Origin: a virus
IMG/VR virus record: IMGVR_UViG_3300036831_000056
Location: 1-30,993 of that record
Reading direction: 5' to 3' (one strand)
DNA length: 30,993 bases
Positions 1 to 30,993 of this stretch are shown here, in pieces; the stretch's first letter is position 1; each line of letters starts with the position of its first letter. The translations under genes and the position numbers were made by a program. Below the pieces are notes generated by a model. It did not search any database. It was not told the origin of the DNA and saw nothing but the letters and a program-made list of their open reading frames with translations.

Positions 1-16
1 CCGTTTCGCGGTCGGG

Positions 17-46
17 AAGTGGAAAGCGGCTGTTTGCACTCCACTT
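17..46. repeat. Inverted repeat downstream of last minus-strand gene
   Basis: A perfect 7-bp inverted repeat (AAGTGGA at 17-23, TCCACTT at 40-46) encloses a 16-nt loop. It begins 16 bp beyond the stop codon of the final minus-strand gene. It could act as a terminator or processing hairpin, or be part of a protein-binding or attachment site. There is no T-run after it, so a classical intrinsic terminator is not well supported. Bases 1-61 hold no gene that I can see. Confidence 0.3.
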
Positions 47-61
47 ATGCGAAATCTGAGG

Positions 62-475
62 CTAGGAGTCACTTCCGGCCTCTCGCTGCTCCGAAGTTGC
101 TCCCGAAAGCGGTTCGGTAAGAGCGAGCATCCGGCGCATGTTGTCGCTCATCACGTTGTCGAATTCCGCCATCTTCCGAAGGTGGTGCGGGAGCTTTCGG
201 TATCGCTCCTGGCGGATCCGTTCCCGCTCTGACTCGGGCAGCCCGTCGAACCAGCGCTGCTCTGCCAGGCTGAAGTCGCGCTCCCGCTGTTCCTCTGAGA
301 GTCGGAATCGCGCAAGGCCAGCTACGGCGCTCAGATTGCTCGGCACCTCGACCTCAAGCTTGACTGCCTCGACGTAGCCAAACCGCGGATGCATACAGCT
401 CTCTCCCATCTCCGGGTCTTCGCTGACTTGCCGCTCGCAGATCGGGCACACGTAGACGATGAACCGCTCAGCCAT
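62..475 (-). CDS. Small zinc-ribbon-like protein, unknown function
   Basis: A 137-aa protein. I place the start at the ATG at 475 because it overlaps the previous gene's stop by 8 bp, the same overlap as the gene pair before it, and because the open frame upstream is low-complexity Arg/Ser/Pro shadow of that gene. Near the N-terminus are a CPIC pair (about residues 10-13) and a CMH motif (Cys27, His29), which look like zinc ligands. The rest is charged and helical, rich in Glu/Arg. It is the last gene of the int-containing early operon. No specific function can be assigned; a DNA- or protein-binding accessory role would fit a zinc ribbon. Confidence 0.7.
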   Translation of the reverse strand: MAERFIVYVCPICERQVSEDPEMGESCMHPRFGYVEAVKLEVEVPSNLSAVAGLARFRLSEEQRERDFSLAEQRWFDGLPESERERIRQERYRKLPHHLRKMAEFDNVMSDNMRRMLALTEPLSGATSEQREAGSDS

Positions 476-734
476 GCTTTGCCACCGACCTCTCGGCGCC
501 GCGCCGTAGGACTTCAGCGGGCTTCGTGTCGGCCCGGAATAGAAGCTCGCTGCCATCCCATACGTAGCGGACGCCCGAGCCGTCCTCGAGCGGGAGAACG
601 ATCTCCGAACCCTTGGCGGCGGCCTGGATCGTGTCGAGCATCCCCTGGGCCGCCTCTCGCTCCTCGCCGTAGAGATCGCGCAGGGTGTCCAGCGTGTAGA
701 CGGTCGGTTGATCTGAGACGGTCTTGTCAGCCAT
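468..734 (-). CDS. Hypothetical 88-aa early protein
   Basis: An 88-aa soluble protein. The start at 734 overlaps the preceding membrane-protein gene's stop by 8 bp. The N-terminal half is predicted helical and acidic; the C-terminal half has a pattern (VLPLEDGSGVRYVWDGSELL) suggesting a short beta-hairpin. I do not recognise the family. It is co-transcribed with the integrase upstream and the zinc-ribbon gene downstream. Confidence 0.65.
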   Translation of the reverse strand: MADKTVSDQPTVYTLDTLRDLYGEEREAAQGMLDTIQAAAKGSEIVLPLEDGSGVRYVWDGSELLFRADTKPAEVLRRGAERSVAKHG

Positions 735-930
735 CGAGTCCCAGCCAGCCTTTCCAGATTGCGACTCGGAGCGTGACGAAGATGTAGGCGACCAGAACCA
801 CTGGGAAGGTCCATGGCGCAATGTTGTAGTAGGCCAGCGTTGCGGCAACTGAGCCGAGGAGTCCGTAGCCGATCACCGCCAAAGTCACACAGAGCAGCTC
901 GAAGGTGACGCTATCCCGGAGGCGGCTCAT
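727..930 (-). CDS. Two-TM membrane protein downstream of integrase
   Basis: A 67-aa protein with two hydrophobic segments (roughly residues 10-34 and 41-58), a basic N-terminus (MSRLRD) and a short polar tail. Its ATG overlaps the integrase stop codon (ATGA), so it is probably translationally coupled to the integrase. Small two-TM proteins next to phage integrases are common and often of unknown role; superinfection exclusion is one possibility, but nothing in the sequence proves it. It is far from the lysis block, so a holin role is less likely. Confidence 0.7.
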   Translation of the reverse strand: MSRLRDSVTFELLCVTLAVIGYGLLGSVAATLAYYNIAPWTFPVVLVAYIFVTLRVAIWKGWLGLDG

Positions 931-2054
931 CCCGTGGCCTCTTCTGCGCCGCCCTCAAGCCCCCGCAACTTCGGAGGAGCCGTGAAGACCCGCCGCATCT
1001 GCTGCCGTGCGATCTCGTCTCGCGGGTGGCCATAAGTTTCTTCAATTAGCTTGGTCCCTTGGTGCCCTAGCTGCTTGGCGATGGCCCAGAGTTCGACGCC
1101 TTCCTCGATCAGGAACGTGGCGCAGAAGTGGCGGAGCTCGTAGAAATCCATGCTGCCCTTGGTGCGCGCCGCTCGGAACTGTGCGCGGCGTCCCTCAGAG
1201 AGCGTGGCCTCGAACGCAACCCGGATCGGCTTCCAGTAGATCGAGAGCGCGGGCTGCGTGATTCGCTGGCCTTCCTTCCCGGCGAAGACATGCTCGGCGC
1301 GGGCGATGCGCGGCATATCCCGAAGCGCCTGAGCGGCCGGCGGCGGCAGGTAGACCAGGCGGGTCTTGCCGTTCTTCGGGGTCGTGAGGCGCCGCTTGTG
1401 GTACTGGCGCTGGACGTTGATCGTCTCGGCCTTGAAGTCGATGTCGCTCCAGTCGAGGCCGAATATCTCGCTCGGCCGCAGTCCCGTGTAGGCGGCGAAG
1501 AGGACCAGTGAGCGGAGCGTCGGTCCGAATGCCTCATCAGAAGCCAGCGCGACCTCGGCGAGTCCTTCCAGCTCCTCCTTTGTGATCGCCACGATGTTCT
1601 TGCGGCCGGATCCTGTCGTGATCCCGAGCCGCGCGAACGGGTTGTCGAGGATCAGGTCTTCATCCAGAGCGTCCGCGAAGAAGGCACGGAGGACCGACAC
1701 GTCTGACTTGTGGTCGCGGCCGTAGGTGCGAGCCATCTGCCGGGTGATCTCGTTGAGCTTCTTCGAGCCGTGTTCCTTGGCGAGAGCCTGAGCCGCTGCG
1801 TGGTACTTCTCGTTGGTCGACTCCTTGGGCCGCGGGAAGTCGCGCACCCAGCGATCCGCGAAGGATTTGACGGTCTCAAGGTGAGCGGGCAACCGCCGCA
1901 TTTCCTCGATCTTCATGATTGCCGCCGCAGTCGCTTCCTCTTGCGTGTCGAAGGTCCCCGCGTATGCCTTGGCGCCTCGGCCCGGTATGTAGGGCAGCGC
2001 GGTCCAGCGGTTGCCCACCTTCTTCACGCCGTAAGTCTTAGGCCGATTCGCCAT
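927..2054 (-). CDS. int: Tyrosine-family site-specific integrase
   Basis: A 375-aa phage integrase. Residues 1-55 look like the AP2-like arm-binding domain (GNRWTA...GTFDTQEEATAAA), residues 60-145 the SAM-like core-binding domain, and 150-350 the catalytic domain. Visible active-site residues are Arg193 (TGLRPSEI), Lys227 (TPKNGKT), Arg308 in YELRH, His331 (LGHQG) and nucleophile Tyr341 (ETYGHP). Tyr305 stands where the first His of HxxR often lies, a frequent variant in phage integrases. The length is normal for the family and the gene looks intact. It abuts the winged-helix gene upstream with no gap, so int and a possible xis are expressed together. The presence of int marks the phage as temperate. 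The att core could not be identified. Confidence 0.95.
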   Translation of the reverse strand: MANRPKTYGVKKVGNRWTALPYIPGRGAKAYAGTFDTQEEATAAAIMKIEEMRRLPAHLETVKSFADRWVRDFPRPKESTNEKYHAAAQALAKEHGSKKLNEITRQMARTYGRDHKSDVSVLRAFFADALDEDLILDNPFARLGITTGSGRKNIVAITKEELEGLAEVALASDEAFGPTLRSLVLFAAYTGLRPSEIFGLDWSDIDFKAETINVQRQYHKRRLTTPKNGKTRLVYLPPPAAQALRDMPRIARAEHVFAGKEGQRITQPALSIYWKPIRVAFEATLSEGRRAQFRAARTKGSMDFYELRHFCATFLIEEGVELWAIAKQLGHQGTKLIEETYGHPRDEIARQQMRRVFTAPPKLRGLEGGAEEATG

Positions 2055-2288
2055 CTACGCCACGCTCCTTCCGTTTTCGGCCAGCCAGGACCGGCACTCG
2101 GACGGGGAGAACATACGCCGACCGCGCCGGTCCAGGGTCGACGGCATCCCCTCGCCTACGCGCTGCTCGATCCAGCGCGTCGAGCGGCTCAGCATTTGAG
2201 CGAGCCGCTTCTTGCTGACATCGAACTCCGCGCGGGTTCCGAAGTCGACGACGGCGAGGTTGCCTTCTTCCGCAACGAGACCGCGCAT
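2055..2288 (-). CDS. Winged-helix DNA-binding protein, excisionase-like
   Basis: A 77-aa protein. Residues 24-75 fit a MerR/Xis-type winged helix: a start like FDVSKKRLAQMLSRSTRWIE (helix-turn-helix), a basic wing (DRRGRRMFSP) and a final helix (ECRSWLAENG). Proteins of this kind act as recombination directionality factors, or as small terminase subunits of the Nu1 type. Its position directly against the integrase start favours the excisionase role; this is inferred from context. Its start overlaps the previous stop as TAATG, indicating coupled translation. Confidence 0.7.
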   Translation of the reverse strand: MRGLVAEEGNLAVVDFGTRAEFDVSKKRLAQMLSRSTRWIEQRVGEGMPSTLDRRGRRMFSPSECRSWLAENGRSVA

Positions 2289-2524
2289 TAGCCGAGCTCA
2301 CCGTCGGGAGCCGGCGGCAGACCATCGAAAGCGTCCAGAGCGGCGCGCAGGTCGTCGGCGTTGAACGTGTTGATGCGCGAGTAGTCCTGATCCTTCCGAG
2401 TGACAAAACTGAGCAGGTTGCCATCTCGGTAAACACGCACCGGGGAACCTTGCCAAGTCCTTCGCATCCGACTCCGCGATGGGATCTCCAGCCACTCTTG
2501 CTGTTTGCGGATGACCAGTCCCAC
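2288..2524 (-). CDS. Hypothetical 78-aa protein
   Basis: A 78-aa protein without a recognised domain. The N-terminal half is basic (KQQEWLEIPSRSRMRRTW) with a probable beta-strand pair around PVRVYRDGNLLSFVTRKDQ; the C-terminus is acidic and helical. It ends in a TAATG overlap with the winged-helix gene and starts at the stop of the 63-aa gene upstream, so it sits in the middle of the early operon. The basic, beta-rich character would be compatible with nucleic-acid binding, but that is only a guess. Confidence 0.65.
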   Translation of the reverse strand: MGLVIRKQQEWLEIPSRSRMRRTWQGSPVRVYRDGNLLSFVTRKDQDYSRINTFNADDLRAALDAFDGLPPAPDGELG

Positions 2525-2715
2525 TACGCAGCCTTCTCCATCTGAGGCTCAGGCTGCCGTTCGTGGTAGCCGCCTCTCCCGCGCTCGATGTTGACCGCCC
2601 GCTCAAGACGGGACCGGCCAGCAGCGGCGTGAGGATCGTGGAAGTCGGAGTCGTCGTAGCGCCGCAGCATCGCCTCGGCCTCCTCGATGGTGAACTCGAC
2701 CAAGACGCCCATCAT
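2524..2715 (-). CDS. Hypothetical 63-aa protein
   Basis: A 63-aa protein that may start at either of two tandem ATGs (2715 or 2712). It contains a helical acidic segment (FTIEEAEAMLRRYDDSDF) followed by a His/Arg-rich stretch. The first ATG overlaps the stop of the preceding gene (ATGA). No family is recognised. Its compactness and embedding in the operon support a real gene rather than a shadow frame. Confidence 0.6.
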   Translation of the reverse strand: MMGVLVEFTIEEAEAMLRRYDDSDFHDPHAAAGRSRLERAVNIERGRGGYHERQPEPQMEKAA

Positions 2716-2927
2716 GCGGACCTCAGAGACGGGGCGAACTCTTTTTCGGCCTGCTCCAAGGCCTCGCGGATGTCGGAGAAGCTGACCTCCGAGCCGTGGC
2801 GGCCGCTCAGAATGGCAACCGAACCTGGATGCCCGGCTTCCCGCAGATCGATGCTGTGCGGCGCCTCGCTGCCAGGCTCTACCGCAGGGACGGTGATTAC
2901 GGTGTCCTTCTCAACCCGTACGGGCAT
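2712..2927 (-). CDS. Hypothetical 71-aa protein
   Basis: A 71-aa soluble protein preceded by a good Shine-Dalgarno (GAGGAGGAG about 5-10 nt before the ATG at 2927), and overlapping the end of the exonuclease gene by 17 bp. The N-terminal half is beta-like (RVEKDTVITVPAVEP); the C-terminal half is an acidic helix (SDIREALEQAEKEF). It follows the exonuclease and precedes other small early genes; the function is unknown. Confidence 0.65.
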   Translation of the reverse strand: MPVRVEKDTVITVPAVEPGSEAPHSIDLREAGHPGSVAILSGRHGSEVSFSDIREALEQAEKEFAPSLRSA

Positions 2928-4071
2928 CCCGCTCCTCCTCGGTCAGTTTGCGTTTCCCGAACTTGCTGCTCGGCCGGCTCCTGACGTAGCTCTCGATTCG
3001 GATCGGCTTGCCGTCTTCTTCGTCTTGCTCGATCCGGTCCCAATCGGTGACCCGTGTGGACTCCTGCTTCACATCGAACGCGAAGTCACCGACCACAATT
3101 GGCTTCCCGGTCTCCTTGACCCGCTCCCGACAAATGGTCTGGTAGCGGCCTTTCTCACGCTCCAGGGCCATCAACTGTGAGAAGGCATCCTCAGCGTCCT
3201 CGTCGGTGTCGACGGTCTCTACCTCCCGGAGATGAGCTGGAATCGGGCACTCAGACTGGGCGGGGCAGGTAGCGCACCAGGAACCGTCCCGCGCATCCCA
3301 CTTACCGGACGTAAGCGACTCCTCGAAGTGCTCAATGTTCCGTTCCAGTGAGCCCCGGAACTCGGCGAGCTCTGAGCGGGTCCAAGATGCTTCGCGCTCG
3401 ACCAGCGGCCCCTCCTTGGTCCTGTAACGCGGGTACTTCTCGAAGAACCAGACCGTGTTGATGCCTGCACCCAGGATGAGGCCGCTCTCCTGTTGGAAGC
3501 CATCGAGCAGCGCCAGTCCGTACGCCTGCCCCTGGAAGCCGCGCTCTACGTCCTCCTTGTTGCGGACGTTCAGGGACGTCTTGTAGTCGTGGACGTACAG
3601 CGTGTCGTCCTGAACCTCCAGCATGTCGAGGTGGCAGGTGAAGCGCCAGCCGCAAAGGTCGACCTCGAGCGGCACCTCGACGCCGATGAGGTTCTCCAGG
3701 TCCAAGACCGTGGCCTCTGCCCAGTTCCAGGCCATGAGGCGGACCGCATCTTGCTGGGCGGTCGGCAGAACAAGCTCCGTGTGATCCCGCATCACCGCAT
3801 CTGCCAGATCGCGCGCAACTTCACCGGGCATGATCGGCTCGCCGTGGTCGATCATTTCTTCCGTCGCACGCTGGGCGAAGAGGTGGAAGGCCGAGCCGCG
3901 ATCCATTGCCACTGAGGTCGTCTGGTATTTGAGGCTCAGGTAGGCGGACCTTGGGCAATGGTCAAAGAGCGCCATGAGGGACTGCCTCAGCGTCTCGGGC
4001 GGCTCGGGCGGCTCGATGTTGGTCTCGACGGGCGGGAAGTCGCGGAGGTTGAGCGGGGCGAGGGTCGTCAC
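2911..4071 (-). CDS. PD-(D/E)XK exonuclease, RecB/Cas4-like with Fe-S cysteines
   Basis: A nuclease of the RecB/AddB/Cas4 group. I prefer the GTG at 4071 (386 aa): it overlaps the stop of the 27-aa gene upstream as GTGA and has GGAG 8-9 nt before it. An ATG at 4089 would add six residues but has no ribosome site. Numbered from the GTG, catalytic motifs are His63 (RGSAFH), Glu132, Asp149 (HLD) and Asp162-x-Lys164 (VHDYKT). Cys39 (HCPRS) together with the C-terminal cluster CATCPAQSECP matches the split four-cysteine Fe-S site of AddB/Cas4 enzymes. Next to a Rad52/Sak-type annealing protein it probably makes single-stranded DNA for phage recombination (a Red-like pair). Confidence 0.85.
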   Translation of the reverse strand: MTTLAPLNLRDFPPVETNIEPPEPPETLRQSLMALFDHCPRSAYLSLKYQTTSVAMDRGSAFHLFAQRATEEMIDHGEPIMPGEVARDLADAVMRDHTELVLPTAQQDAVRLMAWNWAEATVLDLENLIGVEVPLEVDLCGWRFTCHLDMLEVQDDTLYVHDYKTSLNVRNKEDVERGFQGQAYGLALLDGFQQESGLILGAGINTVWFFEKYPRYRTKEGPLVEREASWTRSELAEFRGSLERNIEHFEESLTSGKWDARDGSWCATCPAQSECPIPAHLREVETVDTDEDAEDAFSQLMALEREKGRYQTICRERVKETGKPIVVGDFAFDVKQESTRVTDWDRIEQDEEDGKPIRIESYVRSRPSSKFGKRKLTEEERDARTG

Positions 4072-4151
4072 CGATCCCGCTCCACCCATATCGTCGCGCC
4101 AACGCCGATCAGAGCCGCAGCGAAGAAGAGCAGGCCCAAGAGGTCAGCCAT
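4068..4151 (-). CDS. 27-aa single-TM peptide between annealase and exonuclease
   Basis: A very short gene: an ATG at 4151 overlaps the annealing-protein stop by 8 bp, the same overlap seen for two other gene pairs in the early operon. It ends in a GTGA overlap with the exonuclease GTG. The product, MADLLGLLFFAAALIGVGAT plus a charged tail WVERDR, is one hydrophobic segment, so a membrane micropeptide is expected. The start-stop coupling on both sides is the best evidence that it is translated. The function is unknown; it could also be merely a coupling leader for exonuclease translation. Confidence 0.55.
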   Translation of the reverse strand: MADLLGLLFFAAALIGVGATIWVERDR

Positions 4152-4944
4152 TCGACCGCTCCTCAAGACCCGCGACCAGTTTTTCCAGTTCCTCGTGTGA
4201 GTGCGCAGCGCCGGCGAGGGCCCGTTTAAAGGCCGCAGGGGTCATCCCTTTGCGCTGGTCTTTGTCGAGGCCCGTGTAGAGCTTCCCAGCGGCATCAGCG
4301 AGCGCCTTGGCCTTGGCGTCGTTCAGCGGCTCAGGCTGCTCTGAGAGTTCTGGCTGCGCAGACGCGGGCTCCTCGGCCTCAACGTCTCCGACGGCTCCCT
4401 CTACATCGCCGTGATCGAGGACCGGGCCGAACATCTTCTCCCCCGTCTTCTTCAACCATTCTGAGTAGCCCTCGGCCAGTTTCGTGCGGCCCTTGTCGGT
4501 CAGCTTGAAACGGTCCTTGCCTTTCTCGGTTTTCCCGTCCGCCGCAAGGTGCCCGTTGTCGGTCGAGAGGAACAGTTTCGGTAGGGCGTACAGCGAGACG
4601 CCGACGCCGAATTTCACGGCTGCACGTTTGAACGCGTCCGAGTAGAGACCCTTTCCTTCGTAGCCGCTCCCCACATCGAGCCGGGTGATTCCGTCAACCG
4701 TGAGTCGGCAGAGCAGACCCTTGCCTCCAGCGATTGCCTCGTACTCGTCCGACCACAGATGCGGGCAAACGTGGTTGAGTCGCTCGGCAGCGAGGCGGGC
4801 GTCGATGTGAGGGACTACGAGCTTGCCGGTCTGGACTTTCCAGCGAACTGCCTCCGCGGTGAAGGGGCGCCGGAGATGAACCGCAGCCTCGCGGATGGTG
4901 TCGACGGGCAGGAGAACCCCGCCAAGTTTCGCGTTGTCCGTCAC
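4144..4944 (-). CDS. Rad52/Sak-type single-strand annealing protein
   Basis: A 266-aa protein. Residues about 30-130 carry the Rad52/Sak signature: a basic N-terminal region, NHVCPHLWSDEYE, LTVDGITRLDVGSG, and the hallmark YSDAFKRAAVKFGVGVSLY. The remaining half is acidic, Pro/Glu-rich linker plus a helical C-terminus, as in many phage annealases where it contacts ssDNA-binding protein. These proteins anneal complementary ssDNA for phage recombination and genome circularisation. The gene is followed by the exonuclease, and its start overlaps the Cro-like gene stop (ATGA), placing it first among the early genes proper. Confidence in the superfamily is high; the exact subfamily is inferred. Confidence 0.85.
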   Translation of the reverse strand: MTDNAKLGGVLLPVDTIREAAVHLRRPFTAEAVRWKVQTGKLVVPHIDARLAAERLNHVCPHLWSDEYEAIAGGKGLLCRLTVDGITRLDVGSGYEGKGLYSDAFKRAAVKFGVGVSLYALPKLFLSTDNGHLAADGKTEKGKDRFKLTDKGRTKLAEGYSEWLKKTGEKMFGPVLDHGDVEGAVGDVEAEEPASAQPELSEQPEPLNDAKAKALADAAGKLYTGLDKDQRKGMTPAAFKRALAGAAHSHEELEKLVAGLEERSNG

Positions 4945-5171
4945 GCCGCTGCGCCTTCCACGACCCAGCCCAGATCCTCTTCGGAGAGCTTCAGGGCCTT
5001 CGCGATTTTCCTGCGACGGTCGGGCGGTGGCTTCTTGCCCTGGCGGTAATCAGCGATCAGCCGCCGGTCGATGCCGGTCTGCTCTGCGAACTCCACGGTC
5101 TTGATCTCGCGGAGCCAGAGGACGTAATCGAGAGGGACCTTCCCGGCGGGTGTTGAGTAGCCACTGGACAC
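4941..5171 (-). CDS. Cro-like HTH regulator, first gene of lytic operon
   Basis: A 76-aa XRE-type DNA-binding protein when started at the GTG at 5171. A longer frame to 5231 exists but would run through the promoter. The helix-turn-helix lies around REIKTVEFAEQTGIDRRLIADYRQGKKPPP, followed by a helix (KIAKALKLSEEDLGW). The GTG is 7 nt after a TATACT -10 box, so the mRNA is probably leaderless. Its operator-like half-sites overlap the first codons. It faces the plus-strand repressor gene and leads the annealase/exonuclease/int operon by an ATGA overlap, the position expected of Cro. Target sites and partner repressor remain inferred. Confidence 0.75.
   Translation of the reverse strand: MSSGYSTPAGKVPLDYVLWLREIKTVEFAEQTGIDRRLIADYRQGKKPPPDRRRKIAKALKLSEEDLGWVVEGAAA
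5159..5169. promoter_or_regulatory. Degenerate copy of the 11-bp palindromic operator
   Basis: AGCCACTGGAC: one half-site (GTCCA on the minus strand) is intact, the other deviates at two positions. It lies within the first codons of the Cro-like gene, just downstream of its promoter. It partially overlaps a second half-site-like element, ACTGAAT at 5171-5177. It is weaker evidence than the other copies and is listed because it sits in the switch. Confidence 0.35.
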
Positions 5172-5178
5172 TGAATGC

Positions 5179-5208
5179 AGTATAGGCAGACCGTCCGGCG
5201 GAACGCAA
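5179..5208 (-). promoter_or_regulatory. Lytic (cro-side) sigma70-type promoter
   Basis: On the minus strand: -35 TTGCGT (5203-5208), an 18-bp spacer, -10 TATACT (5179-5184). Transcription should begin about 7 nt downstream, at or next to the GTG start at 5171, giving a leaderless message. This is the best-looking promoter in the window and drives the early operon. Confidence 0.7.
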
Positions 5209-5259
5209 GCAAACGCTGGCTTTTGTCGCACAATCGCCGGAAAGAGCGTAGTGTTTCGT

Positions 5260-5270
5260 GTCTAGTGAAC
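5260..5270. promoter_or_regulatory. Palindromic operator in the switch region
   Basis: GTCTAGTGAAC, fitting GTYYA-S-TRRAC. It lies in the divergent region, 37 bp upstream of the repressor ATG, where it could autoregulate the repressor promoter or, with 5159-5169, the lytic promoter. Related copies sit at 7817, 22701 and 30082. Confidence 0.6.
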
Positions 5271-5306
5271 GGCATACAGACGCTCCAGCGCATAAAACTC
5301 CGGGTT

Positions 5307-5606
5307 ATGAAGAGCACCAAGCCACTGCCAGAGACGTTGCGGTCCCTGATGGAGATGAGCGAAATCGGGACGAACGAGTTGGGGCGCCGCTGTCAGGCGA
5401 AAGGGTGGGGATCTCCGAGTGCGATCAGTCTGGTCACGCAGGGCCAGCTCAAACCGTCGCTCGCAGCTATTGAGGGTCTTGCCAGGGGTCTGGGGGTTGA
5501 GCCGGAGACGTTTGCGGAGTATCGGCTTGGGATGGCGCGCCGGAAGCTAGATCCAGACGTTGTCGGTCTGCACGCGGCTCTGCGGGAGCTTGAGCGCATC
5601 TCTTAG
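5307..5606 (+). CDS. CI-like HTH repressor (lysogeny maintenance)
   Basis: A 99-aa plus-strand protein, the only clearly plus-strand gene here. I chose the ATG at 5307 because the upstream in-frame extension is the regulatory region. An XRE-type HTH is visible: IGTNELGRRCQAKGWGSPSA, then ISLVTQGQLKPSLAAIEGLA (recognition helix and following helix). The C-terminal FAEYRLGMARRKLDPDVVGL resembles small actinobacterial HTH proteins, as far as I recall. There is no peptidase (LexA/CI-type) domain, so induction is unlikely to be by RecA-stimulated self-cleavage. Opposed to the Cro-like gene across 135 bp, it is most simply the prophage repressor. The ribosome-binding site is poor (CTCCGGGTT), which may keep expression low. 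Confidence 0.8.
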   Translation: MKSTKPLPETLRSLMEMSEIGTNELGRRCQAKGWGSPSAISLVTQGQLKPSLAAIEGLARGLGVEPETFAEYRLGMARRKLDPDVVGLHAALRELERIS

Positions 5607-5634
5607 CGGCGACGCGCTCTGTATCGACGCCGCT
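5605..5634 (+). terminator. Hairpin at the end of the repressor gene
   Basis: An AGCGGCG/CGCCGCT perfect 7-bp stem (5605-5611 with 5628-5634), extended by two more pairs across an A-A mismatch, overlaps the repressor stop codon. It has no T-run, so rho-independent termination is only possible, not certain. Confidence 0.35.
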
Positions 5635-5885
5635 GAGCTCCGCGAAGCACCAGACGGCGCTTCCTGGTTGGGTGTGGCTGAGAAGGGCCGCGAGGAGGAA
5701 ACAGATTCCTCGTGCCAGTCCAAACGCCGTGTCGCGCACTGCTCGTCTCACGAAAGCCCCCCTGCCCCGGGATCAATGGCTTGCCGAGTGACGAGTAAAC
5801 GCTTAACGGCTACGCGTGTCTACCGGGGAGTTTTGGGTAGAGGCCGCATTTTGCGGACGTTCTGCGCCTCGCCGTGGCCGAATAG
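5607..5885. other. Gene-free gap between convergent repressor and late operon
   Basis: This 279-bp stretch lies between the converging ends of the repressor gene and the late minus-strand operon. I see no convincing gene. It holds several short inverted repeats: GAGGAA/TTCCTC (5695-5711), TCTACC/GGTAGA (5819-5841) and CCGCA-TTT-TGCGG (5844-5856). The last is about 30 bp past the final late gene and may help end that transcript. Part of the strand opposite can be read as an open frame with a hydrophobic start, but it runs antisense into the repressor and is not believed. Confidence 0.5.
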
Positions 5886-6122
5886 CTAGCCGCCGAGTGC
5901 CTGGGAGAGCGACCGCTTGCCGCCTTTGCCGAGCACCTTGTTGGCCTTGGCAACGATGGCTGCGTACTGCGCCTGAGAGATCCGCTTGGCGTCGAGAGCC
6001 TGTTTCGCTCGAGCCTTTGCGTTGGCCGCGTGGCTCGGGTCGGGCACTGGGTAGGAGCGGTTCGGGCCCGCGAACTGCGACTTCTTCAGTCCCTTGCGCC
6101 GGGCTGTGGAGAGTTCACTCAT
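5886..6122 (-). CDS. Small basic phage protein with FAGPxRSYP motif
   Basis: A 78-aa, Lys/Ala-rich protein. Its N-terminal third contains ARRKGLKKSQFAGPNRSYP followed by VPDPSHAANAKARAKQA. This reminds me of a conserved segment found in many phage and bacterial proteins (xFAxPxxRxYPxxDxxHxxNAxAR), where it is usually part of larger virion or head-maturation proteins. Here it is almost a stand-alone segment. It is the last gene of the late operon; its ATG overlaps the stop of the preceding gene. The exact role is unknown. Confidence 0.65.
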   Translation of the reverse strand: MSELSTARRKGLKKSQFAGPNRSYPVPDPSHAANAKARAKQALDAKRISQAQYAAIVAKANKVLGKGGKRSLSQALGG

Positions 6123-6343
6123 TTCGCCTTCATCGCCATTTGCATCGCGGCCTTTTCGCTCATCCCTTTGGCCCGCAGCCTTTTGTAGAGCGCTTTCTGC
6201 TTGGCGCTCATGGTGCTCATGCTGGCGCCTTTCTTCAGGGCTTGGGCGAGACCGCCGGGTGCTTCTTTCGCCTCGGCAGCCTCTTCAGCGGGCGTCTCAG
6301 GCGCCTCGCCTTCCTCTTTGTCGGGGTAGGCGCCAGTTGCCAT
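6119..6343 (-). CDS. Hypothetical 74-aa protein, acidic then basic
   Basis: A 74-aa protein with a strongly acidic Ala/Glu/Pro N-terminal half and a basic, Met-rich C-terminal half (KQKALYKRLRAKGMSEKAAM). The C-terminus looks like a short amphipathic helix pair. It directly abuts the stop of the TM protein before it and overlaps the 78-aa gene after it. No family is recognised. Confidence 0.6.
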   Translation of the reverse strand: MATGAYPDKEEGEAPETPAEEAAEAKEAPGGLAQALKKGASMSTMSAKQKALYKRLRAKGMSEKAAMQMAMKAK

Positions 6344-6535
6344 TTACTTCGTCCCTCGGCCGGCACCGTTGCGAGCGACGCCGATCTGGCCCGCCCCGAT
6401 GCCGACGACACCGACCGCGGCGAGAGCCTGGAAGACGGTGAGGTCGTGGTTGAGGTAGGCCACCAGCGCGATGACCACGCCTGCGATGTGGGTCAGCGTG
6501 GCGACGGGGAGATGGTCGATCAGTTTTTCGAACAT
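6344..6535 (-). CDS. Two-TM holin-like membrane protein
   Basis: A 63-aa protein with two hydrophobic stretches (about residues 13-28 and 35-55: LTHIAGVVIALVAYLNHD and VFQALAAVGVVGIGAGQIGV) and a basic tail (RNGAGRGTK). Size, topology and place just after the amidase and metalloprotease genes are those of a class II-type holin, though small TM proteins of unrelated role are common here. It is one of three or more candidate membrane proteins in this lysis block. Confidence 0.65.
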   Translation of the reverse strand: MFEKLIDHLPVATLTHIAGVVIALVAYLNHDLTVFQALAAVGVVGIGAGQIGVARNGAGRGTK

Positions 6536-6544
6536 GATTGCCTT

Positions 6545-7192
6545 TCAGGAGGGGAGGGTTTTGCGACGGCGTGAAGGTCGGGAGTGACCGGTGCCCAGCT
6601 CGAGGCCGACTTGCTGCCAGCCCTTGCCGGGATCCTTCAGGTCGATGTATTGCGAGTAGCCCCCGTGGCCGATCTCGAAGGGAGCCGTGAGGAAGCCTGT
6701 GTGCGAGAACTTGGCTCCGTGAAGCGGCTTGGAGTTGAACCACGCTGGCAACGCGAAGTCCTGCACCTCAATGCCGTCGACGGAGTAGGTCGATCCCTGC
6801 GCCGGATCGCCAACCTCCGTCGCGTAGAACTTGGAGCGCCCATCGAAGTTGGCGGTGGTCAAGTAGGGGTCGACCATCGCCTCTGCGAGCTCGTGGGAGG
6901 CGCAGGCGGAGGGCGAGACGCCGTCCCGCGTGCAGTCGTTGACGTAGACGTTGAGGATCGGCGCTCCGCTCGCCTGGTCTTCGTGGTCCCCGAGCGCGCC
7001 CTCCGTGGGCGAGTCGGTACCGAAGACCAACAGCCAGTCGGTCGCGAGTTGGGCGCGAACCTGCACTGAGACGGTCGTGAGATCCCAGGCCGGCGCGATG
7101 TGGTGCGTGCCTTGGATCGAGAGAGCGCGGCAAATCTCCGTAACCTCGGCCGCGCTCAGGGACGAGCGGTTGGCGGCCGCGACGCGGATCAC
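6545..7192 (-). CDS. Putative zinc metalloprotease (HExxE) in lysis block
   Basis: A 215-aa protein starting at a GTG (7192) that overlaps the amidase stop as GTGA, so the two are translated together. The centre carries CASHELAEAMVDP, with His100-Glu101-x-x-Glu104 and Asp108-Pro109. This resembles the metal-binding helix of HExxE-type metallopeptidases and the SHExxExxxDP motif I recall from secreted bacterial proteins. Regions 77-86 (APILNVYVND) and 150-180 look beta-rich. There is no signal peptide. A role in attacking cell-wall peptide crosslinks or host surface protein during lysis is inferred from the neighbour. It could instead be an inactive or structural protein. Confidence 0.6.
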   Translation of the reverse strand: MIRVAAANRSSLSAAEVTEICRALSIQGTHHIAPAWDLTTVSVQVRAQLATDWLLVFGTDSPTEGALGDHEDQASGAPILNVYVNDCTRDGVSPSACASHELAEAMVDPYLTTANFDGRSKFYATEVGDPAQGSTYSVDGIEVQDFALPAWFNSKPLHGAKFSHTGFLTAPFEIGHGGYSQYIDLKDPGKGWQQVGLELGTGHSRPSRRRKTLPS

Positions 7193-7806
7193 GCCTTTAG
7201 CTCCTTGACGCCTTGGACGTGGCGGATGGAGTTGATCTCCTTGACCAGCCGCTTCGTGTGTGGGGCGGTCGGATGGAGCTTGTGCGCGATGAAGAATTTG
7301 GCGAGGAGAGTCACGTAGCCCTGCGGATAACCCGGCCCGCAGTCAACGTGGCCGCTCCCCATGATCCCGAAGTCCTTGTGCTGGAAGATGCCTGGGCGTG
7401 TGATCGCGCTGCCGCTGCACTCGCCGGGCTCGAGCGGGACCCCGTAGTGGACGTGGCCATAGGCAAGGAATTCCGCAGCGCCGTGAAGCTGATCGTGGCG
7501 CTTGAACCACTCGTCCTTTGAGAAGGCGGCGAACCCGATCTGCTCAAGGCTCAGCGTGGTCGAGTTGAATTCGCAGACCGCCCACGCCTTCTGGGAATCC
7601 TCGACGTAGCGGCCGAACTTCCCTGCGACGTTGACGCCAAGATGAGCCGAGGCTTCCTCGCCGTCGAAGATCGAGCCGAGGGTCTTCAGATCGGCATCTC
7701 CGTTGGGATTGTCGCCGCCCTCGGTCGTATGGAGGACGAGGCCGTGGATCCTGGCGCCTTCCCTTGAGGATTGATGGGGCGTCAGGTGCGTGTAGCTGAT
7801 CTTCAT
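7189..7806 (-). CDS. N-acetylmuramoyl-L-alanine amidase (endolysin)
   Basis: A 205-aa Amidase_2/PGRP-fold enzyme that would cut the bond between MurNAc and L-Ala in peptidoglycan. His26 in GLVLHTTEGG is the first zinc ligand. The C-terminal GIFQHKDFGIMGSGHVDCGP with His143, His153 and Cys156 supplies the remaining ligands (the exact pair is uncertain), followed by the typical GPGYP. There is no signal peptide and no obvious cell-wall-binding domain, so it needs a holin for export. It is the first gene after a 35-bp intergenic gap with a palindromic operator, and is coupled to the metalloprotease gene. Length is normal for a single-domain amidase. Confidence 0.9.
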   Translation of the reverse strand: MKISYTHLTPHQSSREGARIHGLVLHTTEGGDNPNGDADLKTLGSIFDGEEASAHLGVNVAGKFGRYVEDSQKAWAVCEFNSTTLSLEQIGFAAFSKDEWFKRHDQLHGAAEFLAYGHVHYGVPLEPGECSGSAITRPGIFQHKDFGIMGSGHVDCGPGYPQGYVTLLAKFFIAHKLHPTAPHTKRLVKEINSIRHVQGVKELKA

Positions 7807-7841
7807 GGCGTTAAGTGTCCACTAGACGGTAGACGGAAAGC
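7807..7841 (-). promoter_or_regulatory. Regulatory gap before the amidase with palindromic operator
   Basis: This 35-bp gap holds GTCCACTAGAC (7817-7827), a full match to the phage's 11-bp palindrome, 10 bp before the amidase ATG. On the minus strand CTTTCCGTC lies just upstream (7832-7840). A weak promoter reading is TTCCGT, 17 bp, CTTAAC, with the palindrome in the spacer; the -10 is poor, so the promoter itself is uncertain. Confidence 0.5.
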
Positions 7842-8249
7842 CTACGGGTGAGATCCGCTGTACTGAGCGACGCAGTCCACGGGTTCGATGCGCTTGATCT
7901 TTTCTTCGTTTGCTTCGCGCTTGATCCGAAGAAGCTGGTGGAAAAGCTCAGGCGGGATGTCTGGGAAGAACTTGGCAGGGATGTGTTTCGATTCGGCCAC
8001 TTCGCCCTTCAGCACCGATTGAAGGACTTCGCGCAATGGGTTGCCGTTGACTTCGCACGACTCGATCAGCCCAGCCTTCAGCGCGGCCGAGGTCATCGTC
8101 GCCTGATGCGCGGCCCTCTGTGCTTCTTCGGCGGTGCCCTGGGATTCGGCGACGAGGAAGATGGAGACCCCGACGACGGCCACCCACGGCCAGTTCCTGC
8201 GTATCCAGGCCCGGACGCGGCTCACGGTTTGAGAATTGCCTTCAGGCAT
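7842..8249 (-). CDS. Signal-anchored protein with two cysteines (lysis block)
   Basis: A 135-aa protein with one N-terminal membrane anchor (about residues 20-35, WPWVAVVGVSIFLVAES) after a basic segment, then an outside domain starting with an Ala-rich helix. The outside domain has Cys in IESCEVNGNPLRE and in VDCVAQY near the C-terminus, which could form a disulfide. The architecture is the same as the neighbouring 121-aa protein, suggesting paralogy. The start has a good GGAG site and overlaps the previous gene by 28 bp. A spanin-like or holin-accessory role is possible by position; nothing proves it. Confidence 0.65.
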   Translation of the reverse strand: MPEGNSQTVSRVRAWIRRNWPWVAVVGVSIFLVAESQGTAEEAQRAAHQATMTSAALKAGLIESCEVNGNPLREVLQSVLKGEVAESKHIPAKFFPDIPPELFHQLLRIKREANEEKIKRIEPVDCVAQYSGSHP

Positions 8250-8587
8250 TCCTTGCTCCCGTCTTGGCGGATGAACGGTTCTGCGCGGAACTTGGTCACG
8301 TAGCCCTGAAAAACAGCGGCAAGCTCGAGGTTCTTGCTGCGATCCTTCGGGCTGGTCGCTTCTTCGGCGCTCTGCTTGCGACTCTCAGCGCCGAACTTGG
8401 CGAGACCGAGGACTGTTCTCCGAAGCGTCTGCCCGGAACGGCAGGAGCGCAGGGCAGATTCGTAGGTCGTGGTGGCTTCAGCGTGAGCCGCTTCTTCGGC
8501 CGCCTCGACCGCCCCGAAGTAGACGCAGACCCCCACGACGATGATCGCCGCGAAGATCAGGCCTAATGTCTTGCGCTCGGGACTCAA
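8222..8587 (-). CDS. Signal-anchored protein with two cysteines, likely paralogue
   Basis: A 121-aa protein with a short basic start, one TM anchor (LGLIFAAIIVVGVCVYFGAV), an Ala/Glu-rich helix, then Cys in LRSCRSGQTLRR and in KECLKAILKP. It starts with TTG (8587) overlapping the stop of the 30-aa gene (TTGA). The matching layout of the neighbouring 135-aa protein (anchor, helix, Cys with a following LR, long helix, C-terminal Cys) suggests tandem duplication with heavy divergence. Known actinophage lysis loci often carry such small anchored proteins of unclear role. Confidence 0.65.
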   Translation of the reverse strand: MSPERKTLGLIFAAIIVVGVCVYFGAVEAAEEAAHAEATTTYESALRSCRSGQTLRRTVLGLAKFGAESRKQSAEEATSPKDRSKNLELAAVFQGYVTKFRAEPFIRQDGSKECLKAILKP

Positions 8588-8676
8588 CGGATCACCAGCA
8601 CGTAGACGAGCTCGGCCCAGACGAAGAAGCCGATGTAGCTGATGCGCGGTAGATGCCGATAGCCGAACTCGGTCAT
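8584..8676 (-). CDS. 30-aa single-TM peptide
   Basis: A tiny gene whose ATG (8676) overlaps the stop of the preceding 48-aa gene (ATGA) and whose stop overlaps the next TTG start. The product MTEFGYRHLPRISYIGFFVW plus AELVYVLVIR has one hydrophobic helix. The double coupling supports translation. It may be a lysis accessory peptide or only a coupling element. Confidence 0.5.
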   Translation of the reverse strand: MTEFGYRHLPRISYIGFFVWAELVYVLVIR

Positions 8677-8819
8677 TTGCCCCACCCGAAAGCCGTTGGT
8701 GCCCCGGCGACCCCGAGGCCCGCGATCACCAGGGAGCCTTCGTGCCAGAGGACGCCGAGTCCCATCGTTGCGACGCCGAGTGCGCGAACGACGTAGGTCC
8801 AGTTGAGCCACGGTTTCAT
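8673..8819 (-). CDS. 48-aa two-segment membrane protein, holin candidate
   Basis: The ATG at 8819 comes immediately after the stop of the virion hydrolase gene. The protein (MKPWLNWTYVVRALGVATMG, then a second hydrophobic stretch with EGSLVIAGLGVAGAP) has two short hydrophobic segments. It is the first gene of the lysis block and is preceded by no gap, so it is read from the late operon. A holin or holin-partner role is plausible by size, topology and position. Confidence 0.55.
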   Translation of the reverse strand: MKPWLNWTYVVRALGVATMGLGVLWHEGSLVIAGLGVAGAPTAFGWGK

Positions 8820-10847
8820 TCACAACGTCCGCCTTGAGAGAACCGACGCGAGGCTCGGTTCTTCAGAGAGTTCCAGGCCGCTTACGGCAGGCGTCAGGGC
8901 TCGTGGTGCGATCAGGGGGTTGAGCGGGCTGAGGGCGGCGGAGAAGCGGCCGTACTGCGAGTTGGCGACCTGCTGAGCTTCGCTGCCAGGCGCAGTGCCA
9001 CCGCCGACCGCTCCCGCTCCTGCCGGACCTGAGACGATTGCCCCGCCCGGTCCGATTGCCGCGCCGGGAAGAACCGCTGATTCGTGAACCGCGACTTTCC
9101 CGCCTTTGTACCCGGGGCGCACGATGCCTGCGATCGGCTCAGAGGCGGTCTCCTGGGACACCGGAGCCTGAGCGACTTCGTTGCCGTAGTTGCCCGAGAT
9201 CATCTGGCCGTTGCCGATGTAGAGGCCGACGTGCGCGGTGTGAGAAGTCGGGCCGAAGACGAGGATGTCACCTGGCTTGGCCTGCTGGAGGTTCGTGCCG
9301 ATGTTCTTGCCGCCCTTCCAGGTCAGCCACGATCCGGAGTAGGCGGGATCGGCAGGCATCGGAAGGCCGCGACGTGCGACACCGGCTGCGATGAACTCCG
9401 AGCACCACGGTTCCGCGGCACTGACGCCGGACTTCGCCGCCCACTTCAACTGAAGCCGCGAGCCCTCCTGTGTCCCGAGGAGAGCTTTCGCCCAGCCGAC
9501 CATTCCCTTTGCGTCGGCTCTGACGAAGACAACGTGACCACCGCCCCTTTCGGCGTCACCCGAATGCAGCGGGATGCCCAAACCGACCGCCTTGGCTTTG
9601 GCCTGCGCGAGTGATTCCCTGGCCTTTTGCGCTGCTGGGCTTGTCCCGGTTCCGTGGTTAAAGGCCCCGAGGATCTGCTGGGCCTGTGCGTCGTGGGTGC
9701 CGTAGGTTTCTTCGCCGCCGAAAGCCGACCCCTGAACCGTTTGTGCCAACTCACCCGGAGTTTCACCGCGTCCCCCAGGAATCGCCGGGTCCGTTTTGGT
9801 CTCTTTGAAGAATTCGCGGGCCGATTTCTTGACGTTGAGACGGCCGGAGTAGTAAGGCGCAAGCTCCTCGCGCCAGCCTGCCGTGTCTTCCCCGAAGCCA
9901 TTTTCGTAGGGCTTGAGGTTCTTGAAGCCAGTCTCCTGGAGGCCTGTGTCGATCGCCGCCAGCATTTCCTTCCGGGAGGCACCCACTGCCCGGCCAACTT
10001 TGAGGACCTCGCGAGCAATGTGCGCTTCTTCCTGGCCCAGACCCGGTAGCGGACCGCCTGTCGTTTTTGCGACCTGTTGCCTCGCCGCCAAGAGCTGGCG
10101 CTTGGCTTCCTGTCGTTCGCTCTGGGTCCCTTTTCGCGGCACTGCATCGGTTGCCTGAGCGCCGCCAGCTAGATGGACGATCTGAGCGAGTAGGTGTCGC
10201 CCACTCGCGATTTCCCGAGGTGACGCGCCTTCCTTTTCGAGTCCTCGCAGTTGGCGGGTACTGCCCTCGATGCTTTTCGCTTTCAGGTGGGCGCCCGTCT
10301 CAGAGTTTTTCTCCTTTTCACCAACCTGCTTTTCACCGGGATGGAGTTGCGCCATGGTGAACGGGGCGCTTCTGGGAACTGGCGAGGGCTGCCCGGCCTT
10401 AACCGCGTGGAGAACTCGCGCGATTGACGGCGCTGACTTCGGGACCTGCGCTACATCCTTGGCGATCTGGTTAGCGCCCTCTGATGCGGCTTTGGTGATC
10501 GAGGAGGCGATCTTGCTCACCGCAGCAGCAGGCGCCGCTAGGGGCTGCACGCCGAGCCTGTGAGCGGCCTGTGCGTTGTGGTGGTCCTCCTGGGTGGACC
10601 CAGGCGTCAGGAGGGCGCTGAGTGATCCCAGGAGGCCATGCGGAACGGTGCTACGGGACGAGGCCGATGGCGGGCGATAGGTCGGCCCCGTATAACCGGA
10701 GACGGGAGCGCTCGGAGGTGCAGTGTTTCGAGGATCCGCAGGCACACCCGGCTGGGGGACGCGGCCCTCGTGTTCGGCTACAGGAGTTGGACGAGGACCC
10801 CGCGCTCCCTTGATGGCTTCACGAATTATCCCGGACCCAAAGCTCAT
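8820..10847 (-). CDS. Virion peptidoglycan hydrolase: transglycosylase + CHAP/NlpC-like
   Basis: A 675-aa late virion protein with two cell-wall domains. Residues about 275-400 resemble a lytic transglycosylase-like domain: AAIDTGLQETGFKNL (catalytic Glu305 candidate), a GW turn, then SAREFFKET. Residues about 470-580 are a cysteine hydrolase of the CHAP/NlpC-P60 superfamily, with Cys482 in EPWCSEFIAAG, His539 in AHVGLYIGNGQ, and KPGDILVFG between. The first ~45 residues repeat those of the 1291-aa protein (AEHEGRVPQPGVP at 24-36). The C-terminus is Gly/Ala-rich. By order it is the fourth internal-protein gene and probably enters the cell wall during DNA ejection. A GGAG site lies 11 nt before the ATG. 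Confidence 0.85.
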   Translation of the reverse strand: MSFGSGIIREAIKGARGPRPTPVAEHEGRVPQPGVPADPRNTAPPSAPVSGYTGPTYRPPSASSRSTVPHGLLGSLSALLTPGSTQEDHHNAQAAHRLGVQPLAAPAAAVSKIASSITKAASEGANQIAKDVAQVPKSAPSIARVLHAVKAGQPSPVPRSAPFTMAQLHPGEKQVGEKEKNSETGAHLKAKSIEGSTRQLRGLEKEGASPREIASGRHLLAQIVHLAGGAQATDAVPRKGTQSERQEAKRQLLAARQQVAKTTGGPLPGLGQEEAHIAREVLKVGRAVGASRKEMLAAIDTGLQETGFKNLKPYENGFGEDTAGWREELAPYYSGRLNVKKSAREFFKETKTDPAIPGGRGETPGELAQTVQGSAFGGEETYGTHDAQAQQILGAFNHGTGTSPAAQKARESLAQAKAKAVGLGIPLHSGDAERGGGHVVFVRADAKGMVGWAKALLGTQEGSRLQLKWAAKSGVSAAEPWCSEFIAAGVARRGLPMPADPAYSGSWLTWKGGKNIGTNLQQAKPGDILVFGPTSHTAHVGLYIGNGQMISGNYGNEVAQAPVSQETASEPIAGIVRPGYKGGKVAVHESAVLPGAAIGPGGAIVSGPAGAGAVGGGTAPGSEAQQVANSQYGRFSAALSPLNPLIAPRALTPAVSGLELSEEPSLASVLSRRTL
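10762..10780 (-). repeat. 19-bp exact repeat, copy 1 (ejected-protein tag)
   Basis: CGGCCCTCGTGTTCGGCTA occurs exactly here and at 14807-14825, both encoding the AEHEGR part of the shared N-terminal tag of two virion proteins. The flanking DNA is less similar, so protein-level conservation or an old duplication explains it. Confidence 0.8.
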
Positions 10848-11032
10848 TTGGCGCTACGCTCCTCGACGATGGACGACTTCCATTCGATGTCGTGGGGCCG
10901 GGCGTTTCTGTATCTGCCCGTTGGGATCGCGGTGATCGTCGGCCTCGCGCTGGCTCCAGTGTGGGTCGCGCCGATAGTGGGCGGCATCATCCTGGTGGGG
11001 CTGCTCAGCGGTCTGCTCTGGTCGTAGCGCAT
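10844..11032 (-). CDS. Possible 62-aa coupling ORF between two virion genes
   Basis: On the minus strand an ORF fills the whole gap: its ATG overlaps the stop of the 1291-aa gene (TGATG) and its stop overlaps the start of the hydrolase gene (ATGA). That is the exact packing style of genuine genes here. The predicted protein (MRYDQSRPLSSPTRMMPPTI...) is Arg/Pro/Thr-rich with no recognisable domain and several AGA/AGG codons, which looks more like a shadow frame. A plus-strand membrane protein lies antisense to it, so only one of the two is likely real. Confidence 0.35.
   Translation of the reverse strand: MRYDQSRPLSSPTRMMPPTIGATHTGASARPTITAIPTGRYRNARPHDIEWKSSIVEERSAK
10869..11027 (+). CDS. 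Possible plus-strand 52-aa two-TM membrane protein
   Basis: An antisense reading of the 10848-11031 gap gives MDDFHSMSWGRAFLYLPVGI followed by two convincing hydrophobic segments ending in LVGLLSGLLWS. Third-position GC is as high as in real genes, but the opposing minus ORF shares the same wobble bases, so codon bias cannot separate them. No Shine-Dalgarno is visible and no plus-strand promoter was recognised. If real, it is a lone opposite-strand membrane gene inside the structural operon. Confidence 0.35.
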   Translation: MDDFHSMSWGRAFLYLPVGIAVIVGLALAPVWVAPIVGGIILVGLLSGLLWS

Positions 11033-14000
11033 CACTTGCCCAGGCTTTCTGCGAACCCTTCAGCGAACCCGCCCCCGCCACTGGACCCTCCGAGGGTTTC
11101 CGCGAATCCTTCCGCGAAGCCGCCGCTTGACGACGAGCCGCCCGAGGTCGCCGGGACTTTGATCTCCTTCTGCGGACGCCGCAACGATTCCGCCTCGCCT
11201 TTCGGGTAGGTGCGTAGCGGGTTGATCTCGCCCAGCGGACCCTTTTTGATGAGCCCTTCCCCGGTGTAGAAGCCCGGCGTGAAGGAGGTCAGGAATTCTT
11301 TGAGCGCTATGCCGATGTGGCTGAGTTCGGTGCCGCCGAGTTCGTTGCCCTTCCAGTCGCGGCCCTCGAGCGCTTCGACCGGGCCCTTCTCGACCGGAGC
11401 GATCATCCCGGCGATGTTTTCCGCCGGGCTGCCGAAGAAGCCAAAGGAGGTGTAGCGGTTGATCTTCTGGGTAATGCCGCCGTTGAAGGGGATGTTGCCC
11501 TGGAGCCACGGAGGAAGTGGTTCGTTGCCGAGCAGGCTCAGGCCGAGTTTTTCGCGCTCGGGCTGGGTCATCCGCCCCACCGCCGTCAGGAGCGCGGTCT
11601 GGATCGGGCGGTGCGCCGGCATCGTCGAGTAGACGAATTTGGTCGCGTTTTTGATCCAGTTCGCGAACGGGACGATGTTGAGCGTCACCTTGCGATAGCC
11701 CGCGCTCATGTTCGTCCAGTTCATGAGGACGTCCTCGATTGACTTCTGGGCGCGGATCAGTTTCGCCGGGTCGTGCAGTCCCTTCGCGTAGTCCTCAGCC
11801 AGCGCGTTCATGTGGACGATGGCTTTGCCCCATGAGTGCTGAGTGGCGCGGAAGTCTTGGAGCGCTGCCTTGCCGAGAGAGCCGTACTCCGGGAGCCGCT
11901 CGCTGACGACAGCATTGAACTTCAGGAGCGCATTTGAGGTGTGCCGGTAGCCGTCGACAAACTGCTTGACGCCCGGCTTCGCTCTGAACGCGGCGACCGA
12001 CCGTGCGCCCGCTTCCCACGCCTTCTCGCCATCGAAGACCGCCGCCGTGGTGCGATGGGCGGAATTTGCATCGATTTCTGAGGTGCGCTCACCCGAGAGG
12101 AGCGATGCGCGGTCGTCCTCGGAAAGGTTCTTGGCGATGTGGCGCCCAAGGTACATATGAACCGGATTGATCCCCGCGAGGCCAGCTTTCAGCCAGTTGT
12201 CGAGAGGCACCTGGAACTGGTAGGTCGGGCTGAAGGGCAGCACGGCGCGTTTGTAGCCCGTGGTGACCGCCTGCACCGTCTTTTGGACCTTCCCGGTGCC
12301 CGCGTACTGCTTGCGCGCCTCGTCCATCACTGGCTTCGGGATGAAGGTGATCGGTCCGTCGCCCGCCATCGGGTCTTTGAAGGCCCCAGAGAGCAGGTCT
12401 TCGCTGATGACAGACGGATGCTGGTTCTCGAGCGCGCCCTGGATCTCGCCTTTCGTCGATGCCCACGGGTATCGACGCACCGCCTCCCAAGTGATCCCCT
12501 CAGGCAGTTTGTGCCGTGCCGGGTCGCGGATCACACGAGCAGCGTCGGCACCGTCGTGGACTCCGGGAACCTGGACGCCGTAGTGCGAGATCATCTTGTC
12601 GTAGGTGTCGCTCGCGTCGAGGAGAGACTGAGAGCGCATCATTTGCTGAGCGACCGCGTCCCAGCCGGAAGCATGCGTTCCCTCAGCTGTGGATAGCCCG
12701 GTGCGGACGCCTCGAGGTAGATGGGCGCGGCTCGGGAAAGGCTTCGTGTAGTAGTCGCCTGCGCTCCCCGGCCGGTGACTGATGAACCCGGCCGGCTGGA
12801 TTCCGCGCCGCTCCATCTCGGCTTTGATCTGCGCGAGGCTGAGCGGGTCCCCATGCGGATCGAGCAGTTGGGAGTGGTTCTCCTCGGCGCGGCGGATCGC
12901 AGCGACGGCTTTCCCATGCTCATGCGTCAGCGATTTCGCCAGCTCGGACTCGGGATTCTCGTGACGGGCGAGTTCGGCAGCAGCGGCCAGCTGACGCTCG
13001 TGACTGACCCTCTCGCTGATGATCGACGCTTTCTCGTTGGGCACGCCGTACTCCGCCCCCATGTGAACCACGGCGAATGGACGGGCCGCAGCGTGGAGTG
13101 CTTGGTCGGGCGCGAGCAGTCCACGTTTGGTGAGCTCGTCGACAATCGGCTGATGAGCGGCAATAAAGGCGTCTGCGGCCTTGACGACATGAGCGGGGTT
13201 GGCGCGCGCGATGCCCTGGTCGAGTTGAGTGACCATCTCCCGGTTCGCCTTGAGCTGCCCCTTGTCGAGCATCAGCTTCCCGTCAGGACCCGTCTGGTGG
13301 GCCACCTCGTCGATCTGCTGGCGGTATTTCGGCAGATCCTCCGCGAAGGTCTCCGGGTGCTGGACGATGCGCTCAATCGCGTGGACGACGATGTTGGCCG
13401 TTGCTGTGTCGAGCTTCTTGAGCGGCCCCCTGCCGACCTGGGGCGCGATTTCCTTGATCGTCTTCTCGACACCGCGGCGGTTCTGCTTCTGGATTTTGTT
13501 GCGGTCGCTGACGAACCGCCGCGTGGAGTCGGTCGCCCGATGTTCAAACTTCGCCCGTCCGCGTCGGCCGCCCTCCGTGTTGATGACGTTGCCCGAGCGC
13601 CTGTCCTGGGCACGCTGGATTCCTTGGCGAAAGAGGTCGCGTGAGTAGTTGCCGCGCTCGACCTTGAGGTTCGGGTAGCCGGGGACCGTGAGCGCGGGCC
13701 GCTCCAGCCCTCCGACGTGGTCGTGAGTAGCTGCACGGGCCGCCGCTCCTGCGCCACGTCCGAGAACCGAGGCGGCACCGCTTCCTTCCAGAGCCGAGAG
13801 GAGCGGCCGTTCACCGAACCGCTTGAGGACCAAGGACGGATCCCCCGAGGCGATGGCCGGGAGCAGCCCCGTGGCGAGGTACTGCTTCTTCAGTTCGTCC
13901 CATTCCTTGTTGTCGCCCTGTGCGGCGTTGACTCCAGCCTTGGCGGCGAGGAATGTAGACGGGAGGACGGAGGTGGGCAGCTCGACGGCTTCCTTGGCGA

Positions 14001-14907
14001 TCTTGCCGCCGTAGGGAGCGATGTCCTTGGCGAGCGTGTTGTCGATCGAGGCGAGCGTCCCCTTGCCGCTGAATGCCTTCCCGAGTTCCCCCGGGTTGCC
14101 GTGCAGGAGGGCGGCGGGCACCTCGGCGGCGACGGGAGCGGAGAAAGGGTGCTTGACCGTGAGGCGCGCTGGAGCTGTCGCGGTTCGCACGCCGACCCGG
14201 ATGGGCTTCGGTACCTCTCCGACGCGCTTGGCAGCCGCCTGACGCGCCGTGCGGATGAAGGATGGCTCGGCTTTGCGGGCGGTTCCTCTGGCAACTCCTC
14301 GAACTGCGCTGCGGGCTGCTGCTCGCTTGGCACCCACCGCCCCGAGCCCCCGCAGAAGCGCTGACTGCGTAGCTGCGCCGCCCACCTGCTTGACCCCTGT
14401 GGCCCCAGCGTCGGCGATGGCCTGTTTGGCTGCTGCGGCTCCGGTGTCCTCGACTGCGGTCTCGGCGCCGGCGCGAGCGAGAGAGGCGATGTCTCCGGCT
14501 CCCGTGGCGGCGAGGATGGCGTTGGTCAGGTCTTCGGGTTCTCCAAGATTGTCGCTGGGGAGATCGGTGATCCGAGCGCGTTCTGCTGTCGCGTAGGCGG
14601 CTGGGTTTGTCGACGCGAGTTTCGCGGGCGGTTTTTCCCCGAAGGACGCTTTGAAGATCGCCTCGCTCGGAGCCTCGAAGTGGCTTCCGGCGTTCGCGAG
14701 GAAGTGCAGTGAGTGGTTGACCGCCCGCTGGGCACGCAGCCGGACCTGATAGCTCGTGGGCGCGACGGTCTGCCGCGGGCCGCGAGGGACTCCAGGTTGA
14801 GGGACCCGGCCCTCGTGTTCGGCTATGCGGTGCGAGTGAGCCTGCGACGCTTCTTTGCGCCGCATCCCCCGGAGAACTGCGGTCGGGATGTCAAGGCCGA
14901 AGGGCAT
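11032..14907 (-). CDS. Large internal/ejected virion protein
   Basis: A 1291-aa protein, by length and position the counterpart of T7 gp16 or other large ejected podovirus proteins. The N-terminus carries the tag AEHEGRVPQPGVP (residues 29-41), then an Ala-rich region and long helical stretches. The middle to C-terminal part (KRAVLPFSPTYQFQVPLDNW, later NIVPFANWIKNATKFVYST) resembles the membrane-seeking 'fixed landing' segments of large polyvalent phage proteins, as far as I can judge. The end has a Gly/Ser linker and a duplicated GGFAEGFAExLG motif. No catalytic motif was recognised. It lies between two smaller helical virion proteins and the cell-wall hydrolase. Confidence 0.75.
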   Translation of the reverse strand: MPFGLDIPTAVLRGMRRKEASQAHSHRIAEHEGRVPQPGVPRGPRQTVAPTSYQVRLRAQRAVNHSLHFLANAGSHFEAPSEAIFKASFGEKPPAKLASTNPAAYATAERARITDLPSDNLGEPEDLTNAILAATGAGDIASLARAGAETAVEDTGAAAAKQAIADAGATGVKQVGGAATQSALLRGLGAVGAKRAAARSAVRGVARGTARKAEPSFIRTARQAAAKRVGEVPKPIRVGVRTATAPARLTVKHPFSAPVAAEVPAALLHGNPGELGKAFSGKGTLASIDNTLAKDIAPYGGKIAKEAVELPTSVLPSTFLAAKAGVNAAQGDNKEWDELKKQYLATGLLPAIASGDPSLVLKRFGERPLLSALEGSGAASVLGRGAGAAARAATHDHVGGLERPALTVPGYPNLKVERGNYSRDLFRQGIQRAQDRRSGNVINTEGGRRGRAKFEHRATDSTRRFVSDRNKIQKQNRRGVEKTIKEIAPQVGRGPLKKLDTATANIVVHAIERIVQHPETFAEDLPKYRQQIDEVAHQTGPDGKLMLDKGQLKANREMVTQLDQGIARANPAHVVKAADAFIAAHQPIVDELTKRGLLAPDQALHAAARPFAVVHMGAEYGVPNEKASIISERVSHERQLAAAAELARHENPESELAKSLTHEHGKAVAAIRRAEENHSQLLDPHGDPLSLAQIKAEMERRGIQPAGFISHRPGSAGDYYTKPFPSRAHLPRGVRTGLSTAEGTHASGWDAVAQQMMRSQSLLDASDTYDKMISHYGVQVPGVHDGADAARVIRDPARHKLPEGITWEAVRRYPWASTKGEIQGALENQHPSVISEDLLSGAFKDPMAGDGPITFIPKPVMDEARKQYAGTGKVQKTVQAVTTGYKRAVLPFSPTYQFQVPLDNWLKAGLAGINPVHMYLGRHIAKNLSEDDRASLLSGERTSEIDANSAHRTTAAVFDGEKAWEAGARSVAAFRAKPGVKQFVDGYRHTSNALLKFNAVVSERLPEYGSLGKAALQDFRATQHSWGKAIVHMNALAEDYAKGLHDPAKLIRAQKSIEDVLMNWTNMSAGYRKVTLNIVPFANWIKNATKFVYSTMPAHRPIQTALLTAVGRMTQPEREKLGLSLLGNEPLPPWLQGNIPFNGGITQKINRYTSFGFFGSPAENIAGMIAPVEKGPVEALEGRDWKGNELGGTELSHIGIALKEFLTSFTPGFYTGEGLIKKGPLGEINPLRTYPKGEAESLRRPQKEIKVPATSGGSSSSGGFAEGFAETLGGSSGGGGFAEGFAESLGK
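11035..11127 (-). repeat. Tandem GGFAEGFAE(T/S)LG repeat at protein C-terminus
   Basis: The end of the 1291-aa protein encodes GGFAEGFAETLG, a Gly/Ser spacer, then GGFAEGFAESLG(K). Each copy is itself an internal GFAE-GFAE doublet. The DNA copies are similar but not identical. It may be a docking tail onto another virion protein. Confidence 0.7.
14807..14825 (-). repeat. 19-bp exact repeat, copy 2 (ejected-protein tag)
   Basis: An exact match to 10762-10780, in the first codons of the 1291-aa gene, and again coding for AEHEGR. Confidence 0.8.
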
Positions 14908-14913
14908 CTGGAC

Positions 14914-15750
14914 CTATTCGAACGGCTGCACGCGGGGTCCCAGCGGAACTCCGGGCTGGTATGAGCGGCCTGAATGTTCGCGGGAGCGCAAGAGACGGCG
15001 CAGGATTTCGACCGCCTTGAGAGCCGTGTTCGGGTCTTCGCCGCCGCTGGTCGTGGAGATGTGCTTGGCGAACTTCAGCCACCACGCATTTGCTTCCGGT
15101 CCCGCTGATTCAGAGAGGATCTTGGCGTAGGGGACAGCCGGTTCGGTGCTGGTCCCCTTCGTCGATTTCCCTGAGCGGGCCAAGCTGAGCAGTTCGTTGT
15201 AGCCGTTTTTCGCGATCAGCAGGGCGTTCTGAAGAGCTTTTTCCCGCTTTTCAGCGTGCTCGCCTTCCGTCTTCAACGCGCTCGATCCTTCCCCGCGGAG
15301 TTCCTTCAACCTTTGGTTGAGTGCCGCAGAGGCGCTTGACTGCATTGCGGCGCGGTCCTGCACAAGCTGAGTGCGATCTTTGGTCAAGGCCGCGCGGTGT
15401 TCTTCCTGGGCACCGGCGAGGAGTGACGGGAGCGCGTTGGCTGCCTGACCCTGAAGGCCGCCGAGCTGTTCCTCCAACTGGCGCCTGTAGGTCCCGTTGA
15501 GTCCGTCCTGCGGAATTCCCTTCAGCGCGTTCGTCAGCTCGCTGCTGACCAACCCGGTTGCGGCCTTCGCAGAACGAGCCTGGGCCCCGTATTCCTGGTT
15601 GGCGATCCTGAAGGCGGCGCGGTCCGCACCGAGCTTCGGCGCGGCCGTCCGGCGTGCGGCTTCCTTGGTGCGGTGAGCTTCGAGTTTGCGGATTGGCGGA
15701 GCGACCTGTACCGGGTGCAGCACCTTCGATCCGACTGTCGGGACTCTCAT
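14914..15750 (-). CDS. Helical internal virion protein
   Basis: A 278-aa, mostly alpha-helical, Ala/Gln/Arg-rich protein with coiled-coil character across residues ~60-180 (for example ELTNALKGIP, RQLEEQLGGLQGQAANALPS). It has no catalytic motif. The C-terminus ends SGRSYQPGVPLGPRVQPFE, whose QPGVPxGPR echoes the QPGVP tag of the two larger virion proteins. The gene overlaps its upstream neighbour (ATGA) and is followed after 6 bp by the 1291-aa gene. The place matches the internal core proteins of T7-like virions; assignment is by position and composition. Confidence 0.65.
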   Translation of the reverse strand: MRVPTVGSKVLHPVQVAPPIRKLEAHRTKEAARRTAAPKLGADRAAFRIANQEYGAQARSAKAATGLVSSELTNALKGIPQDGLNGTYRRQLEEQLGGLQGQAANALPSLLAGAQEEHRAALTKDRTQLVQDRAAMQSSASAALNQRLKELRGEGSSALKTEGEHAEKREKALQNALLIAKNGYNELLSLARSGKSTKGTSTEPAVPYAKILSESAGPEANAWWLKFAKHISTTSGGEDPNTALKAVEILRRLLRSREHSGRSYQPGVPLGPRVQPFE

Positions 15751-16712
15751 TTGCCCTTACCTCCTTTGGCGCCGCCCTTCCCGCTCGGTGCCTTCGTGCC
15801 CCCAGTAGGAGCTGGGCGCCCAGCAGATTTCCGTTCGGCCTGTTTGATTGCTTCGGGGTGACTCTGTTTCCAGTTGGCGAAGACAGCCGGATGTTCTGCG
15901 CGGGCGGCGTAAATCTCCTCCGCGAGACTGGCGACGTTTTTGCTTTCCTCCTCGACCTTCGCCCGTTCTCTTTCGCGGTTGCCTTCAAAGAGCTTCCGGC
16001 CTGCGGCGCGCTGTTCTTTGGCGCGTTCGACTCCAGTGGCCTGTTTGAGCCTCCCGAGTGACTGCGCTCGGTCGGCGGTGACTTCGCCCTGTGCGGTCCC
16101 GATTCGTCCGAGAGCAGTCGCGAGGTCCTCTCGTCCGCGTTCCTGGGCGGTGTGAACCGGCGCTTCGGCGAGTCGCTGGTTGCCGCCGCGAGCCGCTGCG
16201 CTGGCCGCTTGAGTGCCAGCATCGAGGACACCGGAGGCGTTTGCCTGTTCGGCTTGGCGCTGGCCCAGCTGGCCGAAGTTCCGCGCGATGTTGGTCAGCG
16301 TCGTGCCGAAGTCCTGTTCGCGTCGCCCTGCCGTCTTCTCGGTGTCTGCGGTCTGGTAGTCGAGCTTTTGGTTGGCCTGCCTTGTCGATTTGTTGATGTC
16401 CTGGCGTTTCTGGGTCGTTGCGATGTGGATCGCCTGGAGTGCCTGATGCAGGTCCGTTTTCGCAAAGTGCGCTTTGCTCGCTACATCCTGGGTCGTGTCT
16501 TCATAGCCGCGCTGTGCTTCGAGGCGCTGGGCCTCGATGGACGGGTCGTAGCTGAAGAACGGGACTTCTGAGCCGCCGGCAGCCGCAGGGTTGGGCTTTG
16601 GCGAGGGCTTCGAGCTCGGGTTGTAGGGGGTACCCCCATTGGATCCGGTGCCCAAGCCCGGACCGACGCCTAAACCCCTGCTGAGTCCGAGCCGCCTCAT
16701 ACGGGCTTCCAT
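15747..16712 (-). CDS. Helical internal virion protein with disordered ends
   Basis: A 321-aa protein: a Gly/Pro/Ser-rich N-terminus to about residue 45, then FFSYDPSIEAQRLEAQRGYE and a long helical region with an Arg/Gln heptad look (FGTTLTNIARNFGQLGQRQA, then ASGVLDAGTQAAS), and a Lys/Gly C-terminal tail. Proteins with this R...Q...ASGVL...G pattern are frequent among virion genes of phages of high-GC hosts. It starts 15 bp inside the preceding gene. By gene order it is the first of the ejected or internal proteins. Confidence 0.65.
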   Translation of the reverse strand: MEARMRRLGLSRGLGVGPGLGTGSNGGTPYNPSSKPSPKPNPAAAGGSEVPFFSYDPSIEAQRLEAQRGYEDTTQDVASKAHFAKTDLHQALQAIHIATTQKRQDINKSTRQANQKLDYQTADTEKTAGRREQDFGTTLTNIARNFGQLGQRQAEQANASGVLDAGTQAASAAARGGNQRLAEAPVHTAQERGREDLATALGRIGTAQGEVTADRAQSLGRLKQATGVERAKEQRAAGRKLFEGNRERERAKVEEESKNVASLAEEIYAARAEHPAVFANWKQSHPEAIKQAERKSAGRPAPTGGTKAPSGKGGAKGGKGK

Positions 16713-16927
16713 TCACCTTCGTCGCGGATGTAGAGCGTCCCGGTTTCTCGGGAATAGACCAGTGTGCGGTCGGCGGGAGGCTGCGGGAAATCTTCGTCGC
16801 TCGGTTCCCCTTTTTCGATGGTCAACGAGACGTCGGCCTTTGGGGGCGGCAAGACACCGGGCGTCGCGAGCCGCTGCTGTAGCCAGCGGTTGAGATCGCC
16901 TTCGCTTTCGAGGGTGCCGAGTGCCAT
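16697..16927 (-). CDS. Small virion-region protein, unknown
   Basis: A 76-aa acidic protein, ending in a beta-like patch (RTLVYSRETGTLYIRDEGEW) that resembles the short 'label' or fibre-tip beta segments of phage tail proteins. Its ATG abuts the stop of the 158-aa gene. It lies between tail and internal-protein genes; a minor tail part is possible, but no family is recognised. Confidence 0.6.
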   Translation of the reverse strand: MALGTLESEGDLNRWLQQRLATPGVLPPPKADVSLTIEKGEPSDEDFPQPPADRTLVYSRETGTLYIRDEGEWKPV

Positions 16928-17403
16928 CAGATTGCTGGGACGAGTAGGTACAGGAAGCCACTGTCCGTGGCGAGGATGGACTCAAATTCAATATTGGCGG
17001 TGCGCCTCGCACGCATCTTGACCGTGTGCGAGCCGGGCGCGAGGGTGATCGCGTAGACCTGTGGACTAGTCGCGTGGCTTTCGAGATCAGCGATTGCCTC
17101 TGCCGCTTGATCGCTCCCGTCTACATTGATTGTCCCCCGGCATTCAATCCGACAGATGAAGTCGAACACGGCAACCACGAACAGTTTGCTTTCGACAGTC
17201 GGCGTCAGGGTGACAGTCGTACCCGGCACGTCGTGATAGGCCGTGTCGGGGGTGAGGAGAAGGTTTTCCGAGCACCGCGCCACTCCACCCGGAAACAGGC
17301 TGTTGAGAGCTTCCTCGATGTTGTCGAATTCAGCTTCTACATCCTCGGCTTTGGCGGGTGTGCTAGCCACAAACGCCTTCGCTCGTTCATACCAGCCGCT
17401 CAT
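16927..17403 (-). CDS. Tail-associated protein with beta-sandwich C-terminus
   Basis: A 158-aa protein. The N-terminal segment (KAFVASTPAKAEDVEAEFDN) is the helix-like start often seen on podovirus tail-fibre or tail-tip proteins. The C-terminal 90 residues alternate beta strands (KLFVVAVFDFICRIECRGTI, ITLAPGSHTVKMRARRTA), compatible with a jelly-roll or TNF-like fold. It is coupled by ATGA to the nozzle-like gene. It is likely a minor tail or fibre protein, by context and composition. Confidence 0.6.
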   Translation of the reverse strand: MSGWYERAKAFVASTPAKAEDVEAEFDNIEEALNSLFPGGVARCSENLLLTPDTAYHDVPGTTVTLTPTVESKLFVVAVFDFICRIECRGTINVDGSDQAAEAIADLESHATSPQVYAITLAPGSHTVKMRARRTANIEFESILATDSGFLYLLVPAI

Positions 17404-19178
17404 CGTCGAATCGCCTCACTCGGTCGGGTGTCTAGCTCCAGGGATCGAAGAACAAAGAGGGAGATCGGGCCAGAGGATTTGATCCTGACTCGCATGTAGC
17501 GGAGTCGCTTTCCGAGGCGAAACTTGACCGGATTGCGACCATCGCTCGGGCCCGCTTCACCAACCTGGGTGAAGGAAGCCCCGCCATCGTCCGCCCAGTC
17601 GAATTCGTCCCAGGTACTCTCGTCCCACTCCGCCTCGCCGGTTTTCAGCGAGCCGTCGCTGTAGTAGACGCGGATTTTCGGATCGTCGTTGGCGGGGTCA
17701 ACCAGTGAGTAGCGTGGCTTCACCGCCTTGACCACGTTGAGGGTCTGGGAGCCGGTTTCAAAGTCACGGGTCGTGAGGTCGACTTCGTGGGTTGAGCCGT
17801 CGGCGTCCATTGCGTGTTCTGAGTCGGGCTGGAAGTAGTGGGTGCAATCGACGATCTGAGAGGGAGCACGTCGCTGGGCACCGAGCAGGAGTGGGTCGCC
17901 GGTGACCGGGACGTGGACCGCGTAGCTAATGATCTCTCCGCCATCTCCGAAGAACCGCGTCCAGGGAAATATCCAGCGGCGCCGGATTCGGAGTGGGTGT
18001 TCGAGGTTGCAGACGAGCGTGGTTTTGATTTCGCCCTCGCTCGTGAGCATCGGGAGCAGAACGTGCCCATGGAAGATGGCGCCGTTCCCCGGGATGCAGC
18101 CTTCAAGAACCAATTCGCGGTAGTAGCGGTCGATCGGCCAAGTGATGAGAGACGGGGCGCTGACGCCGTCCATCAGGTAGCAACCGTCCATCGCCGGGAC
18201 GAGGAGCTGCTGGCTCACTCCGGCCAGGCCGGCTGCGTTGACCAGCACAACGTCTGAGGAGAGGAGCTGGAGGCGGTGCTGCGCGTTCCCATTCTGATCC
18301 GTGATCGCCAGCGCCAGACCTTCGAGCACCCAGATGCCACCCGTGGTGAAGACCAGAACCGCCTCACCCATCGTCGCTAAGCCCCGTCCTTCTACGCCTT
18401 CGGGGAGCGTGTGTTCGTTCGTCGTCCCGAGCGAGTTGGTGAAGGTATGCGGATTTTCGACCTCAGTGAACTTGATCGTGCGGCCGTTCAGCAAGACGAG
18501 GCGGTTGGCGCAGACACAGAGGAAGTCCCACGGTTCGTAGGGGTCCGAGCCGCCGACAGTCCAGATCGGGTTCAGCGAGTAGCTTTTTTCTTCGCCGGTT
18601 GACCCTTGATAGGCGTCTCGCAAGGTGATCTGCGTCGGTGAGTCGATTGAGGCGATCACGTAGACGCGCTCCGTGCCCGTGTGGAAGAGCATCCCCGCGT
18701 CGACCAGCGTGTTCCAAGTCGTCCCGGAGCCTTTGACGACCTTGGAGCCCTGTTCGACTTTGACGGTGCCGGTTGAGTAAGGAGCGGCCTTGCGCGAGCC
18801 GCCGTAGATCGAGCCGCCGCCGATGAAAAGCATGTCGTCGAGCGCTGCGGCTTGCTTGGGGATCGGCAGCCCTTCGCCACCGAGATTGACCTGTGCTTTG
18901 CCGCCGTCCAACACGCCGAAGCTCGAGTCATCAGCAAAGACAGTTCGCTGACCCGGCAGCAGATAGCCATCCCAGTTCCAGGTCAGACCTGCCCCGGAGA
19001 ACGAACCGCTCGAGTAGTTCTTCGTCCCCCCGCGCAGGTAGGGCTGGCCGTCTTCATCCAACAGGCAGTTCCCGAGGTCGTAGGCGCCGTTTTGGGGGAT
19101 CAGCTCGGGCGCTATGTCGCGGACCATCCCGTAGCTGAAGTCGCTCTGAGATTGCCGGGACCGGAGCGCGCCGGGCAT
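17400..19178 (-). CDS. Tail nozzle / stabilisation protein (tubular protein B-like)
   Basis: A 592-aa protein. It begins SQSDFSYGMVRDIAPELIPQ, a motif like the FxxGLN starts of podovirus tail-nozzle proteins. It then shows many short beta blades (WNWDGYLL, RLVLLNGRTIKFTEVENPHT, GIWVLEGLALAI), suggesting the beta-propeller platform of T7 gp12 or P22 gp10-type proteins. The length is within that range. It follows the tubular-A-like gene with an ATGA overlap and precedes a minor tail gene. The virion role is well supported by order and architecture; exact orthology is inferred. Confidence 0.75.
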   Translation of the reverse strand: MPGALRSRQSQSDFSYGMVRDIAPELIPQNGAYDLGNCLLDEDGQPYLRGGTKNYSSGSFSGAGLTWNWDGYLLPGQRTVFADDSSFGVLDGGKAQVNLGGEGLPIPKQAAALDDMLFIGGGSIYGGSRKAAPYSTGTVKVEQGSKVVKGSGTTWNTLVDAGMLFHTGTERVYVIASIDSPTQITLRDAYQGSTGEEKSYSLNPIWTVGGSDPYEPWDFLCVCANRLVLLNGRTIKFTEVENPHTFTNSLGTTNEHTLPEGVEGRGLATMGEAVLVFTTGGIWVLEGLALAITDQNGNAQHRLQLLSSDVVLVNAAGLAGVSQQLLVPAMDGCYLMDGVSAPSLITWPIDRYYRELVLEGCIPGNGAIFHGHVLLPMLTSEGEIKTTLVCNLEHPLRIRRRWIFPWTRFFGDGGEIISYAVHVPVTGDPLLLGAQRRAPSQIVDCTHYFQPDSEHAMDADGSTHEVDLTTRDFETGSQTLNVVKAVKPRYSLVDPANDDPKIRVYYSDGSLKTGEAEWDESTWDEFDWADDGGASFTQVGEAGPSDGRNPVKFRLGKRLRYMRVRIKSSGPISLFVLRSLELDTRPSEAIRR

Positions 19179-19810
19179 CAGGCCGTCTCCCCGAGGATGC
19201 CAACCTGGAAGACGCCCTCGCCGACCTGCCGCTCGTTGTCGTAGCGGGTCAGATCGGAGATGGCCTGATCGCCTTTCTGACGGTTGATTTCCGCCAGTTC
19301 CTCGTTGTCCTCGACCGTTTCGTAGTAGATCTCCTGGGCGAAATAGCGCAGCTTCGAGTGCCAGTAGGTCGGGAAGGCTGAGGGGCCGCGAGACGGTTCT
19401 GAGGAACTCAGCGGGATGGGTTCGTAGACGTACTCCAGTGAGACCGTTGTGCCGGCGGCGAGTTCGGGATAGAAGGCCAGCACGCGATTGCCGCTTTCGT
19501 CAGTCGACTCGTAATAGACAACGGGCTCGAGCAGCAGCAGTTCGCCTTTTTCGTACTGGCGGACTGTGTCGCGGTCCGTCGATCCGACCGGGTAGCCGTT
19601 GACCTCGAGCGTTCCCGTCAGCAGATAGTCGCCAGGCAGCGCCACCGTGGTCTGCCCCTCAGAGGTCGGTCCGAGTTCGACGGTCTTCCGCGGCCAGCGT
19701 GAGCGTCGCGCCGCGTTGACCTGGCCATCGTTGAAGAGATCGGCAGCCTCAGCCGCAGAGAGATCCAGACCGCCGAGTTCGAGTCGCGCTGTTAGTTCTG
19801 CGAGGTCGAT
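19178..19810 (-). CDS. Tail adaptor (tubular protein A-like); start codon unclear
   Basis: The first annotatable start is a GTG at 19645 (155 aa, beginning MALPGDYLLTGTLEVNG). The same frame stays open 55 codons further upstream and encodes a protein-like stretch, LSAAEAADLFNDGQVNAARR then SRWPRKTVELG, typical of adaptor proteins. This extension contains no ATG/GTG/TTG before an in-frame TAA, only an ATC at 19810 with GGGGA six nt before it. The true product is therefore an ATC-started protein, a -1 frameshift product of the preceding gene, or the shorter form. The remainder (FPTYWHSKLRYFAQEIYYET) is helical, as in T7 gp11-like head-tail adaptors. Confidence 0.6.
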   Translation of the reverse strand: MDLAELTARLELGGLDLSAAEAADLFNDGQVNAARRSRWPRKTVELGPTSEGQTTVALPGDYLLTGTLEVNGYPVGSTDRDTVRQYEKGELLLLEPVVYYESTDESGNRVLAFYPELAAGTTVSLEYVYEPIPLSSSEPSRGPSAFPTYWHSKLRYFAQEIYYETVEDNEELAEINRQKGDQAISDLTRYDNERQVGEGVFQVGILGETA

Positions 19811-20334
19811 GGCGGATCCCCGTTATCTGGGTCTCCCGCATCGGTCTCCGACTCGGAGTCCTCAAGGATCGTCGTTAGGGCCGCATCTACGGCCTCGATG
19901 ATCGTTGAGCGGTTCTGTCCTGCAAGCTCTTCGTCTTTGAGGGCCACCAGATCGTCAACGTCGCTCTTGACGGAAGCCCTGGCGATGCGTTTCATCGGCT
20001 CAGCGACCGCGTCAACTGGATCGACGACCGGCGACTCCTCGTAGAAGCCACCGGGCGCCGTGATGACGCCGAAGTTCTTGTGACCGCGCAGCCACTCGAT
20101 AAGACCGGGATGGTCCGTGGAGAAAGTGTGGTCGCGGAACTCGGCCTTCCAAGGAGTGTCGTCGTACTCCTTGCCTTCTTCCTCCATCCGCGACTTCCAC
20201 TCGTCTTCGGTGACGGCGACGCGGCTGCCGTAGTCGTTGGCGACGTAGCGGACCGCCCGTCGCGTGAGGACCTGATCGGGAGAACGGCTGACGAACGTAA
20301 CCTTCGTCCGTGGCTCTGCTGTGGCTGTGCTCAT
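19792..20334 (-). CDS. Hypothetical virion-region protein, 180 aa
   Basis: A 180-aa protein with a good AAGGAG ribosome site and an ATG at 20334. The N-terminal half is mixed alpha/beta (TKVTFVSRSPDQVLTRRAVR, HTFSTDHPGLIEWLRGHKNF); the C-terminal half is acidic and helical, ending in a Asp/Pro/Ser-rich tail (ESETDAGDPDNGDPPSTSQN). It sits directly after the capsid gene hairpin and before the tail adaptor gene, whose frame overlaps its last codons. It may be a head-completion or capsid-decorating protein; no clear family. Confidence 0.65.
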   Translation of the reverse strand: MSTATAEPRTKVTFVSRSPDQVLTRRAVRYVANDYGSRVAVTEDEWKSRMEEEGKEYDDTPWKAEFRDHTFSTDHPGLIEWLRGHKNFGVITAPGGFYEESPVVDPVDAVAEPMKRIARASVKSDVDDLVALKDEELAGQNRSTIIEAVDAALTTILEDSESETDAGDPDNGDPPSTSQN

Positions 20335-20363
20335 CTGTCTCGTTCTCCTTGGGGTAAAGCGTT

Positions 20364-20391
20364 GCGCGGGGCGACCGGAGCCGCCCCGCGC
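20364..20391 (-). terminator. Strong hairpin after the major capsid gene
   Basis: A perfect 10-bp GC stem (GCGCGGGGCG with CGCCCCGCGC) with an 8-nt loop, 9 bp past the capsid stop codon. There is no strong T-run on the minus strand (AACGCTTTACCCC), so it may be a leaky terminator or an mRNA 3'-end stabiliser, letting capsid message exceed that of the tail genes. Confidence 0.65.
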
Positions 20392-20400
20392 TCAGCTAGA

Positions 20401-21591
20401 TCAGCCGGTGATGCCCGTCATCACGCCTCCGGTTTTGGGCTGTTTGACCTCGTAGCCGCTCTCGGTCAGGATCTCGTCCTTCTGGCCGTCAGCGTCGGGC
20501 GCCTGACGGTTGGTGAGAACCTTCGTGTCGCGGGAACCTCCGGGAGCATTGGCGCCTCCCAGGAAGCGGTACTGAGGCGCGGCCTGACCGAAGTCCACCG
20601 CGATCATATAGCCGCCCCAGACAGTCCCCTCGAGCAGGTTGTGCTTGACGAGGTTCAGGGTTCCGTGCGGGCTCATGTACTGCTTGATCGCAAGCCCGTA
20701 GGTCGTGTCCTGATCGCTCTGAATCGTCTGGAGACGACCCACCGCGAAATTGTTGATGACCGACAGGGCCAGCGGCGAGCAGAAGACCGTCTTCTTGCTG
20801 CTGCCGTAGCGCGTCAGTGAGCGGACCCAGGACTCCAGCTCGGACTCGGTCATCGTGCCGCCGGCGTCCTGGTTGTTGCTCGTCAGGAATGAGAGCAGCC
20901 CCGCCGTGGTTTTCAGCGTCTTGCCGCCGGGTCCCGTTGTGGAGCCCTTGCCGCCGAACAGCGCCTTGTACTCGAGCGTCTTGAGGTGCTCGATGTTGCG
21001 CTTTTTGTGCTCGTAGATCCAGGCGTGCGGGTTCGTCAGGTTCCCCGAGCTCATCGCGGTTCCTGATTCCTCGATCGAGGTCCGCGTGATCTCCGTGTAG
21101 TTGGAGATCGTCGTCGGGGCCTTGCGACGAGCCGTGAGGGACGTGCCGCCCTCTTCCACGACCGCACCGATGACGATGAGCGGGTCATCGTCGACGAGCG
21201 CGGCTTTGGTCGAGCCGGAGTACCCGCGGGTGCATTTGATTTTCGTGCTCGAGATGAGTTCCTTGACGAACAGGATCTCGCCTGTGCGCGGAACCCGGAC
21301 AAGCGCATTCGCGTAGAAGATTTCCTGCGTATCTACGGCGATTTCTTCTTCGGATTCCGTGTAGCCGCCGCCGTTGTTGACAGCGTCCCAGCGCGAGTCG
21401 AGCTCGTCCTCGACCCACTTGAATTCCGAGTCTTCGGTCGAGCGGACGTTGCCGCCGTTTTCGATGCTCTTGGTGATGACGGTAAGCGGGGCCGCTTCCG
21501 GCTCCAGGAGGAGGATGTCCCTGTCGAGGGCAATCGCTCGCTGGGTCGAGGAGAGGTTGCTTACCTGTGACTGTCCAGTTATGAAGCTCAT
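20401..21591 (-). CDS. Major capsid protein, SU10 family
   Basis: A 396-aa protein with the layout of SU10-type (DUF5309) capsid proteins: an early FKWVEDELDSRWDAVNNGGG, a central SNYTEITRTSIEESGTAMSS and long helix EHKKRNIEHLKTLEYKALFG, then VKHNLLEGTVWGGYMIAVDF and a final TESGYEVKQPKTGGVMTGIT. Matching of these blocks is from memory of the family. It follows a scaffold gene and is trailed by a strong hairpin, as expected for the most abundant virion protein. The start has GGAG and a small upstream hairpin. Confidence 0.85.
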   Translation of the reverse strand: MSFITGQSQVSNLSSTQRAIALDRDILLLEPEAAPLTVITKSIENGGNVRSTEDSEFKWVEDELDSRWDAVNNGGGYTESEEEIAVDTQEIFYANALVRVPRTGEILFVKELISSTKIKCTRGYSGSTKAALVDDDPLIVIGAVVEEGGTSLTARRKAPTTISNYTEITRTSIEESGTAMSSGNLTNPHAWIYEHKKRNIEHLKTLEYKALFGGKGSTTGPGGKTLKTTAGLLSFLTSNNQDAGGTMTESELESWVRSLTRYGSSKKTVFCSPLALSVINNFAVGRLQTIQSDQDTTYGLAIKQYMSPHGTLNLVKHNLLEGTVWGGYMIAVDFGQAAPQYRFLGGANAPGGSRDTKVLTNRQAPDADGQKDEILTESGYEVKQPKTGGVMTGITG

Positions 21592-21604
21592 GGTTTTGTC
21601 TCCA

Positions 21605-21621
21605 GGTGGGTGAGGCCCACC
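21605..21621 (-). promoter_or_regulatory. Small hairpin in the capsid leader
   Basis: GGTGGG-TGAGG-CCCACC (6-bp stem, 5-nt loop) lies in the short gap between the scaffold stop and the capsid start, just ahead of the CTGGAG ribosome site. It could tune capsid translation or mark an mRNA processing site. Confidence 0.35.
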
Positions 21622-21624
21622 GGC

Positions 21625-22374
21625 TTAAAAGACGCTGCCGCCTTTGCTGCCGAGAAGGGCTTTTTTGTACTGCTCAGCCTCGGAGTCCTCGCCCGCCTGG
21701 GGTTGTCCCGGCCCTGTCTCCAGGGTCGCTCCGTTTGATCCAGCCTGCTCGGCCGGTACTGCACCAGCGTCGGCCAACTTGGCCTTCGCGGCGGTGTAAG
21801 CCATGCTCAGAAGGTTGGTGTCGTAGACAACGCTCTCGTTGCCGTAGCGCTCAGCCAACCCCTCCATCGTGGCGACGATCTCGTTGAAGAGCTCGCTGCC
21901 GGGGGTTACGTCGGGACGCTCCTTTTGCCACGCCTGAACCTGCTCGGTCTGGCGCTGCTCGAGGAGCGGGTTGACGACTTCCTGCGCCAGCCCGCGGATG
22001 TAGTTCTCCAACTCGGCCTGCTGCGCTTGCTCCTGCTGCGGGTCTGCTGGCTGCTCGGCCCCCATGCCGAATTCCGCGAGTTCCTCGGGGGTTAGCCCAA
22101 GGTCGTCGACTGGCTGGAGGGCGGCGAGAAGATCGTTGGGCTGCCCCTGGCCCTGAAGCTCGGCCAACTGTTGCTCGGCCTGCTGGGCGCGCTGCTCCAT
22201 CTCTTGCAGACGAGCGGCGTGGTCCTGCTCGGGAGTCTGAGGGGCCTGAGGTTCCTGGGGCGCGGGAGGCTGCCCCTGCGCGGGTGCCAGAGGGGCGGCC
22301 GGCGCTGCGGGGGCCTGAACCTGCCCGTTGCCGTCTGCCGCTGCGGGTGCCGCCGGAACGCTCGCTGCCTCCAT
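21625..22374 (-). CDS. Capsid scaffolding protein
   Basis: A 249-aa, Ala/Pro/Gln-rich protein directly upstream of the capsid gene. It has a disordered N-terminus, coiled-coil heptads about residues 50-85 (LQEMEQRAQQAEQQLAELQG), a helical acidic middle (ENYIRGLAQEVVNPLLEQRQ), and a short basic C-terminal end (EAEQYKKALLGSKGGSVF). Position, low complexity and coiled coil with a charged C-terminal tail are the usual marks of scaffolds that guide procapsid assembly. No protease motif is visible. Confidence 0.8.
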   Translation of the reverse strand: MEAASVPAAPAAADGNGQVQAPAAPAAPLAPAQGQPPAPQEPQAPQTPEQDHAARLQEMEQRAQQAEQQLAELQGQGQPNDLLAALQPVDDLGLTPEELAEFGMGAEQPADPQQEQAQQAELENYIRGLAQEVVNPLLEQRQTEQVQAWQKERPDVTPGSELFNEIVATMEGLAERYGNESVVYDTNLLSMAYTAAKAKLADAGAVPAEQAGSNGATLETGPGQPQAGEDSEAEQYKKALLGSKGGSVF

Positions 22375-22379
22375 GCTCC

Positions 22380-22706
22380 TCAGTCCTCCTCTTCGCGGAG
22401 CGCCTGCGCCGCGTCTTTGCCGTTTTGCACGAGGCCCTTGGCGATCGGGACGACTTCTTTCAGCCCGCGAATGTGGCCCATCGTGTCCGCGTAGGCCGCT
22501 CCGTCTGGGTCGGTCTTGCGGAAGAGTCGCGAGTTGAGGCGCTCTTCACCGAGAAGGTGCAGAGCGTGAGCAAGTGCCTGGAACCCCGGGCTGTTCAGCA
22601 TCTCCTCGATCTGCTCGCCGACGTTCGCCTGCTCTTGGCGGGTCGAGCCGGGCAACGCCACTGGCATTACGCGCTCGTCGTCTGCTGTTGAGTATCGAGT
22701 GTCCAC
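22380..22706 (-). CDS. Small protein at head of the scaffold-capsid unit
   Basis: A 108-aa helical protein with no family recognised (central QANVGEQIEEMLNSPGFQAL). I prefer the GTG at 22706 because GAGG lies 6 nt before it; an internal ATG at 22667 lacks a site. The GTG is inside the palindromic operator GTTCAGTGGAC, so repressor binding there would cover the start codon region. It is followed after 5 bp by the scaffold gene and so belongs to the head-assembly unit. Confidence 0.65.
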   Translation of the reverse strand: MDTRYSTADDERVMPVALPGSTRQEQANVGEQIEEMLNSPGFQALAHALHLLGEERLNSRLFRKTDPDGAAYADTMGHIRGLKEVVPIAKGLVQNGKDAAQALREEED

Positions 22707-22711
22707 TGAAC
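22701..22711. promoter_or_regulatory. Palindromic operator overlapping a start codon
   Basis: GTCCACTGAAC (minus strand GTTCAGTGGAC), fitting GTYYA-S-TRRAC. The GTG of the 108-aa gene is within it. It lies 12 bp downstream of the CATAAT box at 22724. Confidence 0.6.
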
Positions 22712-22723
22712 GCCTCAGGCGCG

Positions 22724-22750
22724 ATTATGGGAGCGCTCGTCGGACGGAAG
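22724..22750 (-). promoter_or_regulatory. Possible promoter for scaffold-capsid unit
   Basis: On the minus strand, CATAAT (22724-22729) is a good -10. GCTTCCGTC (22742-22750) is upstream, but only 14 bp separate TTCCGT from CATAAT, too close for a normal sigma70 -35. The 47-bp gap between genes here, unusual in this packed operon, supports a regulatory role. Confidence 0.45.
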
Positions 22751-22753
22751 CAC

Positions 22754-22918
22754 TTACCGAGGCTTAGTCGTACGCGATCTGAGCTTGCGAAGGCGTCGTT
22801 TCGACTGGCTCGGGTGCGGCCTCAGGAGCGGTTTGCCGCCGAGCATCGCTTCCAGCGTTGGTCCCGCTGGTCGCGCTTTGCCCTTGCGGTAGGGCTGGGT
22901 GCGGCGGGTCGGCTTCAT
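22754..22918 (-). CDS. Very basic 54-aa protein after the tailspike
   Basis: A 54-aa protein (MKPTRRTQPYRKGKARPAGP ... RSRTTKPR) with more than a quarter Arg/Lys. Its ATG overlaps the tailspike stop (ATGA) and it ends before the promoter-like gap. It could be a DNA-condensing or nucleic-acid-binding virion peptide, or bind the acidic scaffold; only composition and coupling support it. It is too short for most automatic gene callers. Confidence 0.5.
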   Translation of the reverse strand: MKPTRRTQPYRKGKARPAGPTLEAMLGGKPLLRPHPSQSKRRLRKLRSRTTKPR

Positions 22919-24660
22919 CAGAGAGCCACCATCGGGGCCTCTTGCCGCCAGTTGGTCCCGTCGCAGACCAGCGGGACCATCCGCGGGCCGGCGCCTTCGA
23001 GGTTTTCCTTCAGCTTGAGGTTGCCTTCCGCAGCTTCATCGAGGAGTTTGGCCGTGCTGGTGAACCAGACCACGATTCGATGCCCCGCGTAGGTCGGGTT
23101 GATTTTTTTGACTTGCGCGGTCCCGGTCAGTTCCATCAGGCTTGCGCGGGTGCTGAAGCTGATCGTGGCTGCAGAGGCGACGGTTTCCTTCGCGTTCATC
23201 TGGAAATCGCGCCAGACATCGCCAGCGTCCAAGAACTGCAGGCGCCCGTTTTCTTCCTGCACGACCAGAGTCCTCACCGGGACCGTCACCCCCGGCGGGG
23301 ACTTCTGGAACGTGTATTGCTTGCGCTTGAAGTGGGCGCCGGTGCCGATCAGGGTCGTCCCGCCAAGCGTCGTATCCCAGGAGATTTCATCGTGGGGGGA
23401 ACCGACGACCGCTTCGGCGCCGTTCTTGAAGTCACGCAGGAAGATCATCGCGCCCTGGCCCGGGGTGATGAAGTTGATCGCGCCGCCAGCACCGAAGTCG
23501 TGGCAGTTCGCGTAGGCGAGCAGCGGTGAGGTCCCGCCGTTGATCTCGAAGAGGTTCGCGTCGGGCGCGTCTGCGGAGTTGAACAGCTCGCCGCCCCACC
23601 ACTGGATCGAATTGGCGGCGATCAACACCTGGCGCAGCGTCGAGCCCTCGGCGGTGCAGTCCACGCAATGAACGTCGGCGGCGGCGAAGTTGAAGCCGGT
23701 CTTCGTCGCGGTGCCGCTCGCGGAGTTGAGGTTGAAAGCGTGGCAGGTGTGCGCGTAGCCGTTGGCCGCCCAGTAAAAGCCGGTGTCGGTGCACTGGATC
23801 GCCTGGCAGTTCCTCTGCGAGGTGTCGTGGGCGTTGCAGTAGATCCCGTAGCGCCCGACGTCGCCCGCAATCACGTAGTCCATCGTCGAGTCGACGCCGC
23901 CCTCTGCGATGTCGCCTTCTTCGCTCATCTTGTGATTGATCGCGTCAGTGACGAAATGGGCGACGACGAGCCGTCTAAGGTGCATCCGCTGGCCGTCGGA
24001 GACGATCCCGCTACCGGCGGCGTTGTTGGCACGGTTGCCGTTGAGGGTGAGGCCGGAGATCTCGAGGTCGGGGACCGACTCGGCGCCGTACCCGGCGGTC
24101 GTGATCAGGTCGCAGTCGGAGTGGTCTTCGAGGGTGATCGTCGAGACCCCCTGCCCAGCGCCCGAGATCTTCTTGCGGCCCTGGGTGACGAGGGTGTCGG
24201 CGGGGCGGTAGTCGCCGGCGCCGAGCAGCACCTCGTTCGGGCTTTCGTTCCCGAAGGACTCCTGGAGGTTTTCGGTGTCGCGGTCGGCATCTTCGGTCGG
24301 CATCGGGCGCGCTTTGCTCATGCCGATGTTGAAGAACTCGAAGCCGCTCTCGTCGGCATTGGGAACCAGCGCGTAACCCGCCGCGACGTTGGCGTAGTCG
24401 ATTTGATCGAGGCTGGGTGGCGGTCCGTTCTCGCCGACCGAGAACCGCCTGTTCTGCCAAACCCCACCTACGTTCGCCGCCGCAAAGTAGACGCCGTGGT
24501 TCGCCAGGCCCGAGAAGGTCAGGACGCCGCCAGTCACGGTCGCGGTCGCTGCCGGGCTTCCGGGAGGAACCGCCGGGAAACTTGCGTAACCCTCCGCGTC
24601 GTAGGCGGAGACGACAGTCCCCTCCGGGAACGGCGTGTTGGGGAGGGTGAACGACGCCAT
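22918..24660 (-). CDS. Tailspike, parallel beta-helix (pectate-lyase-like)
   Basis: A 580-aa protein. Residues 1-75 form the block's shared beta-sandwich module (FPEGTVVSAYDAEG, then VLTFSGLANHGVYFAAANV). From about 120 there are repeated beta-helix coils (GAGDYRPADTLVTQGRKKIS, LEISGLTLNGNRANNAAGSG, MHLRRLVVAHFVTDAINHK). The remaining ~200 residues are beta-rich and probably trimerising. Such tailspikes bind, and often cleave or deacetylate, surface polysaccharide; no specific catalytic set was identified. Its gene lies between portal and scaffold rather than after the tail genes, which is unusual. Confidence 0.8.
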   Translation of the reverse strand: MASFTLPNTPFPEGTVVSAYDAEGYASFPAVPPGSPAATATVTGGVLTFSGLANHGVYFAAANVGGVWQNRRFSVGENGPPPSLDQIDYANVAAGYALVPNADESGFEFFNIGMSKARPMPTEDADRDTENLQESFGNESPNEVLLGAGDYRPADTLVTQGRKKISGAGQGVSTITLEDHSDCDLITTAGYGAESVPDLEISGLTLNGNRANNAAGSGIVSDGQRMHLRRLVVAHFVTDAINHKMSEEGDIAEGGVDSTMDYVIAGDVGRYGIYCNAHDTSQRNCQAIQCTDTGFYWAANGYAHTCHAFNLNSASGTATKTGFNFAAADVHCVDCTAEGSTLRQVLIAANSIQWWGGELFNSADAPDANLFEINGGTSPLLAYANCHDFGAGGAINFITPGQGAMIFLRDFKNGAEAVVGSPHDEISWDTTLGGTTLIGTGAHFKRKQYTFQKSPPGVTVPVRTLVVQEENGRLQFLDAGDVWRDFQMNAKETVASAATISFSTRASLMELTGTAQVKKINPTYAGHRIVVWFTSTAKLLDEAAEGNLKLKENLEGAGPRMVPLVCDGTNWRQEAPMVAL

Positions 24661-24941
24661 CAGCCGTCCGACATCGTCTCGCGTCGAATCCGCTCGATCT
24701 CGCGGGTCTGCTCAACCGCGTCCTTCACGAGCTGCGGGACCTTGGAGAAGTTGGCAGAGAAGATCGCCACGTCGCCCATCGGCTCTTCGGCCACGATCTC
24801 GCCGTGCTCATTCAGGCGTTTGCCGACGAGCTGCCCGACGATCTTGTGCGGCATCAGCTCGCGCGGTGCTTTCGGCTTCCGCTTCTGGGCCGGTTTACGC
24901 GAGCCCCGTTTCGGCTGTTTCTTGGCCTTAGTCTGAGCCAT
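24660..24941 (-). CDS. Lys-rich-tailed small protein in receptor block
   Basis: A 93-aa protein. Residues 1-30 are Lys/Arg/Pro-rich (MAQTKAKKQPKRGSRKPAQK), followed by a folded-looking acidic region (ERIRRETMSDG end) with HKIVGQLVGKRLNEHGEIVA. It starts just inside the end of the 48-aa gene and ends at the tailspike start. It could be a small minor virion or chaperone protein for the spikes; no family is recognised. Confidence 0.6.
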   Translation of the reverse strand: MAQTKAKKQPKRGSRKPAQKRKPKAPRELMPHKIVGQLVGKRLNEHGEIVAEEPMGDVAIFSANFSKVPQLVKDAVEQTREIERIRRETMSDG

Positions 24942-25074
24942 GTTCTTCGGCCTGGCGTTCGCGGATCTCGCCCTCGGTCTTGGAGGCCTGCAACTGGCGC
25001 AAGTGGTCGACGGCCTCGTCGGCGCCGATCTTGTCGGCCAGTTTCAGAAGTTCCTCTTTCGCTTTCTTTTTCAC
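24928..25074 (-). CDS. 48-aa helical, charged protein
   Basis: A short gene with a strong ribosome site (AGGAGG about 7 nt before a GTG at 25074) that overlaps the next ATG by 14 bp. The product (MKKKAKEELLKLADKIGADE, then AVDHLRQLQASKTEGEIRER) is all helix, highly charged and possibly coiled-coil. It lies between the fibre gene and the Lys-rich 93-aa gene. A small chaperone or assembly factor for the receptor proteins is possible but unproven. Confidence 0.6.
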   Translation of the reverse strand: MKKKAKEELLKLADKIGADEAVDHLRQLQASKTEGEIRERQAEEHGSD

Positions 25075-25085
25075 GGGCGAGCCTC

Positions 25086-26480
25086 CTATTCGGTGATGCC
25101 GATGTTTTTCAGAGCGGTGCGAATCGAGTTGACGGCAGCCTTCAGACCCGCGAGCGTTTCGGCCGGTTCCGCAATCGCGGCAGCGCGAGCGGTCGGCGTG
25201 ACGCCGTAGAGGGCGAATTTGGCTTCTTCGATTCGGACCATCGAGGTTTTGCCGACCGCCCCCAGGTGCAGGGCCTTGCCCGGCGAGAAGCTGAAGCCGG
25301 TGTCCCCCTGGGCCGTGGTGGTCAGGAAGTTGTTCGCGGTGTTGGCAGCGAAGGCGTTGAGTTCGCCAGTGCTGTTGCGGATCAGTCGAGAGGAGACGTT
25401 TTTCGCTTTGTCGGTTCCGAAAACGACCCCGGGCGTGAGGGCGGATTCCCCGAAGTAGGCCTCGAGCAGCGCGTTGGCCACGGAGACTTTTTCAGCGCCG
25501 ACGACGACCGGCCCAGCCCCCGATGCGGACGCGAACGCGGCTTCTTCGTGGGACCCCTTGACCAAGACTGAATGCTTGGCGGAGGAGTAGTCAGCGAAGG
25601 CCGAGCCTGTGACCGAGCTGGCCGTGAAGCCGATGCCCGTATGCACCGCAGCCACACCGCTGTAGGCGAAAACGATCCCGGCCGCGCTGTCGGCGAGGCC
25701 GTTGGCGTGGATGTGGATGGCCTTGGTCCCGGGCAGGGTGCCAGTGAAGGTCTGAGCGCCGCCTTCGACCTCGTTGTCAACGGCGACCTCGATCCCCGTT
25801 GCGCGGCCGGTCGAGGTCTCTCTGCGCCCGTTGGCGAAGATCCCCATGCCGGTCCGGGTCGACGAGCCCTTGGAGATCCCGAGCGCGTACAGCGCGATCC
25901 CATCGGAGAGGGAGTGACCGGCTTCGTAGGTGCCGAAGGTGATCGCGCTCGCGGAGATGGCGATCGACTGGCCCTGGGCGCTGGAGAGGGCGGTGTGGTG
26001 GACGCGGAACGCCGCCAGGTTGCCAGCGCCGTCGCCACTGAAGACCGTTTCCGGGACGCTGGAGACCCGCGAGATCGCGACGTTGGGCTGATTGCCTTCG
26101 TCGGGGGTCGCCGTGTAGCCCTGGCCGATGAAGGCCTTCGTGGGCGCCGCGTTCTGGGCCGAAAACCCGAAGAGCCGTTCGCCGTCAGACCAGTCACTTC
26201 CGAGGTTGTCGATCTGGACCTGTTCCTCTGCGCTCGCGTCGGCGTGGTCCTGACCGACGATCACGGTCACGTAGCGGTAGGAGCCGTTGACTTCCGCCGC
26301 GGCCCAATACTCGCCCGCCGTCACGCCCGAGAAGGAGGCCTTTCCGCCGGTGGCTTCCTTCGTCGCGGTCGCCGCACCCGTCGGAGCGCCGCTGGGCGGT
26401 CCCGGCGCCGCCCAGTTCGTCTTCGGGTAGAGGGCGACGGAGGCGCCGTTCGGGAATGCGGTAATGGCGATGTCGCTCAT
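25086..26480 (-). CDS. Fibre-like receptor protein with shared N-terminal module
   Basis: A 464-aa, Ala/Gly/Ser/Thr-rich protein. Residues ~8-75 match the shared module (FPNGASVALYPK, then GGKASFSGVTAGEYWAAAEV). The middle is long beta-repeats of trimeric-fibre type (SIAISASAITFGTYEAGHSL, GIGFTASSVTGSAFADYSSA). The end TPTARAAAIAEPAETLAGLK then AAVNSIRTALKNIGITE is the C-terminal alpha-helical trimer motif common on phage fibres. It is therefore probably a trimeric tail fibre or head-attached fibre. It is in the portal-to-scaffold receptor block, coupled with small genes on both sides. Confidence 0.75.
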   Translation of the reverse strand: MSDIAITAFPNGASVALYPKTNWAAPGPPSGAPTGAATATKEATGGKASFSGVTAGEYWAAAEVNGSYRYVTVIVGQDHADASAEEQVQIDNLGSDWSDGERLFGFSAQNAAPTKAFIGQGYTATPDEGNQPNVAISRVSSVPETVFSGDGAGNLAAFRVHHTALSSAQGQSIAISASAITFGTYEAGHSLSDGIALYALGISKGSSTRTGMGIFANGRRETSTGRATGIEVAVDNEVEGGAQTFTGTLPGTKAIHIHANGLADSAAGIVFAYSGVAAVHTGIGFTASSVTGSAFADYSSAKHSVLVKGSHEEAAFASASGAGPVVVGAEKVSVANALLEAYFGESALTPGVVFGTDKAKNVSSRLIRNSTGELNAFAANTANNFLTTTAQGDTGFSFSPGKALHLGAVGKTSMVRIEEAKFALYGVTPTARAAAIAEPAETLAGLKAAVNSIRTALKNIGITE

Positions 26481-26481
26481 G

Positions 26482-26838
26482 TCAGTTCACGCTGAACTGC
26501 ACGTAGAGGTATCGCTCACCGACGAGGCCCGACCCGCACCACTGGCCCTTCGTCAGGCCGCTGACCTCGAGCAGCCCGCGCGCCTTGACTTTCGCAGTGG
26601 CGGTCGGCGCAGGCATCGGCTCGCGCCCCATCCCCCGCTCGACGGTCACGGACTGGGCCGGGTGAAAGCCGACCTCGGTTCCGGGGGCGAACCGATGGTT
26701 GCGGACCACGACTACCGGACCCTTCGGCTTGCTCGCCCGTTTCGCGGGTTTGCGGCTCGACTTTTTCGCCGGGGACTTCTTGGCGACCCGTTTCTTCGGA
26801 GCCTTTTTGGAGGGTTTCGCTTTCGGCTTGCTCGCCAT
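26482..26838 (-). CDS. Histone-tail-like protein with shared beta module
   Basis: A 118-aa protein in two parts. Residues 1-40 are Lys/Ala/Pro/Ser repeats like a histone H1 tail (KPKAKPSKKAPKKRVAKKSP). Residues 47-118 are the block's beta module (FAPGTEVGFHPAQSVTVERG ... PMPAPTATAKVKARGLLEVS ... GERYLYVQFSV). The module is closest to that of the 195-aa neighbour (VER...GR...PAPTAT in both). The tail could bind phage DNA or acidic surface polymers, with the module docking to the virion. A DNA-binding protein unrelated to the virion is an alternative. Confidence 0.65.
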   Translation of the reverse strand: MASKPKAKPSKKAPKKRVAKKSPAKKSSRKPAKRASKPKGPVVVVRNHRFAPGTEVGFHPAQSVTVERGMGREPMPAPTATAKVKARGLLEVSGLTKGQWCGSGLVGERYLYVQFSVN

Positions 26839-26850
26839 CGTTCAGCCCTC

Positions 26851-27438
26851 CTATTCGGCGTCGGTCGTGAAGAGGCACGTGCGCTGCTTGCCTTCTTCGC
26901 CCGACTCCGAGCCTTGGGTCGTCGTTGTCACGGTTGCGGCTGCTCCTCCGCCCGAAAGCGGAGTGCCACCGTTCGCGGCGGTCATCTGGGTCACGTTGGT
27001 TCCGGCCCACGCCTTGAGGAACTTCACCGAGTAGGGAGTCGTGCCACCGGAGTTGCCGGGGCCGCCGGTGACTTTCACATCGCCTTCCGCGATGTTCGAG
27101 AGGGCGACCAGCGCTTCTTCGACTTCGAGCGCCGTGGCGTTGAATTTGATGTTGCCGGTCTGCTGGCCCTGGAAGGTCAGTTTGAACTGCCCAGCCGTGG
27201 CGTCGACTTTGACGCTCTGGATCTCGTCGACGAACCCGATCAGCACGTAGGCTGTCGAGGCCGCCAGGCCGCTGAGAGTCACCGACCCTCCGCTCATGAC
27301 TCCGGTGGCGGTCGGGGCGGGAATCGCGTGGCGTCCCTCGCGGCGCTCAACATCGGCTTCCCGCTTCAGGTAGCAGCCGACGGCAGTCCCATCGGGGATG
27401 TGCCCGGGTTTGGGCGTGACGGTCTTGCTTACGGACAT
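26851..27438 (-). CDS. Virion protein, shared beta module + Ig-like domain
   Basis: A 195-aa protein. Residues ~12-70 are the shared module (IPDGTAVGCYLKREADVERR, then IPAPTATGVMSGGSVTLSGL). Residues ~80-170 resemble a domain I recall from many virion proteins: FKLTFQGQQTGNIKFNATAL, VEEALVALSNIAEGDVKVTG, GPG...PYSVKF, an Ig/IPT-like beta-sandwich. The end is Thr/Gly-rich. It lies directly after the portal gene and heads the receptor block, so it may be a head-fibre or tail decoration protein. The domain is well supported; the place in the virion is inferred. Confidence 0.7.
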   Translation of the reverse strand: MSVSKTVTPKPGHIPDGTAVGCYLKREADVERREGRHAIPAPTATGVMSGGSVTLSGLAASTAYVLIGFVDEIQSVKVDATAGQFKLTFQGQQTGNIKFNATALEVEEALVALSNIAEGDVKVTGGPGNSGGTTPYSVKFLKAWAGTNVTQMTAANGGTPLSGGGAAATVTTTTQGSESGEEGKQRTCLFTTDAE

Positions 27439-27439
27439 T

Positions 27440-29359
27440 TCAGCCTCCTACGGGTTGAGGTGCGGACCCGTTAGAGGAGCCGCTGGATTCAGGTTCGGGG
27501 GGGTCGTTGGACGGACTAAGGACTTGGCCGTGGGCGGCTTCGAGGATCTTCTGGATCTCCTCGGGCGGGATGCCTGCCTGCTGCATCGCCTCCCCGATGC
27601 CTTTGACGGCCTCTTCGGTGCTCGGGCCCGGCGGAAGCAGAAGTTCCTCGGGTTCGGCATGACCGAGTTTTCGCAGCGTCGACTTGGCGAGGGCGCGCTT
27701 GTCGATCTCTTCCATGAAGGGAGAGAGGGCATCGACCTCCTGCACCGCATCAGCGCGTTTCTGGGTCTCGTTCTCGGATTCAGTCGAGCCGTCCACTGGG
27801 GCGACTTCGATCTTCGCGTTAAGCTCGGCAGGTCCGACTTCCTGGAAGCTGTAGGAGGGTTTGCCGACTCCGGTCTTTTCGAGGCGGACGTTTTTCGGCT
27901 GTTTTTCGTCGGTGACGTGCTGGCGCAGCAGTTCGTACATCTGCTTGGCGGCCGGCACGAGCAGGTCGACGTGGAGGTTCTTGGTCATCTGCTTGATGCG
28001 GCGGTTGGCGGCCGTCTGGAGCAGCTGGGTTTCCGTGGCGGTTTCTCCCCCGCTGGATCCGATGAAGGCTTCCGAGAGTCCCGAAGCCAGCTGGATGTCC
28101 TGCTTCAGCGCGTTCTCCTCCTCGACACTGGAGGAGGGCAGGTCGCGGATGTTGGCCTGCTTGATTACTTCGTCGGGGTTGCCGTCTATTGGGTTGAAGA
28201 CGCCGGCGCCCCAGACCAACTGTTTCGGGTTGAGCATCCCTCGCGTGTAGAAGAAGGGCGGACTGAGGGCGAGTGTCGCCGCGTCGCGTCGCTGTCCGCG
28301 CATTGCGTTCAGCTCGTATTGCAGATGGGCGATGGGCTCGGCCTCCCCAATGCCCACCAGCTCGTGCTCGACAATGGTTGGCCGGAAGATCTGAAATGGG
28401 AAGTCGCCGTGTAGAAATGGGTTTTCGGCTTCCTGCACCAGAAGCTCCCGGCCAAGAACTGTGTAGACGTTGTCGCGGTCGTGGTACTCCCAGACCTCAA
28501 AAAGCTCGTTCCCATCAACGCCTTCGTAGTGGGACATCCCGGCTGCCTGCATCCGTTCGGCCCAGACTTCGCCGCGGGCGGTCGTCGAGGCGAGACCTTT
28601 GACCCGTTCGAGGTCAAGTTCCGCCCAGCCGCCCGTTTCGTTCTTGGCTCGGCGCGCTTTGCCTTCGGCCACGCGATCGGTGATGTATTCCATCGAGCGC
28701 CAGGTGCGGTGAATGACGTAGCCCGCTGACTGGAGGTCATAGGCAATCGGGTCCCAGAAGAAGTCGAAGATGTCGACCGACTCGGCTTTGGGACCCTCGT
28801 AGACGCAGATGTGGTCGTCGTTGACTACTTGGTAGCCGGGTCCCGACTGGTTCTGCTGGATCTTCTTCCCGGAGCGTGTCTTGCACTCCCAGAAGGTCTT
28901 TTGGACGCCGAGGCCGTAGCGGAGTCCTGAGCGAACTGTTTCCTGCAACCGGCGGTCGTATGACATTTCCCGCTGCGTGGATTCGAGGAGGTTGGCGACG
29001 GGTTCGCACGCTTCTTCGTTTTCGCTGCCTGGGGCGGTCGGTTTGGCGGTTATGGTCGGCCCGTTAGCGAGGATCGCCGGCAGCACCGTCTCGATCGCCG
29101 TGTAGATCCAAGGGACGAACAAGTCCTCCCCGAAGACGCGCCTGAATTCCTGCATCACGGAGTCGCGGTCACGCTCGTTCTGGGCCTGCGCGTGGCGCTT
29201 GCGGAGGCGCTTGTAGTTGCGCGACAGCCCGTAGTAAGAGTTCCAGCGAGGGTCGAGGTCCTTGTGCTGACGCTCGCTAGCCCGGAAGCGCTTGGTGACG
29301 AGCTCGAGCGTCGATTTCTGCGCTTCGCTCAAGTCCTCCTTGGTGGCGAGGCCGGGCAT
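27440..29359 (-). CDS. Portal protein (podovirus type)
   Basis: A 639-aa portal. It begins with a helical DLSEAQKSTLELVTKRF, then WNSYYGLSRNYKRLRKRHAQ. Portal-like blocks include VPWIYTAIETVLPAILANGP, RSGLRYGLGVQKTFWECK and ASGLSEAFIGSSGGETATET, with the Thr-Glu-Thr...Q region and a long helix before the C-terminal barrel. The end is Pro/Ser/Asn-rich. A dodecameric portal of this size is the DNA gate and tail connection in podoviruses. It follows the terminase group, its start overlaps the preceding stop (ATGA), and it is followed by the receptor block instead of the usual scaffold. Confidence is high. Confidence 0.85.
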   Translation of the reverse strand: MPGLATKEDLSEAQKSTLELVTKRFRASERQHKDLDPRWNSYYGLSRNYKRLRKRHAQAQNERDRDSVMQEFRRVFGEDLFVPWIYTAIETVLPAILANGPTITAKPTAPGSENEEACEPVANLLESTQREMSYDRRLQETVRSGLRYGLGVQKTFWECKTRSGKKIQQNQSGPGYQVVNDDHICVYEGPKAESVDIFDFFWDPIAYDLQSAGYVIHRTWRSMEYITDRVAEGKARRAKNETGGWAELDLERVKGLASTTARGEVWAERMQAAGMSHYEGVDGNELFEVWEYHDRDNVYTVLGRELLVQEAENPFLHGDFPFQIFRPTIVEHELVGIGEAEPIAHLQYELNAMRGQRRDAATLALSPPFFYTRGMLNPKQLVWGAGVFNPIDGNPDEVIKQANIRDLPSSSVEEENALKQDIQLASGLSEAFIGSSGGETATETQLLQTAANRRIKQMTKNLHVDLLVPAAKQMYELLRQHVTDEKQPKNVRLEKTGVGKPSYSFQEVGPAELNAKIEVAPVDGSTESENETQKRADAVQEVDALSPFMEEIDKRALAKSTLRKLGHAEPEELLLPPGPSTEEAVKGIGEAMQQAGIPPEEIQKILEAAHGQVLSPSNDPPEPESSGSSNGSAPQPVGG

Positions 29360-29811
29360 CAGTCGGCGAGCGCCCCCGGCGCATCGACAGCGAGCGGCTC
29401 GGCATCGGGCTCGGGCTCGGGCTCGTCGTCCTCCTCGGGATCACCCAACAGGCCCGCAGCCTCCTCAACCGAGACCTCCGGCGCATCCTCCAAGAACTCG
29501 GTGACGGGAGTACCGAAAACCTCATCGGGCGGCTGAACCACGACGAGTCGCGCATCGCGGGTCTCCATCGTGATGTCGAGACCCTTCGTCTCCCACTCGC
29601 CCCGCTGGGAAGGGCCGACACGAAAAGCCGTGATCGTCATCTGGCCGCCGACTAGGTCTGCCATGCGGAGGATGTCGGCGAGGGCCATGATCGTCGGGGC
29701 GTCGGCGCGGTTGGCGAGGTCGGCTGCGGCGATGTGGGCGGCCTGGTCTCCGACGGCGAACCCGCGCACTTCATGCTCGGCGAAAACGAGCTTCGCCAAC
29801 TCGCGCTTCAT
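29359..29811 (-). CDS. Acidic-tailed protein upstream of portal
   Basis: A 150-aa protein. The first 80 residues look like a folded alpha/beta domain (KRELAKLVFAEHEVRGFAVG, ADLANRADAPTIMALADIL). The remainder becomes very acidic, with a Glu/Pro/Asp run (DPEEDDEPEPEPDAEP). It is translationally packed between the zinc-finger and portal genes. By place it could be a small terminase-like or portal-chaperone factor; I do not recognise the family. Confidence 0.65.
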   Translation of the reverse strand: MKRELAKLVFAEHEVRGFAVGDQAAHIAAADLANRADAPTIMALADILRMADLVGGQMTITAFRVGPSQRGEWETKGLDITMETRDARLVVVQPPDEVFGTPVTEFLEDAPEVSVEEAAGLLGDPEEDDEPEPEPDAEPLAVDAPGALAD

Positions 29812-29812
29812 C

Positions 29813-30070
29813 TCAGTTGCCTCCTCGTCGGATGTGGTCGTAGAGCTCCTCGTCGGCGGCCCGCTGGAAGTAGCTCGAGCGGCGACGGGCGGCTTCGGCC
29901 TGAATCTCGTCGTCGTGCGCGTCGGAGCAGTTGCGGACGTGGCGGCCGAACTTCTCGGGTTCGTCGAGCGGAAATTCCGAACCGCAGCAGAAGCACTTGA
30001 GCACTTGCTTCCCCCGCTCCCTGCTTCGGGCGACGGAGGGCGGCAGGATCAGGAAGGGGGCGTCTGACAT
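29813..30070 (-). CDS. C2HC zinc-finger protein between terminase and portal
   Basis: An 85-aa protein. I choose the ATG at 30070 over a TTG at 30079 because of the better fit to other starts. Cys26-x2-Cys29 (KCFCCGSEF) and His44-x3-Cys48 (GRHVRNCSD) make a C2HC zinc finger; the rest is Glu/Arg-rich helix ending DEELYDHIRRGGN. Small zinc fingers near terminases can be HNH remnants or DNA-binding packaging helpers, but no HNH nuclease residues are evident here. A palindromic operator lies 12 bp before the start. Confidence 0.65.
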   Translation of the reverse strand: MSDAPFLILPPSVARSRERGKQVLKCFCCGSEFPLDEPEKFGRHVRNCSDAHDDEIQAEAARRRSSYFQRAADEELYDHIRRGGN

Positions 30071-30126
30071 GGGTGTCAACCGTCTACTAGACGCTGAACA
30101 GCATGAGGGCGCCAGAGGACGGAAAG
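30071..30126 (-). promoter_or_regulatory. Regulatory gap after TerL with perfect palindrome
   Basis: CGTCTACTAGACG (30081-30093) is a perfect 13-bp palindrome containing the 11-bp motif GTCTACTAGAC (30082-30092). It lies 12 bp before the zinc-finger ATG in a rare intergenic gap. On the minus strand, CTTTCCGTC (30118-30126) lies upstream and CATGCT sits between, a layout like that at 22724-22750. A promoter is suggested but not clear. Confidence 0.5.
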
Positions 30127-30993
30127 TCAGCGCAGCCGCGTGTCGTAATCGCCGATGTTGTAACGGTCGGGCCTGAACGCCTGTTCTGAGGGTCCCTCGT
30201 CGATGCTGACAAGCGGTCTCTCCCTCGCGACCTGCTGAGCGATCATGTACGCGTCGAGAAGGTCGTCGAACTTCCCCGGCTCAGCCTCGGTCGAGCCGCT
30301 CTCGGTTCGGGTGAAGGTGCGGATCTCGTTGGCGAGCAGGCGGGACTTGACTCCATCCTCTTCCTCGCTGAGCAGCGCCGCCATGCCTGCGACGAGTTCT
30401 GGCTTCGTGCGCCGGCTTGTGTCGAACCCGAGGCGGTGCTCGAGCCTGTCGGAGGTCCCGCCGACTTTGCGGGCCCGATGGATCCGCATGTAGTGGAAGT
30501 CCTTGTAGAGGATGCGGACGATCGCGGCACCGAGACCATTGCGCTCCGGGGCGGCCCAAGCTTCGTTGAAGAAGAGGCAGGTGAGCAAGAGGATTTCCGC
30601 GACTTCCTCGGGTTCGATCCGTGAGCGGTACTCGGCGATCTGCTCGCGGGTCCTGTGGTCGATGACCTGGATTGCGTGGTAGTCGGTTTCGCGGGTCGTT
30701 TCGGTGTTGCCGCCGGAGAAGTCAGCCGAGACGATGAACTCGCGGTCCTTGCGGAGCTGGTCGATGTCCTCGACTCCCTCGGGTAGCCAGAGCCGGAACG
30801 GAGCGGTCGGATTGGCGATGCCCGACTGGCGAGTGACCCAATTGACCTTGTCGGGCACCTCGATGGTGTTCCCGGCGCGGTCGACCTGCGGGGCCTTGGA
30901 GGTCGCGATGAAATCTCCGATCTGCGGCCCGGGCAGCTCGAGGGTCGGCCGTTTCGGATCGCTCAGTTCGACCCGCACAAGCAACTGCTGGGT
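30127..30993 (-). CDS. terL: Terminase large subunit, C-terminal nuclease part (partial)
   Basis: The reading frame is open through the window's right edge (TQQLLVRVEL upstream of the first Met-like codon), so the ATPase part is off the window. The visible 288 residues include the RNase H-like nuclease: an Asp in the beta strand EFIVSADFSGG, DYHAIQVIDHRTREQIAEYR, then ERNGLGAAIVRILYKDF (a typical strand-helix of TerL nucleases) and the final acidic helix DDLLDAYMIAQQVARE. This nuclease cuts concatemers during DNA packaging. The stop is 56 bp before the zinc-finger gene. Confidence 0.85.
   Translation of the reverse strand, partial: TQQLLVRVELSDPKRPTLELPGPQIGDFIATSKAPQVDRAGNTIEVPDKVNWVTRQSGIANPTAPFRLWLPEGVEDIDQLRKDREFIVSADFSGGNTETTRETDYHAIQVIDHRTREQIAEYRSRIEPEEVAEILLLTCLFFNEAWAAPERNGLGAAIVRILYKDFHYMRIHRARKVGGTSDRLEHRLGFDTSRRTKPELVAGMAALLSEEEDGVKSRLLANEIRTFTRTESGSTEAEPGKFDDLLDAYMIAQQVARERPLVSIDEGPSEQAFRPDRYNIGDYDTRLR

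Follow-up and report, generated by a model that had tools for sequence, protein, structure and literature searches.

How the ejection proteins of short-tailed phages are selected into the particle is poorly defined, and the question is raised anew by a contig in which a short sequence recurs at the ends of several putative ejection proteins. The contig derives from an uncultured SU10-like podophage (IMG/VR record IMGVR_UViG_3300036831_000056), and the window analysed here is its whole stretch of 30,993 nt. On the minus strand a late gene block runs from the portal gene through tail-fibre-like genes and a putative scaffold gene to the coat gene, followed by genes for the adaptor, the nozzle and proteins of 158, 321, 278, 1291 and 675 aa. 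The SU10-type coat, portal and adaptor were recognised by Pfam (SU10_MCP 1e-42, SU10_portal 6e-17 and SU10_adaptor 8e-8, respectively). The window also encodes, on the minus strand, a tyrosine integrase (927-2054), a PD-(D/E)XK exonuclease (2911-4089) and a Rad52/Erf-type annealing protein (4144-4944), and the phage is probably temperate, with its own recombination pair. The recurring sequence, hereafter the tag, comprises ~16 residues with the consensus EHEGRxxQPGVPxxPR. The features concerned are as follows.

30127-30993, minus strand: terminase gene, cut by the contig end, so that the record is incomplete
27440..29359, minus strand: portal protein of the SU10_portal / P22_portal superfamily; candidate receptor of the tag
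21625..22374, minus strand: putative scaffold, by position and acidity
20401..21591, minus strand: major capsid protein (SU10_MCP)
19178..19645, minus strand: SU10-type tail adaptor; candidate neighbour of the tag receptor
15747..16712, minus strand: 321-aa protein, untagged, in the same gene block; putative internal/ejection protein
14914..15750, minus strand: 278-aa protein, mostly helical; putative internal/ejection protein
14932..14979, minus strand: tag copy 3, diverged, EHSGRSYQPGVPLGPR, residues 258-273 of the 278-aa protein
11032..14907, minus strand: 1291-aa protein (p1291 family); putative ejection protein
14773..14820, minus strand: tag copy 1, EHEGRVPQPGVPRGPR, residues 30-45 of the 1291-aa protein
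11035..11124, minus strand: C-terminal tandem motif of the 1291-aa protein, GGFAEGFAETLG ... GGFAEGFAESLGK, repeated
8820..10847, minus strand: 675-aa protein with an NlpC/P60 peptidoglycan hydrolase domain (residues 482-574)
10728..10775, minus strand: tag copy 2, EHEGRVPQPGVPADPR, residues 25-40 of the 675-aa hydrolase

The tag lies near the N-termini of the 1291-aa and 675-aa proteins. An earlier note on this DNA had described an identical AEHEGRVPQPGVP followed by xxPR on both, and the translations bear this out: AEHEGRVPQPGVP occupies residues 29-41 of the 1291-aa protein, where RGPR follows, and residues 24-36 of the NlpC/P60 protein, where ADPR follows. Of the MxFGxxIxxA start that had been ascribed to both proteins, MxFGxxI is indeed common, but the next A coincides only with a one-residue shift. 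The exact 19-bp DNA match at 10762-10780 and 14807-14825 was likewise recovered; as the DNA of the two copies carries 8 synonymous and 3 nonsynonymous codon differences among 18, this block is simply the best-preserved stretch of an older duplication. QPGVPLGPR, previously noticed near the C-terminus of the 278-aa protein, lies within EHSGRSYQPGVPLGPR, and this wider frame represents a third copy that has diverged (E = 5e-6 with the tag profile), whose aligned position is occupied by the canonical tag in relatives G007, G009, G012 and G014. No 7-residue word outside the tag is common to two different proteins encoded on the late strand of the window, and the tag profile matches the same three proteins in other phages at E about 1e-10 to 1e-15, which excludes chance.

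Gene order, together with the SU10-type portal, adaptor and coat, places these genes where ejection proteins lie, and from gene order and relatives we infer that the tagged proteins are carried inside the virion and ejected. The 278-aa protein was modelled from six sequences as helical (pLDDT 71) with a disordered tag (pLDDT about 40); the model supports helicity and the disordered tag only, and in a fold search it matched nothing at E <= 0.001. The model of the 1291-type protein (pLDDT 47) was too poor and was set aside. Outside the hydrolase domain no PHROG, Pfam, NCBIfam or PDB match was found, and relatives of the 1291-aa protein were detected neither by a single-sequence scan nor among cultured phages. 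An iterated profile of the 278-aa protein drifted into the 1291-type family, partly via the common tag, and was discarded, so that the comparison of 278-type proteins rests on a hand-made alignment. The family is very divergent between lineages, and the tag alone is constant. At their C-termini, 1291-type proteins of the window, G001, G005, G008, G010, G011, G014, G015 and G018 carry a short motif in 2-3 copies, repeated within a phage and unrelated between most phages: FAEGFAE(T/S)LG, SGV(S/A)GYM, SSF(G/A)ESWA, NPFS, AELDKQLGIP, VDYGKVFSG and SNPW.

A search for QPGVP in other phages had been suggested, and a profile search of whole records found the tag there on the same three proteins. It yielded 29 copies at E below 1e-5 in 16 of 19 phage records, or 14 of 17 without near-duplicates (G014/G016, G012/G017), the total of 16 being inflated by records that the motif itself recruited (motif scans contributed G009-G013, G017 and G018). 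Among phages chosen without the motif, 8 of 11 were tagged, with the window counted and the near-duplicate G016 dropped. Recruitment by the hydrolase domain alone gave three tagged (G003, G004, G006) and three untagged phages (G001, G002, G005), and a scan with the conserved 1291-type core, leader excluded, gave six records, five of them tagged (G007, G008, G014, G015, G016). The tag occurs only at three late-gene positions, and elsewhere in those records just weak, chance-level matches were seen. Hydrolases without the tag were found in G003, G007, G008, G010 and G011. The nearest relative found, G001, with a coat 77% identical to that of the window, has all the genes and not a single tag copy. 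Roughly half of what the first motif scan returned was chance similarity in other frames, and a further relaxed scan returned known loci only, plus one spurious match. Short-query searches of a collection of cultured phages and of the PDB gave no match to the tag, QPGVP in the literature matched unrelated peptides only, and a search of 84,980 bacterial and archaeal genomes for the exact pattern gave two matches only, rejected as chance since they lay in wrong reading frames of host-like DNA.

The tag is found in two lineages, of which A comprises the window, G001, G007, G008 and G014-G016 with the fragments G009, G012 and G017, and B comprises, among those tested, G003, G004, G010 and G011. 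Their coats differ (SU10_MCP / phrog_1328 in A, phrog_14242 in B): the comparison of coat profiles gave 0.1%, no similarity, a result limited by small alignments and compatible with a conserved fold, and that of scaffold profiles gave 1%, again no similarity, at a strength limited by small alignments. The portal profiles match (93%), and the adaptor is present in both lineages by profile search. In addition to portal and adaptor, both have the module formed by the 1291-type protein, the 278-type protein and the hydrolase. As the coats of tagged lineages differ, the tag works, if it works, with different coats. In the window (21625-22374, minus strand) and in lineage-A relatives the putative scaffold has a conserved C-terminal GA(S/T)LETGAGQ(T/P)QAG. 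In both coat and portal trees the untagged G001 and the tagged window are neighbours, and tagged phages branch outside them; loss of the tag in G001 is therefore the simplest history, and replacement of the leader by recombination would give the same pattern.

Every copy lies within about the first 90 or the last 25 residues of its protein. N-terminal tags are found between residue 8 and about residue 85 of 1291-type, hydrolase or fused proteins, C-terminal tags in the last ~20 residues of the 278-type protein, some of them 5-9 residues from its C-terminus; in G007, G009, G012 and G014 the C-terminal form ends GVPGPGRG(A). Tandem copies are present in G008 and G015, the latter with an additional degenerate repeat. 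Fusion of the 1291-type protein to the NlpC/P60 hydrolase, in a chain of ~2000 residues, is seen in G002, G004, G006 and G013; the fused chains of the last three have a single N-terminal tag, a second at the fusion joint being absent. All 14 distinct tagged phages have at least one copy at the junction between the 278-type C-terminus and the 1291-type N-terminus. Secondary motifs often follow the tag (SGGTSGDLSIPGY, PSASGYEYSPxTY, VPYAPTxxGK), and some of them also occur without it. A second leader motif, SGGTSGDLSIPGY...PYNPSAPPTPVQ, occurs both beside the tag and in its absence, on 1291-type proteins, hydrolases and fused chains of G002, G003, G007, G009, G012, G014 and G016. In G014 about 60 residues of leader are common to its two tagged proteins, and the leader has been transferred among genes and also across the two lineages. 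The earlier note had named, as the scenario that would undo its proposal, a recent duplication that took in the entire N-terminus in every relative, and this is not the pattern seen.

At the codon level, residues H6, E7, G8, R9, Q12, P13, G14, V15 and P16 are nearly fixed and their third codon positions vary widely. Over these nine core positions pN/pS was 0.05 (22 copies), against about 1.2 for flanking residues. Since motif-recruited copies were numerous, the calculation was repeated on the 8 phages found without the motif, where the core gave 0.08 in 16 copies, which include within-phage repeats and are not fully independent; the four preceding residues gave 1.19 and the variable internal positions 0.82. 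Between the hydrolase of G015 (lineage A) and the fused protein of G004 (lineage B), 19 codons show 10 synonymous and 0 nonsynonymous differences. The tag core is under strong purifying selection at the protein level, and the tag therefore acts as a peptide, not as DNA. A nucleotide-level bias is left over: the Glu before HEGR is encoded by GAA in 18 of 18 copies (background 51%), and the Gln of QPGVP by CAA in 9 of 22 (background 13%).

What would such a peptide do? The reading that we favour, and to which we give an even chance on the sequence comparisons, is that the tag, a short and probably disordered linear motif at a protein terminus, acts as an address by which ejection proteins are loaded or docked in the assembling particle. 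One receptor would bind HEGRxxQPGVP on any carrier protein, at either terminus, additional copies would raise affinity, and the receptor would lie at the portal vertex or be another ejection protein sitting there. The portal vertex is likelier than the coat because coat and scaffold differ between lineages while portal and adaptor are homologous, and by elimination it appears to be the leading candidate. The tag would then cause incorporation into the particle. We favour an address because the pattern observed is the one expected of an interchangeable terminal signal, and because known addresses of T4 and P1 and the N-terminal entry determinants of P22 gp7 and gp20 point the same way. The earlier note had proposed a packaging, docking or processing signal; packaging or docking fits the three late-gene positions, the terminal placement, the conservation at the protein level and the transfer between genes and lineages, whereas processing is less supported. 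Against an address, the proteins of the untagged G001, G002 and G005, and the untagged hydrolases of G003, G007, G008, G010 and G011, must be packaged otherwise, if they are packaged. Moreover, the 278-aa and 1291-aa proteins appear to match no known ejection-protein family or fold. In P22, incorporation of ejection proteins requires the scaffold and not the portal, and these proteins enter the procapsid without the portal (PMC8402733), an analogy that does not favour a portal receptor.

Several known systems offer parallels. The internal proteins of T4 carry terminal address sequences (PMC3012670), and IPI-IPIII resemble the present case in that a short terminal sequence is common to otherwise unrelated injected cargo. 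The T4 capsid-targeting sequence is N-terminal, acts via the scaffold core and is cut by the head protease, whereas the tag is another sequence, N- or C-terminal and sometimes in tandem, and a protease was not recognised among the window proteins scanned. In P1, the first 30 residues of DarB carry a reporter into the capsid (PMC9024508), so that there, too, 10-30 N-terminal residues target a very large injected protein to the capsid. The N-termini of P1 Dar proteins yielded no consensus (PMC9024508), whereas here the same sequence is plainly common to two or three proteins. A phage collection expected to include T4 and P1 gave no match to the tag as a short query. Like the ejection proteins of P22, SU10 and T7, the proteins described here are encoded in the late block, are large and include one peptidoglycan hydrolase, beside an SU10-type portal, adaptor and coat; SU10 ejects five proteins, a cell-wall enzyme among them (PMC9509320). 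The N-terminal parts of P22 gp7 and gp20 suffice for procapsid entry (PMC8402733). A common loading tag has not been reported for P22, SU10 or T7 ejection proteins in the literature searched, and family and fold searches gave no link between T7 gp14-16 or P22 gp7/16/20 and the 278-aa and 1291-aa proteins. Encapsulin cargo-loading peptides are likewise short, terminal, sometimes repeated and borne by unrelated cargo, and they bind the shell protein. Here the shell protein differs between tagged lineages, which argues against a shell receptor, a conserved fold being possible. The tag resembles the T4/P1 type in being a short terminal sequence common to several putative cargo proteins. It is best filed as a new variation on the capsid-targeting-sequence idea, and we do not claim membership.

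A more tentative extension, which we regard as rather unlikely, is a two-part code with separate readers, in which the constant HEGRxxQPGVP would be combined with the phage-specific C-terminal repeats of 1291-type proteins, and any protein furnished with HEGRxxQPGVP would be loaded and delivered. HEGRxxQPGVP, interchangeable between proteins, termini and lineages, would be recognised by a conserved receptor, which may sit at the portal vertex or belong to the host, and the C-terminal repeat by a partner that changes between phages.

The tag could instead be a docking motif among the ejected proteins, which would build a trans-envelope channel during or after ejection and have no role in capsid entry. 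The module of tagged proteins common to both lineages besides portal and adaptor would suit this, as would the copy at the 278-type/1291-type junction in every distinct tagged phage, but a conserved single partner within the module was not found, the 278-type protein being divergent with the tag alone constant; we consider this reading rather improbable. Still less likely, in our view, is that the tag, in assembly or once injected, binds a conserved factor common to the hosts, be it a chaperone, an envelope protein or a component of the cell wall. The constancy of the tag despite unrelated coats is expected for a partner that the phage does not encode, and host factors do act on ejection proteins, since P22 gp7 loses 20 N-terminal residues to the host protease OpdA (PMC8402733). 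Yet the closest relative, G001, has no copy left, probably by loss, and, with the exact motif absent from bacterial and archaeal genomes, the tag does not obviously imitate a host peptide. Proteolytic processing during maturation of internal proteins, for which the terminal location and the removal of N-terminal sequences by the T4 head protease and by OpdA could speak, is very unlikely: of those window proteins that were scanned, none was recognised as a prohead protease (the contig is incomplete), the 11-16 conserved residues in two invariant blocks exceed the need of most cleavage sites, and neither a tandem arrangement nor a position 5-9 residues from a C-terminus suits such a site. That the copies are neutral leftovers of duplication and exchange, or a nucleic-acid element such as a recombination site or RNA element, is highly improbable despite the clearly duplicated (60 codons in two genes of G014) and exchanged leaders and the invariant GAA, as conserved core residues with synonymous positions near saturation contradict it.

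If the tag is indeed a conserved, transferable loading address, the question of how short-tailed phages select their ejection proteins would reduce to moving or deleting 16 residues. The tag could then be used as a portable signal that brings proteins into phage particles, and it may provide a sequence handle for injected proteins that family searches miss.
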